A stretch of DNA of 45,432 nt from a virus: the IMG/VR virus record IMGVR_UViG_3300007346_000050, positions 1 through 45,432 of that record. One strand, 5' to 3'. The notes under the pieces are model-generated. The model had not been told where the DNA came from. It ran no database searches and worked only from the letters and a program-made list of their open reading frames with translations. Position numbers and translations under genes: made by a program. How positions within the stretch are numbered: position 1 is the first letter of the stretch; the number at the start of each line of letters is the position of its first letter. Positions 1 to 45,432 of the stretch are shown one piece after another.

Positions 1-1373
1 AGGTCCGTGTCATCCGTCAGGGTGAGGATTGTTAACTCGAAAGCATCCCAAACGGCAGTTGCGGCGCTTCCATCCCCCAAAGAACAGGCAATCCATGAAG
101 CTTTGTACGAGCTAAGATCTTGTGCTCCAGTCACATTCTGCAAAACCCTCGTCCAACTATTGCCATCCGGTGATGTATAAATCTGCATATCTGCACCACC
201 ACTGTTGGGCGTAACATTGAGCGAAGTTACCGTACCCGGCTTCCAAACAAAGCCCGTTGTGCCGCTAGAAGTGTAATTACTTCCTAGGTTGAATGTAGCT
301 CCTGTCGCGTCATAAGTAGTTGTATCGTTGGCAAATTGGTATGCAACCAATGCCATGCCTGTGCTGTTGTCAGCTACAGTGCTGATATTCGTAATCGCAC
401 TGGTCGTTGGTGTATAACCGCTGTCTTGCTGAACGTCATCCAGCGCCTTGAATACCGTCAGGTCTTTGTCGCCTGCAAGGGTGAGAACTGTGGACGTGGG
501 GGCGTATGTGCTACTTGTTCGGTTCTCTACTTGAAAATTGCTCGAAAGGCCTGAGCCAAAATACAAATCTTGAGTAGTATCAATTCCAGACCAAAGAGCC
601 CATGCCCCTGTAAATGGGTCTGGCACTGCGCTTGGATTGGCCTGTAACTTAGTTTTTTCAATCACGTACTCACCGTTCCTGCTCACCCACATTGCACCCA
701 AATCCGCGTTAAACACAAACCCAATGATGTCTCCAACCTTAAATGCAACGCCGAGAGTGTGAGTAGACGGATCGCTTATTTGTACCACTTCGCCACCGTG
801 TTTTCCGCCTGGTCCAGCGGCTAATGAACCATCAGAATTTTTGGTAAGTAAAACGCAAGTGCCTGACCCCCCGTTGAAATACAGCGTCGAAGTGCTGTCG
901 TCATAGGAGCCAGAGGGGGTGTTGCTGAAGTAAATACCAAGCTGGCGAGTTACTTCATAAGTCGTTAATTCAACTTCCCAAACGACAAGACCCGTCTTTG
1001 GTAGCTGCACAGGAATCACCCCTGTTGTCCCCCCAGTTGGAGACGAAGTTGTGCCAGTGCCAGTCCAAGTGTTGAGCATCCCAGTCCAAGTATCAATTGG
1101 ACTAATAGCTCTGTCGAGAATCTCATCCGACTCAGCGCTCACCACCTCACCAGCGTTATCAGCAGGTGCAATGATGCTTGGTGTATCGACTGTGCCCTTG
1201 GGACCGAGGCTATCTTTAATCTCCGCTCCAGTTGCTTTATACGATGTGCCGCCACGATTGACGAGCATTAGGTCGTCATCTTGAAGTTCAGCCATGAGAT
1301 CAGAAGAGGGTACTTGGTATGAGGTGCTATTACGGTTAACCAGGAAAAGGTCGGTATCTTGAATATCAGCCAT
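1..1373 (-). CDS. Tail/adhesin structural protein with SPRY-like domain (C-terminus cut by window edge)
   Basis: Open from an ATG at 1373 to the window edge (457 codons visible). The start lies 2 nt after the preceding stop, so it is the last visible member of the tail operon. The N-terminus has two tandem copies of a short module, MADIQDTDLFLVNR and MAELQDDDLMLVNR, that also begins the two genes at 1811-2152 and 2149-2958. Around residues 110-240 a B30.2/SPRY-like pattern is visible: LVVWEVELTTYEV, then GDIIGFVFNADLGAMWVSRN, which matches the usual GDxIGxxxDxxxGxxxFxxNG core. The rest is beta-rich and Thr/Ser-rich. SPRY domains bind ligands in many contexts, so a host-surface adhesin is the natural inference. 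The phage role is not shown by sequence alone. Confidence 0.75.
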   Translation of the reverse strand, partial: MADIQDTDLFLVNRNSTSYQVPSSDLMAELQDDDLMLVNRGGTSYKATGAEIKDSLGPKGTVDTPSIIAPADNAGEVVSAESDEILDRAISPIDTWTGMLNTWTGTGTTSSPTGGTTGVIPVQLPKTGLVVWEVELTTYEVTRQLGIYFSNTPSGSYDDSTSTLYFNGGSGTCVLLTKNSDGSLAAGPGGKHGGEVVQISDPSTHTLGVAFKVGDIIGFVFNADLGAMWVSRNGEYVIEKTKLQANPSAVPDPFTGAWALWSGIDTTQDLYFGSGLSSNFQVENRTSSTYAPTSTVLTLAGDKDLTVFKALDDVQQDSGYTPTTSAITNISTVADNSTGMALVAYQFANDTTTYDATGATFNLGSNYTSSGTTGFVWKPGTVTSLNVTPNSGGADMQIYTSPDGNSWTRVLQNVTGAQDLSSYKASWIACSLGDGSAATAVWDAFELTILTLTDDTD

Positions 1374-1375
1374 TG

Positions 1376-1747
1376 TCAGGGAAGTGCAGGGAGGTCTTCG
1401 AGGTCAAAATGCGGCGAACGGATACTGCCGTTGACGTCTAGTTTTTGCTGCGGATTGTTCGTCCCAATGCCGACGTTGCTTGTTAGTGTTTTCGGGTACA
1501 AATTATTACCTGTCTGTTCCCAATAAGAAGCATCGGCGCTGATATTACCGTCGCCATCAATGTTAATATTATCGCCTGCTTTAAAGCCACTGATACGAAC
1601 AATTTGATTGGCGCTGTCTTTTAGAAAGATTGCGGTATCAGCTGTGTTGTAATTAACGGCAAGTTCGCCGTATTCCATCTGTCCAGCAGTGGGTTTCTTT
1701 GCTGCTCCAGCTTCTAGGACGTTAGAACGTTTTAATTGAATCTTCAT
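1376..1747 (-). CDS. Small tail fibre/head-domain protein
   Basis: A 123-residue protein. The first 50 residues (MKIQLKRSNVLEAG, then QMEYGELAVNYN, then AIFLKDS) have the LKRS...GELAVNY...IFLKD layout seen at the start of many phage fibre proteins. The middle has SNVGIGTNNPQQKLDVNG, a typical trimeric-fibre turn. It probably forms or caps part of a trimeric fibre. A -10-like element lies upstream (1785-1794) and the next gene starts 2 nt after its stop. Confidence 0.7.
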   Translation of the reverse strand: MKIQLKRSNVLEAGAAKKPTAGQMEYGELAVNYNTADTAIFLKDSANQIVRISGFKAGDNINIDGDGNISADASYWEQTGNNLYPKTLTSNVGIGTNNPQQKLDVNGSIRSPHFDLEDLPALP

Positions 1748-1784
1748 TTGCTAATAAGCGACAATCAACAGTAATAACTGCTGT

Positions 1785-1794
1785 GTTTATTCTA
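1785..1794 (-). promoter_or_regulatory. Candidate phage promoter, -10-like element
   Basis: On the minus strand it reads TAGAATAAAC, 37 nt before the ATG at 1747. It belongs to the recurrent TANAATAGTA family, at the long end of the spacing range. No -35 box is visible. Confidence 0.4.
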
Positions 1795-1810
1795 ACGATT
1801 CACTAAATCT

Positions 1811-2152
1811 TTAGGTTGCGTATTCGCCACCATCAATCGCTTCAGCGTATGTGATTGTTCCATCAGCTGTTTCATTAATAACGAAGCTACCTTCAGTTCC
1901 AGGCTTTTGTAAGTAGTTACTGAGGTCTTGCGCTGGAGGAAAATCTTGCGATACCCAGGTGTCTGTGTCATAGACAAGGATTTGACCATCGGTTACACCA
2001 GATGTATCAACATCGTTTAGGTCGCTAATCTCTTCAGGTACTACCGGAGTGACGACATCAGCAAGCAGTGCTGCTACAGATGCTTTACGCAGTTCACCAC
2101 CGCCGCTTTTCTGTAGGACAAAGAGGTCGTTATTCTCGATAGCCATTATCAA
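1811..2152 (-). CDS. Small tail structural protein with DLFVxxK module
   Basis: A 113-residue protein. The N-terminus (MAIENNDLFVLQKSGG, then ELRKASVAALLADV) is a clear paralogue of the start of the 2149-2958 protein and of both repeats in the partial gene at the left edge. The centre has ISDLNDVDTSGVTDGQILVYD followed by TWV, a beta-structural stretch common in phage tail proteins. Its start overlaps the previous stop by 4 nt (ATGA), indicating translational coupling. A second ATG (2146) is also possible. Confidence 0.65.
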   Translation of the reverse strand: MIMAIENNDLFVLQKSGGGELRKASVAALLADVVTPVVPEEISDLNDVDTSGVTDGQILVYDTDTWVSQDFPPAQDLSNYLQKPGTEGSFVINETADGTITYAEAIDGGEYAT

Positions 2153-2958
2153 GCATCCGCGAGGTTAGAGAAGTCGGAAGGTACAAAGTTTTCACCGACA
2201 GTTTGGAATGTAACGAAGCCGGTGTTATCAAAGCTTGCTACCCAAGTTGCGTATGCATCAGCAACTGGTGCGCCGATGTTTGTGCTCTTGTCATATTTCT
2301 CAGATGCACCCTTTTGACCAACAGCTGCATCTTTAATACCGATTGCAGGAGTATTGGTTGTTGAAGCGTTTGTACCGTCAGTAAAGACTTCAATTGGGTC
2401 AATTTCAATCAGTCCGGTCATACCGCTGCCAGCAAGCACACCGAGCTGGTCGTTAGTATCTTTCAGCTGGTCAGCGGTAACAACTTTACCGGTTGAACCA
2501 TCCACAACATCTTGAGCACTTGCCAGGGTGCAAACACCGTCTTGAGCAATCGTTGCTGTACGTACAGTTACAACAGGTGTTGCAGTATCACCATCTTGAA
2601 TGATGATGGGCACAGTGCCTTGAACTTCAGTTACGCCAACATCACCTGCACCACTTTGAATGACATCCCAGGTTGTACCGTTCCAGATACAACGGTCGCC
2701 GGGCGTTACATCAGTAACACCTTCGCTATTCGTACTCCAGGCCCAGGTGCCATCGGCTAATGCATTGTTGATGTACAGGTCACCAACATTCTTTTGGGCT
2801 GGCTCTTCAGCACCATTGGTGAAGTCTGCAGTTCCTTTATAAGCAACGGTATCACTAGTTTGAAGAAAGTCAGACAACTGTTGCATCGTTGCCTTACGGA
2901 TTTCATTAGTACCCGATGCTTTTTGTACGACCATAAGGTCATTTGGTTCTAAAGCCAT
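2149..2958 (-). CDS. Tail structural protein with DLMVVQK module
   Basis: A 269-residue protein that starts with the same module as its neighbours (MALEPNDLMVVQKASGTNE, then IRKATMQQLSDFL). It continues with VGDLYINN, TWAW and CIWNGTTWDVI, the G-D-x-W/Y...W pattern repeated through the whole tail block. The C-terminal half is beta-rich with no recognised catalytic motif. It starts 6 nt after the stop of the 2965-3531 gene. A virion role is inferred from context and composition. Confidence 0.65.
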   Translation of the reverse strand: MALEPNDLMVVQKASGTNEIRKATMQQLSDFLQTSDTVAYKGTADFTNGAEEPAQKNVGDLYINNALADGTWAWSTNSEGVTDVTPGDRCIWNGTTWDVIQSGAGDVGVTEVQGTVPIIIQDGDTATPVVTVRTATIAQDGVCTLASAQDVVDGSTGKVVTADQLKDTNDQLGVLAGSGMTGLIEIDPIEVFTDGTNASTTNTPAIGIKDAAVGQKGASEKYDKSTNIGAPVADAYATWVASFDNTGFVTFQTVGENFVPSDFSNLADA

Positions 2959-2964
2959 AGTCTT

Positions 2965-3531
2965 TTATGCTGGAGGTAACGATGTCATATCGAAAGAAAC
3001 ATTAGCTACATTACCTGTTGTTATTGCTTCCAGAGGAGCAGAGGCAGTAATAGCTGTGATGCTTCTACTATTATACGAAAGGTTTAAAACTACTCGCATT
3101 TTTTGCTTGCTACGAGCATCATCAATATTGGGTAGATTTGTAATATCAAACCATACGATTGCGTCTCTACCACTTTGGTTTGATGAGACTGGAGCAACAC
3201 TTGTAATGCTGCTTACATTCCTAATGGCACGCTCTGACTTAAAGGGAGCGTATTGAATGTAATTGTCTGCAAGCTGCTTTTGTGTGAAGGCGCCTTCGCT
3301 ATCCCAAATTGTTTTAGGAATTGCATCAATGCTAAATGTAAGGTGAGCTGTTGTTGAAGATTCGGTACTGACAATTGGTGGGATTGCATAAAGGTTATCA
3401 ATATCACCACCAAGGTCAGTTACTGGAATAAGGTTACTAAGCCTTTGCGTGTAAGGTCCTAAGAAAGGGTCAGGGTTTAGATAAACGTAAACCCTATTGA
3501 ATTTGTTTGTAAGCTCACCATTAACAGGCAT
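2965..3531 (-). CDS. Hypothetical tail-region protein
   Basis: A 188-residue soluble protein with no family I recognise. It is rich in Ser, Thr and Ile with alternating hydrophobic residues (for example MRVVLNLSYNSRSITAITAS), suggesting a beta-sandwich. Its ATG overlaps the preceding 43-codon gene's TGA by one base (TGATG), so it is translationally coupled within the tail/holin operon. Confidence 0.6.
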   Translation of the reverse strand: MPVNGELTNKFNRVYVYLNPDPFLGPYTQRLSNLIPVTDLGGDIDNLYAIPPIVSTESSTTAHLTFSIDAIPKTIWDSEGAFTQKQLADNYIQYAPFKSERAIRNVSSITSVAPVSSNQSGRDAIVWFDITNLPNIDDARSKQKMRVVLNLSYNSRSITAITASAPLEAITTGNVANVSFDMTSLPPA

Positions 3532-3662
3532 CAGTTATTCTCCTTTGGCTTAGGTTTCAAGATGGTGTCTAGAACACTTGTTTTGGGTCCTGCGTATTGA
3601 ACAGGATTCCATACGTAGTAAATCCGATCAAATTTTTCTTTAGGAGCTGCTTTTGTTGCCAT
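3531..3662 (-). CDS. 43-residue small conserved-looking protein
   Basis: A short ORF beginning MATKAAPKEKFDRIYYVWNP and ending KPKPKENN. The start lies inside the end of the 3640-3900 gene (23-nt overlap). Its TGA overlaps the ATG of the next gene as TGATG, so both ends fit the coupled operon. It is Lys-rich at both ends with an aromatic centre (IYYVWN). No function is assignable; it fills the only gap in an otherwise seamless operon. Confidence 0.6.
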   Translation of the reverse strand: MATKAAPKEKFDRIYYVWNPVQYAGPKTSVLDTILKPKPKENN

Positions 3663-3900
3663 CAATGATAATATTGATCTCTTTTAATATTTTATCTTGT
3701 AATTGATTACGGTTATGTTGCAACTGTTTCTTGAGCGTTTCATTCAATAAATGCTGATAGGTTTGAAGACTTTTAACGCATTGCTTTAAGTTTTCTCGCA
3801 AGGCTTCAATGTCAGTGCACGCATCAATTTCTTCATTAATGATGCGCAGTCGTAGCTGTTTTTCTAAAGGGATTTCAAAGTCAGTTGCATCAAACATCAT
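3640..3900 (-). CDS. Small coiled-coil protein
   Basis: An 86-residue, mostly helical, charged protein (PLEKQLRLRIINEEID, ALRENLKQCVKSLQTYQHLL) with heptad-like spacing of Leu/Ile, so a coiled coil is likely. It starts with two ATGs in a row; the first overlaps the upstream TGA as ATGA. It lies directly after the holin-like gene, so a role in lysis regulation or tail assembly is possible but not shown. Confidence 0.6.
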   Translation of the reverse strand: MMFDATDFEIPLEKQLRLRIINEEIDACTDIEALRENLKQCVKSLQTYQHLLNETLKKQLQHNRNQLQDKILKEINIIIDGNKSSS

Positions 3901-4103
3901 TTCTCCTTTATAACTTGTCCTGTTAACAATGCTAATGTAGTGGCGATCATCACGTTGAATGTTTGCTCATATCTTTGACCAATGCTTGGACACGCTTTGA
4001 GTCCACCATTGATTGAACAAAAGTATACACCTACTCCAAACATCCCTGCTTGAAACGTAAATATGCCCGCAAGCATCCATAGCAGAAAGCGTTCTTTTCT
4101 CAT
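3897..4103 (-). CDS. Holin-like membrane protein
   Basis: A 68-residue protein with two predicted membrane segments: residues 7-30 (LLWMLAGIFTFQAGMFGVGV) and about 49-64 (FNVMIATTLALLTGQVI). A short loop with two cysteines (CSINGGLKAC) lies between them, and the N-terminus is basic (MRKER). Size, two segments, charge and position at the end of the tail genes fit a class II-like holin, but small membrane proteins of other roles look the same. The lysozyme gene is far away at 29 kb. It is coupled on both sides by ATGA overlaps. Confidence 0.5.
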   Translation of the reverse strand: MRKERFLLWMLAGIFTFQAGMFGVGVYFCSINGGLKACPSIGQRYEQTFNVMIATTLALLTGQVIKEK

Positions 4104-4273
4104 CGAGTATCAACGGTAATTGTTTTTTGGAGATTTATATTTTTATCTCCACTTTCATTAATCTTAGGACCTAACGGACGCCAAGCACCCCCAGTAAAGA
4201 TATACTCGACTTGTGTCTCTGGGTTAGTTTGCTTATCGCCTTCTTCAAAAGGAGGTATGAACTGAAAAGCCAT
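4100..4273 (-). CDS. 57-residue small structural-type protein
   Basis: A short ORF reading MAFQFIPPFEEGDKQ, then QVEYIFTGGAWRPLGP, ending TVDTR. The FTGGAWRPLG stretch is like the W-containing modules in neighbouring tail proteins. It has a TAAAATAGTA promoter element 20 nt upstream and ends in an ATGA overlap with the holin-like gene, so it looks like the first gene of a tail/lysis operon running to the left edge. No enzyme motif is seen. Confidence 0.65.
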   Translation of the reverse strand: MAFQFIPPFEEGDKQTNPETQVEYIFTGGAWRPLGPKINESGDKNINLQKTITVDTR

Positions 4274-4293
4274 TTGACTATAACTTGTATTAC

Positions 4294-4303
4294 TACTATT
4301 TTA
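4294..4303 (-). promoter_or_regulatory. Candidate phage promoter, -10-like element
   Basis: Minus strand TAAAATAGTA, 20 nt before the ATG at 4273 and directly after the terminator of the upstream fibre gene. It is one of the best matches to the TANAATAGTA family. Confidence 0.6.
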
Positions 4304-4310
4304 TTCCATT

Positions 4311-4334
4311 AAAAAAGCCCCTCGTTAGAGAGGC
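4311..4334 (-). terminator. Rho-independent terminator
   Basis: Minus-strand hairpin with a 7-bp stem (GCCTCTC / GAGGGGC, one G-U pair) and a UAAC tetraloop, followed by six Ts. It ends the fibre transcript from 6029-4353 and precedes the next promoter. Confidence 0.85.
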
Positions 4335-4352
4335 TTGATTGTTAGTTGGTTA

Positions 4353-6029
4353 TCAGAGAGCAGCAACGCGGGACTGGAAATCAGCAAAGTCAGAAGAAGC
4401 AGCAACCACCGTTTGGAATGCGGTAAGCGTCAGGGTTTCTGCAGCAATCTTCGTTTCAACTTCCGTCTCCAGCTCTTGCAATGCAACCTTAATAGCAACG
4501 CTGTCGGTAATCGTGGAGCCGGTGAAAGTGCCGAGGTTGACACTGTCTTTAGCAACACCAGTCAGAGTTGCAAGGTTATCAACGTGAGTTTCGTTAGCGT
4601 TCACCAGGGTGGTGACGTTAGTGAGACCGTTAATGTCGTCGTTCAGCGAATCAGCAATCTTGCCCAGAGTGTTGAGGCTTACAGGAGCATCACCAATAAG
4701 GTCAGACACTTCAGTCTGAACGTAGGCAGTCGTAGCAATCTGCGTAGTGTTGGTATCAGCTGCTGCAGTAGGAGCAGTTGGAGTACCGGTCAGAGCAGGA
4801 GAAGCAATGTCAGCTTTCAGTGCAATAGCAGCGTCAGCGTCAGCCTCGTTTTGGTCAACATCAGCTTGGACTGCTGCAACAGCTGCGGCAGTAGTTGCAT
4901 CTGCTTCAAGCACATCGAGGCGACCAGAGAGTGCACTGTCAGCAGCGTCACCGTCAACTTCGTTTTGGTCAACATCAGATTGAACAGCAGCGATGCTGTT
5001 GGTGATGGTGGTAGAGAAGTTGGCGTTGTCACCGAGAGCAGCAGCCAGTTCGTTGAGGGTATCGATTGCACCAGGTGCACCGTCAACTAAAGCAGCAACA
5101 GCGGCGGTAACGAATGCAGTAGTAGCCAGTTGAGTGGTGTTAGTACCAGCGCCAGCGGTAGGAGCAGCAGGAGTACCGGTGAAGGTGGGGCTATCGATAT
5201 CTGCCTTCAGAGCGATTGCTGCATCAGCGTCGGCTTCATTCTGGTCTACATCAGCTTGAACAGCTGCAATAGCTGCATCAGCATCAGCTTCATTTTGGTC
5301 TACGTCTGCTTGAACAGCAGCGATGGCAGCGTTAGCAGCAGTTTCGTTAGCGTCTATATCAGCCTGGACAACGGCAACAGCAGCCAACATAGCTGCGTTT
5401 TCTGCTGCGATTGCAGCATCAGCGTCAGCTTCGTTTTGATCGACATCTGCTTGAACAACAGCGACGGCAGCGAGCATTGCTGCGTTCTCTGCTGCAATGG
5501 CAGCGTCGGCGTCTGCTTCGTTCTGGTCTACATCGGCTTGAACAGCAGCGATGGCTGCATCAGCGTCACTTTCATTCTGGTCAACATCTGCTTGGACTGC
5601 AGCAATAGCAGCATCAGCATCGCTTTCGTTTTGGTCAACGTCAGTTTGCACTGCTGCAATAGCAGTCTGCAGAGTGGTAAAAGCATTAGCGTCATCATTG
5701 ATGGCAGCTGCAAGCTCATTGAGAGTATCAAGGGTGCCAGGTGCGCTATCAACAAGAGCGGCGACTGCAGCGGCTACTTCAGTATCGACGTAAGAACGAG
5801 TAGCAGCGTCAGCAACGACCAGAGCAGACGTGCCAAAATCATAAACAAGAATGCCTTGGTCGCCAGTAATACAACCGTTGGTTTTACCAGCGGTAGGAAC
5901 CCAGCTACTGTCTGCAAGGGCAGCATCGGCTTGGGCTTTGGTTGCGAAGAAACGGGAAAGAATGTTGTAATCAGTACCCGACCCACGCAGGCTTAGCTGA
6001 TCAACTCCCAGTGAGCTTACAGTAGTCAT
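4353..6029 (-). CDS. Long coiled-coil tail fibre protein
   Basis: A 558-residue fibre. An N-terminal domain (MTTVSSLGVDQLSLRGSGTD) is followed by about 15- to 25-residue repeats built on AAVQADVDQNEADADAAI, a trimeric coiled-coil pattern. Two copies of a known phage fibre repeat interrupt it (PTFTGTPAAPTAGAGTNTTQ and LTGTPTAPTAAADTNTTQ, each followed by ATTAFV or ATTAYV). VAALVD.AP..LDTLNELAAA.-like stretches occur twice and in the next gene. It is probably a long tail fibre or spike shaft. The repeats are strong at DNA level, so length variation by recombination is plausible. A terminator follows at 4311-4334. Confidence 0.85.
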   Translation of the reverse strand: MTTVSSLGVDQLSLRGSGTDYNILSRFFATKAQADAALADSSWVPTAGKTNGCITGDQGILVYDFGTSALVVADAATRSYVDTEVAAAVAALVDSAPGTLDTLNELAAAINDDANAFTTLQTAIAAVQTDVDQNESDADAAIAAVQADVDQNESDADAAIAAVQADVDQNEADADAAIAAENAAMLAAVAVVQADVDQNEADADAAIAAENAAMLAAVAVVQADIDANETAANAAIAAVQADVDQNEADADAAIAAVQADVDQNEADADAAIALKADIDSPTFTGTPAAPTAGAGTNTTQLATTAFVTAAVAALVDGAPGAIDTLNELAAALGDNANFSTTITNSIAAVQSDVDQNEVDGDAADSALSGRLDVLEADATTAAAVAAVQADVDQNEADADAAIALKADIASPALTGTPTAPTAAADTNTTQIATTAYVQTEVSDLIGDAPVSLNTLGKIADSLNDDINGLTNVTTLVNANETHVDNLATLTGVAKDSVNLGTFTGSTITDSVAIKVALQELETEVETKIAAETLTLTAFQTVVAASSDFADFQSRVAAL

Positions 6030-6084
6030 CTTAATAACAATGCAGAATAATTGTCTAGTTCAATTTTAACAATAGTTGTAGCTA

Positions 6085-7668
6085 TCAAGCCACAACTAAA
6101 TCACCAACATAGAGTTGACCAAACGCTAGACCGGCGTGAAGGTTCAGTTGGTTACGTGCAGCTTCTTCAGCAGCTTGTGCTGTAGTAATAAAAGCTTCTG
6201 CTGCAGTTGCCCGCGTTTCTTCAGCAGTAATTGCTGAAGTAAGTACAGCTTCTGCTGCTAACGCACGAGTCTCTTCGGAGGTCACTAATGCAGTTAATGA
6301 CGTTGTGATAGAAGCTTCTGCAGTTAAAGCACGAGCTTCTTCTGCAGCAATAGCGGCATCACTATCGGCTTCATTCTGATTAACGTCAGCTTGCACACCA
6401 GCAACAGCTGCAGCCAATGCGGTTGCAGTAGTAGGGTCAGCTTCAAGTACATCAATGCGGGCACTTAAGGCGCTATCAGCTGCACCGCGTGTTGCGGCTT
6501 CAGTTGTCACCAATGCTGTCATTGCGTTGGTAACAGTGGCATCACCTGTCGCTACTTGTGTGTCAGTGTAGCTATTGGCGGAAGCAAGACTAGCTGCATC
6601 AGCGGCAATCCTTGCGGTCTCTTCTGTTGTAATTGCAGCACTGCGAGCAGCGGCTTCAGTAGCATCACCTGCGATTCTTGCAGTTTCCTCAGCGGAAATA
6701 GCTGCAACACGAGCAGCTGCTTCAGCTGTAATTGCATCAGCACGTGCTGTGACTTCTGCATCAAGCAGTGTTTGTGTCGTCGGGTCAGCTTCAAGTACAT
6801 CCAAGCGACCTGACAGTGCAGTATCAGCCGCAGCACGGGTGGTGCTTTCAGTCGTAATGCTTGTGGTCAGTGCATCAGTGACACTTTGGTCACCAGCAGC
6901 AAGCGCATCACCAATCTCCTTGAGCGTATCAAGAGCAGCGTCAGTACCGTTCGTCAAGTTGCTGATGCTGGTATCGGTATAGGCATTAGCACTGGCAAGA
7001 GTGGCGGCATCACCAGTAGCAATAGCAGTAGTAGCTGCTGCTTCGTTAGCATCAACATCAGCTTGAATGGCATTACGCGCAGCAAGCGCTGCAGCTTCGT
7101 TAGCATCTACATCGGCTTGAATAGCATCAATAACTGCTTGAAGGGTTGCCAGGAGGTTTGCTCTCTCGGTAGCAGCTGCTGTTTCATTTGCGTCTACATC
7201 TGCCTGTACAGCAGCGATAGAAGCATTAATCGTCGTAATAAAATCAGCGTCATCACCAATAGCTGCAGCTAACTCATTAAGAGTATTCAGCAGGTCAGGT
7301 GAACCGCCAAGTAAATCGCTGATTGCGGTATCTGTGTAGCTGTTGGCCGATGCAAGAGTAGCGGTATCACCATCTTGGTAGCCAGTCTCAACTGCGGTAA
7401 CAGCAGCAGCACGGTTGGCTTCAGCTGTAGCGATAGCAGCTTCAAGTGCTATACGCAGTGCTTCACGAGCAGTGGTTGCATCAACAGCAATGACACTACG
7501 GCTATTAGCAGCAGACGTAGCAAGTTCAACGAGGTGCCCACCGGGGGTTACACCATCGTGGATACGTAGAGCGTTAAGTCCAGTATCTACAGTGACCTCC
7601 CGCTCAGCTCCGACAAATACCTCGGCTTCAGCGGTTGGGCCACCACGTAATTTCAGTTGGTCAGCCAT
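6085..7668 (-). CDS. Tail fibre with Mtd-N-like head domain and coiled-coil shaft
   Basis: A 527-residue fibre. The first 48 residues (MADQLKLRGGPTAEAEVF, REVTVDTGLNALRIHDG, TPGGHLVE) match the N-terminal fold seen in phage major tropism determinant-like proteins: LRRG..., G-E..VDT, L.vHDG...GG. The rest is Ala/Glu/Asp/Thr-rich coiled coil with repeats such as AISAEETARIAGDATEAAAR and VQADVDANEAAA. It ends in a short cap (AGLAFGQLYVGDLVV). It shares the DLLNTLNELAAAIGDDADF block with the next fibre gene, so the two are partial paralogues. It follows the 7671-8192 gene by 2 nt. Confidence 0.85.
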   Translation of the reverse strand: MADQLKLRGGPTAEAEVFVGAEREVTVDTGLNALRIHDGVTPGGHLVELATSAANSRSVIAVDATTAREALRIALEAAIATAEANRAAAVTAVETGYQDGDTATLASANSYTDTAISDLLGGSPDLLNTLNELAAAIGDDADFITTINASIAAVQADVDANETAAATERANLLATLQAVIDAIQADVDANEAAALAARNAIQADVDANEAAATTAIATGDAATLASANAYTDTSISNLTNGTDAALDTLKEIGDALAAGDQSVTDALTTSITTESTTRAAADTALSGRLDVLEADPTTQTLLDAEVTARADAITAEAAARVAAISAEETARIAGDATEAAARSAAITTEETARIAADAASLASANSYTDTQVATGDATVTNAMTALVTTEAATRGAADSALSARIDVLEADPTTATALAAAVAGVQADVNQNEADSDAAIAAEEARALTAEASITTSLTALVTSEETRALAAEAVLTSAITAEETRATAAEAFITTAQAAEEAARNQLNLHAGLAFGQLYVGDLVVA

Positions 7669-7670
7669 AA

Positions 7671-8192
7671 TTAGTTCAGGTCGTAGAGGTCGTTTTCAAG
7701 ATTGAGGTCATAAAACCCATCGGCTAGTTCATAACCACCGAGGTCTAAATTAGGGCGATGTTCGAATACAAACGTTGCCCAAGATCCAGTTGGACTTGCA
7801 CTAAAGCAAACAACAGGTCCTGCGCCATACTCTTTATATGTAGGTGCTTGGTTAGGGCGAGTTGGGAAGATGTATTCGGCATCAACGGTTGTTGAATCGT
7901 GTGCCGTGAGTGCCATCCGTTTGACACCACGGTGGTAATCAATACGAAAACCAACGTTACCGTCGTACTCACCACGGATTTCTACATCAGAACTTGCTGG
8001 AATGATGACATCAATATCATCACAAGCACGGGTCATATGTAGTTTGAACACACGGATGTACTCAACATTATTAGCCTTCTTGTCCCACCACTTGGGGAAC
8101 AGGAAGGTATCATCAACTGTCCCGGTCTCATCGGATGAGTATTGGGATGCAGTATCTGCTGAATGTAATCCTCGTACTTTTAAGATTGGCAT
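7671..8192 (-). CDS. Hypothetical tail-associated protein
   Basis: A 173-residue protein with no recognised family. Its start (MPILKVRGLHSADTASQYSS) resembles the short L-K-x-R-G start of the following fibre. The body is rich in aromatic and charged residues (FPKWWDKKANNVEYIRVFKL) and it ends in DLN-type repeats (FYDLNLENDLYDLN). Position between baseplate/fibre genes suggests a tail component. A -10-like element is at 8215-8224. Confidence 0.6.
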   Translation of the reverse strand: MPILKVRGLHSADTASQYSSDETGTVDDTFLFPKWWDKKANNVEYIRVFKLHMTRACDDIDVIIPASSDVEIRGEYDGNVGFRIDYHRGVKRMALTAHDSTTVDAEYIFPTRPNQAPTYKEYGAGPVVCFSASPTGSWATFVFEHRPNLDLGGYELADGFYDLNLENDLYDLN

Positions 8193-8214
8193 TTAATTAA
8201 TACGATGCCTTCCT

Positions 8215-8224
8215 TTCCATTGTA
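8215..8224 (-). promoter_or_regulatory. Candidate phage promoter, -10-like element
   Basis: Minus strand TACAATGGAA, 22 nt before the ATG at 8192. It keeps the TACAAT core but diverges after it. Confidence 0.4.
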
Positions 8225-8229
8225 CTTTA

Positions 8230-9288
8230 TTAACTTTCGAGAGCAGCAATGCGAGCCTCTAGAGCTGCTATTTTACTTTCGTAAGAATTAACCTTAGCTT
8301 CTAATGAATTGAAAACTATATTTTGTGAAGGAGGAGGCGATACGGCAACCCAAGCGTTGTTATTCCAAACAAACATCTCAAGGCTACTGGTATCAAACCA
8401 GAGTTCTCCATTGCGTAATTCACCGGAAGAATGTACTGGCGTAATATCAGCAGTACTGTCTTCAAAATAGACAACGTATGGCTTGGCTACATACCTCGCA
8501 TCTGCTTCTAATAAGTCAATGCCTTGAGCTATTTTGAAAACTCGAATATCATATGACTGCTGTAAATTAAAGTTTCCGTCTCCTTGCCCTGTCTGACTAA
8601 TGAACTTGACCCGAATAGTCTGCTCTGTATTAGCGGTAGTGGGTTCGTCAACTATTTCAAATAAAGCAGTATCACCATCAGTACTATCGAAGAATTCTAG
8701 ATAGTCGCCTTCTTCTGCTGTATTAAGCCAGTCAATTGTTTGACCATCAGCATCGACTGTTGTAATTAAAAACTCTTCAATGTCAGCAATAACGTTTGTA
8801 GTGCCTTTGCTAGTAAATGAACCAGCAGGGTAAGGATCACTGATAGCGGCATCGCATAGGTCTTTCAGCCGATTGCACTCAGACATTGCAGGGACATCAC
8901 CACCTGCTTCTAACAAGCATTGAGCGTATGCTGCTGTACAAGCTTCTGTCGTCTTCTTTAGAACGTAGTTGTAGCGACCTTTAAATTCTAGTTTGCCTGT
9001 TGATGCTGCTAAAGCATCAAGCCTGGCATCAAGCTCATTAATCGAAGCGTCTTGCTGATTGTTTTTAGAAGCAGCAACATCTAATAAAGCTGTTCGGTTC
9101 TCAATCTCTTGGTCAATGATTGTATCAAGTACATCAATCTGACTTCTAGTATCAGAGATATCTTCAAGAATACTATCAGTTGCTGTTGTACTAACAACAA
9201 ACCAGCGGTCTTCAGCGGCATCATACTCGTAGGTGACGCCATTAAAAGTCCACGGTTTAGTAGTGTCTAGTGGGAATACGGCTGCCAT
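8230..9288 (-). CDS. Tail structural protein with WFDT module
   Basis: A 352-residue protein. The N-terminus (PLDTTKPWTFNGVTYEYDA) is followed by a coiled coil around residues 40-95, a beta-rich centre with FEIVDEPTTAN, and a C-terminal module RNGELWFDTSSLEMFVWNNN followed by AWV. That module (G-x-L-W-F/Y-D-T...L-x-x-W...W) also occurs in the next two genes upstream, marking a family of related tail proteins. It ends in a short coiled coil (YESKIAALEARIAALES), probably a trimerisation helix. Confidence 0.75.
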   Translation of the reverse strand: MAAVFPLDTTKPWTFNGVTYEYDAAEDRWFVVSTTATDSILEDISDTRSQIDVLDTIIDQEIENRTALLDVAASKNNQQDASINELDARLDALAASTGKLEFKGRYNYVLKKTTEACTAAYAQCLLEAGGDVPAMSECNRLKDLCDAAISDPYPAGSFTSKGTTNVIADIEEFLITTVDADGQTIDWLNTAEEGDYLEFFDSTDGDTALFEIVDEPTTANTEQTIRVKFISQTGQGDGNFNLQQSYDIRVFKIAQGIDLLEADARYVAKPYVVYFEDSTADITPVHSSGELRNGELWFDTSSLEMFVWNNNAWVAVSPPPSQNIVFNSLEAKVNSYESKIAALEARIAALES

Positions 9289-9311
9289 ATCCTGTGCTAT
9301 AAAATGCCTAT

Positions 9312-9321
9312 TACTATTTTA
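9312..9321 (-). promoter_or_regulatory. Candidate phage promoter, -10-like element
   Basis: Minus strand TAAAATAGTA, 23 nt before the ATG at 9288. It overlaps the stop codon of the upstream gene at 9319. Confidence 0.55.
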
Positions 9322-10101
9322 GTAATTTGAATCAGGTATATCAAATGTTGTAGGGTCTTCAGAAAACTCACTGCTGTTTTCCATCTCTTCTAATTTGGCA
9401 AGCAACCTTGACTTCAAGTCTTCAAAGTCTGTTGCTCCGAGGATTGCCTGACGCATACCGCTCATCATTGAACGACTGGTAGATACAGTTGCAACTCTCT
9501 TGCCTTTAGGATTGTCTTGCTCTGCAAGCGAATTGACGTAATTACCTGCTAATAGCCATTGTGTTCCGTCATAAATATATTGAATTAACTGCTCAAGATC
9601 AGTTGTATCAAACCATACATCACCAGCCAGGAGATTATTATCAGGAGCCGTAAAGTCTGGATGTACGGTAGGTTCTGTATCACTAAAAACAGGCGGACGG
9701 TTGCCAGCACCTGTCTGTGAATCAAGGTAAATCTGGTCTACCGCATTCTGAAGAATCTGTTGTTTGTACTGAAGCTGGTCAATATCTATTTTAGCTTGAG
9801 CAGCAAACGCATTAAGGTCTTCAAGCACCTGAATAGGCACTGATGTAGGTACCCAAGCACAGACGCCGTTAGCATCACAGTAATAGAAGTAAAGCTCAAG
9901 AGTGTCGGTGCTGTACCACAGCTTGTAATCACCAATAGGGATAGGTGGATTGTCTCCCTCCCAGATAATGTCACTTACATCACGAACGCTTACTGTTAAT
10001 ACCCATTTGCCAGGTGGTTCTTTCCACTGATAGGTACTCCCCGTAATAGGATTAACAACTGTCTGTTGTACTGTAGGGTCTGGAAAATTAAAAGCGGCCA
10101 T
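9319..10101 (-). CDS. Tail structural protein with two W-D/S-T modules
   Basis: A 260-residue protein with two copies of the family module: IGDYKLWYSTDTLELYFYY then AWVP, and AGDVWFDTTDLEQLIQYIYD then WLL. The C-terminus (MRQAILGATDFEDLKSRLLA) matches the end of the 10106-12001 protein (MRQGVANATDFDSLRANILS), a shared C-terminal helix of the ATDF-x-x-L type. It is 4 nt downstream of that gene. Likely a baseplate or fibre-attachment component. Confidence 0.75.
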   Translation of the reverse strand: MAAFNFPDPTVQQTVVNPITGSTYQWKEPPGKWVLTVSVRDVSDIIWEGDNPPIPIGDYKLWYSTDTLELYFYYCDANGVCAWVPTSVPIQVLEDLNAFAAQAKIDIDQLQYKQQILQNAVDQIYLDSQTGAGNRPPVFSDTEPTVHPDFTAPDNNLLAGDVWFDTTDLEQLIQYIYDGTQWLLAGNYVNSLAEQDNPKGKRVATVSTSRSMMSGMRQAILGATDFEDLKSRLLAKLEEMENSSEFSEDPTTFDIPDSNY

Positions 10102-10105
10102 AATA

Positions 10106-12001
10106 TCAAACGATTGCTAATGCTGAAAGGATGTTTGCCCTGAGTGAATCAAAGTCTGTTGCATTTGCTACGCCTTGACGCATTTGCTCAAATGCAGTTT
10201 TATAAGTATTTAGTCGTTCCTTCACATCTATTTTATTATGAATGACCCGACCGTTATTTGTATTATCGGTAAAATCACCAAGTACTAATGTAGAGCAAGC
10301 AGGACCTTCTTTGGTAATACTAAACACTTTGTTTGTGTCATTGTAAATCCAGCAGAAGTCTTCTTTACTGCTAAAGTTCCAAGCATATTCCCAAGGCTTT
10401 TCTGTAACACCAAAGGTGCTGTAGTCACTATTACCTCCATTTGCTGCAAACTTGAATGCATCTTTGCCATACCAAAAAGCATTAGAGAAATCAAAACCTG
10501 GTAAAGCGACATCTGTCTTTTCTACAATAAAACTTCCAGAAAGGGTACCACCAGTTCTAGGTAAGAAGTCAGTACTTAATTGACTGATTGATGCATCAAT
10601 ATCAGCTTGAGTAGTGTAGCTGCTTACGTTTGGAATAGATGCTTCTACGGCAGCCAATGCATCAATCGTTGCTTTAGTGTCAATTGCTGCTTGCAGTTGA
10701 CGTTCAGTTACATCAGCCATTGCTTGGGTGTATTCAGCAGGCTTGTTAACTAATGCTGCAAGCTTTGCATAGATGTCTAACTGAGTATTGTCAAACGTTA
10801 CTTGCCTGACATAAGGGTCTAAATCAACGGTTGGGATTGCATTAACTTCAGCTTGAAGCTCATTCAATCGGTTATTGATTTCTGTAATCTCTTCGGCATC
10901 GGTAATGTCAATATTATTTAAACGCTCATTTATACTATGAATTTCAAAATTACGTTGTCGTGATTCTGCTGCAACTGAAGCACGAATGACATCTAAATCT
11001 GCATCGTATGTATGGGCAATACCGGTTGGTACCCACTGTCCATCGCCATCGGGGTTTACATACCAGATGCTGAGTTCAAGAGCTTCTGTGTCATACCACA
11101 GTTGTCCTGCTGCAATCGGATTGTCGGGGTCATCTGTAGCTGGAGGTGTTTCACCAACAATGACTGACTGAAATTCTTCAAGACCGTTGTTAAGGCTAAT
11201 AAGAGCATTAAATATCCATTCGTTGTAGTCTTTCTGTACTGACATCGGAAGTGTACCGTCATCAGTAGGACTTAAATCAATATTAGGTAGATACTCGTAA
11301 TCTTCTAACGCTGTGACACGAGGACCCATTACAGTAAGGGGCAGCGTTAATGTTGTCTGCATTGAGCCTTCTGAACTTGCGTCGTTAACTAGTCTCCAGA
11401 TGGGACTACCGCCTGCATTTGGGTCAGTTGTTGTGCTCCCATTGGGAAGCATATATGTGCCATCAAAGATGTATAAGATTTGACCTGCTTTATCCCACCA
11501 GAATTGACCTGGAATTACATTCTCTAAATCAGGTGGTACAGAACTATCAGTAACAATAGGAATACCATCAGCACCGTTTGTTTGATACCAATCGTCGTCT
11601 ACCCAAACAAACAGACGTCCTTGACGTGTATCAAACCATAATTGTCCATTCTGTGTATCACCTTCAATCCAAATTGGTAACCCTGTATTTGGGTCAATAA
11701 TAACTTCTCCACCAGGAGGCTTCTCTCCAGTATCTGAACCTGGTCTATATTCAGATGCCGTTAAATCTTGAATTGCTGCAATGATTCCAGCAAAGTTTTC
11801 GGGATATGCTTTTACTATGGCACCAGAACGTACCATTTCATCTTGCAACGCTGCAATAACACCGCCGTAGCTTTCACGTTTTTTCTTTGCAGGCTTGTGA
11901 TACAAACCTACAGAAGGATTCCAAGCTTGTAATCCATCAGCATCACGACCAGGCATCCCTGAGCCTGAACTTGTTGTTTCAACGTCGTAAGATGTAGTCA
12001 C
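10106..12001 (-). CDS. Large tail fibre/baseplate protein with repeated W-D-T modules
   Basis: A 631-residue protein starting at GTG (12001). It has three or more copies of the module: NGQLWFDTRQGRLFVWVDDD, PGQFWWDKAGQILYIFDG and AAGQLWYDTEALELSIWYV. A coiled-coil stretch (about residues 340-450) is followed by a beta-rich domain (GGTLSGSFIVEK, DYSTFGVTEKPWEYAW). It ends in the ATDFDSLRANIL helix shared with the next gene. A clear promoter element lies 22 nt upstream. No enzyme motif was seen. Confidence 0.75.
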   Translation of the reverse strand: MTTSYDVETTSSGSGMPGRDADGLQAWNPSVGLYHKPAKKKRESYGGVIAALQDEMVRSGAIVKAYPENFAGIIAAIQDLTASEYRPGSDTGEKPPGGEVIIDPNTGLPIWIEGDTQNGQLWFDTRQGRLFVWVDDDWYQTNGADGIPIVTDSSVPPDLENVIPGQFWWDKAGQILYIFDGTYMLPNGSTTTDPNAGGSPIWRLVNDASSEGSMQTTLTLPLTVMGPRVTALEDYEYLPNIDLSPTDDGTLPMSVQKDYNEWIFNALISLNNGLEEFQSVIVGETPPATDDPDNPIAAGQLWYDTEALELSIWYVNPDGDGQWVPTGIAHTYDADLDVIRASVAAESRQRNFEIHSINERLNNIDITDAEEITEINNRLNELQAEVNAIPTVDLDPYVRQVTFDNTQLDIYAKLAALVNKPAEYTQAMADVTERQLQAAIDTKATIDALAAVEASIPNVSSYTTQADIDASISQLSTDFLPRTGGTLSGSFIVEKTDVALPGFDFSNAFWYGKDAFKFAANGGNSDYSTFGVTEKPWEYAWNFSSKEDFCWIYNDTNKVFSITKEGPACSTLVLGDFTDNTNNGRVIHNKIDVKERLNTYKTAFEQMRQGVANATDFDSLRANILSALAIV

Positions 12002-12023
12002 GCCGTATTCTCTGTACTACTTT

Positions 12024-12033
12024 TACTATTCTA
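12024..12033 (-). promoter_or_regulatory. Candidate phage promoter, -10-like element
   Basis: Minus strand TAGAATAGTA, 22 nt before the GTG at 12001, in the 52-nt gap after the 595-residue gene. Near-perfect family member. Confidence 0.6.
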
Positions 12034-12053
12034 CCGATTACTTAACCTACGTC

Positions 12054-13841
12054 TTAGAATTTACTGTTTAGAATGACGTACGCTAATTCAACTTCATCAA
12101 GGTTCAATCCTTGTGCAAGAGCGAATACAATCTCAAGAGTTGTCAGTCCACCACGCCTGTACGATGAAGTGAATTCTTCTCCAACTTCTGCAACATCTTT
12201 ATCAAGCTTCTCTTCGAACTGCTCTCGTGCTTCAATCGTTGGATAAGAATCAGGTTCTTTGACTTTTAAGTTATTGATGAACATAGCTGCAATAGTGTGT
12301 TTACACATCTTGAAGCTCATTCTGTGTTCACGTGTCTCCCAACTTTCAATGCGACCAGCAGCTTCTGTCAAACCAATCTGGTCGTAGTAAGCTCTACCTT
12401 GTGCTGTAGGTAAAGGGTATCTACGTTGACGGTTGATTTTACGTGTACCTTCATCTTCAGTCTCTTGTGGTGCACGCAGCATTGATTGAGAGTAGTTAGG
12501 ACAACTGCACGTGTATATCGTTGCAGGTGATAGTGGATTACCTGAAGTAAAGACTTCATCCATCCAAGGGTCTACATCTGTATCAATGCGTGTCCACAGC
12601 TCATCTTTAGGACTGCCTTGTTTGTGATAATAAACACCGTTATATTCATCAATCCCAAATTTTGTAAAACTATAGTCTGTAAACACAAGAGATGCACTAC
12701 CTTCAGGTGGCTTTGTAAACTTAAACTCACTGATGAATGGTGCTGACCTCAGTAAGATTTTTCCGTTTCTAGATTCTGCGCCAAGGATGATGTAAGGCAT
12801 CACGGAGTATGAAACAAAGTCAGCACCGTCTACAGCTAACTCTCCTGTTAAATACTGATTGCCATAGAACCTTTGATACCTATCTTTCTGGTAGATGTAC
12901 GTACCTTCAAGTGTGAATGAACCTGCATTATCTACAATGATTGGCTCTAGTTGGCTGATGTCATACAGTGATGGTGGTAAGGTCTCTTGTTCGTTATCTA
13001 AGATGATGATTTCACCAACACCTTTGTCAACTACTTCAATACCCCAGTAATCCCTAGCGTCAAGTACATTAAATGTGCTGACTTCATCAATAGGTTTCTC
13101 TTGAAAAAATGATGGTGTATAAACAGTCTTGCCAACTAAATCATTGACTGTCTTGTTATTTTCAGTAGCCCATTTCTGAAATTGAGCTTCACTAATCTCT
13201 GCTGTAACAGTCGCTGGTTGCTCTGGCCAACTCTTACCAATAAACAGGGCAGGGGTGTCACTTGCTGTTAGTACCCAAGATAGTGATGCTTCTGTCTCTC
13301 CATCACTAAGACGTTCACCAATCATCTTGGCTAGTAATCGTGCATCATTGCCTGGATTGATTTTGCACCAGATTTCTCTATACGCTTTATTCTCTGGATA
13401 TTTCAGTGCATCATTATTGACTTGAGTTATTGTACCAATATCAGGCATTGATACTGTCGTGCGTTTCACTACATAATGGTTATTACTGTCTGCGTTCTTA
13501 GTCGCAAACTTGTAGCCATCAAAAACTACATCAACTTCATACTCAGTTCCTTGATACAGTTTTGATTCAATTTGACTGTCACTATATGTCTGACTGATTG
13601 GGTCATAGGTCTTGAGACGATACCACGCACCTTTGTTGTAGTACTCAAATCCTCTACGCCACCTGACCCAGTCGCTGTCTAAATTATATTTCTCAATAAT
13701 TGTTCTGTTGACAGAAGTACCGTAGCGACGGTTACTCGGATATAAACCCGGAGCACCTTTTGCTTTACCTACATTTACACTTTTACTTGGTTTAAAGGCA
13801 AGAGATTTTAAATTACCAAAACCATTCTGCTTTCTAGGCAT
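12054..13841 (-). CDS. 595-residue virion protein with SWIM-like Cys/His motif
   Basis: Large protein between head-connector and tail genes, with a basic N-terminus (MPRKQNGFGNLKSLAFKPSK). The centre is beta-rich. Near the C-terminus C445-S-C447 and C513-K-H515 form CxC-x65-CxH, the residue order of a SWIM zinc-binding motif but with an unusually long spacer. The surrounding sequence (ATIYTCSCPNYSQSM, KMCKHTIAAMFINN) also looks SWIM-like. SWIM domains bind DNA or protein in other systems; the role here is unknown. It overlaps the 13841-14308 gene by one base. Confidence 0.7.
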   Translation of the reverse strand: MPRKQNGFGNLKSLAFKPSKSVNVGKAKGAPGLYPSNRRYGTSVNRTIIEKYNLDSDWVRWRRGFEYYNKGAWYRLKTYDPISQTYSDSQIESKLYQGTEYEVDVVFDGYKFATKNADSNNHYVVKRTTVSMPDIGTITQVNNDALKYPENKAYREIWCKINPGNDARLLAKMIGERLSDGETEASLSWVLTASDTPALFIGKSWPEQPATVTAEISEAQFQKWATENNKTVNDLVGKTVYTPSFFQEKPIDEVSTFNVLDARDYWGIEVVDKGVGEIIILDNEQETLPPSLYDISQLEPIIVDNAGSFTLEGTYIYQKDRYQRFYGNQYLTGELAVDGADFVSYSVMPYIILGAESRNGKILLRSAPFISEFKFTKPPEGSASLVFTDYSFTKFGIDEYNGVYYHKQGSPKDELWTRIDTDVDPWMDEVFTSGNPLSPATIYTCSCPNYSQSMLRAPQETEDEGTRKINRQRRYPLPTAQGRAYYDQIGLTEAAGRIESWETREHRMSFKMCKHTIAAMFINNLKVKEPDSYPTIEAREQFEEKLDKDVAEVGEEFTSSYRRGGLTTLEIVFALAQGLNLDEVELAYVILNSKF

Positions 13842-14308
13842 TAGTACCAGCCGCCTTGTGCACCCAACAACGGGCCATCGTTAACGACAGTATCACTTTC
13901 ACGACCTGCCCACAGTGTCCTTCCTTTCGGAATGTAGAGCGCACGGAATTGAGCTTCTGTGCTTGTCTGAGGGACGGGAGCAAGGATTTTAGGCATCTCT
14001 TCCCAACGTGTCACATTACCGGATGTGGTGGCTGATTTAAAGCTTCCAATGAACATACCTTCGCCAGGACGCAAGTAGTCAGATGCATTACTGATGTACA
14101 GGTTAATTGTGTGCTCAACTGTACCACGTGAGATTGCATAAATGTCTTCAATAATGCACCCATCAGACTGAGAGCCATCGACAAGCAGCAGTGCTGTGTT
14201 TGTTCCTACCACGTCGATTGCACCAACAGCTGCTGTGTTCAGATCGATCACATTATGCATTACGCGATCGACCAAAAGCGGTTGCTTATTAGTAGAAGTA
14301 GCGGCCAT
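13841..14308 (-). CDS. Small head/tail structural protein
   Basis: A 155-residue beta-rich protein (LVDRVMHNVIDLNTAAVG, TINLYISNASDYL, RALYIPKGRTLWAGRESDTV). The pattern of short beta strands with a C-terminal Gly-rich tail (LLGAQGGWY) suggests a small structural component such as a tail tube or decoration subunit. An AGG/GGTAA-type Shine-Dalgarno lies a few bases before the ATG. Confidence 0.6.
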   Translation of the reverse strand: MAATSTNKQPLLVDRVMHNVIDLNTAAVGAIDVVGTNTALLLVDGSQSDGCIIEDIYAISRGTVEHTINLYISNASDYLRPGEGMFIGSFKSATTSGNVTRWEEMPKILAPVPQTSTEAQFRALYIPKGRTLWAGRESDTVVNDGPLLGAQGGWY

Positions 14309-14310
14309 GA

Positions 14311-14871
14311 TTATTTACCTCGTTTGCCTGTTTTCATATTAATGCCTTTACCAGCTGCTTGTTCTGCACTAGGCATACCAGGCATCAGTGAAGGACCGTT
14401 GCTGCCAGGGAATGCTCCAGGGAATGCACCGGGAGCTGGAGTAGCAGGCAGACCTTGCATACCTAATGCACCTACACCAGGAAGACCACGCGCCTGTGCT
14501 TGTTGAGCCAGACGTCCACTTTCCATACCATCAGGTGCCATCGATACACCAGAAGTGTCAGGCTGCTGTTGCATACCAAAAGGCATGTTATTCATTTGCC
14601 GACCTAACGGAAAGTTTTGCTGCAACCCTGAAGGTCTAACTTGCATTGGGTTGACTGCATCAGCACCCATCTGTGGGTACACATTTCCAGTATCACCGTA
14701 AGGATGCTGACTAACACCATTGAAGCTTGCAGGCTGGTTACCAAGACCAGTCACGTTCATTGGGTTATTGTTTTGCGGACCACCAGGCAACAGTGCATTT
14801 TGTTGTGCAATCTTAAACCGATTAGGGTCAAGCATCATTGCATTATCTTTCTTGTCCATGTCAAACCTCAC
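14311..14871 (-). CDS. Disordered Met/Gln/Pro/Gly-rich protein
   Basis: A 186-residue low-complexity protein (NMPFGMQQQPDTSGVSMAPD, TPAPGAFPGAFPGSNGP) with a Lys-rich end (KTGKRGK). It is almost certainly disordered. No family recognised. It overlaps the upstream gene by 11 nt. Disordered Met/Gln-rich proteins recur in this genome (for example 21771-22247), perhaps as internal or assembly proteins. Confidence 0.55.
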   Translation of the reverse strand: MRFDMDKKDNAMMLDPNRFKIAQQNALLPGGPQNNNPMNVTGLGNQPASFNGVSQHPYGDTGNVYPQMGADAVNPMQVRPSGLQQNFPLGRQMNNMPFGMQQQPDTSGVSMAPDGMESGRLAQQAQARGLPGVGALGMQGLPATPAPGAFPGAFPGSNGPSLMPGMPSAEQAAGKGINMKTGKRGK

Positions 14872-15295
14872 GATTGCGGTTGTTCAAGCCAGGGAACCCT
14901 TGACCACCTTTTGCCATCATTGATAGACGACGGTCGAGTGCGTCAACTTCCATATCTTCAGGGTCTTGCTGAGGAACGTTAGTGCTTGAGGTTTCTGTCA
15001 TTACACTTCCAGTTTGGTTCGCAAGCTCTTGAGCACGAAACGGTTGATTGCCTGGGCTATCACCTTGTTGGAAATTGCTATTCTTTCCTTGAATAAGTTG
15101 ATTGACAGGCAGGTTGGTAACACCTCGTTCATCACGAGTTGCCGCAACTGCGGAACCGGCACCATCCTCCATTACAGACTGAACGCCTTGAATGTATGAG
15201 TTTTGACCTGACTGTGCAAGAGCAGCTCGCTTTTTACCTTCGTAGTCATCACTACGGATTTTATGGGAAGTCCAACCCCCTGAAACAGGATTCAT
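14861..15295 (-). CDS. Hypothetical disordered virion-region protein
   Basis: A 144-residue polar, Gln/Asn/Ser-rich protein (NPVSGGWTSHKIRSDDYEGK, NFQQGDSPGNQPFRAQELAN), with no recognised domain. It is preceded by a promoter element at 15318-15327. It overlaps the next gene's start, consistent with coupled translation. Confidence 0.55.
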   Translation of the reverse strand: MNPVSGGWTSHKIRSDDYEGKKRAALAQSGQNSYIQGVQSVMEDGAGSAVAATRDERGVTNLPVNQLIQGKNSNFQQGDSPGNQPFRAQELANQTGSVMTETSSTNVPQQDPEDMEVDALDRRLSMMAKGGQGFPGLNNRNREV

Positions 15296-15317
15296 AATTT
15301 TACGGTGCTATTCCTTT

Positions 15318-15327
15318 GTCTATTCTA
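15318..15327 (-). promoter_or_regulatory. Candidate phage promoter, -10-like element
   Basis: Minus strand TAGAATAGAC, 22 nt before the ATG at 15295. Confidence 0.5.
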
Positions 15328-15330
15328 CAC

Positions 15331-15831
15331 TTAACGCCAGTTATAGCTAAGCATCATTCTTGAGCCAACTGCTGTATCTGCAGGTCCAGGGACGGCCATA
15401 ATAAATTCGCTTCCCGCTCTCTCAAACGCATACCGACGTACTTCAGGACGACGATAGTTAGGAACATAGAGAGTTTCAGCCAGCCTGTCCACCTCTCTAA
15501 GGTAGATTTCACGGAAGTATTCATCGCCTTTAAGTGGGTCAGATGTATTGATTGTCCGCTGAACATCACCAGCGATTACTTCTTGTCTTGATGGGTTTAG
15601 AATACGGCTGCCATCTTGATCAAAGTAATCGTCAGGAATTGCGGCACTTGCTTTCCATGCAATGTCACAACGTTTGATGTGGTAGACAATTTCGTTATAC
15701 CAGAGCTCATCTGGTATTAATGCCATGGCTTCTTCTAATCGTGCACGGTCACCGGCAGGGATTTGTGCACCTGAATTAAATCCAAGGTGATAGCGTACTT
15801 TAGACTTTAGATAATCGTCTAACTGCATCAC
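15331..15831 (-). CDS. Putative head-tail connector protein
   Basis: A 166-residue mainly helical protein (YLKSKVRYHLGFNSGAQIPA, RARLEEAMALIPDELWYNEI, YFREIYLREVDRLAETLYVP). The size, helical profile and position between capsid and tail genes resemble head-tail adaptor/connector proteins, but no diagnostic motif is visible. Its start overlaps the 15828-16163 stop by 4 nt. Confidence 0.5.
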   Translation of the reverse strand: MMQLDDYLKSKVRYHLGFNSGAQIPAGDRARLEEAMALIPDELWYNEIVYHIKRCDIAWKASAAIPDDYFDQDGSRILNPSRQEVIAGDVQRTINTSDPLKGDEYFREIYLREVDRLAETLYVPNYRRPEVRRYAFERAGSEFIMAVPGPADTAVGSRMMLSYNWR

Positions 15832-16163
15832 AGAGTACCGGGGTTATTGTAGATGTCTTTCAGTACACTTTGCAGCTGGAAACGATCCATAGCACCTAGC
15901 TCACCTGTTGATTGCAACTTGGCAAGCATATTTGCAGCAGGTGATTCTTTGACCATCATTTGACGTACGCCTAGCCCTAAGCCACCGCCAAGGATTGCTC
16001 CAACTAAACCGCCTGCCATACGACCACGAATTCCGCCACCAAGCATGAAGCCAGGAACTGCACCTAATGCAGCACCGGTGCCCATGGCTGCAGCAGGGTC
16101 AGGCTTTGATTGTGCATCTGATAATGCTTTTGCATACAGAATATCTTCAATACTGCTAGCCAT
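15828..16163 (-). CDS. Glycine-zipper membrane-type protein
   Basis: A 111-residue protein whose centre (residues about 27-67) is a Gly/Ala-rich hydrophobic stretch: GTGAALGAVPGFMLGGGIRG then MAGGLVGAILGGGLGLGV. Such glycine zippers insert into membranes or pack as hairpins. Similar stretches end the proteins at 31563-32960 and 33903-36155. A role in ejection or membrane penetration is possible but inferred. Confidence 0.6.
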   Translation of the reverse strand: MASSIEDILYAKALSDAQSKPDPAAAMGTGAALGAVPGFMLGGGIRGRMAGGLVGAILGGGLGLGVRQMMVKESPAANMLAKLQSTGELGAMDRFQLQSVLKDIYNNPGTL

Positions 16164-16190
16164 AATCGACGTAATTACTGTATTACTAGT

Positions 16191-16622
16191 TTAACTAATA
16201 AAGATAAGGTCTTCTTCAATTAGCTGTTCCCAGTTGACTCGTGGGATATTCTCCAGTTGTTTTAGATTATTAAAACGTTCACCTGACAGTGACATTCGCA
16301 TCTCTACAATTTTTTTAGCAGTAGCATACCCAACTCCAGGCAGACGTTTTTGAATGACTTCTGCAGTAGCAGTATTCAGATTCAAACGCACATCCTCAAG
16401 AGGCACAACGCGATTAGGAGCTTTTTCTTCTGGAGGTGGTGCAATCTGAGGTGCAGTCACTTTAGATAAACGTCCCTTGTCTTTGTCATATGGCACTAAC
16501 TGCTCAAGTGTTAAATAAGTAATGTTGCCGCCAGAATCACGCACCATTGCAAATTCTTTATCGTGCTTGCTGATAAATTCAACCAGTTTTCCTGTCTTTG
16601 TGTCTTGAAATAGATTACTCAT
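16191..16622 (-). CDS. ComEA-type helix-hairpin-helix DNA-binding protein
   Basis: A 143-residue protein. The C-terminal half (residues about 80-142) is a tandem helix-hairpin-helix domain: LNLNTATAEVIQKRLPGVGY then ATAKKIVEMR, and LKQLENIPRVNWEQLIEEDL. This matches ComEA/competence-type HhH domains that bind DNA backbone without sequence specificity. The N-terminal 65 residues are a small separate region. It is unusual inside a virion gene block; it might bind the packaged genome end or act during ejection. It has its own promoter element directly after a terminator. Confidence 0.75.
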   Translation of the reverse strand: MSNLFQDTKTGKLVEFISKHDKEFAMVRDSGGNITYLTLEQLVPYDKDKGRLSKVTAPQIAPPPEEKAPNRVVPLEDVRLNLNTATAEVIQKRLPGVGYATAKKIVEMRMSLSGERFNNLKQLENIPRVNWEQLIEEDLIFIS

Positions 16623-16642
16623 GTTTAGTTATCACCTATACC

Positions 16643-16652
16643 CCATATTATA
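16643..16652 (-). promoter_or_regulatory. Candidate promoter, -10-like element
   Basis: Minus strand TATAATATGG, 20 nt before the ATG at 16622 and directly downstream of the terminator of the head-protein operon. Confidence 0.55.
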
Positions 16653-16656
16653 GACA

Positions 16657-16684
16657 CAAAAAAAGAGCCCCATTTAGAGGCTCT
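16657..16684 (-). terminator. Rho-independent terminator of the capsid operon
   Basis: Minus-strand stem AGAGCC / GGCTCT followed by seven Ts. It lies 18 nt after the stop of the 16702-17370 gene and ends the capsid transcript. Confidence 0.85.
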
Positions 16685-16701
16685 TGTTCTGTCAAAGGTT
16701 A

Positions 16702-17370
16702 TCAATAACCTTGACCGGCTTCAACACCGTAGGGGATGTGCACGTCGTCTGCATCAGGTGCAGCGTCAGGTACGTAGTAGCACACTTCAACCAGGATGGC
16801 AGAAGGGCTCTTACGGCAAGCACCAGCAGAAGGCTTCTGACTTGCAATCAGGTCTTCAGAGGTGGTGATTTGCACGGGAGTTTCAGCGGTCAGTGCGGTT
16901 CCATCGAGAATGGACTCAAACAGGCTGAACTCACCAACGGGAGCGAAGTAGCCGTCAGCTTCTGCGGTTGCAGGAACAGCAGCAGGGGTGCTGATGCCAG
17001 CAACAGTCAGAGTTGCGGAACCAGCGACGGTTTCTTCACGGACACCCGGAGCAGACACGGCGGTGCGATACACCACAGCACCTTCGGGAATCACGAAGGG
17101 GCGATCCTTGCGAGGCTTGTCGTCCTGACGCAGGTCGGGAGACAGGATTTGCAGATCGTAGGTACCAGCAACCAGCACACCGTTGGTATCGAGGACACCA
17201 TCGTTGTCAGGGTTGAGTACCAGAGCACCCACACCACGGAAGAACACAGCACCAGGGAGTGCGACCACGCCTTGGTCACGGTATGCGTTCAGGTGGGCGA
17301 CGTAGTTACCAGGGAAGATTTTATTGTTCCAAGGTGTACGGTTTTCAGAATCAAATTCGAAAGTTGCCAT
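16702..17370 (-). CDS. Abundant head protein, probable decoration or second capsid component
   Basis: A 222-residue beta-rich protein (MATFEFDSENRTPWNNKIFP, TYDLQILSPDLRQDD, ILVEVCYYVPDAAPD). It starts 17 nt after the capsid stop with the strongest Shine-Dalgarno of the block (AGGAGG, spacing about 9). Codon use and GC content resemble the capsid gene rather than the neighbours, which suggests high expression. Together with its position and the terminator just after it, this fits a decoration protein. No family match is claimed. Confidence 0.65.
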   Translation of the reverse strand: MATFEFDSENRTPWNNKIFPGNYVAHLNAYRDQGVVALPGAVFFRGVGALVLNPDNDGVLDTNGVLVAGTYDLQILSPDLRQDDKPRKDRPFVIPEGAVVYRTAVSAPGVREETVAGSATLTVAGISTPAAVPATAEADGYFAPVGEFSLFESILDGTALTAETPVQITTSEDLIASQKPSAGACRKSPSAILVEVCYYVPDAAPDADDVHIPYGVEAGQGY

Positions 17371-17386
17371 TGTTAGTTACCTCCTA

Positions 17387-18541
17387 TCAATATACGAAAG
17401 AGTAACCAACCGTAATGAAATCCTTATTCAGGGTTTCAAAACCGGCGAACAGAGACCAGATCATGATGATGAAACGGCTGAAGTCGTCGTTGTTGTTCAA
17501 CAGAATCTGAGCATTGTTACCACCAATACCCACGCCCACAGCCTGAGGACCGAAGAAGATCAACTGAGCAGCGCCGTAATCAGCAGCGGCGGCAGTCGCA
17601 TCGGTAATAGTCAGGTTGTAAGAGGTTTCAGGCAGGTTGGTGGACTCGAACCAACGGACACCCTCAAACAGGAAGCCAGTCGGCATAACGGGTTGACCAG
17701 CAACAAAGCCAGCTTGACCGTAAGCAGGACCCATGCCTTGGAAGAAGTTGGCAGAAGGACCAGTGATGGGGTTCATCGGATCGATGAGACCCTGTCCGGG
17801 ATAACGTGCGATCTCGCGGAAGTCACTGTTCTGACGCAGGTGCATCATTGCAGTGGGATCACAAATACAGCGGTAGTAACCGTCAGCGAAGGTCGGAACG
17901 TTGCGCTTACGCATGTCCTTGACCACTTCCAGCAGGTCGGTCTTGACGTCGAACTTGCCGGATTCGCCAGCTTCGTATTTGACACCCAAGTCACCAGCAG
18001 TGGGTTCGGAACCTTTTTCTTTGCCGCCGGGCAGGTAGTAACCACCTTGCTCGTTACTTGCGCGGCCACAGGCTTCAGCTTTCAGAAGCTCGTTAGCAAA
18101 CACGCGATCACGCCAGCGACGATAGTCGTCAAGCAGGGTGAGTGAACCGATGGACTGGTGGAAGACGTTCAGGTTACCGGTGTCCAGCAGCAGACGCTGG
18201 GCGGTAATCAGGGTCTCACGAGCCACCTTGAAGGTAGAAGGTTGAGTTGCGTCGCGGGAATCAGCGGGGCCAGTGTACTCACGCAGAGTCACGAGCACCT
18301 TGTCCTTGACGATGTTGCGTGCGGAAGCAGATCCAAGAGTTTGATCAGCGGTCCGCTCACGGGACTCCTTGGTACCAGGCTTACCCCAGAAGCGGTAGCG
18401 ATCCAGTTGGACCGTCTGACCAGGCTGCTTGGAGAAATCGTGCACAACCACCGGCTCTACAGCCATCTCAATGATGTAGGCGGGGTGGGGACGATAAAGC
18501 TCTGCACCAAGAAGCTTCGGAAAATCATTATCAATCCACAT
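17387..18541 (-). CDS. Major capsid protein
   Basis: A 384-residue protein with the features of an HK97-fold capsid: an extended N-terminus (YRPHPAYIIEMAVEPVVVHD), a long spine-helix region (STFKVARETLITAQRLLLDT), and a central stretch FADGYYRCICDPTAMMHLRQ. The last is like the Y-x-x-x-x-(H/D)-P-x-x-x-x-x-L-R stretch of the N4 gp56-type capsid family. A good Shine-Dalgarno (CGGAG) precedes the ATG. The gene is more GC-rich than its surroundings, as expected for the most expressed virion gene. Size, position and expression signals fit; the exact family is not certain. Confidence 0.8.
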   Translation of the reverse strand: MWIDNDFPKLLGAELYRPHPAYIIEMAVEPVVVHDFSKQPGQTVQLDRYRFWGKPGTKESRERTADQTLGSASARNIVKDKVLVTLREYTGPADSRDATQPSTFKVARETLITAQRLLLDTGNLNVFHQSIGSLTLLDDYRRWRDRVFANELLKAEACGRASNEQGGYYLPGGKEKGSEPTAGDLGVKYEAGESGKFDVKTDLLEVVKDMRKRNVPTFADGYYRCICDPTAMMHLRQNSDFREIARYPGQGLIDPMNPITGPSANFFQGMGPAYGQAGFVAGQPVMPTGFLFEGVRWFESTNLPETSYNLTITDATAAAADYGAAQLIFFGPQAVGVGIGGNNAQILLNNNDDFSRFIIMIWSLFAGFETLNKDFITVGYSFVY

Positions 18542-18565
18542 AGGATCGTAACTCCGTAAGCTAAA

Positions 18566-18575
18566 AGGTTTATAA
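18566..18575 (-). promoter_or_regulatory. Weak candidate promoter of the capsid operon
   Basis: Minus strand TTATAAACCT, about 24 nt before the capsid ATG. It is AT-rich and in the expected place but only a poor match to the TANAATAGTA family. Confidence 0.3.
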
Positions 18576-18656
18576 GCGGCTTCGACTTAGCCACATATAT
18601 AGATATTACTGACATTGGCTATACTATATCAGTAGTACCCAAATATATTGAGGTAA

Positions 18657-19022
18657 ATGGAATTTATTGATGATCGAGAATGGACGCCAGTTCATACATT
18701 ACCTGGCTTTGAATCCTGCATTGAGTACTACGTTAATGAAAAAGGACAGATTAAAAGTACTAAAGGGCAGATCGAACGTATTCTTAAGCAACGCATTAAT
18801 AAGAACGGATATGCACAGGTTAATCTGACCCAACGTATCGGACGAAAAAGCACAATTACTGTGACTATTCATAAACTAGTGGCTTTAGCTTTTCTTCCTC
18901 AACCAAAATCGATGCCAGGCAGAGCGAAAGGATGCACTCGTGTAACTCACATTGATGGATGTAAAACTAATAACTCAGTTGCCAATCTTAAATGGACTAA
19001 AATAGAAGAAAGTCCTAACTAA
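18657..19022 (+). CDS. HNH homing endonuclease (NUMOD4-HNH type)
   Basis: A 121-residue protein. Residues 8-35 (EWTPVHTLPGFESCIEYYVN then GQIKS) match the NUMOD4 start, W-x-P-(I/V)-x-G(F)...Y-x-V...G-x-(V/I)-x-S. The C-terminal half (IHKLVALAFLPQP, then RVTHIDGCKTNNSVANLKW) is a classical HNH core. It is free-standing, on the strand opposite the capsid gene and directly upstream of it. A selfish nuclease likely spreads itself and perhaps its capsid-side flank. Ends 4 nt before the next gene. Confidence 0.9.
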   Translation: MEFIDDREWTPVHTLPGFESCIEYYVNEKGQIKSTKGQIERILKQRINKNGYAQVNLTQRIGRKSTITVTIHKLVALAFLPQPKSMPGRAKGCTRVTHIDGCKTNNSVANLKWTKIEESPN

Positions 19023-19026
19023 AAAA

Positions 19027-19713
19027 ATGGCAGATAGTCTTGTTTTAACTGGCATTCGTCAGGTTACTAAGCACACTGGCGACGAGATGGTGCGTCTTGA
19101 CTACCCGCGTGGTGGCAATACTTGGCAGATCAAACGTTGGTGGGTCCAAGGTAACGGTGCTGTCTATGAGGACTGCACAGTCTTTAAAGTGACTGGTGCT
19201 GGTGGTTCTGGATATCTTGCGTTGCTTGCTAGCCCTAGTGTCAATGTTCGTATTGACCACGATGGTAACTTTGGCTTTAATTTTTACCAGATTAATGAGT
19301 TGGCACGAGCAGCTCTATATAACGACAGCTGGGAGCTTGTTGAGCACTACGTGATGCCTCGCATCTCTGGTGGCAAAGTCATGACCGTTACGCCTGCCGA
19401 TGGTGCAGCTAACCCGGGTGGCGGTGGCACGCCTGCTACAACAGTTGATTCAGCAACTGTCAGCGGTGATAACACACCCGTAGAGAACACGGCATCTGTC
19501 TATACAGTGGCAGTAACTGGTGACGCTACTCCTTACACCTACAGCTGGAGTGCAACTGGTGGTACTGTCACTTCCGGCGGTACTACGGCTTCTGCAACAA
19601 TTACCTGGGGTGCAGCTGGTGCAGGTAGTGTGACTTGTTCAGTTAGCTCAACTAATGCAGACTTTGATGGCACAGGTCAATCCGATACTTTATCCGTAAC
19701 TATCGCAACATAA
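19027..19713 (+). CDS. Ig/PKD-like surface protein, probable capsid decoration or fibre
   Basis: A 228-residue protein. The N-terminal 120 residues (LVLTGIRQVTKHTGDEMVRL, GNFGFNFYQINELARAALYN) are an unassigned domain. The C-terminal 90 residues have a PKD/Ig-like beta-sandwich pattern: SVYTVAVTGDATPYTYSWSA then TGGTVTSGG, then AGAGSVTCSVS. Ig-like domains often decorate phage capsids. It follows the HNH gene by 4 nt on the plus strand, against the direction of the surrounding late genes, and may have moved with the endonuclease. Confidence 0.65.
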   Translation: MADSLVLTGIRQVTKHTGDEMVRLDYPRGGNTWQIKRWWVQGNGAVYEDCTVFKVTGAGGSGYLALLASPSVNVRIDHDGNFGFNFYQINELARAALYNDSWELVEHYVMPRISGGKVMTVTPADGAANPGGGGTPATTVDSATVSGDNTPVENTASVYTVAVTGDATPYTYSWSATGGTVTSGGTTASATITWGAAGAGSVTCSVSSTNADFDGTGQSDTLSVTIAT

Positions 19714-19735
19714 CACTGTAAGGTGGTAGCGGTGG

Positions 19736-20413
19736 TTATTGATTAATCTTTCTAGCAATAAAGCGGGTGTCTTCTACAGCACTCGCTGAAACTAGTTCAT
19801 TGCCAATCAGTGCTTCTACGTTGTAATCCAAACGGCGAGTGTTTCGAGCGTGGAAGCCAATATAAAAGAAGTCATATAATCGTACGTACATTTTGTCGTA
19901 CGGGTGTTCTTCACGCTCTGATGTATAGAGCCTGACATCTAACCAGCTATCAATATACGTGTTACCTGTTTTAAGGTTATTAAGATCGACACTAATGAAT
20001 GAATCAGTAGCAGCTCTCTTCTTAAATGTGATTTGTGCAGGTTCGTACGTGTTGACGATTTCTAAATCTTTTGTTAAATCGATAACTGCTTGCTGATATA
20101 AGCTCGATGGATCAAGCTCTTCTGTACTTATCCTTGCGCATTCCCAATTAGGTTCTTCAAAACACTTGAGTGTGAAATCAAGAGGTACATCTGCATGCAC
20201 TTTGACAAAATAGTTCTCTGCACCAAACAAACCAGTCGTACCTTTGTACTTCAACGTATAAGGAATAACTGTCACACGTTGATCTTCAGCACGTTGAATT
20301 GACGCACCGTTTGCAAAATTCAGCGACTTTGAAGCTGATAGGTTCTGAGGTGCTGTATTGTCACTTGCTCCATAGATACGAGTGTGTTGGAGTATCTGAT
20401 CTGTAACGTCCAT
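19736..20413 (-). CDS. Hypothetical head-region protein
   Basis: A 225-residue soluble protein with no recognised domain (TDQILQHTRIYGASDNTAPQ, PYTLKYKGTTGLFGAENYFV, YDKMYVRLYDFFYIGFHARN). It is beta-rich with many aromatics. It converges with the Ig-like gene, with only 22 nt between the stops and no clear terminator. It has a promoter element of its own, 20 nt upstream. Confidence 0.55.
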   Translation of the reverse strand: MDVTDQILQHTRIYGASDNTAPQNLSASKSLNFANGASIQRAEDQRVTVIPYTLKYKGTTGLFGAENYFVKVHADVPLDFTLKCFEEPNWECARISTEELDPSSLYQQAVIDLTKDLEIVNTYEPAQITFKKRAATDSFISVDLNNLKTGNTYIDSWLDVRLYTSEREEHPYDKMYVRLYDFFYIGFHARNTRRLDYNVEALIGNELVSASAVEDTRFIARKINQ

Positions 20414-20433
20414 TTGAACAGAGCATTCTTTAA

Positions 20434-20443
20434 CTCTATTGTA
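20434..20443 (-). promoter_or_regulatory. Candidate phage promoter, -10-like element
   Basis: Minus strand TACAATAGAG, 20 nt before the ATG at 20413, next to the end of the sigma-factor gene. Confidence 0.55.
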
Positions 20444-21382
20444 TTAAAGATATTCACTCACTAAATCACCACGCTCTTTTAAAGTTTTAATTGCTTTATG
20501 CTCCAGAGTACGCACTCTGTCACGGCTCATATTTAATACTTGGCCAATGGCTGTCATTGACATAGCTTCAAACAGCTCATCACCAATGCCATACCGCATA
20601 CTGATTACTGCTGCTTGCAGGTCAGGTAAATCTCGAATCATACTGTGCATATCTTCCTTGATCAAAGCTTTTTCAAGCAGCATCTCTGGAAGCTGTGTCT
20701 CATCTTCTAAAAGATCAATCAGCGCTGTGTCACGATTTTCTCCAATCTTGATTTCTAGAGATGTAGGCTGACGTGCTTTACACATTAAATCTTTGATGTC
20801 ATCTACTGACAGTTCAAGGTAATCTGAGAGTTGATGGATGCTTGGCATATAACCATTCATCTGACTCAGTTCACGCTGGGCTTTCTTAAGGCGGTTGAGG
20901 TTTTCTGTAACGTGAATTGGTAACCTAATCGCCCTCGATTTTTCAGCGATTGCGCGAGTGATCCCTTGACGAATCCACCAATAAGCGTAAGTACTAAACT
21001 TATAACCACGACCCGGATCAAATTTTTCCACACCGCGAACGAGGCCAATGGTCCCCTCTTGAATAATGTCGAGGAGTTCCATATTTCGTTTAGTGTATTT
21101 CTTCGCCACAGAAACGACGAGCCGTAAGTTTGCCGTGACCATCTTGTCTTTGGCTTTCTCACCTTCACGAATCTCCCGCTTAAGTTGTTTTAATGTGATA
21201 TCACTAGCGGCAGCTAACCCTTCATTATCAAGGTTAAGGGATTCTTTCTGTTCTTTGATTTCCATTAACCGCTGAACTTGACGACCCAAGAGAATCTCTT
21301 CATCGTGCTCTAGAAGTGGAATGCGTCCGATATCACGTAGATAAGCACGAACTGAGTCACCTGAAATCTTTGGTTGCGACAT
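20444..21382 (-). CDS. RpoD/group 2-type sigma factor of cyanobacterial kind
   Basis: A 312-residue sigma factor, probably redirecting host RNA polymerase to phage promoters. Region 1.2 (SVRAYLRDIGRIPLLEHDEE) is the cyanobacterial type. Regions 2.1-2.4 span about residues 75-146 and include NLRLVVSVAKKY, LLDIIQEGTIGL and FSTYAYWWIRQGITRAIA, with the WW and the Q/T residues that read the -10 element intact. Region 3 follows at about 155-230. Region 4.2 is a helix-turn-helix (residues 274-303, ending MSRDRVRTLEHKAIKTLKE). Compared with E. coli sigma70 RERIRQ (584-589), the Glu585 and Gln589 equivalents are Asp and Thr, so -35 recognition may differ. It lacks region 1.1, like group 2 sigma factors. 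Confidence 0.93.
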   Translation of the reverse strand: MSQPKISGDSVRAYLRDIGRIPLLEHDEEILLGRQVQRLMEIKEQKESLNLDNEGLAAASDITLKQLKREIREGEKAKDKMVTANLRLVVSVAKKYTKRNMELLDIIQEGTIGLVRGVEKFDPGRGYKFSTYAYWWIRQGITRAIAEKSRAIRLPIHVTENLNRLKKAQRELSQMNGYMPSIHQLSDYLELSVDDIKDLMCKARQPTSLEIKIGENRDTALIDLLEDETQLPEMLLEKALIKEDMHSMIRDLPDLQAAVISMRYGIGDELFEAMSMTAIGQVLNMSRDRVRTLEHKAIKTLKERGDLVSEYL

Positions 21383-21415
21383 ATAATCTCTTTTGGGTAT
21401 ACATTAACTGTAGCC

Positions 21416-21425
21416 CAATATTCTA
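21416..21425 (-). promoter_or_regulatory. Candidate promoter of the sigma-factor gene
   Basis: Minus strand TAGAATATTG, 33 nt before the ATG at 21382. A TTGACA lies only 5 nt before the TAGAAT, too close to act as a -35 for it. Confidence 0.4.
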
Positions 21426-21439
21426 GCAGTTGTCAACAC

Positions 21440-21730
21440 TTAACCGCGCATTCTTGCAAACCTAAGTGATTCTTTTGGAGCTTCTTGTCTGCCTTCTAAT
21501 GCTTCTACTGCCATAGCTTGTGCAGCATGCTCATTGAATCCTTTGCTCTTATAGTTATCTTCGTACTGCTGATATTTCTCTACGCTACTTTCAAAGTCTT
21601 CACCGTGCGTCAGCATCTCAGCTGTCATCTGATTAGCTGCCTGGTCAGGCACGCCATCAGTCTTCAGATGCTTCCAAATAGTCTGAAATACTTCAGGGTC
21701 TTGTTTTGGAGATTCGCCAGCTAAACGCAC
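21440..21730 (-). CDS. Small helical hypothetical protein
   Basis: A 96-residue charged helical protein (PEVFQTIWKHLKTDGVPDQA, YKSKGFNEHAAQAMAVEALE) starting at GTG (21730). Its start MRLAG and end RFARMRG echo the MRFA start of the lysozyme and S74 proteins only superficially. No function assigned. A -10-like element lies 21 nt upstream, supporting this start. Confidence 0.55.
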   Translation of the reverse strand: MRLAGESPKQDPEVFQTIWKHLKTDGVPDQAANQMTAEMLTHGEDFESSVEKYQQYEDNYKSKGFNEHAAQAMAVEALEGRQEAPKESLRFARMRG

Positions 21731-21751
21731 GGTATTAGTTACTTAGACTAC

Positions 21752-21761
21752 TACGATTGTA
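21752..21761 (-). promoter_or_regulatory. Candidate phage promoter, -10-like element
   Basis: Minus strand TACAATCGTA, 21 nt before the GTG at 21730. It sits in a small palindrome (CTACAATCGTAG). Confidence 0.45.
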
Positions 21762-21770
21762 GTAAATCTA

Positions 21771-22247
21771 TCAACCATAACGTCTTGCAGTTGCTACTTC
21801 TTGTCCGAGGTCTGGGTTAAGTCCTTGAGCCATTGCTTTGCCAATAGCGATGTCATTGAGGAACTTATCGCGGTCAGGACTTTGCATCACTGCATTGAGA
21901 CGCATTAAAGCAGAACCAGACTGGTTTGCATACAGTGCTTCAGATGCACGAGTGGCTGCAAACTGTTGTGCTTTAACTTCTTGGTCAGATGCAGCAGAAA
22001 CTTGAGAGCGGACAGCACCAGCTGCAGCTACACCAGCTTGAGGTGCTGCAGATAGTCCGTTTTGCATCATCGTTTGCTGTGCCAACCGTTCGTTATTGAA
22101 AGGCTGAGTGTTCAGCTGAGGCTTAGAAGCAGCACCAGAGTCATACAGGTTTGGACCAGGACGCACTGGGCTATTCATGCCACCAGCACTACGCATCAAA
22201 GAACTCTTAGGAAGTGTTTCCTCAGCAATCGAATAAAAACTATGCAT
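21771..22247 (-). CDS. Ala/Gln-rich hypothetical protein
   Basis: A 158-residue Ala/Gln/Ser-rich protein (NTQPFNNERLAQQTMMQNGL, AASDQEVKAQQFAATRASEA) with a helical C-terminal half. It probably has a structural or assembly role like other low-complexity proteins here. A promoter element and a structured RNA segment lie upstream. Confidence 0.5.
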   Translation of the reverse strand: MHSFYSIAEETLPKSSLMRSAGGMNSPVRPGPNLYDSGAASKPQLNTQPFNNERLAQQTMMQNGLSAAPQAGVAAAGAVRSQVSAASDQEVKAQQFAATRASEALYANQSGSALMRLNAVMQSPDRDKFLNDIAIGKAMAQGLNPDLGQEVATARRYG

Positions 22248-22267
22248 TGTTTAATACCTTTCTATAT

Positions 22268-22277
22268 AACTATTGTA
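22268..22277 (-). promoter_or_regulatory. Candidate phage promoter, -10-like element
   Basis: Minus strand TACAATAGTT, 20 nt before the ATG at 22247, abutting the foot of the hairpin region 22277-22347. Confidence 0.55.
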
Positions 22278-22347
22278 AGGGGATATCTTTTAATAAGAAT
22301 TAGGCTTATTAAACGTAAGCCCTGTTTCCTTTAATAAGTATCCCCTT
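22277..22347 (-). promoter_or_regulatory. Structured intergenic RNA, possible attenuator
   Basis: The outer arms AAGGGGATA (22277-22285) and TATCCCCTT (22339-22347) are perfectly complementary. Inside, CTTATTAAA (22305-22313) can pair with TTTAATAAG either at 22289-22297 or at 22330-22338, so two mutually exclusive hairpins are possible. It lies between the scaffold-like gene and the promoter of the next gene and has no clear U tract. Confidence 0.5.
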
Positions 22348-22354
22348 GCAGTTA

Positions 22355-23338
22355 TCAGCCTTCTTGGACAAGCATCTTGGTCTGCAGAGCACCTTGAGGT
22401 GCCTGAGCCAGGAACTTCCAAGCATTCTCAGGATTGCTATCCATCAGCTGGGAGAAGCCACCCCAGAAATCGTTGGCTTGGTTCACTTGACGACCGGGAG
22501 TAGGCATTTCCATTTCAGGACGCTGGAAGTTCTGAGGAACTCCGCCTTGCTCTTGCATTGCAATCTCTTGCTCGAACTGAGCACGGGCTTCATATTGCTC
22601 ACGCTCGTACTGCTCTTGAAGAGTTTCAGTCGGGTAGGGACCTTCAGGACCGTAGAAGTCGTTGACGTAATCAGCAAGCACGTCGGGGTCAGTGAGCATC
22701 AGGTTCATTGCTGCACGCTCTTCACCAGCTGCTTCAAGCATCAGGGACTGAGACTGCACACGCTGGACTTGCTCAATCAGGGCGTCCTCTACAGCACAGG
22801 CGTACTGGTTAAGGAGAGCGGGAGCTTCAGCACCGAAGTGCTCAAGAACCTCAAGACTTTGATCGCTGATTTGACTTAGATACGCGTCGCTGACTGCTTC
22901 TTGAGCCTGCCCTTGCATTGGAGCCTGGGCGGTTGAGTAGGCTTGGGTTGAAGCTTGGGGACTGTAAGTCGGCTGCGCCGTAGGAGCCCATTGCTGCTGA
23001 GGGGCTGAAGCCCAGCTTGCTTGTTGAAGCGCCTGTGGCGTTGGTGTCTGGTACGCCGATTGTTGAACCTGGGCTGGGGAGGGGCTGCTTGTATTCAAAC
23101 TTGCGGAGAGCGCCTGGAACGCTTCCTGCCACGGATTCCCCTGAGGTGCCGAAGCCTGCTGGGCCGCTGCCGGTTGGTAAGTTGGTACCTGGGGTTGTGC
23201 TACCGGGGCCGCCTGATAAGCCTGGGAGGTCGACGGTTGGCTCATCGCGGACGGGGAGGCCGAGGGCTGCGCGACGCTCGTCGGCATCGCTGAGGGCGCT
23301 GACACTGGGGCCGTCGCTGTCTGGCTTGTAACTTCCAC
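22355..23338 (-). CDS. Putative scaffolding protein, overlapping the portal gene out of frame
   Basis: A 327-residue protein. The first 145 residues are Pro/Ser/Gln/Ala-rich and disordered (AQPSASPSAMSQPSTSQAYQ, TYQPAAAQQASAPQGNPWQE). The second half is acidic and helical (DAYLSQISDQSLEVLEHFGA, EQYEREQYEARAQFEQEIAM). Position after the portal, size, acidity and helical C-terminus fit a scaffolding protein. The GTG start at 23338 is supported by an AAGGAG Shine-Dalgarno at 23349-23354 (10-nt spacer). The first 488 nt are inside the portal gene in another frame and are visibly GC-richer than the surroundings. Confidence 0.7.
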   Translation of the reverse strand: MEVTSQTATAPVSAPSAMPTSVAQPSASPSAMSQPSTSQAYQAAPVAQPQVPTYQPAAAQQASAPQGNPWQEAFQALSASLNTSSPSPAQVQQSAYQTPTPQALQQASWASAPQQQWAPTAQPTYSPQASTQAYSTAQAPMQGQAQEAVSDAYLSQISDQSLEVLEHFGAEAPALLNQYACAVEDALIEQVQRVQSQSLMLEAAGEERAAMNLMLTDPDVLADYVNDFYGPEGPYPTETLQEQYEREQYEARAQFEQEIAMQEQGGVPQNFQRPEMEMPTPGRQVNQANDFWGGFSQLMDSNPENAWKFLAQAPQGALQTKMLVQEG

Positions 23339-25103
23339 TGTAACTTAACTCCTTACGTAAAAATTCGAGTGATCTATATAAGAATCCTGTGATATCAAGA
23401 TTCGGATCAGACGCTAATGGCATATCTGGCGTCTGTGGATGTGGCAACTGATAGAGGTTGCCGAGTAATCCAATGAACTGGTTTAAAGACTGTTGTGTTT
23501 GTTGAACCATTCTGAACGGATAGCCAGAAAGCATTGCTGCCCTCTCTTCTTCCGTTTTGTCTGGGAACAAGTACTTAAGTGCTTCAATTGAATCAACACC
23601 TAATTCTTGAAGGTTACGAACAACGATGCTGTGTTGTAGCACGTCGTCGGGACTGTCTTCGAAGACTTGACCCATCCAACGCCAGCTAACTTTTGAGCTA
23701 CCGTCAGGAATCAATCCAACAACTCCAATAGGCATATTGCCTGACTCAAGTGTAGCACGGATACTATCTTCTCTTTCTTTAATAAACTTCTGATGTTTCT
23801 TCTGATATTTCTCATATTCTTTCTGAAATGCTTCAGGGTCATTTGCATATTCCTCAGGTAGAGGCATAACTGGTTCTTGCAATCCAATAGCTACTGCAAA
23901 CGATTTACGGAACAGCTCTTCTTCATGCATAATCATCATTGAGAAAAGACGACATAGACCGTAGTTAAACAGTGCTTTGGCTTTTTTCTCTGCTGTTGCA
24001 GCTACACGACCGTAAAGTGTTTTGATTTCATAAGCAGTGCTGGCAAGGTTAATGTCAAGGTCATCAACACCGCCGAGTGCTAAACGAATTTCGGATCTAT
24101 AGTTTTTGACGTATAAGTTCTGGTCACCAGAGACACTGTCAGGTGTCATATAAGACACACGGTCTGTAGGCTCAAGGTTTGCAATCACACGCGGAACTTT
24201 AATCTGTCCGTCAATTGAACTCTTACCAAATGGTTGACTGACGCGGGTACTATGCATAGACCCACCAGTCATTGGTGCAAATCCAGCTTGTGAACTGATG
24301 GTTGGGCGGAAGGTGTTCTCATCACCGCTTTCAATCAGGTCGTGACGAGGACGGCTTGATACCAGAGTGGGGTTACCAAAGAACTTGAGGTTTTTACGGA
24401 TGTTGCGGGTCAGCTCATCGTGATACAAAATCTGGTGTGCTAACCAGTCAAACTCACCATTACCAGTAGCTTCACCTGTGCAATCCATATGATTAAACAC
24501 TTCGACAGCTGGAATAAAACCTAAGCTGTTAGTAAGTGTTTCTGTCATACCAGGCATATGTCCTGGCATTACTCCTGGAGTGTCGTCAAACTCAATCTTC
24601 TCGTTGGAGATTGTTTGTTCAATACGGTCTTTATAGACCTTCAATCGGATGTATTTCTTTTTACCGCCACGCTGGTTAGTCTCAGCGTAGGCATCTAAAC
24701 CTTTATTTTGTTTTACAGCAAAACTGTAGACAAGTACGATGCTGTCAATTTCATTCTTTTGATTGCGATAAGCACGGTAGCTATCTTTTGGGAAGAATAA
24801 TAGCTGGTAGTCTTCACCTGACGGTCTGAAGTAGAAAAGACCTTGACCATCACATAAGAAGTAATCAATAATGCTATCAAGCTTCATGTCGAGCATATTA
24901 TGCTCACAGACATCAGCAATAAACTGACGACGTTTACCAAAGCTATCTTGTTCTGCATAAAACTCAATACCACGACGCAGCATAAACATACGCATCTGCG
25001 CTAAATGCGAAGACACAATCATGCTGTCAACAGATAAATCCCCTCTTCGTTCTTTTGCTGCAGTGAGGATTTGTTTAAATTCTGATTGTATAGAGTTTGT
25101 CAT
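22851..25103 (-). CDS. Portal protein
   Basis: A 750-residue protein directly downstream of the terminase block. The N-terminal 200 residues (RMFMLRRGIEFYAEQDSFGK, LFYFRPSGEDYQLLFFPKDS) and the helical centre (INLASTAYEIKTLYGRVAAT, YGLCRLFSMMIMHEEELF) fit a portal, whose long stem helices and wing domains have this layout. The last 165 residues are disordered, Gly/Ser/Pro-rich and end in a basic tail (SSQRRVSKSNQRSKS). That tail is encoded in the same DNA as the start of the scaffold-like gene. It forms the dodecameric DNA channel and prohead nucleator by family knowledge. Confidence 0.8.
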   Translation of the reverse strand: MTNSIQSEFKQILTAAKERRGDLSVDSMIVSSHLAQMRMFMLRRGIEFYAEQDSFGKRRQFIADVCEHNMLDMKLDSIIDYFLCDGQGLFYFRPSGEDYQLLFFPKDSYRAYRNQKNEIDSIVLVYSFAVKQNKGLDAYAETNQRGGKKKYIRLKVYKDRIEQTISNEKIEFDDTPGVMPGHMPGMTETLTNSLGFIPAVEVFNHMDCTGEATGNGEFDWLAHQILYHDELTRNIRKNLKFFGNPTLVSSRPRHDLIESGDENTFRPTISSQAGFAPMTGGSMHSTRVSQPFGKSSIDGQIKVPRVIANLEPTDRVSYMTPDSVSGDQNLYVKNYRSEIRLALGGVDDLDINLASTAYEIKTLYGRVAATAEKKAKALFNYGLCRLFSMMIMHEEELFRKSFAVAIGLQEPVMPLPEEYANDPEAFQKEYEKYQKKHQKFIKEREDSIRATLESGNMPIGVVGLIPDGSSKVSWRWMGQVFEDSPDDVLQHSIVVRNLQELGVDSIEALKYLFPDKTEEERAAMLSGYPFRMVQQTQQSLNQFIGLLGNLYQLPHPQTPDMPLASDPNLDITGFLYRSLEFLRKELSYSGSYKPDSDGPSVSALSDADERRAALGLPVRDEPTVDLPGLSGGPGSTTPGTNLPTGSGPAGFGTSGESVAGSVPGALRKFEYKQPLPSPGSTIGVPDTNATGASTSKLGFSPSAAMGSYGAADLQSPSFNPSLLNRPGSNARAGSRSSQRRVSKSNQRSKS

Positions 25104-25140
25104 TCCTAGCCTTCTTACCTTTAATTAGTGTAATCGACTT

Positions 25141-25836
25141 TTAGATATTAATATTGTTGATGTCATCACGAGACTTGTCATACATATCTTGGAAATTGGG
25201 CTTCTCAACTCCCTTCTGTGGTTCAGGCTTCTTAAATGCAGGCAGCTCTTCACGTCCATACCGGTACATATCACCGTAAGTGTTTAGACCTTGCATCTTG
25301 CCGTATGCATTATCGACAATAGGTTGACTACGGATATGTTTATCAAGGGCAGCAACGTTTGTACTCTGGTTGGCCTTATTCATATCCATATAGCTTTGCG
25401 TTGTTGATTGTGCAAACTGCTTAGCTTTTGCACTATTAGAATCACGCATCTGGTCTGCATAATTCACGAACTGTTTTGTCGTGTTCATTGCAAAGCCTTC
25501 GTTATCTTTCTTGTTAGTCTTACTTTGCGAACGTGCGTTGTTCACATATTTATTGCCAGTATTAATTGAAAAATCTTGATTACCTTGAGTAGCGGTCTTA
25601 CTTACATTAATGTAATTAGCAAGGTTCGCTGCACCGTAGGAACCAGTTGCTGCAGAGCTATCTTGTGCCTGACTCTCTCGTTGCATTTGAGTATTCCATG
25701 CATCGCCGCCTTTTAAGCCTGTACTGCCAAACAGCTTGGGACTTGAATTAATATGCTCACGTCCACCCATAGGCTGAGAAGCTTTTTTCACACCTTGCTG
25801 AAATTCTTGGCTTCCTGCCATCCGCTGCTGACTCAT
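25141..25836 (-). CDS. Polar hypothetical protein between terminase and portal
   Basis: A 231-residue Asn/Gln/Lys/Ser-rich protein (ANYINVSKTATQGNQDFSIN, FAMNTTKQFVNYADQMRDSN) with weak repeats of the pattern (F/Y)-x-x-N-T-x-(N/K)-x-(Y/F)-V-N. It contains SSAATGSYGAANL, close to SAAMGSYGAADL in the portal's disordered tail, perhaps a shared short binding motif. Function unknown; likely a portal-associated or packaging factor by position. Confidence 0.55.
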   Translation of the reverse strand: MSQQRMAGSQEFQQGVKKASQPMGGREHINSSPKLFGSTGLKGGDAWNTQMQRESQAQDSSAATGSYGAANLANYINVSKTATQGNQDFSINTGNKYVNNARSQSKTNKKDNEGFAMNTTKQFVNYADQMRDSNSAKAKQFAQSTTQSYMDMNKANQSTNVAALDKHIRSQPIVDNAYGKMQGLNTYGDMYRYGREELPAFKKPEPQKGVEKPNFQDMYDKSRDDINNINI

Positions 25837-25844
25837 CGCTATTT

Positions 25845-27383
25845 CTATAATGCGAAACTATTCTCATTGTAGTCTAATTGTAGATTTCCTCTTCTTAACA
25901 AGCCTCCCATAGTAAGCACCATAGAATCGACTGCATCATCATGTTGCGTATGTCCGAAGTTCAAGAGCTCTTCTTCTAAGACATTCCATACTCTCCATTT
26001 ATTCCAGATAACTCTCTTGTGTTCATATAGACCCATCACACCTCTAAGCCTTGCAAGTTTGTCACCCTTGAAGCCTTTAACTGGTGAGCAGTGTAAGTTG
26101 TAGAGCGCTCGTTGTTCAAACATTACACGTTTAAAATCACCTTCAAATGATGTTTGATAGGCAACAGCTTCTGGCCATATCACACATGGTGACATTGTTG
26201 GGAAGTATTGACCATCATCGTTTTCTACAAGGATGTTCCAATCTGCCAACATTTCACAGAGGGTGTCCATCTTCTCAAGATTGCCCATTGTCCGTGCACG
26301 TCGTTGGTCAATCAAATAGATTTTGCCATCTTTGATGCCACCGAGTGTCATAACTGTCCAGTCATTCTTCTCACCTATACCGGCACTAAGGTCAATTCCT
26401 ACACCTAAGCAGTCGTAGTCTTCTGGCACAATACCTTTACAGATAAGCTCTGGAGAGATTCCTGCATCTTCACTGCGAACAGCTGTATTGAGATACTGAT
26501 AAGCAAAAGCAACACGGTCTTCATTCTTACGTTCATTGAGATATTTCATTGACCAGAACTCTGGCCAATATGAACGTTGTTTACCGTCAGGGTCTGTTAT
26601 GACTGCTTTCTGGATAATTTGTTTCCAGTTGTTTTTGGGAACAAATAGTGTGGCGTGGATATCGTCAAAGTGAAAACGGGTACCCAGACAAATGGCTCGT
26701 GCACCTTGGAACATAGTGGGCGCAATAACGTTACTCCACGTCTGTTCCATCTCACGGCGAATATCCGGATTATTGATTGACGCAGCTGATTTGATAGGGT
26801 CATCGATAAGAACCAGCTGTGATCGTTTAGAGGTGATGGCTCCTTTAAGACCACCACAGGCAATAGTAAATGCTTCCTCACCTGCTGTATCGATTCCCGC
26901 AAAGTCATAATCAATACTCCAATATTCATCACTCCGTTTAATTTTTGATAGTCTTACCATTGGAAAGACTTCACGGTATTTACTGCTGGTTAAGATGCCT
27001 TTGATTGTTGCTGACTTTGCACGGCTAATGTCAACCATATATGCGATGTACAAGATACGCAGCATCTTCTTTGCAGCTGCATGTCTGCCAATCATCCAAG
27101 CAGCAAATAAGCCTAGGACTGTGCTTTTTGCAGAACCACGTGGTGCAAGGATAGCTGTGTTAGGTCCACCAATTCCCATTAAACATTCGCTGTCTTCTCC
27201 TGTACACAGCTGAGCGTGCCACTCCAACATATGCTTTGCAGGTGCTTTACCCATAAAGACACAGAAGTCTTTGAAGTCATCTCGTGCACGTAGTACTTCT
27301 TCTGAAGGTGGTTTGGTCGTTACCTTCGTTGCGGTCATTAATGCTGACCTTCTATAAGCTAATGATGCACTAGGTATTGCCAT
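25845..27383 (-). CDS. terL: Terminase large subunit
   Basis: A 512-residue packaging motor. The ATPase Walker A-like motif is APRGSAKST (residues 80-88), Walker B is QLVLIDDP (189-196) and a coupling-type motif LGTRFHFDD follows (232-240). The nuclease domain shows VGIDLS (327-332) and the C-terminal HDDAVDS (480-486) acidic cluster. Length and motif order are typical. It cleaves and translocates DNA into the prohead through the portal encoded just downstream. Confidence 0.95.
   Translation of the reverse strand: MAIPSASLAYRRSALMTATKVTTKPPSEEVLRARDDFKDFCVFMGKAPAKHMLEWHAQLCTGEDSECLMGIGGPNTAILAPRGSAKSTVLGLFAAWMIGRHAAAKKMLRILYIAYMVDISRAKSATIKGILTSSKYREVFPMVRLSKIKRSDEYWSIDYDFAGIDTAGEEAFTIACGGLKGAITSKRSQLVLIDDPIKSAASINNPDIRREMEQTWSNVIAPTMFQGARAICLGTRFHFDDIHATLFVPKNNWKQIIQKAVITDPDGKQRSYWPEFWSMKYLNERKNEDRVAFAYQYLNTAVRSEDAGISPELICKGIVPEDYDCLGVGIDLSAGIGEKNDWTVMTLGGIKDGKIYLIDQRRARTMGNLEKMDTLCEMLADWNILVENDDGQYFPTMSPCVIWPEAVAYQTSFEGDFKRVMFEQRALYNLHCSPVKGFKGDKLARLRGVMGLYEHKRVIWNKWRVWNVLEEELLNFGHTQHDDAVDSMVLTMGGLLRRGNLQLDYNENSFAL
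25862..25871 (-). promoter_or_regulatory. Candidate promoter inside the end of terL
   Basis: Minus strand TACAATGAGA, 25 nt before the ATG at 25836 and inside the last codons of terL, so conservation could also be for coding. Confidence 0.3.
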
Positions 27384-27405
27384 AAGTTAGACCTTTTGTC
27401 TCAGT

Positions 27406-27732
27406 CTAACGACGTTCTGATGCTCTCTGTGCTTGACGATTACGTGCTTTTGCTATTGCTTTACTTCTTCTTTCTTGCATCCTAGTGATTTGATGTACTG
27501 CTCTTAGATCATTCATCAGTTGTGCTGCTTCAACTTGACGACTGTTTGTAAATGACAAATCGTTGAGTACACCTGATGGCATAGGTGGCAGGTTCCTAAG
27601 CAGCGTCCCTTCCAGCCGTAGTGTTCCTACTGTTGCATCTTGCATCACAGGCAGTGGAGCTGGTACCTGAGAGAAATAACTAGGGAGTTCCTGAGGAATT
27701 TCTAAAGATGCTGTGACAGGTGCTCCGTACAT
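27406..27732 (-). CDS. Small basic hypothetical protein in the terminase operon
   Basis: A 108-residue protein. The N-terminal half is Pro-rich (SLEIPQELPSYFSQVPAPLP). The C-terminal half is a strongly basic helix (ITRMQERRSKAIAKARNRQA then QRASERR). It overlaps the gene before it by one base and is 22 nt upstream of terL. It may bind DNA or terminase; no family recognised. Confidence 0.55.
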   Translation of the reverse strand: MYGAPVTASLEIPQELPSYFSQVPAPLPVMQDATVGTLRLEGTLLRNLPPMPSGVLNDLSFTNSRQVEAAQLMNDLRAVHQITRMQERRSKAIAKARNRQAQRASERR

Positions 27733-28271
27733 TATGCGTTACTCAACTCGCTGTAAATCTTTGCCCACACTGCATTGATTGCATTGTCGATTGGTTCTGC
27801 AAACTGTGGGTCATCTTTGAAGATGGCAGTGAGTTCACGCATCACACGATCAGCACCAGCAAGGACTAATCCACGTTTATCAGTCGTGCGGTTCATTTTG
27901 TCAGACGTTTCAATATGACTACGCAGTTCTTTTTCCAATGCCGCAAGACGTTGACAACCATTGTCCGCTTTGACCTCACCTGAGGTAATTGCCATTCTAA
28001 GCTCCTGAATATCGGCGTGCAGAGCAGCAATTTCACTATTAAGTATTTCACGTCGGTTCAGCTTCTTATACTTCATTTTGACCCAACGAGCTAAATCGTT
28101 GAATGAGCCTGGGTATTGAAGGATACCGGCATATACCCAAATCTCAATAATAGAAGGAGTGACCTCAGCAAATTCTCTGAAGTCTTCACTCTCAGCAGCT
28201 GGTAGAGTGTCCAACCATTGGTCTACGTAGTTGAGGTAGACCTTACCTTGAGTAGCTTCTTTGGTAGGCAT
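27732..28271 (-). CDS. Putative terminase small subunit
   Basis: A 179-residue helical protein. The N-terminal half (FAEVTPSIIEIWVYAGILQY, FNDLARWVKMKYKKLNRREI) could hold a helix-turn-helix. The middle is a coiled coil (NSEIAALHADIQELRMAITS) and the C-terminus is helical (QFAEPIDNAINAVWAKIYSE). That order, and the position two genes upstream of terL, fits a small terminase that recognises DNA and oligomerises. No diagnostic motif, so the call is mainly positional. Confidence 0.5.
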   Translation of the reverse strand: MPTKEATQGKVYLNYVDQWLDTLPAAESEDFREFAEVTPSIIEIWVYAGILQYPGSFNDLARWVKMKYKKLNRREILNSEIAALHADIQELRMAITSGEVKADNGCQRLAALEKELRSHIETSDKMNRTTDKRGLVLAGADRVMRELTAIFKDDPQFAEPIDNAINAVWAKIYSELSNA

Positions 28272-29020
28272 TAGAAGCTCCTTGCCATTGTCCGGCTACG
28301 TGCGGATTGACGGTTTTCACGTTCACGCTCTGTTATACGACCCTCTTCAGCTCTGTTAGTATCTGTCCTACGGGTTTCATCACCTGCTTGCATTGTGTTT
28401 AAGCGAGTCTCTTCGCCTTGTTGCATCATTCCATATCGCTCTTGCTCACCTTTAGTGACCATATCTAGGCGATTTTGAGAACCTTGAGCAGCAACGGTTT
28501 TACGATAGTCATCTCCTTGGAATCCCATCTTGGCCATATCACGGATATTCTGGTTATCCGCTAACTTATCGGCAAAGTCAAACTGTGCAGCCTTGTCATA
28601 AGAGTTTTTGGTGATGTCACGAACGTTTTGGTTCTCTGCCATCTGGTTACCGAACTCATATTGAGTAGCGGTGTTTGTTGTGTCCTTGGTGATGTCCCGT
28701 ACGTTCTGGTCTTCTGCAAAGCGGTTCTGGAATTCAAACTGACCGCCCATTGACATCATTCCTTTGTTGAATTCATCATTCATCAAAGCAGTCTTATTAC
28801 GCAGCTCAAGGTCAGCAGCATGAGTCATCTGACCTTTGGACAGTCCTGACTGGGTATAAGCCATATCTTTAGCCAGGCTTGCATCAAAACCTGACTGAAT
28901 CATATTGCTCATAAAGCTATTCTTCATAGCTCTACCTTCAGAGTCGCCATCCTTTGGCTGATATCCATAGAACGTATCCATCACGCCCTGGAAGTTGAAC
29001 ATACCTTTATCGATACTCAT
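28271..29020 (-). CDS. Repeat-containing helical protein
   Basis: A 249-residue protein. It has three tandem 26-residue repeats, starting QFEFQNRFAEDQNVRDITK, QYEFGNQMAENQNVRDITK and QFDFADKLADNQNIRDMAK. They are followed by about four 11-residue repeats (KGEQERYGMMQ, QGEETRLNTMQ, AGDETRRTDTN, RAEEGRITERE). Eleven-residue periodicity suggests a right-handed coiled coil, and the C-terminus is Arg-rich. It probably acts as an internal or rod-like protein. It heads the packaging operon with a promoter element at 29046-29055. Confidence 0.6.
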   Translation of the reverse strand: MSIDKGMFNFQGVMDTFYGYQPKDGDSEGRAMKNSFMSNMIQSGFDASLAKDMAYTQSGLSKGQMTHAADLELRNKTALMNDEFNKGMMSMGGQFEFQNRFAEDQNVRDITKDTTNTATQYEFGNQMAENQNVRDITKNSYDKAAQFDFADKLADNQNIRDMAKMGFQGDDYRKTVAAQGSQNRLDMVTKGEQERYGMMQQGEETRLNTMQAGDETRRTDTNRAEEGRITERERENRQSARSRTMARSF

Positions 29021-29045
29021 TTGCTGCTGTTTGTATCTAATATGG

Positions 29046-29055
29046 TTCTATTCTA
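29046..29055 (-). promoter_or_regulatory. Candidate phage promoter of the packaging operon
   Basis: Minus strand TAGAATAGAA, 25 nt before the ATG at 29020. It is divergent from the plus-strand element at 29071-29080. Confidence 0.55.
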
Positions 29056-29070
29056 TCTATTTCTTTGTCT

Positions 29071-29080
29071 TACAATAGTA
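29071..29080 (+). promoter_or_regulatory. Candidate phage promoter of the lysozyme gene
   Basis: Plus strand TACAATAGTA, 21 nt before the ATG at 29102. An exact family member on the opposite strand, which supports the motif as a promoter rather than a strand bias. Confidence 0.6.
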
Positions 29081-29101
29081 AGGTGATTACGTTTTAGGCA
29101 T

Positions 29102-30118
29102 ATGCGCTTTGCTTCATTACAATCAAGCAATACAGGTGACTATGCCGCTGCTGGTAAGCAAGCTGCAGATTCTTTAAACAAGTCTTTCAAGATTGCTCGT
29201 GAGTCAGGTCCTAACTATCAAAAGTTAGCCGAGACTGCGATGGTTACTCAAGCTGAGCAAAATATTGCATCTATGCAAGCATCTGCGAAGGTTACGAATT
29301 CTGCTGTAAATGCTTACGCTGATGTAACGCGACAAAGTTATAAAGGAAAACTAGTTAAGAATGCAGTTGATCAAAAAGTTAAACTTAGGAAGGCTGGAGC
29401 GATTGCCGGTCTTGGAAGAATTGCCGCCGCAGGTTTCCTGGCTTCCAGAGATAACACAAAAGGCCGTGAACGTCCTAAGGACACCTCTCGCGAAATTTAC
29501 GAATCTTGGCGTACACAGCACCAGGGCATTAAAGACAGGCAGGATCAAGAACGTGCTGAGCTTGGGGATGGCACTAGGTACACTCCTTATAATTCCAGCG
29601 GGAGCAACGGAGGTAACCAGTCTGCTGGGAAAGTAAATTCGGGAAGTGGTTCAAATACTGCTTCCCAAGTTGATGGTCAAACTGGCTGGGGTCGTCTTGC
29701 TCGTGTGATTAAGACAGGAGAAGGTACAGTTGGTGACGCTGGGTACACCACAATGTTTACTGGTGCTCGGTTTAGCGATACGTCTCGTCACCCACGACAA
29801 ATTAATAGAAGTGGACGACTGGCTTCAGATGCAGCAGGTGCATATCAATTCTTGTCTACTACGTGGGATGGAGCTAAAAATGCTTTAGGTCTTACAGACT
29901 TTAGTCCTCAAAGTCAAGAAAAAGCTGGACGTTACTTAGCACAGAAACGTGGTATTAATCCTGATGCTGTGTACAACACAAAAGCCGAACTTGGGCAAGC
30001 TCTTGATAAAATTGCACCTGAATGGGCAAGTATGCCTACCTTAGCTACAGGTACTTCTTATTACGGTCAAGGTGGTTTGAGCCTTGATGAAGCTTGGAGA
30101 ATTTACCAAGGCGGTTGA
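29102..30118 (+). CDS. Virion-type lysozyme (lambda-R-like muramidase) with N-terminal anchoring module
   Basis: A 338-residue protein. The C-terminal 150 residues match the lambda-type transglycosylase/lysozyme family: LARVIKTGEGTVGDAGY (catalytic Glu likely E207), FTGARFSDTSRHPRQ, and LASDAAGAYQFLSTTWD. It cleaves peptidoglycan glycan strands. The N-terminal 115 residues (MRFASLQSSN, YQKLAETAMVTQAEQNIASM, a Gly/Ala segment at 99-114) resemble the N-terminus of the S74 protein at 31532. The pairing of this domain with the lysozyme suggests a virion-borne lysin rather than a simple cytosolic endolysin. It is the only plus-strand gene in this stretch and ends one base before the stop of the convergent 30119-30835 gene. 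Confidence 0.85.
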   Translation: MRFASLQSSNTGDYAAAGKQAADSLNKSFKIARESGPNYQKLAETAMVTQAEQNIASMQASAKVTNSAVNAYADVTRQSYKGKLVKNAVDQKVKLRKAGAIAGLGRIAAAGFLASRDNTKGRERPKDTSREIYESWRTQHQGIKDRQDQERAELGDGTRYTPYNSSGSNGGNQSAGKVNSGSGSNTASQVDGQTGWGRLARVIKTGEGTVGDAGYTTMFTGARFSDTSRHPRQINRSGRLASDAAGAYQFLSTTWDGAKNALGLTDFSPQSQEKAGRYLAQKRGINPDAVYNTKAELGQALDKIAPEWASMPTLATGTSYYGQGGLSLDEAWRIYQGG

Positions 30119-30835
30119 TTAGAGACTAAACGCACCACCCAGTTGACCAATACCTTGCATCAGCTGGGCAATTATGCGGTCACGTCGATCCATACGCTGA
30201 GTTTCTCTGTCGTAAGCCATACGCTTTTCAGCTAAGTCACTCTGCATTAATGCAAGCTGCATTTGCAAGTCATCTTTGCTAGAGCTAAGTTCACGTTCAT
30301 GAGTACGATTTAAGCTGTTCTCAGACCTTTCAAACTGACGGTTAGCGTGGTTCTCTCGACTCGTGTGATTAAATTGATTACTTTGAGACTCAAGTTGAGC
30401 TGCAAGCCGATCTCCTTGAGCTCTGATGCCTGCATTGACTTCTTCCATTCGGTAGCCTTGCTGCCGACCTTCAGCTTCAATACCTTCTTTCCTCAACCGC
30501 TGTCTGTCGTTTTCAGTTTTTGTATCAATAGCTTGTTTTGCACGAGTTTGGAATCCAGCGGCAGTTTCGCCATAATTGGCCATACCTCCGCTTTGTTCAA
30601 AGATCGGTAAACCTGCCTGAATACCTAATGCTTGTAACTGAGGATTATCATTAATAGCTTGTTGCTGAAGAGACTTAATCCTACTTTTAACTAAATCAGG
30701 ATTAGCTCCCCATAATGTTTCAAGTGGACCAATATTAATATGATTAAGAGCCTGAGTACCGTGGTTACGGATTGCTTCTTGTGCAGCATCATTTACTGCA
30801 CCACCACGCCAATTTCCAAGTAAATCAAGATTCAC
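30119..30835 (-). CDS. Long-helix charged protein
   Basis: A 238-residue protein. The first 100 residues are mixed helical (NPDLVKSRIKSLQQQAINDN). From about residue 100 it is a continuous Arg/Glu/Gln-rich helix (DRQRLRKEGIEAEGRQQGYR, RENHANRQFERSENSLNRTH), probably coiled coil. It ends hydrophobic (IAQLMQGIGQLGGAFSL). The start is GTG (30835) with a promoter element 21 nt upstream. A structural or ejection role is guessed from context only. Confidence 0.55.
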   Translation of the reverse strand: MNLDLLGNWRGGAVNDAAQEAIRNHGTQALNHINIGPLETLWGANPDLVKSRIKSLQQQAINDNPQLQALGIQAGLPIFEQSGGMANYGETAAGFQTRAKQAIDTKTENDRQRLRKEGIEAEGRQQGYRMEEVNAGIRAQGDRLAAQLESQSNQFNHTSRENHANRQFERSENSLNRTHERELSSSKDDLQMQLALMQSDLAEKRMAYDRETQRMDRRDRIIAQLMQGIGQLGGAFSL

Positions 30836-30856
30836 GGTTAAACTCTCTAATCCTTT

Positions 30857-30866
30857 TACTATTTTA
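30857..30866 (-). promoter_or_regulatory. Candidate phage promoter, -10-like element
   Basis: Minus strand TAAAATAGTA, 21 nt before the GTG at 30835, overlapping the stop of the S74 gene. Confidence 0.55.
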
Positions 30867-31532
30867 TACAGCTGCTAAAGCTGCTTTTGCTTCAAGGCGG
30901 CTAACACGTGCTTGAAGTTCTTGATTACCACGTACAAGCAGTCCGATGACGTCCATCGGGTCGATGCAAAGCTTGCCAGTCTTGTCATCTTGGTAAGTGG
31001 CAGCAGGAAGTACTTTCTGAAACTCCTGTGCTACAAACCCGTGATGCATACGTGTTGGGTCACCATACTCTGGCTTGTAGTAGAAAGTGACAGGCTTGAG
31101 TTCACGCAGCTTCTCTAGTGCAGTCTCAATTGGAGTGATTTCGTCTTTTGTGGTCTTATCACTTAAACCAATCAAAGCAGAGCCGATAGAGCCAATTGCT
31201 CCCATCATTCCAGAGCTCTTTGCAGCTTCAGCTTGTTTGTCAGCTGCATACATAGCTGCTTCAGCTTGCAGTGCTGCTCCTTTGGTTTGGCCAAATGCAG
31301 CGATACTATTGGACATTACGTCTGCTTCAGCTTTCATTGCTGCTTGTTTTTCTGCAGATTCAGTCTGCATAGCTGTACCAGCAATCTGGTCGTACCTTGG
31401 AGCTTTAGAGCGCATTGCTCCAAACCCTTCGTTTAAATCAACGTTACCTGCAGCGCTAGAGTAGTTACTGCTTGACCCAGCGGCTGATAAAGATTGAGGT
31501 GTAAAATCTACCGCACTACCTGCAAAACGCAT
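30864..31532 (-). CDS. S74 intramolecular-chaperone protein
   Basis: A 222-residue protein. The C-terminal 100 residues are a peptidase S74/intramolecular chaperone domain: LSDKTTKDEITPIETALEKL, then LKPVTFYYKPEY, then HHGFVAQEFQKVLPAA, ending in a coiled coil (LVRGNQELQARVSRLEAKAA). S74 domains help trimerise fibres and cleave themselves off at a conserved Ser, here probably S124 before D125. The N-terminal module (MRFAGSAVDF, SSNYSSAAGN, IAGTAMQTESAEKQAAMKAE) resembles the lysozyme protein rather than a fibre shaft, which is unusual. Confidence 0.85.
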   Translation of the reverse strand: MRFAGSAVDFTPQSLSAAGSSSNYSSAAGNVDLNEGFGAMRSKAPRYDQIAGTAMQTESAEKQAAMKAEADVMSNSIAAFGQTKGAALQAEAAMYAADKQAEAAKSSGMMGAIGSIGSALIGLSDKTTKDEITPIETALEKLRELKPVTFYYKPEYGDPTRMHHGFVAQEFQKVLPAATYQDDKTGKLCIDPMDVIGLLVRGNQELQARVSRLEAKAALAAV

Positions 31533-31552
31533 TTGTAAAACCCTTAGTCTTT

Positions 31553-31562
31553 TGATATTTTA
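31553..31562 (-). promoter_or_regulatory. Candidate phage promoter, -10-like element
   Basis: Minus strand TAAAATATCA, 20 nt before the ATG at 31532. Confidence 0.5.
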
Positions 31563-32960
31563 TCAAAGTTCACCGTAGCTTTCGTTTTCTGCTTTATTAC
31601 GGCGACGGCGTTCACCTTCAATCAAATTACCTGCGCCTTGACCAACTGCAAGGCCTGCCATACCTCCAATAAGTCCACCTCGAATTGGACGATTACGTTT
31701 AACACCCATTTTTGTACCAACAAGTGCGCTTCCAAAAGGGATAATACCAGTTGTTAAAGGTAAGCCTCTTCCTAAGAATTGAATTTCAGGACCGTGAATC
31801 CCTTCCGTTGTACCTTTTACTACACCTGTAGGTAATGTAAAATCCCCATCAAACGGATTGAGATCAAGCTCTTTGTCATATTTAAAAGCTTTATAGGCAC
31901 GGTATTCAGCAGGGCTTACATCTGGCCTTACTTTTACAAACTCATCGTATGGAAGTAGATTACCTGTTCTTCCTAAGAAGTACTTAGCAGCTACTTCTGC
32001 AATTGCGTTTGACGTCTTTGTTTTATCATTTGGATCAGGTACTGCAGCTTCGTATCCCTCAATTCCTCCAAACGGAGACATTAATCCTAAGCCAGTATTA
32101 ATTGCTGCACCGGTAGGAATAAGTAATGAATTCAAATCGCCAGGATTAAACCTAGGCCTCATAAGATACTTGTTTTTTGAATTACCTGCATTTGTTGGTA
32201 TCCCTCCCTCTTCTACAGATGGTTTAATTCTGATTCCTCTTCGAGTATTTTTGTGAGTGTCTAGAAATCCTAATTTGATTGCGAGTACTCTGTCTTCGTC
32301 ATTCTGAATATTGAGTACTGTATCAATACCAGTTTCTGGATCTTTATAAGTTACTGGTTTTAATTTAAATAAATCCGGATTTGAATTTCCTAATGTAGTT
32401 TCTGTGATTACCGCACCTGTAGCCTGTAGAGCATTTAAAAGCCAATAAAAACCCCTTGATGTGTCTTGAGTAAGATCATTTGCTAGTGTGGCTAATAACT
32501 GACCTGCTCTCCTACCATTACCAGCAGGTTCTAAACCCATTCCCATGTGGTTTAAAGTGTCATTAAGTGTTTTCGGGGCTTTTCCTCTTAGTTCTTGTAA
32601 TCGAATATTTAACGGATAACTTTCCGTCATCTCGTCCCATCTTGGAGCATTCTCAGATTTTCCTTGAGCCCATCGTGCTCTTCGTCTAGCTTCAGCAAAA
32701 TGCTCTCGTCCTAATCCATACTCTTTTTTAAATGCATCAATAAATCCTCTGGAAGGTTTTAATGTATCAAATTCATCTCCCAACAATTGACGTTGTAATT
32801 CAGGACTGAAGGCTATATCAACAGGTTTTTTATCCCATTCATATATTTGACGACCTGCATCTTTGTAGTATCCATACTCATCTTTTTCGTCAATGTCGCT
32901 ATTGTAAAGCTTTTCTTGTATAGATGCTATCTGTGCATCGTCTAAATCTTGTTGTCTCAT
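31563..32960 (-). CDS. Hypothetical protein with C-terminal glycine-zipper segment
   Basis: A 465-residue protein. The bulk is soluble with charged and aromatic residues (DDAQIASIQEKLYNSDIDEK, KKEYGLGREHFAEARRRARW). The C-terminus has a Gly/Ala membrane-type stretch (RGGLIGGMAGLAVGQGAGNL) then a basic tail (IEGERRRRNKAENES). This architecture (large soluble part, zipper, basic/charged tail) repeats in the 33903-36155 protein. Candidate ejection or inner virion protein. One-base overlaps link it to its upstream neighbour. Confidence 0.6.
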   Translation of the reverse strand: MRQQDLDDAQIASIQEKLYNSDIDEKDEYGYYKDAGRQIYEWDKKPVDIAFSPELQRQLLGDEFDTLKPSRGFIDAFKKEYGLGREHFAEARRRARWAQGKSENAPRWDEMTESYPLNIRLQELRGKAPKTLNDTLNHMGMGLEPAGNGRRAGQLLATLANDLTQDTSRGFYWLLNALQATGAVITETTLGNSNPDLFKLKPVTYKDPETGIDTVLNIQNDEDRVLAIKLGFLDTHKNTRRGIRIKPSVEEGGIPTNAGNSKNKYLMRPRFNPGDLNSLLIPTGAAINTGLGLMSPFGGIEGYEAAVPDPNDKTKTSNAIAEVAAKYFLGRTGNLLPYDEFVKVRPDVSPAEYRAYKAFKYDKELDLNPFDGDFTLPTGVVKGTTEGIHGPEIQFLGRGLPLTTGIIPFGSALVGTKMGVKRNRPIRGGLIGGMAGLAVGQGAGNLIEGERRRRNKAENESYGEL

Positions 32961-33595
32961 CAGCCTAAACCATTAGCAGCTAGAAAATTGTCTTGAGAAG
33001 GATATCCTCCTTTACCGCTGAGATACCTACGAAGAATATCTTGCTCCAATTGCTGCTGCTGCTCTGCTGCCATTTTTTCGTATGGCGTCATGCCACCGCC
33101 TTTAGCACGCAGAATTCCATCGGCAACACCCTGAGCTGCAATGTCTCCAGTCATACCACCAATCATTTCAGTAGAGATATCCATGATTGGATTATTCATT
33201 AACTTAGGATTAATGCCTCCAATAGCACCGCGACCAGCAAGGCCTCCAAGCGCACCACCTGCAGTTGCTGTAGTGCCTGCAATGAGTTTATCTCCTAAAT
33301 CTCCTGGTGTCATAGCACCAGCCATTACACCAAAGATTGCGTCAGGTGCAACACGCATTGCCAACTCAGTTTTAGTTTTAGGCATCATTGTTGCAGCATT
33401 AGCTAAAAACTTACTGCCTGCCATTCGAGTTCCAAGGTTTCCTAAAATTCCTTTAGCAGCAGCACCTTTAGTGCCAGCCATTAAACCTGGGATAACTAAT
33501 TGCTTTACAGCACCAGCTCCGGCTAAACCTTTTAATGCCACACCTGCTTTAGTAAGCAGTGGGATTGCTCCTGCAATAATTGCTGGTAAAGCCAT
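32960..33595 (-). CDS. Gly/Ala-rich hydrophobic virion-type protein
   Basis: A 211-residue protein with hydrophobic Gly/Ala segments throughout (AIIAGAIPLLTKAGVALKGL, IFGVMAGAMTPGDLGDKLIA, TTATAGGALGGLAGRGAIGG) and a polar Gln-rich end (MAAEQQQQLEQDILRRYLSG). It is likely membrane-active or tightly packed inside the particle. No family recognised. It overlaps both neighbours by one base (TAATG, TGATG), so all four genes from 36155 to 31563 are one translational unit. Confidence 0.55.
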   Translation of the reverse strand: MALPAIIAGAIPLLTKAGVALKGLAGAGAVKQLVIPGLMAGTKGAAAKGILGNLGTRMAGSKFLANAATMMPKTKTELAMRVAPDAIFGVMAGAMTPGDLGDKLIAGTTATAGGALGGLAGRGAIGGINPKLMNNPIMDISTEMIGGMTGDIAAQGVADGILRAKGGGMTPYEKMAAEQQQQLEQDILRRYLSGKGGYPSQDNFLAANGLG

Positions 33596-33903
33596 TACTT
33601 TTGTTCCTCTTGCGGCTGTGCAGGCTGATTACCTGCCATCATCATTTTAGCTTGATTGAATTGCATACCTTCATTGGACATTCCAAACTGGCTCATCCAA
33701 TTCTGTGTACGTTGTACTTCGACTGGATTTGTCATTAGGTCCATAATACGAGCACCCATTTGACCAGCCATTCTGCTCTTAGGTGGTTTGTCTCCAGCTG
33801 TTGTATCTGAAGCACCGTGGATAGTTCCAAAAGTACTAGGTGTTTCTAAGGCTTGTTGCCTTAGTGTCATTCCTTGCCGTAAATCTTCTGTAGAGTATTT
33901 CAT
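33595..33903 (-). CDS. Small Met/Gln-rich hypothetical protein
   Basis: A 102-residue protein (STEDLRQGMTLRQQALETPS, WMSQFGMSNEGMQFNQAKMM) with no recognised domain, polar and Met-rich towards the C-terminus, ending QPQEEQK. Its ATG overlaps the stop of the 750-residue gene (TGATG). Confidence 0.5.
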   Translation of the reverse strand: MKYSTEDLRQGMTLRQQALETPSTFGTIHGASDTTAGDKPPKSRMAGQMGARIMDLMTNPVEVQRTQNWMSQFGMSNEGMQFNQAKMMMAGNQPAQPQEEQK

Positions 33904-36155
33904 CAGAATTGCTCCTCTTGTTGACGCTTGTCACGCTCACCACCGATTAGAGCATCAAGTCCTGCAAGACCTGCAACTGCTCCACCAGCAATGGCTGAAT
34001 TTCGACCAAATCTACGAACCTTGGAATAGTTTTGTACAGCCTGTCTATAGTCAGCTTCACGACTAATTGTTCGGTTACTGGGTGATGTATCTGGTCCCTT
34101 TAATTTTTTGCCAGCTTTTACATAGTCAGGACGAGGACCTTGTTGTCCAAATCTTTGACCAGGGATGTTATAAGAAATTCGTGGCTCTGTAAATTCTCGT
34201 TTAGCTTGAGCAGGTGGTACAGAAGCATTATTCCAAACATCTGCTCGATCAATTGCTCTTACAGACTCACGTGGATTTACAACTGCTGAAGTAGCTGATT
34301 GTGGGAACTCACTCTCATACTGCAGCCCTTCTACAATTCTTCCAATAGATTGCTCACGTGGAGTAATGCGGCCACGGTCATTTGCCGGTGGAGCTCCTTC
34401 ACGCCTTGCTCTTTCTGCTGCAAGGTAGCGGTCTTCTACTCGATTAGCGATTGCAGCGTTTTTGGCTCCATATCGACGAGCACGCTCTGCTCTAGGCATA
34501 TCTCGTACGTCACCTTTAATGAATGCGGCACGAGCTGGCTTTTCTCCAGCTGCTGCGGCTTGATAAGGCATACGAGCATCACGAAGCTCTTGTGGATTTA
34601 ACCGTGGGCCTGCTTGACGTCCATCAAGCTCTTGCAGTGCTGCTCTTACTTCACGACCGTTGATTTTCTCTCGACCAATGCGTCCAACGCCGACTTGACC
34701 TCCACCAAGCAGTTGATGCTGTGCACCTCCTACTGCGTTGGGCCTTCTGACGTTTTCACCGGCGGCAAAACCTTGTTTAGCTGTTTGATTGGCTGGATTA
34801 CGGTTTGCTGCTTCAATTGCAAACAAAGCACGGGCTAATTCGTTTTGTTGGTTCTCGTTGAAACGAGCTTTGTTCAATACTTGCGTAATTCCGGGATTTT
34901 CGTTAATAACGTTCTTTCCGTCGACCATATCGAAGAATTTACCGCCACCAAGGCCAATAACTTTGTCTACAGCGTTTTGAAGGTCGTTTAAATTACGAAC
35001 TCGCGCTTCTGAAGGCTCTAAACCCTGTCCACCAATCTTAAGCTTGGCTAATGCTTCACTAACCCCTTCTAATTGCGCATCAATAGCAACTTGTGGGTAA
35101 TCACCGAAAACTTTACCCTCTCTGTAGCCAGGAGCGTGGTCAACTAACCATTGCTCTTGTTTTTGGAGAGGACCAGCCAACCGATTGTCTGTTACGGGTG
35201 CATTAAGGTCAGAACCTAAGCCAATAGGCAGGGAGGTAGGCTCAACTTGCCTTCCAGGTACTGGAAAGTTAACTGCAAAGTCATATCCAATCTTTGCAGG
35301 GCCAATTTTGTCAACATTGCCAATACGTCCAAGATTTTCATCAGCTTGTGCGCCTCCACCATAAAGACCAAAGCGTTCACGTGCAATTCTCTGTGCTTCA
35401 GCATCTGCTTTCCAATCATTTGCTTCAACAACGTCTAAATTAACGTTTTGTTGGTCTCTGCGGTTTAATTCAGCAGCTAAAGAAGCCTCTGCTCCACGAT
35501 TAACTGCTAAATCGTCTTCAATGCGACCAATTACATTAGCAATACCCGGAAAAGCATCGGCTCCGTATTGATTTACTCCTTGTTGCAGTCTTGCTAGCTC
35601 ACCACGCAGTACTTGCTGGGCTGGTGCCATGACATCGTCACGATAGAGCCCAAAATCGCGTGCCATTGCGGCTTCACGGAACCTTTCTGGCATTGGCATG
35701 CCATCAGGGATTTCCATAGTCTCAGTTTGCTTGTTACCTGCTCTATCGAAGTAGGTTCGAGTAATGATGCTTGGATTTTTCTTACCTTCAGCTCGTTCTT
35801 GTTCACGTCGACCTTCTATTCCACCTCTTGCTTGGTTTTTGTTATTAATATCGATGCCACCGAAGTTCTGTATCTCATTTCCACGGTTATCAATGAGGTC
35901 AGAATTGGCAACTGTGTTTAATGTGTCAATATCAGCCGGATATACTTCGTCAATTCCACGAACTCGTGCCATTGTGTCGAGGAACTGCCTGAATCCAGCA
36001 CGCTCATCAATAGGAGGTTGACCTTGACGTGCATTACGGGCATTCTGCTGCTGAATCTTCTTGACTACAAAGTCATATGTCTCATCTGGTGTCATTCCCA
36101 GAGTACGACCAGCAGCAGCTAACTCGGCGCCTACATTGATATCCGATAAATCCAC
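33903..36155 (-). CDS. Large hypothetical virion-type protein with C-terminal membrane segment
   Basis: A 750-residue soluble, Arg/Asn/Gln-rich protein (TPDETYDFVVKKIQQQNARN, NAVGGAQHQLLGGGQVGVGR) with basic, likely DNA- or wall-facing stretches (RMPYQAAAAGEKPARAAF-type). It ends in one Gly/Ala membrane-type segment (AIAGGAVAGLAGLDALIGG) and a charged tail (ERDKRQQEEQF). Size and architecture suggest an internal or ejection protein. It starts at GTG (36155), and a 12-bp inverted repeat lies directly upstream. Confidence 0.6.
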   Translation of the reverse strand: MDLSDINVGAELAAAGRTLGMTPDETYDFVVKKIQQQNARNARQGQPPIDERAGFRQFLDTMARVRGIDEVYPADIDTLNTVANSDLIDNRGNEIQNFGGIDINNKNQARGGIEGRREQERAEGKKNPSIITRTYFDRAGNKQTETMEIPDGMPMPERFREAAMARDFGLYRDDVMAPAQQVLRGELARLQQGVNQYGADAFPGIANVIGRIEDDLAVNRGAEASLAAELNRRDQQNVNLDVVEANDWKADAEAQRIARERFGLYGGGAQADENLGRIGNVDKIGPAKIGYDFAVNFPVPGRQVEPTSLPIGLGSDLNAPVTDNRLAGPLQKQEQWLVDHAPGYREGKVFGDYPQVAIDAQLEGVSEALAKLKIGGQGLEPSEARVRNLNDLQNAVDKVIGLGGGKFFDMVDGKNVINENPGITQVLNKARFNENQQNELARALFAIEAANRNPANQTAKQGFAAGENVRRPNAVGGAQHQLLGGGQVGVGRIGREKINGREVRAALQELDGRQAGPRLNPQELRDARMPYQAAAAGEKPARAAFIKGDVRDMPRAERARRYGAKNAAIANRVEDRYLAAERARREGAPPANDRGRITPREQSIGRIVEGLQYESEFPQSATSAVVNPRESVRAIDRADVWNNASVPPAQAKREFTEPRISYNIPGQRFGQQGPRPDYVKAGKKLKGPDTSPSNRTISREADYRQAVQNYSKVRRFGRNSAIAGGAVAGLAGLDALIGGERDKRQQEEQF

Positions 36156-36159
36156 TGTT

Positions 36160-36203
36160 GTTAATCACAAACCTCTATATATTGTAGATAATTTGTGATT
36201 AAC
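36160..36203 (-). promoter_or_regulatory. 12-bp perfect inverted repeat before the large virion operon
   Basis: GTTAATCACAAA (36160-36171) and TTTGTGATTAAC (36192-36203) are perfect inverted copies with a 20-nt AT-rich spacer holding TACAATATAT on the minus strand. It fits an operator around a promoter, or an RNA hairpin covering the leader of the GTG at 36155. No U tract, so not an ordinary terminator. Confidence 0.6.
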
Positions 36204-36208
36204 TGATA

Positions 36209-37654
36209 TCAGATACTTCCGATGCCCATTACCTGGTTTGGAAGGTTTGATTTCTTGTTGCCAGGCAGTGATTGTATAAATGGCGAGAGTTCATTGTTTT
36301 GAACACTGGGATTTTGGGCAGCTGCTGGAGTTAACGGAGGATTCTCGGAAGTATTGTTCTCTTTAGTCTTGCCTATAATGGATTCAACGTAAGCATCCTT
36401 CAATCCTTGCGCTTGACCTGGTGCAGCATTCTTGATTTTACGGACTTCGCTTACATCACCCTCTTTGATCTCACCATTGATGTTCATATATGCTTTACCA
36501 TTAAGAACTTGGTAGCCAAGACCAGCTTCAACGCGCTTGATTCCGCTCATACTGTCCGGTGCATCTAAGAATGCACGCCGACGACGCATTTCTTCCGAGG
36601 ATGATGCACCATCAGACACCTTGAAGCCTTCAGATGGCTTGTAATTGGCGGAATTGAACCGTAAATCGCTTCCATCGCTAAGAGAATCAGCTAATGAGCC
36701 GCTAGGACGGCTAGATGCGCCCTTAATTTGCTCTTCTTTGCCGCTAAATGCGGGGGTTCCTTTACCTGAAACGTTGGATGCGGCGTTTAATCCGTTATTA
36801 GTGTGGTAACTGTCGTAGGATTGACCAATAATTCCGGGTAAATCGGACCTAAACTGCGGACTATCGGCAGGATTTCCGCTAAATGGGTTGCCTTTTGTAG
36901 TAGGCAGCTGGGAACCTTCGAACTTATCGCCCTCATTTCCGTTTGCTGCACCGATGATGCGACCATTGCGGTCAGCTTTGTAGATATTGCCCCCGCCAAG
37001 GTCCACTGTTTCCATACCATCACCTGTGGTGTTGGGGTAAGAAGCAGTGATGCGGTTGGTTGCTGGCTGTGTGGGGAACGATGGGCCAGCAAAGTTAGCA
37101 ACTGGTGCACCTGCATAAGCACTCAGTTCATCTAACGTGGGAAGCTTTGGACCCATGTTGGTGCCAGATTGAACTACTCCACCGTTATTTACACGAGTGT
37201 CGTTACGTCCAGTGTTGCCACCGTTGCTTGAAGGTGCTGGTGCAGACCCCTTACCGTTACCGGAACCACCGTTACCGGAACCACCGTTACTGGAACCAGC
37301 GTTGCCGGAACCAGCGTTACCAGCACTTGAAGGGCGATTACCGTCAGTACCTTGCTCTACAGCTTTACGAAAACTTCCATCTACAGGAGTGACACCAGAA
37401 CGGTTGATCAGTGCTGAACCGTTTGATTGAATCGCTTTAATTTTACTTTCAGAATCATTATAACGACGCGATGTGCTCGGTGTTGAGTTTTGATAGGCAC
37501 CGTAGCTTGGTTGACCTTTAACAGTTGGATCGAAAAATTCCAACATAGTCTGCATGCCAAATCCAGGCTCAATGCCGAAATAATTACCATCAGCATCACG
37601 ATACCTTCTACCTTTACCTGGGACAGTGATATAACCCGGAGTAAACTTGCCCAT
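36209..37654 (-). CDS. Gly/Ser/Asn-rich disordered protein, first gene of the late block
   Basis: A 481-residue, mostly disordered protein. It has a compact start (GKFTPGYITVPGKGRRYRDA then DGNYFGIEPGFGMQTMLEFF). A Gly/Asn/Ser repeat follows (NAGSGNAGSSNGGSGNGGSG, residues about 110-130). A likely folded patch sits at SMSGIKRVEAGLGYQVLNGK then AYMNINGEI. Function unknown. It is the first minus-strand gene left of the divergent region and has a promoter element 23 nt upstream. Confidence 0.6.
   Translation of the reverse strand: MGKFTPGYITVPGKGRRYRDADGNYFGIEPGFGMQTMLEFFDPTVKGQPSYGAYQNSTPSTSRRYNDSESKIKAIQSNGSALINRSGVTPVDGSFRKAVEQGTDGNRPSSAGNAGSGNAGSSNGGSGNGGSGNGKGSAPAPSSNGGNTGRNDTRVNNGGVVQSGTNMGPKLPTLDELSAYAGAPVANFAGPSFPTQPATNRITASYPNTTGDGMETVDLGGGNIYKADRNGRIIGAANGNEGDKFEGSQLPTTKGNPFSGNPADSPQFRSDLPGIIGQSYDSYHTNNGLNAASNVSGKGTPAFSGKEEQIKGASSRPSGSLADSLSDGSDLRFNSANYKPSEGFKVSDGASSSEEMRRRRAFLDAPDSMSGIKRVEAGLGYQVLNGKAYMNINGEIKEGDVSEVRKIKNAAPGQAQGLKDAYVESIIGKTKENNTSENPPLTPAAAQNPSVQNNELSPFIQSLPGNKKSNLPNQVMGIGSI
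37254..37326. repeat. 15-nt tandem repeat inside the Gly/Ser-rich gene
   Basis: About five 15-nt units of the form CCGTTACCGGAACCA, encoding GSGNG-type pentapeptides on the minus strand. Prone to slippage. Confidence 0.8.
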
Positions 37655-37677
37655 TATTTTTTAAATGTTGATGTTCT

Positions 37678-37687
37678 ATTTATTCTA
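37678..37687 (-). promoter_or_regulatory. Candidate promoter of the leftward block
   Basis: Minus strand TAGAATAAAT, 23 nt before the ATG at 37654. Confidence 0.5.
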
Positions 37688-38245
37688 CAAAAACTACGAT
37701 GCTACACTAACTACCTTCTTATCTAACCCTTTCTAAAAAAATTCACTAGTAGGGGCTAGGGGTGAATTAAAAAAGGGGTATATAGAAAACTACCGTAGTT
37801 AGCGTAGTTTTGCGTTCGACTCTAAAACCAACGTATACAAGCAGGGAGAGTAGGTGCTTTTACTAGGGTATCACAGCCTCTATTGCTATTGATTCTCAAT
37901 AAGATAATCACACTACATACTGGAGCCCTGCTTATTGCCCAAAGTGGCGACTTTTGGGGTACTAAAAACCCCCTATAGAGGGTAAAAAATGGTACAAAAT
38001 TTTAGACACGTTTAATACCCTCTGTACCCGAACTGGGGCTCAAACAAAAAAAATAACTACTGTGAAGTCAGATGTTAATTGAAGTGAAGCGTTTGTTTGT
38101 GAGCCTTTGTGTTCGGCTGAAGTGTATAACAATCGTTGTTCAACTTTCGTTTCACTCAAGTTTCACATTTGTTTCTTTGTTCACCCGAGTTAACACACTC
38201 GAATTCTTCACTACATAATTATCTTTCGTATTAATCTTTTGTGGT

Positions 38246-38261
38246 GATACGAATTCGTATC
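38246..38261. promoter_or_regulatory. 16-bp perfect palindrome, possible operator
   Basis: GATACGAATTCGTATC reads the same on both strands. A chance perfect 16-mer is unlikely in 45 kb. It looks like a dimeric regulator site about 190 bp before the first small gene. Confidence 0.45.
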
Positions 38262-38404
38262 GTGTGTTTCGTACTCGGGCTCACTTCAGTAACCACAGGT
38301 TACCTCCCCCTATCGTCAGAAGTTACACACCCCTGTCGTGACTTATGCGTATCTTAAGTAACCCTGTGTCTCGCTGAGGGTATCAGCTCCTACCACCCCT
38401 ACCC

Positions 38405-38420
38405 CCACTCTATCGAGTGG
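38405..38420 (+). terminator. Hairpin with UAUC loop upstream of first small gene
   Basis: CCACTC-TATC-GAGTGG, same stem-loop design as the terminators further right, but the following bases are not T-rich, so termination is doubtful. Confidence 0.4.
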
Positions 38421-38451
38421 TGTCGATTACTGTGTAATTTGTAATTTTACT

Positions 38452-38619
38452 ATGAATGATTACGACATTATCCGTGAAGGTGAGTGTGATTACAACCACG
38501 GCTATGACACTTATGATGCTAATGAGTATGCATCAATGGTTAATGAGTTACGTAACTACTCTGACATAATCCGTGTGACTGACTATGACTCACCCTATCG
38601 TTACTGCGACTTCCGATAA
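38452..38619 (+). CDS. 55-residue acidic, Tyr/Asp-rich small protein
   Basis: ORF starting MNDYDIIREGECDYNHGYDT and ending SPYRYCDFR; 12 of 55 residues are Asp or Glu and 9 are Tyr. It is the first gene of the rightward array and is followed within 8 nt by a typical array terminator, which supports it as a real unit. No family recognised; acidic small phage proteins sometimes mimic DNA or bind host proteins, but this is speculation. Confidence 0.6.
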   Translation: MNDYDIIREGECDYNHGYDTYDANEYASMVNELRNYSDIIRVTDYDSPYRYCDFR

Positions 38620-38626
38620 TTACTTC

Positions 38627-38653
38627 ACCCGCTAACGCGGGTTTATTTCTTTT
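38627..38653 (+). terminator. Terminator, UAAC tetraloop
   Basis: ACCCGC-TAAC-GCGGGT followed by TTATTTCTTTT. The next ATG is directly after the T-rich stretch. Confidence 0.75.
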
Positions 38654-38842
38654 ATGTCAAATTACATTGAATCTATGACTCCGCAACAAGCAGACACTCT
38701 TATGTTAGTTGGAAAGCAAATTGCTGGCTTAGCGTTAGCATTCCCTACTGCTGGTATGTCACTCGCTATTAACTGTATGTCTTACGACAACTATCAACGT
38801 CGTTGGTATCCCGAATCCATTACTTGGTGTGACATCGACTGA
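38654..38842 (+). CDS. 62-residue small protein, paralogue of the 39021 gene
   Basis: Protein with a hydrophobic centre (LVGKQIAGLALAFPTAGMSL). The stretch FPTAGMSLAINCMSYDNYQR then RWYP is shared with the next gene (LPTAGMSLAVNLVTMDNYHR then RWHQ). One membrane-type segment is likely. The start is 12 nt from the previous hairpin and has no Shine-Dalgarno. Unknown function. Confidence 0.65.
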   Translation: MSNYIESMTPQQADTLMLVGKQIAGLALAFPTAGMSLAINCMSYDNYQRRWYPESITWCDID

Positions 38843-38863
38843 TTTAATTAACTACTGACTACC

Positions 38864-38882
38864 ACCCCCTAACGGGGGTTTT
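38864..38882 (+). terminator. Terminator, UAAC tetraloop
   Basis: ACCCCC-TAAC-GGGGGT followed by TTT; ends the 38654-38842 unit. Confidence 0.7.
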
Positions 38883-38900
38883 AAACTACTGTGTCTTGCT

Positions 38901-38971
38901 AAGCGACCTACTCTTCTTCTTTCCTTTAAGCGACCTACAAGCGACATACTAACTGACTCGCAAGCGACGTA
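38901..38971. repeat. Iteron block 1 (four copies of AAGCGACCTAC-like 11-mer)
   Basis: Copies begin at 38901, 38928, 38939 and 38962; the last two have one mismatch (GACATAC, GACGTA). Two copies are directly adjacent (11-bp step). They lie between two terminators, outside any gene. Confidence 0.8.
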
Positions 38972-38973
38972 TC

Positions 38974-38992
38974 ACCCGCTATCGCGGGTTTT
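38974..38992 (+). terminator. Terminator, UAUC tetraloop
   Basis: ACCCGC-TATC-GCGGGT followed by TTT. It lies after the iteron block, not after a gene, so a gene may have been lost between this and the previous hairpin. Confidence 0.65.
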
Positions 38993-39020
38993 ATCCATTG
39001 ATGTAGTTTATAACTTTAAT

Positions 39021-39164
39021 ATGTCTGACTCTCAGAAGTATGATTTATGCAAGCTAGTGTTATATCAGATGATAGCAGCGTCTTTAATTCTACCAACTGC
39101 AGGTATGTCTCTAGCCGTTAATCTCGTTACTATGGATAACTATCATCGACGCTGGCATCAGTGA
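39021..39164 (+). CDS. 47-residue small protein, paralogue of the 38654 gene
   Basis: ORF starting MSDSQKYDLCKLVLYQMIAA and ending DNYHRRWHQ. The C-terminal 25 residues match the preceding gene (PTAGMSLAxN...DNYxRRW), so these two are a duplicated family. One hydrophobic segment (LYQMIAASLILPTAGMSLAV) suggests a membrane protein. Its own terminator follows in 6 nt. Confidence 0.65.
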   Translation: MSDSQKYDLCKLVLYQMIAASLILPTAGMSLAVNLVTMDNYHRRWHQ

Positions 39165-39170
39165 CTCATA

Positions 39171-39194
39171 ACCCCTCCCCAGGGGTTTTTTTTT
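39171..39194 (+). terminator. Terminator
   Basis: ACCCCT-CCCC-AGGGGT followed by nine Ts; the strongest U tract of the array. Confidence 0.85.
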
Positions 39195-39204
39195 ATGTCT
39201 TGGT

Positions 39205-39305
39205 AAGCGACCTACTTCTCCTTCCCGGTAAGCGACCTACTACCCCCCCCCTACCATTAAGCGACCTAGAAGCGACCTACTTCTCCTTCCCGGTAAGCGA
39301 CCTAC
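39205..39305. repeat. Iteron block 2 (five copies of AAGCGACCTAC 11-mer)
   Basis: Copies start at 39205, 39230, 39259, 39270 and 39295. The 25-nt unit 39205-39229 is repeated exactly at 39270-39294. One copy ends in G instead of C. Two copies are adjacent. Together with block 1 this makes nine copies in about 400 bp, flanking the 39021 gene. Confidence 0.85.
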
Positions 39306-39309
39306 TTTC

Positions 39310-39330
39310 ACCCACTATCGTGGGTTTATT
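39310..39330 (+). terminator. Terminator, UAUC tetraloop
   Basis: ACCCAC-TATC-GTGGGT followed by TTATT. It follows the second iteron block and precedes the next small gene. Confidence 0.65.
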
Positions 39331-39354
39331 TCTTTAGTGTTATCAATTAACTTT

Positions 39355-39576
39355 ATGACTACTTCTATTCAGCCTAAGACAAGCAAGAAGGAATTGGCTG
39401 GAACCCTCTTGCTAATTCTATTTACTTCCTCTCCTATCCTCCTTCTTGGTGGATGGATTCTATTTCCTTTTGTCGGCTGTGTGTATGGCATAGGCTGCGG
39501 TTTTTACTATATTACCGATAAGACTTGTAAGGCTTCCTCTCGTTTGTGGAAGGCTGTCTACCCCCGTATCCCTTAA
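39355..39576 (+). CDS. Small membrane protein with two hydrophobic segments
   Basis: A 73-residue protein from ATG 39355; a GTG at 39337 in frame is possible but would lack the leader seen in the other units. Segments LAGTLLLILFTSSPILLLGG and WILFPFVGCVYGIGCGFYYI are strongly hydrophobic, with a basic start (KTSKKE) and end. It could be a holin or a host-membrane modulator; no motif decides. Confidence 0.6.
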   Translation: MTTSIQPKTSKKELAGTLLLILFTSSPILLLGGWILFPFVGCVYGIGCGFYYITDKTCKASSRLWKAVYPRIP

Positions 39577-39590
39577 TTGTATACCCCTTC

Positions 39591-39616
39591 ACCCGCTAAC
39601 GCGGGTGTTTTTCTTT
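39591..39616 (+). terminator. Terminator, UAAC tetraloop
   Basis: ACCCGC-TAAC-GCGGGT followed by GTTTTTCTTTT. Confidence 0.75.
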
Positions 39617-39632
39617 TGTGTTGTTATCAATT

Positions 39633-39863
39633 ATGATTATGTCTGGTTTGAAGTCTGTTGTGTTGACTCGCGGTAATGCCTCTTGGCGTCTTATCCGCTT
39701 TAGCGACGACTGCTTCGTTGCCAAGAATGGCTTCGGTAAGCAACACGTCTTCCGTAGCGGCTATGAGATGACTCACTTCGAGGATTTCCTCCTCGCTAAG
39801 GGTTTCACTCCCCTCACTCGTAACCGTAGCCTGGCTACCCTTAAGAAGCAGGCTGTTGCCTGA
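39633..39863 (+). CDS. 76-residue basic small protein
   Basis: ATG at 39633 or 39639 (MIMSGLKSVVLTRG or MSGLKSVV). The protein is beta-like with spaced charges (ASWRLIRFSDDCFVAKNGFG, RSGYEMTHFEDFLLAKGFTP) and a basic end (RNRSLATLKKQAVA). No recognised family. The codons look well adapted (many CGT/CGC, TTC/AAG). Terminator follows within 10 nt. Confidence 0.6.
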   Translation: MIMSGLKSVVLTRGNASWRLIRFSDDCFVAKNGFGKQHVFRSGYEMTHFEDFLLAKGFTPLTRNRSLATLKKQAVA

Positions 39864-39872
39864 TAACCTAAG

Positions 39873-39896
39873 ACTCCCCCCTACCGGGGAGTTTTT
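39873..39896 (+). terminator. Terminator
   Basis: Seven-bp stem ACTCCCC / GGGGAGT with a six-base loop (CCTACC) followed by five Ts. Confidence 0.75.
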
Positions 39897-39924
39897 CGTG
39901 TGGTGTTATTGTTTATTTCTTACT

Positions 39925-40122
39925 ATGACTTACGATTTCGACACTCTTTATAAGGAGTTTCTTACTCGCCAAGCCGATCGTCGGCCTGACAAAGAGTATG
40001 GTGTATTAGATTTTGTCAACTACTGCCTTGGTGACATCTGTGTGTCGCTAGACAATGGCGATGCCTTGACTGAAAAGCAGCAGTTTCTTTGGGATTATAT
40101 TCAGGCTAACTATTCCGTTTAG
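39925..40122 (+). CDS. 65-residue acidic small protein
   Basis: Protein from ATG 39925 (MTYDFDTLYKEFLTRQADRR, VLDFVNYCLGDICVSLDNGD). It is acidic and mainly helical, with no recognised family. It overlaps the convergent 40106-41137 gene by 17 nt, and its expected terminator is missing here but present beyond that gene at 41180. Confidence 0.65.
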   Translation: MTYDFDTLYKEFLTRQADRRPDKEYGVLDFVNYCLGDICVSLDNGDALTEKQQFLWDYIQANYSV

Positions 40123-41137
40123 CCCAATCCAAAGCTTCTAATACCTCCTTGGCGATATATTCTGTATCTGGTTTTGACATCTCCTCGATCATATTGACGG
40201 GGAGATACAAATCCATCGATTTCCTATAGTCATCATTTAAGACTGCTCCTCCTAATTTCTCATACTCAGCTTTAGTCATTCCCATTAGATTATTTCTAAG
40301 TTTCTCTTGATCTTGAGCTATCACTCGTGAAGGAATCATGGGATCGTATGGCCCGTGACCTTTTCTTAATGAGTATGCCTCGAATTCACGTGGATCATTA
40401 TATCCTCCAATGATTACATCTTTAACGTGTGATTCTTTAAATGGCTTACGCTGATCTACCCCGTTTCTCATCCTTGGACGTCCAAACTTTTGACCAACAA
40501 CCTCTCTACTCTCGAACATTTTTCCTGGACGAGCGTATGGTGACCTACGTTGAATTTCCTGTTTAATAACTCCAAATGTGTCATTAGGTGATGCTTTATC
40601 GTAAATTTCAGATGCTAACCCTGCAGGTGTATTTAGGATTGGCATTAATGTCCCCATCTCTTCACCTGTAATAATATTTGGCAGTGTATTTCTGTTTTGA
40701 ACATCAATATACTGCTTTACGTTGTCTACCATACGAACTAAATCAGTTGCAGTAGGATCATCTTGGTTGTTTAATTTAGTCTTAATACCTGATGAATTCA
40801 ATATCTCATTCATAATATGTTCCGAAGTTTCTGCTTGCGGAACACCAAATCCAACGTGTCTACTCCATTTTGTGTCTGGATCTAAAGACCACTTTACATA
40901 CATACCGGCTTCTTTACTAGACAGACCGAATTTAGTCTGAAGTATTGCTTTAGCGTGGTTTGGACTCAGGTATCCAGTTTGTATTTCTCTATGCAAATTA
41001 TCTTGCTCTTGACGCCAAGCTCTACCTGATTGACCCCAGTAATATGGATCATCTTGATTTACCATACGTCTCTCTGAGTGTGGCGTTTTAAGATAATCAA
41101 CTAACTTAGCAATCCGTTGATTGGCAAATCTAGGCAT
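40106..41137 (-). CDS. 343-residue hypothetical protein, isolated minus-strand gene
   Basis: A charged, polar protein (RFANQRIAKLVDYLKTPHSE, YLSPNHAKAILQTKFGLSSK, FESREVVGQKFGRPRMRNGV) with no motif I recognise. It resembles in composition the large virion-type proteins of the left arm (many R, N, P, M). It is the only minus-strand gene within the rightward array, with its own promoter-like element (41157-41166). It appears inserted between the 39925 gene and that gene's hairpin. Confidence 0.65.
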   Translation of the reverse strand: MPRFANQRIAKLVDYLKTPHSERRMVNQDDPYYWGQSGRAWRQEQDNLHREIQTGYLSPNHAKAILQTKFGLSSKEAGMYVKWSLDPDTKWSRHVGFGVPQAETSEHIMNEILNSSGIKTKLNNQDDPTATDLVRMVDNVKQYIDVQNRNTLPNIITGEEMGTLMPILNTPAGLASEIYDKASPNDTFGVIKQEIQRRSPYARPGKMFESREVVGQKFGRPRMRNGVDQRKPFKESHVKDVIIGGYNDPREFEAYSLRKGHGPYDPMIPSRVIAQDQEKLRNNLMGMTKAEYEKLGGAVLNDDYRKSMDLYLPVNMIEEMSKPDTEYIAKEVLEALDWAKRNS

Positions 41138-41156
41138 AGTTATAACTAATACACTT

Positions 41157-41166
41157 ATTAATTGTA
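41157..41166 (-). promoter_or_regulatory. Candidate phage promoter, -10-like element
   Basis: Minus strand TACAATTAAT, 19 nt before the ATG at 41137. Confidence 0.4.
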
Positions 41167-41179
41167 ACTATCTATGTTT

Positions 41180-41199
41180 ACCCACTATCGTGGGTTTTT
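41180..41199 (+). terminator. Terminator, UAUC tetraloop
   Basis: ACCCAC-TATC-GTGGGT followed by TTTTATT. No plus-strand gene ends just before it; probably the displaced terminator of the 39925-40122 gene. Confidence 0.7.
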
Positions 41200-41230
41200 A
41201 TTGATCTTGTGTCTCTTCTCGTTTATCGAT

Positions 41231-41353
41231 ATGAATGTCCCTAATTATCAACATCACTCTAAGAAAGCACAGAAGCCAAGGCGTAAGCCACAGGCTATGA
41301 GAGCCCGTAAGGCTGCTTTGAAAGCTCTTAAGAGGAAACTCCTTGCCCGCTAG
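41231..41353 (+). CDS. 40-residue very basic small protein
   Basis: ORF starting MNVPNYQHHSKKAQKPRRKP and ending ALKRKLLAR. Sixteen of its 40 residues are Lys or Arg, so nucleic-acid binding is plausible. The TAG stop is inside the loop of its own terminator (GCCCGC-TAGC-GCGGGC), so hairpin and coding end are fused. Confidence 0.65.
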   Translation: MNVPNYQHHSKKAQKPRRKPQAMRARKAALKALKRKLLAR

Positions 41354-41370
41354 CGCGGGCTTTATTCTTT
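41345..41370 (+). terminator. Terminator, UAGC tetraloop containing the stop codon
   Basis: GCCCGC-TAGC-GCGGGC followed by TTTATTCTTT. The loop's TAG is the in-frame stop of the 41231 gene. Confidence 0.75.
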
Positions 41371-41392
41371 AGTGTTCCTCGTATATTTATAG

Positions 41393-41536
41393 ATGTCTGC
41401 ATTCATCGAAGCCTACCGTGAATACCTGGAACGTATGATCGATCAGTCAGATGATCTTGTTACTGTAGATCTATTTACTGTCCCTGAGACTGTTGACACT
41501 GAAGGTGTCATCACTGAATGGGCAGACGTCTCCTAA
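41393..41536 (+). CDS. 47-residue acidic small protein
   Basis: ORF MSAFIEAYREYLERMIDQSD, then LVTVDLFTVPETVDTEGVIT, ending EWADVS. Its N-terminal half is helical. It stands next to a very basic small gene, a charge-complementary pair, though an interaction is only a guess. TATATT lies a few bases before the ATG. Confidence 0.6.
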   Translation: MSAFIEAYREYLERMIDQSDDLVTVDLFTVPETVDTEGVITEWADVS

Positions 41537-41547
41537 CAGCTGTATAC

Positions 41548-41573
41548 GCCCCCTATTGGGGGCTTTGTCCTTT
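41548..41573 (+). terminator. Terminator, UAUU loop
   Basis: GCCCCC-TATT-GGGGGC followed by TTTGTCCTTT. Confidence 0.75.
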
Positions 41574-41593
41574 GTTGTTCTCTATATATTCAT

Positions 41594-41716
41594 ATGTACT
41601 ATCCTCTACCGTTCGAAGCAGACCGTTGGCTGACTGAGAACTTTGTCTACACACGCATTGGTGACGCTTGGTACTCCTGGACTTGGCGTGGCACTCCCCT
41701 GTCGTGTGACATCTGA
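41594..41716 (+). CDS. 40-residue aromatic-rich small protein
   Basis: ORF MYYPLPFEADRWLTENFVYT, then RIGDAWYSWTWRGTPLSCDI. Four Trp and five Tyr in 40 residues. Too short for a domain call; the flanking hairpins and clean leader support it as a real unit. Confidence 0.55.
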   Translation: MYYPLPFEADRWLTENFVYTRIGDAWYSWTWRGTPLSCDI

Positions 41717-41722
41717 CCTCTC

Positions 41723-41745
41723 GCCCCCTAACGGGGGCTTTGTCG
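41723..41745 (+). terminator. Terminator, UAAC tetraloop
   Basis: GCCCCC-TAAC-GGGGGC followed by TTTGTC. Confidence 0.7.
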
Positions 41746-41788
41746 TCTTGTGCCCTTATGGGCTTGTTCACTTACTCTGTATATTTCT

Positions 41789-42079
41789 ATGGCTGCTATT
41801 CACAAGTCTGTTGACACCTCCTCTGGTGCAGCACTTGACTTTTTGACTGACCAGAATGCACTCACCATTGCTGCTGTTGGCACTGGTGTTGCTACCTTTG
41901 GTGGCGCTGCATTCATTGCTACTGCTGTAGCCCCTGGCTATGTCATTGGTGGCACTCTTGCCACTGGCTTACTTGCCACTGGTGGTCATCTCAAGCAGAC
42001 CACTGGCTCTTACCTGCCTTTCCTTGGCAATAAGGAAGAGCCTGCTGTAGCACCTGCTGCTGAGCCTGTTGCTGTCTGA
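41789..42079 (+). CDS. 96-residue Gly/Ala-rich membrane protein
   Basis: ATG 41789 is chosen because TATATTTCT precedes it as in the neighbouring units. Two Gly/Ala hydrophobic stretches (LTIAAVGTGVATFGGAAFIA and AVAPGYVIGGTLATGLLATG) make a hairpin-like membrane insert. The polar end is Pro/Ala/Glu-rich. Possible holin or envelope-acting protein; unproven. Confidence 0.6.
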   Translation: MAAIHKSVDTSSGAALDFLTDQNALTIAAVGTGVATFGGAAFIATAVAPGYVIGGTLATGLLATGGHLKQTTGSYLPFLGNKEEPAVAPAAEPVAV

Positions 42080-42086
42080 CACACTC

Positions 42087-42110
42087 ACCCCGCTTCGGCG
42101 GGGTTTTTTC
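42087..42110 (+). terminator. Terminator, UUCG tetraloop
   Basis: ACCCCGC-TTCG-GCGGGGT followed by six Ts; a classic strong terminator. Confidence 0.9.
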
Positions 42111-42135
42111 TCGTGTGTTATCTGTCTAACTTACT

Positions 42136-42846
42136 GTGACTTCTATTTTTACTGGTACTACTGCTGGTCTTGATCACTACGGCTATCAACAAGCAGACAA
42201 TAACTGGAAGAACTTATCCCAATCGCAGCGTGACTACTTTAGTCATTTAGCTGATGAAGACCCTGAGCGTACTGCTCAAGCCTTCTATGAAGATACTATT
42301 CCTGTTGAACTACAAGATAAGCCGGAGCTTGTTGAGAAGTACTTGAACGGTGACGCCGAACTCGGTGTTACTGACAAGGACTGGTTTCACGACGTTTCTG
42401 TTAAGAATGGCGGCTCTGGCTCTGCTGATAACGGACGATTTGAGGATGCCTCTGTTAACCGTTCTAGGCAAGAGGCTAACAGCACTTTTGAGGAACAGTA
42501 CGACGCTGATTTCGAGTCTGAAGAAGATGTCCAAACTCTCCTTGAATCCGCTGAAGATGTCGCTGATGCATCTGCTTGGGCTCTAGCTGCTGATGCTGCA
42601 GCTTCTGCTGGTGAGTTTGCATTGGACTTCCTTGCTCCTGTTGTTGGTGGAGGACTTGCAGCCAAAGTTGTTGCTGACAAGTGCGACACTATTGAGGAGA
42701 AGACTATTTATGGCTCAGCTGCTGGTATTGCTACAGCTGCTGTACTCTGCACTCCTGTTGGACAAGCTTGTGTAGCTGGCTATGTTGGCTTCAAGCTTGT
42801 TAAGAGGGGTGTCAAGCTATACAACAAGCACTTTGCTAATGCCTGA
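42136..42846 (+). CDS. 236-residue acidic protein with C-terminal membrane hairpin
   Basis: GTG start at 42136. The first 150 residues are acidic and soluble (LADEDPERTAQAFYEDTIPV, QYDADFESEEDVQTLLESAE). The C-terminal part is Gly/Ala-rich and hydrophobic (FALDFLAPVVGGGLAAKVVA and YGSAAGIATAAVLCTPVGQA), ending basic (KLVKRGVKLYNKHF). No enzyme motif. It is one of four consecutive units with Gly/Ala membrane segments. Confidence 0.6.
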   Translation: MTSIFTGTTAGLDHYGYQQADNNWKNLSQSQRDYFSHLADEDPERTAQAFYEDTIPVELQDKPELVEKYLNGDAELGVTDKDWFHDVSVKNGGSGSADNGRFEDASVNRSRQEANSTFEEQYDADFESEEDVQTLLESAEDVADASAWALAADAAASAGEFALDFLAPVVGGGLAAKVVADKCDTIEEKTIYGSAAGIATAAVLCTPVGQACVAGYVGFKLVKRGVKLYNKHFANA

Positions 42847-42854
42847 TCTTCCCT

Positions 42855-42886
42855 TCCCCCCTTCATTGGGGGATTATTTATCTTTT
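42855..42886 (+). terminator. Terminator-like hairpin
   Basis: Five C/G pairs around a seven-base loop, followed by ATTATTTATCTTTT. A promoter element follows at once. Confidence 0.65.
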
Positions 42887-42895
42887 ACAATAGAA
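42886..42895 (+). promoter_or_regulatory. Candidate phage promoter, -10-like element
   Basis: Plus strand TACAATAGAA, 20 nt before the GTG at 42916; the only small-array gene with this element. Confidence 0.55.
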
Positions 42896-42915
42896 CTATC
42901 TTGTGACTAATACCT

Positions 42916-43620
42916 GTGTCTTTACTTGCTGCTTTATCTGCTTTAGGTGTCGGCGCCTTTAACGCTAGAGAGTTAGGTCGTCGTAGACCTATTATGCGTA
43001 ATGCTAAACGAGCAGAGAAAGCACTTGATCGTGCATTTGATCAACGTGTTGATGAATTAAGGCCTGGCACTAGTGCTGCTTATGGACTTGAGTATATTCA
43101 ACCACCTGACAAAGGTAATGCTTTAGCTAACCTTCACTATGATTTACAGCACGGTAAAGATGCAGCTAGTTCTAGCTCACCATTACAAGAACCTGGTATC
43201 AAGATTAACCCTAATGCTGACCGTGTGTATTTGGCTCACGAGATGGGTCACCTGGCTTCACAAAAGACAGACATTGGTCATCTTGTGGCTTCACTACGGG
43301 CTAATCCTAAACTTAAGAATGCACTCCTTGGCGCTATGGTAACTGTGCCTGGAGTTGCAGCAGCTCTTGAGGCTGGTGATGATGATATGGATACTTCACT
43401 TGCTATGGCTACATTAGCGAGTGCTCCCACTCTTGTTGATGAGATGTTAGCTTCTAAGAATGGACTTGCGATTATGGATACTGCTGGTATGCGTGCTTCC
43501 TTAGGTCAACGTGGGAAGTTAGCTACCGGTCTATTGTCTTATCTTGCTGCACCGTTGATTGCAGGTGCTGCTGGCAATATTGTCGGTAACCAGTTTGATG
43601 CAGATCCTTCTGGTTTATAA
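42916..43620 (+). CDS. Putative membrane-embedded zinc metallopeptidase
   Basis: A 234-residue protein from GTG 42916. HEMGH (residues 108-112) is an HExxH zinc/catalytic motif in the context VYLAHEMGHLASQ. About 64 residues later comes DEMLASKNGL, with E176 as possible third ligand, like the E-x-x-A-S-x-x-x-L of the YugP-type neutral zinc peptidases. An N-terminal hydrophobic segment and two Gly/Ala segments (NALLGAMVTVPGVAAALEAG and LSYLAAPLIAGAAGNIVG) suggest membrane embedding. Family match is by motif order only. Its promoter is of the late type, unlike its neighbours. Confidence 0.6.
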   Translation: MSLLAALSALGVGAFNARELGRRRPIMRNAKRAEKALDRAFDQRVDELRPGTSAAYGLEYIQPPDKGNALANLHYDLQHGKDAASSSSPLQEPGIKINPNADRVYLAHEMGHLASQKTDIGHLVASLRANPKLKNALLGAMVTVPGVAAALEAGDDDMDTSLAMATLASAPTLVDEMLASKNGLAIMDTAGMRASLGQRGKLATGLLSYLAAPLIAGAAGNIVGNQFDADPSGL

Positions 43621-43627
43621 ACTCTTC

Positions 43628-43649
43628 CCCCTCTATCGAGGGGTTTTTT
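43628..43649 (+). terminator. Terminator, UAUC tetraloop
   Basis: CCCCTC-TATC-GAGGGG followed by six Ts. Identical hairpin occurs at 44470. Confidence 0.85.
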
Positions 43650-43674
43650 CTTTTGTGTTCTTCTATCTTTTGAT

Positions 43675-43869
43675 ATGAAACTCTCTGATGTAGATACTAA
43701 AGAAGTACTGTCTGATAATAATCTAGCTCGTGGTTTCATTACCTCAGCACTCTTTGGAGCCGGTACTGCTTTATTAGTACCTGCTTTGCTTCCTGTTGCT
43801 TTAACCGGTATGGCTGCTACACAAGCCATTTACTGGGGAAAGGAACTGTCTAAATCCAAAGATGCTTGA
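43675..43869 (+). CDS. 64-residue small membrane protein
   Basis: Charged start (MKLSDVDTKEVLSDNNLARG), then one or two hydrophobic segments (LFGAGTALLVPALLPVALTG, MAATQAIYWG) and a basic end (KELSKSKDA). It lacks the usual terminator right after its stop; the matching hairpin lies after the LAGLIDADG gene at 44470. Unknown function. Confidence 0.6.
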   Translation: MKLSDVDTKEVLSDNNLARGFITSALFGAGTALLVPALLPVALTGMAATQAIYWGKELSKSKDA

Positions 43870-43965
43870 ATATTTTATGATTGTACTAGTCCTCCCGAGA
43901 CTTTAAACCTGGCGCTGGCGTTAGGACTGGGTTTCGATTACCCACATCTCCATTGCTTATATCTT
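43870..43965 (+). ncRNA. Left flank of the LAGLIDADG gene, possibly structured RNA
   Basis: Non-coding. It contains TGGGT-TTCGATT-ACCCA (43928-43944), which has the exact geometry of a tRNA T-arm, but no acceptor or anticodon arm completes a tRNA. TGGCGTT (43916-43922) pairs with AACGCCA at 44396, and GGACTGG (43924-43930) pairs with CCAGTCC at 44448, in interleaved (pseudoknot) order. A group I intron remnant is possible but not established. Confidence 0.3.
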
Positions 43966-44415
43966 ATGAACGAAATCGATTATGCATATTGTGCTGGAAT
44001 TATAGATGGCGAAGGCAGTATCTTGCTTGCTAAAAGCGGTACTACTCGTCATCCTGCTATTTCAGTCACTAATACCTCTTTACCTATGCTTGAGTTTCTC
44101 CGCTCTCTTTTTGGTGGCTCTATACGCAAGCAGAAGACTTACAAACCTCATCACAAGGAAGCTTGGGTATGGGGTGTAAGCTATCAAAGAGCTATGCATA
44201 TGATTGATTGTATACTTCCCTATATGAAAGACGAAGAGAAAGTACGTCGAGCTATCATCATCATTGATGAATGGAATGACGCTACTCCTTCTAATGGAAG
44301 ATATACAGATGAATTGCTTGCTTTAAAAGAGGCAATCATCTATCGTTTCTTTAACGGGGATGAAAGGCTTTCGACTGCGCTGGTGAATTCGGTTAAACGC
44401 CAACTCTATCGTTAA
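43966..44415 (+). CDS. LAGLIDADG homing endonuclease
   Basis: A 149-residue protein with one LAGLIDADG-type helix (YAYCAGIIDGEGSILLAKSG, the G-x-x-D-G-E-G form) and the usual downstream pattern (LPMLEFLRSLFGGSIRKQKT, then WGVSYQRAMHMIDCILPYMK). A single motif means it acts as a homodimer. It is the second homing endonuclease in the window and lies between the 43675 gene and that gene's likely terminator. Confidence 0.9.
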   Translation: MNEIDYAYCAGIIDGEGSILLAKSGTTRHPAISVTNTSLPMLEFLRSLFGGSIRKQKTYKPHHKEAWVWGVSYQRAMHMIDCILPYMKDEEKVRRAIIIIDEWNDATPSNGRYTDELLALKEAIIYRFFNGDERLSTALVNSVKRQLYR

Positions 44416-44469
44416 ATTCGAGCGCACTGCAGTAGCTGTCTGAGCTACCAGTCCGTGACGAACCTATGG
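44416..44469 (+). ncRNA. Right flank of the LAGLIDADG gene, possibly structured RNA
   Basis: Non-coding. It has a perfect hairpin GTAGCT-GTCTG-AGCTAC (44432-44448) followed by CCAGTCC (44448-44454), complementary to the left flank. The long-range pairings make an intron-like fold conceivable; I could not build the full group I core. Confidence 0.3.
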
Positions 44470-44492
44470 CCCCTCTATCGAGGGGTTTTTTC
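44470..44492 (+). terminator. Terminator, UAUC tetraloop
   Basis: CCCCTC-TATC-GAGGGG followed by seven Ts; same hairpin as at 43628. Confidence 0.85.
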
Positions 44493-44516
44493 TAAGTTGT
44501 TCTTTGTATTTCTAAT

Positions 44517-44651
44517 ATGTATCTCGTTGAATATCGTACACCTTACACAAACGAAATTCGTACTCAAGAATTTCCTAACCGTAAAGAAGCTGAACGTATG
44601 GCTGCCTTTTACCGCTCTTGTGGTGTGAAGGCTGGCACTCGTTCTAACTGA
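44517..44651 (+). CDS. 44-residue basic small protein
   Basis: ORF MYLVEYRTPYTNEIRTQEFP, then NRKEAERMAAFYRSCGVKAG, ending TRSN. A beta-beta-alpha pattern (EYRTP..EIRTQEF then a helix from residue 22) would fit a tiny modulator domain, but nothing identifies it. It has the array leader and its own terminator. Confidence 0.6.
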   Translation: MYLVEYRTPYTNEIRTQEFPNRKEAERMAAFYRSCGVKAGTRSN

Positions 44652-44659
44652 CAATACTC

Positions 44660-44683
44660 CCCCCGTATCCGGGGGTTTTTTTA
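44660..44683 (+). terminator. Terminator, UAUC loop
   Basis: CCCCCG-TATC-CGGGGG followed by seven Ts. Confidence 0.85.
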
Positions 44684-44712
44684 TTGTTGTTCCTTTGCAA
44701 TTGTGTCTGAAT

Positions 44713-44826
44713 ATGACTGTAAATCAACTGCGCTATATCCTCCGTATGGCTAAAAAGGAGGCGCGTAACTATAACGAGCAATCGAAATCTATTGCTGATA
44801 TGCGTACACAACTGGTCGTTATCTGA
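44713..44826 (+). CDS. 37-residue basic helical protein
   Basis: ORF MTVNQLRYILRMAKKEARNY, then NEQSKSIADMRTQLVVI. It is amphipathic and helical, net basic. It is the last unit before genes with normal Shine-Dalgarno sequences and has no hairpin after it. Confidence 0.5.
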   Translation: MTVNQLRYILRMAKKEARNYNEQSKSIADMRTQLVVI

Positions 44827-44858
44827 CTTAAGCTATACATATAACGCGGAGATTTATC

Positions 44859-45044
44859 TTGGCTTATGTTATAGCAATACTTCTGCTTATCTTCAGTCCT
44901 ACCACCTATCAAGCATCAGCTGCTGATGGTGTTTTGTGTACTGAAGTTGCTGAAGTACTAGATGAATACATCGCTGACGGTGAGGATATCTCACTAGCTA
45001 CACGCGATGAAATTGTAGACCGTTGTATCGAACTGTACTCCTAA
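44859..45044 (+). CDS. 61-residue exported small protein
   Basis: TTG start at 44859, supported by GGAG 7 nt before it. A signal-peptide-like start (MAYVIAILLLIFSPTTYQAS, cleavage likely after ASA) is followed by an acidic helical domain with two Cys (CTEVAEVLDEYI, IVDRCIELYS), possibly a disulfide. Probably secreted or periplasmic. Only 10 nt separate it from the next gene, and no terminator intervenes. Confidence 0.6.
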   Translation: MAYVIAILLLIFSPTTYQASAADGVLCTEVAEVLDEYIADGEDISLATRDEIVDRCIELYS

Positions 45045-45054
45045 TTTATTTGAA

Positions 45055-45171
45055 ATGATTCACTACGATCAATCTACCGTTGTACTCGGTGTTGTCGGAC
45101 TGATTGGGGTACTTTCCTCAATTGTGATTCTGACTTATGCGTTCAAGCGTAATCAATCCTCTACTCTTTAA
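45055..45171 (+). CDS. 38-residue single-pass membrane peptide
   Basis: ORF MIHYDQSTVVLGVVGLIGVL, then SSIVILTYAFKRNQSSTL. One membrane segment (VVLGVVGLIGVLSSIVILTY) with a short basic tail. It sits between two genes with signal peptides, in what looks like a small envelope operon. Role unknown. Confidence 0.5.
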   Translation: MIHYDQSTVVLGVVGLIGVLSSIVILTYAFKRNQSSTL

Positions 45172-45178
45172 TTAAATA

Positions 45179-45432
45179 ATGATTAAACGCCTTCTCTGTA
45201 GTGCTCTGGGTTTATCCAGTGCGCTGATTACACTACAAACTCCAGTATCTGCTAAATATGATCCCGGCACAGTTGAACTACTACAGACTGTTCAACGCTA
45301 CGGTGCGACTGTTGAGTATAACCCTACTCACTGCCGCAATAGTTCTTATTCTGGACGTTATACAGTAAATGGACGCCGTTTAAGCCTGTGCTATTCCGGA
45401 CGTCCTAGTGCTGACGACCACGATACTGTACG
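45179..45432 (+). CDS. Exported protein, C-terminus cut by window edge
   Basis: 84 codons visible. A Sec-type signal peptide (MIKRLLCSALGLSSALITLQ, cleavage near VSA) is followed by ELLQTVQRYGATVEYNPTHC and later GRRLSLCYSGRPSADDHDTV. Two cysteines bracket the visible mature domain. The DDHDTV stretch at the edge might precede an HExxH-type motif outside the window, so a secreted peptidase is possible but not shown. Confidence 0.6.
   Translation, partial: MIKRLLCSALGLSSALITLQTPVSAKYDPGTVELLQTVQRYGATVEYNPTHCRNSSYSGRYTVNGRRLSLCYSGRPSADDHDTV

Follow-up and report, generated by a model that had tools for sequence, protein, structure and literature searches.

Organization of the array

The window analysed here is the whole 45,432-nt stretch of IMG/VR record IMGVR_UViG_3300007346_000050. 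Between its leftward virion genes and a rightward array of small genes lies a stretch of about 750 bp without a convincing gene; the sole ORFs observed in it span 48 and 38 codons. The features from this stretch to the end of the array are listed below.

37968 to 38404: right part of the ~750-bp stretch, containing a block common to relatives
38405 to 38420, plus: element 1 hairpin, preceding the first array gene; a weak element with a score of 8.7
38452 to 38619, plus: unit 1, ORF of 55 aa
38627 to 38642, plus: hairpin of element 2
38675 to 38842, plus: unit 2, 55 aa with the start given by element spacing, 62 aa if started from 38654
38865 to 38878, plus: hairpin 3´ of unit 2, then AAGCGACCTAC repeats without a called gene
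38974 to 38989, plus: element hairpin ahead of the 47-aa unit
39021 to 39164, plus: ORF of 47 aa, in the protein cluster of unit 2
39170 to 39187, plus: hairpin with a long T tail, AAGCGACCTAC repeats next
39310 to 39325, plus: element hairpin ahead of the 73-aa unit
39355 to 39576, plus: ORF of 73 aa, hydrophobic by eye
39590 to 39607, plus: element hairpin
39639 to 39863, plus: ORF of 74 aa, start from element spacing
39871 to 39894, plus: element hairpin
39925 to 40122, plus: ORF of 65 aa
40106 to 41137, minus: ORF of 343 aa that breaks the array, without a match in Pfam or PHROG
41180 to 41195, plus: element hairpin at the divergent junction, under the profile threshold of the composite scan
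41231 to 41353, plus: basic ORF of 40 aa, stop codon within the next hairpin
41345 to 41360, plus: element hairpin
41393 to 41536, plus: ORF of 47 aa, clustering with an array ORF of relative G009
41548 to 41563, plus: element hairpin
41594 to 41716, plus: ORF of 40 aa
41723 to 41738, plus: element hairpin; long leader (50 nt) with a second short inverted repeat, GCCC..GGGC
41789 to 42079, plus: ORF of 96 aa, hydrophobic by eye
42087 to 42104, plus: element hairpin
42136 to 42846, plus: ORF of 236 aa, GTG start
42857 to 42872, plus: weaker hairpin without the TGT word, under the profile threshold of the composite scan
42916 to 43620, plus: ORF of 234 aa, GTG start, HEMGH motif by eye; clusters with an array ORF of relative G010
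43628 to 43643, plus: element hairpin, profile score 20.9
43675 to 43869, plus: ORF of 64 aa, hydrophobic by eye
43899 to 44443, plus: candidate permuted tmRNA gene, with a 3´ piece carrying a T-arm (43924-43952), an intervening segment and a 5´ piece from 44356
43966 to 44415, plus: homing-endonuclease-like ORF of 149 aa, mostly in the intervening segment, its last ~20 codons overlapping the 5´ piece
44470 to 44485, plus: element hairpin 3´ of the tmRNA-like gene
44517 to 44651, plus: ORF of 44 aa
44660 to 44675, plus: last element hairpin
44713 to 44826, plus: last array ORF, 37 aa, without a composite element 3´ of it

The part at 37968-38404 is a possible promoter or control region. At the other end, 3´ of the last array gene, the one weak terminator-like match (44914) lies inside the next ORF. 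Element spacing suggests that translation starts at the ATG codons at 38675, 39639, 41231 and 44713. Ten ORFs of the region fall into no PHROG family, the scanned subset of array ORFs gave only sub-cut-off Pfam matches, and no confirmed relative of the 236-aa protein was found among viral contigs. The preliminary description, made from the sequence alone, had presented the region as a series of one-gene units. This holds for the junctions and fails for a uniform run, which is broken by the 343-aa minus-strand ORF, by the junctions at 38865-38989 and 39170-39325, each composed of two hairpins around AAGCGACC repeats, and by the tmRNA-like gene.

The last-named feature is a candidate permuted-tmRNA-like gene with a homing-endonuclease-like ORF inside. 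It comprises a tRNA-like acceptor (GGGGATG/CATCTCC) with G3-U70, a T-arm and an Ala-start tag, ANSIVKFERTAVAV, which begins at 44399. The candidate scores below the Rfam gathering cut-off (35.4 versus 47 bits). RF01851 gives 12 bits at this locus and 275–315 in three cyanobacterial assemblies, and ARAGORN reports no tmRNA there. In the Rfam tmRNA search of whole genomes, none of 18 records passed, with weak matches in all 14 controls. The 149-aa ORF matches LAGLIDADG_3 below cut-off and a PHROG named HNH endonuclease.

A hairpin element of fixed geometry at the junctions

The junctions share an element, portable and ~50 nt long, which is composed of the upstream gene end, a GC hairpin (typically 16 nt) that varies freely in sequence but maintains its pairing, then a T-rich tract and TGTTCTTT, followed by the next start codon. 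Fifteen junctions were tabulated in the window, and 176 distinct elements were collected from 24 stretches in 20 records, a few sites outside arrays included; elements of related phages are non-independent counts. The start codon lies 31–34 nt past the hairpin stem in 108 of the 163 elements with a start, and a stop codon lies 5–14 nt 5´ of the hairpin in 77/87 class-a junctions; several class-b junctions in this upstream-sequence analysis actually follow short ORFs. The 16-nt hairpins occur in 90 distinct sequences with G-C, C-G, A-T and T-A pairs interchanged, pairing being part of their selection.

The distance between hairpin and word is rigid. With TGT[TC]CTT as the sole anchor, the hairpin ends exactly 12 nt upstream in 58 of 67 matches across nine arrays. 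On the minus strand of the arrays none of seven matches has a hairpin at this distance, and in the rest of four genomes none of 86 does (4/86 at other distances). Conversely, when 70 unique sites from 7 arrays were aligned by their hairpins alone, T, G and T appeared at frequencies of.90,.79 and.81 at +13 to +15, positions that played no part in choosing the sites. Conservation spans +1 to +20. Beyond +20 only a weak A/T preference (at most 0.32 bit) was observed, with no conserved block 3´ of TGTTCTTT in the element alignment; the TAT(A/T)TT previously described before the ATG is not conserved in relatives. Pairing of outer arms (AACAC/GTGTT) was also considered. Runs of at least 5 occur in 50/176 elements against 20 in a shifted window, in some lineages, and the pairing of 4.11 is barely above the 3.95 obtained with randomly dealt arms, so outer arms are not claimed.

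Between 36000 and 45432, both strands taken together, 30 terminator-like sites were found, compared with 7.1 ± 2.7 in shuffles. A composite scan for the hairpin plus its downstream profile, which was built partly from the same data, gave 14 plus-strand sites (score at least 8), all inside 38405-44675. Outside the array it gave one minus-strand site (16667), and the Markov control, one sequence per contig, gave none. The arrangement of gene, hairpin, T-rich stretch and leader is confirmed and is more pronounced than the preliminary description had stated.

Distribution of the element and exchange of whole units

Judged by its terminase large subunit, which at 56% to KJ410740 falls among the S-EIV1-like cyanophages, the window comes from a marine relative of S-EIV1, of which it represents a fragment. 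At the DNA level, nothing in phage records closely matches it. Terminase relatives are encoded by 229 IMG/VR stretches, of which the best 80 were used. Arrays occur in 7 of 16 long relatives; one (G007) has just one element, located at its edge, and the 8 without an array may not span the locus. Four relatives were covered in part of their sequence. Single outlying elements lie elsewhere in G002, G006 and G008. The element and its geometry are concentrated in arrays of S-EIV1 relatives and absent from S-EIV1 itself, which has one isolated weak profile match (10.8) and no array.

A scan of bacterial chromosomes returned at least 120 stretches. Among the first 80 loci listed, a stem of at least 4 bp is present in two; eight of the other 40 listed match the profile. 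Among those 40, only L218 (Synechococcus sp. AG-679-D13) and L248 (a Rhodobiaceae bin) have more than one profile match; by eye, their contigs look like relatives of the window phage. The L218 assembly gave no terminase match. In the viral scan, 23 among 84 loci listed match the profile, and the others look like chance. A typed 38-nt consensus, a weak test, matched no phage record over at least 80% of its length.

Homology between relatives breaks preferentially in the element. Of 184 breaks in 7 pairs, each pair taken in both directions, 76 fall inside elements (17 expected) and 108 outside element zones. In one pair of close relatives the difference is a single unit of 235 nt, which lies between perfect repeats of 51 nt. 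Across 9 distant contigs, hairpins differ at 5.65 of 16 positions within contigs and at 7.43 between them, the lowest of 500 shuffles being 6.84. As judged from these genome comparisons, whole units are shown to be exchanged, the breakpoints falling in the element. Among related viruses, genes are gained, lost and reordered together with their signals, so the row acts as a set of interchangeable cassettes. The proposal of a modular region was supported in this way, and the suggested comparison of related phages found gain and loss of whole hairpin-bounded units.

Signals at the gene starts

The leaders are pyrimidine-rich with recurrent words, as first described, and these include TGTTCTTT-like words. 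The reported lack of a clear Shine-Dalgarno also stands: SD-like words precede 2 of 146 ATG-started array units from the relatives as a group, versus 2.2 in shuffled leaders. Among the remaining long ORFs of four phages, which include spurious ones, 36/190 have such a word. A leaderless arrangement with a sigma-70 -10 just before the ATG found no support, TATAAT-like words occurring in the last 20 nt of 13/146 leaders against 21.2 in shuffled ones. Nor was the contrary case named in advance, promoters inside the upstream genes, supported: such words occur in 5 of 111 upstream 90-mers and in 29.4 after single-base shuffling, a depletion that may in part be due to coding constraint. Array junctions carry no TATAAT-like -10 at a fixed place, as a sigma-70 promoter for each unit would. 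TGTTCTTT was also considered for pairing with 16S rRNA and rejected, one degenerate place being found in each of two Prochlorococcus genomes.

Possible functions of the element

We tentatively place first the reading of the element as a cis-acting RNA leader, a terminator-type hairpin with a boxA-like word, within a read-through transcript, and at the same time as a recombination junction. The array message would start upstream and the element would act as RNA within it. The hairpin would provide the 3´ end or a partial stop for the preceding gene, and the U-rich leader with the boxA-like word GTTCTTTA would allow the polymerase (through Nus factors) or the ribosome (through S1-type initiation) to engage the next gene. 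In favour of such a reading, 106 of 176 elements pass a terminator score, although 70 fail it, and the junctions show no sigma-70 signal. A position 5´ of the gene is also suggested in the window, where no convincing gene precedes the first element and the last gene lacks an element 3´ of it. Against this, the first element of G006 and of G005 has no ORF directly 3´ of it. GTTCTTTA agrees with the boxA consensus GYTCTTTAANA, as given in the consulted excerpt of PMC5725501, over the first eight of its 11 positions. Among the points against, no NusG homologue was found in 13 records. The rRNA-operon spacers of two Prochlorococcus genomes carry GAACCTTGA, which we take to be their boxA, and not GTTCTTTA, which counts against a match to the host boxA; a Synechococcus assembly gave no 16S for this comparison. 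GTTCTTT lies ~690 nt 5´ of 16S in both Prochlorococcus genomes. In folding predictions, positions +12 to +15 are often paired (mean unpaired 0.19–0.37), so the word may not be free. Also against the leader reading, a read-through transcript would cross the 1-kb minus-strand ORF in antisense, and A is commoner than T at +4 (0.48 versus 0.25), which would be unusual in a pure terminator.

Since the copies resemble one another, genes could be added, removed or reordered by homologous recombination between them without breaking expression. If this reading is true, the small accessory genes of this marine cyanophage lineage would evolve through exchange of cassettes that are ready for expression. 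From the element and an ORF ~31–34 nt downstream, such cassettes could then be listed for uncultured phages, with the spacing correcting their start codons. For use in cyanobacteria, the element would also provide a compact expression signal that lacks an SD, and it becomes testable which reader uses it: Nus factors, ribosomes or a phage factor.

Alternatively, the ~22-nt TTTATTTCACTGTGTTCTTTAT could be a promoter for a modified or unknown polymerase, the hairpin ending the previous message, so that every unit would be transcribed separately, with a very short leader. The rigid geometry, the conservation over +1 to +20 and the element at 38405, which has no upstream gene needing an end, agree with such a promoter, as does a sigma-70 factor present in 13/13 array-lineage records and absent from array-less S-EIV1, a single outgroup. 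However, region 2.4 of the sigma factor looks canonical by eye, and no -35/-10 arrangement is found on either side of the element. Moreover, a T7-like RNA polymerase (PF00940) is matched in none of 15 records, which may be fragments, and N4-type virion polymerases may escape this model, with T7 itself matching as positive control; the multisubunit Rpb1 (PF00623) is matched in none of 13 records and in 14/14 control genomes. We regard this promoter as unlikely.

A processing site, at which a long message is cut at each junction so that the hairpin guards the 3´ end and the U-rich leader opens the next mRNA, would account for the constant distances from stop codon to hairpin and from hairpin to word. 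Processing would also be required for the tmRNA-like gene of the array. No known RNase signal was matched, and we doubt this reading.

Ordinary intrinsic terminators combined with sigma-70 promoters hidden in the upstream gene ends appear improbable. The GC stems and T-rich tails fit, and 106/176 elements score above 0 on a textbook terminator formula, which the other 70 fail. But the depletion of TATAAT-like words upstream and the lack of any regional excess of sigma-70 matches (17 versus 17.6) argue against hidden promoters, and a TGTTCTTT locked at +12 is left unexplained.

Least probable is an integron-like system in which the hairpin element is the site of a phage tyrosine recombinase, or, just as remotely, a dual-purpose cassette site joining expression signals to such a site as a viral integron counterpart that shuffles one-gene cassettes. 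In its favour, units of one ORF and one hairpin are gained, lost and reordered at the sites, and a tyrosine recombinase is matched in 8/13 records (above the Pfam cut-off in 5); these include every one of the 7 array records that reach at least 72 kb, and not array-less S-EIV1. Against it, no match is found in the window fragment or in three further array records (50–70 kb), and the perfect 51 nt flanking the one clean event would suffice for homologous recombination. The two recombinases of relatives that were scanned score well under all NCBIfam cut-offs (21 of 265 bits for one of them with the integron-integrase model TIGR02249, the other being unlisted; NF040815, whose title names integron integrase, 27.8 and 32.2 of 220), and one of the two matches phage integrase families.

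Comparison with known systems

Integron gene-cassette arrays are composed of single-ORF units that are bounded by hairpin sites and exchanged as units, and the attC core consensus is GTTRRRY. The array likewise has single-ORF units between hairpin sites that are exchanged whole; in contrast, its sites are ~50 nt, GTT is followed by CTTT and not RRRY, and no integron integrase was found. Exchange in the array is probably by homologous recombination. The tmRNA-like gene resembles the permuted two-piece tmRNA of cyanobacteria (RF04321, RF01851) in its acceptor and T-arm, and its tag resembles the Synechococcus tag ANNIVRFSRQAAPVAA, whereas it sits in a phage, has an intervening segment of ~400 nt with an ORF and ends its tag in AV instead of AA.

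Intercistronic intrinsic terminators share the GC hairpin and T-rich tail soon past the stop codon. The array tail differs in being a specific word, in which A is the favoured base at +4, followed by a fixed downstream motif and start distance. Antiterminators of the rrn and lambda nut type, as described in the excerpts consulted, have a hairpin and then a boxA-like word with the core GYTCTTTA; in rrn leaders boxB lies 5´ of boxA (PMC10250234), the same order as in the array. Unlike these, the array element precedes each small gene, a T-rich tract lies between hairpin and word, and the cyanobacterial spacer boxA differs.

In the parts of the literature searched, which extended to papers other than the description of S-EIV1, no description of such an array was recognised. 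The start-associated and extended start-associated sequences (SAS and ESAS) of cluster K mycobacteriophages are described, in the excerpts consulted, as a 13-bp GGGATAGGAGCCC, usually 3–9 bp before the start, and a 17-bp imperfect inverted repeat with SigA-like -35/-10 hexamers (PMC3203893, PMC12699233, PMC11373665). Compared with SAS, the conserved word of the array is TGTTCTTT, fixed 12 nt past the hairpin, with SD-like words at shuffle level; compared with ESAS, the array has a short GC hairpin after the stop codon and no sigma-70 -35/-10 hexamers. As far as these excerpts go, the mycobacteriophage sequences and the array element alike occur in many copies in one phage upstream of many gene starts, and both combine an inverted repeat with a start-proximal word that is kept across related phages though the genes differ.

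Hairpin elements at the gene junctions of the array

The array (38452-44826) is a row of small plus-strand genes, each headed by an element composed of a GC hairpin (typically 16 nt), a T-rich tract and the word TGTTCTTT, which starts 12 nt past the hairpin. The preliminary description had placed hairpins at the gene junctions, and these are real: 30 terminator-like sites were found in 36000-45432, compared with 7.1 by chance. Sites combining the hairpin with the downstream profile occur 14 times on the plus strand of the window, once on the minus strand elsewhere and never in the control, and are nearly restricted to one strand of the array. In total, 15 junctions of the window array were tabulated.

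Additional arrays came from a pattern scan of viral contigs, and the collection comprises 176 distinct elements in 24 stretches of 20 records. Alignment of 70 unique sites on the hairpin only reveals a common T-rich tract followed by TGT.CTTT at +13 to +20. When TGT[TC]CTT alone is the anchor, the hairpin ends exactly 12 nt upstream in 58 of 67 sites from nine arrays; a hairpin at 12 nt was observed in 0 of 7 sites on the opposite strand of the arrays, and the remainder of four genomes has a hairpin in 4/86, none at 12 nt. Loops are mostly TAAC or TATC across the 176 elements. The 90 distinct 16-nt hairpins, for which pairing itself was a selection criterion, freely interchange G-C, C-G, A-T and T-A pairs. 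The stem-to-start distance is 31–34 nt in 108 of the 163 elements that have a start codon (ATG in 146/163). Of 87 junctions in class a of the upstream-region analysis, 77 have the stop codon of the preceding gene 5–14 nt upstream of the hairpin. Given these narrow distance ranges between stop, hairpin, word and start, the typical junction is a single compact block of near-constant size.

Distribution among relatives and host

The window is a virus fragment of 45,432 bases, and its large terminase shares 56% identity with that of Synechococcus phage S-EIVl (KJ410740). Terminase relatives are encoded in 229 IMG/VR stretches, of which the best 80 were retained, and the comparison set consists of 16 long relatives and S-EIVl. 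Seven of the 16 carry arrays (G001, G002, G005, G006, G008, G009 and G010), one (G007) has a single element at its contig edge, and eight have no elements, although these eight may not cover the locus. S-EIVl has one isolated weak match and no array. The terminase frame of two records from one data set (G018 and G019) is interrupted by many stops, probably as a result of assembly or read errors.

In the window, the array begins at the switch to plus-strand coding; further virion proteins are coded on the minus strand.

17387-18541, minus strand, major head protein
18657-19022, plus strand, NUMOD4 ORF with a weak HNH match, among minus-strand virion genes
20444-21382, minus strand, sigma-70 factor, amid virion genes

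All 13 tested virus records of this lineage encode the sigma-70 factor, as does the Synechococcus assembly described below, and S-EIVl lacks it; with this single outgroup, the contrast is only suggestive. Two true elements lie on one contig (L218) of Synechococcus sp. AG-679-D13, which from its name is presumably a single-cell assembly. This contig points to Synechococcus as the host, while no terminase match was found in the same assembly.

Gain and loss of units

Between close relatives, 76 of 184 homology-block ends fall inside element zones and 108 outside, where coverage predicts 17 inside and 2,000 shifts gave at most 33. Unit order is changed between two relatives' loci (L283 and L330). 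The cleanest case is a single 235-nt unit of G005 (contig 7993-8227), which is missing from G008. It encodes a 58-aa protein, hydrophobic by eye, and is flanked by two perfect repeats of 51 nt (length by eye) that span the upstream stop codon, the hairpin and TGTTCTTT. Related phages support the proposal that hairpin-bounded units are gained and lost as modules. Hairpins from one genome resemble each other more than they resemble those of other genomes, as expected if copies recombine.

An integron-like array, with the element as the cassette site of a tyrosine recombinase, is weakly possible: such recombinases match in 8/13 lineage records, 5 above cut-off and by eye of at least two types, but both that were scanned are not of integron type. 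S-EIV1 relatives of this lineage may be temperate.

G001 48523-49341, tyrosine recombinase match, with others in relatives

Promoter, processing site or RNA leader

Ordinary sigma-70 promoters at the junctions find no support: the region has 17 matches versus 17.6 expected, and the 90 nt upstream of the hairpin are poor in TATAAT-like hexamers (5/111 versus 29.4 in single-base shuffles). The suggestion of a -10 just before the ATG is not supported either, as such hexamers precede the ATG in 13/146 units versus 21.2 in shuffles.

The element may instead be an RNA leader within a read-through message. The word GTTCTTTA fits the boxA consensus GYTCTTTAANA (PMC5725501) at positions 1–8, and in rrn operons a boxB hairpin likewise precedes boxA (PMC10250234). 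A terminator score was failed by 70 of the 176 hairpins. Two Prochlorococcus genomes carry GAACCTTGA in the rRNA spacer, which we take to be boxA, and its difference from GTTCTTTA counts against the likeness. Our commitment to the RNA leader is therefore only moderate, and a non-sigma-70 promoter and an RNA processing site are live rivals. T7-like RNA polymerase was found in 0/15 records by a search that detects T7 itself, and Rpb1 and NusG each in 0/13.

Ends of the array and unusual junctions

The element reads as a 5´ element in addition to a 3´ one. The first window element is weak, and the approximately 750 bases ahead of it hold no convincing gene; the window profile scan found no composite element after the last array gene. 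The approximately 420 nt preceding the first element contain conserved non-coding sequence common to G006, G008, G005, L336 and G009, but this element has no ORF immediately behind it in G006 and G005. The gene-poor stretch is a candidate promoter or replication origin. Two window junctions have paired hairpins, one past the upstream gene and one ahead of the next, with AAGCGACCTAC repeats between. In several relatives, one gene is headed by a variant leader of approximately 48–50 nt, which carries the word T.TTCACTTA and, as a second inverted repeat, GCCC..GGGC. Relatives' arrays also contain minus-strand genes, of other clusters, and tRNA genes lie within or beside them.

37968-38404 and upstream, gene-poor stretch; block TACAAAATTTT.GACACGT.TAAT.CC, also in G008, G005 and L336, altered in G006 and G009
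38885-39306, direct repeats AAGCGACCTACT, partly with TCTCCTTCCCGGT, in both two-hairpin junctions; looks like non-coding units behind elements
40106-41137, minus strand, gene breaking into the array
Variant leader: window 41723-41788; G006 55894; G002 13200; G008 array position 3763
tRNA genes: L283 2284-2355; L279 4323-4406; L330 5273-5344; L336 9568-10120

A tmRNA-like unit

43899-44443, plus strand, candidate permuted tmRNA gene, 35.4 bits (cut-off 47)

This candidate phage-borne permuted tmRNA has a tRNA-like acceptor, in which GGGGATG pairs with CATCTCC including G3-U70. Its predicted tag ANSIVKFERTAVAV is similar to the tags of Synechococcus (ANNIVRFSRQAAPVAA) and Prochlorococcus (ANKIVSFSRQTAPVAA) but terminates in AV (AVAV). 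ARAGORN reported no tmRNA at this location, RF01851 scored just 12 bits, and weak RF04321 matches also occur in 14/14 control genomes in a whole-genome search. A search of relatives' array-bearing loci (12 loci, E up to 0.05) gave no tmRNA match. The intervening segment of approximately 400 nt contains most of a homing-endonuclease-like ORF (LAGLIDADG_3, 19.9 bits, below the cut-off of 22.5; PHROG 5046, named HNH endonuclease). The tmRNA database paper counts 79 phage tmRNAs; its Results describe homing endonuclease genes in tmRNA only in T-loop group I introns, and name a tRNA and a repeat as contents of permuted intervening segments (PMC11915505).

Comparison with known repeated elements

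PhotoRC and other cyanophage RNA motifs (PMC2864571) are included in Rfam; none matched the window region at E up to 1. The SAS/ESAS of cluster K mycobacteriophages are start-associated words that recur and are combined with an inverted repeat (PMC3203893, PMC12699233, PMC11373665). The array element has neither the words that define them nor a SigA promoter like that of ESAS, and so is not a member; among known kinds, SAS/ESAS are the closest, and the array element works like them.
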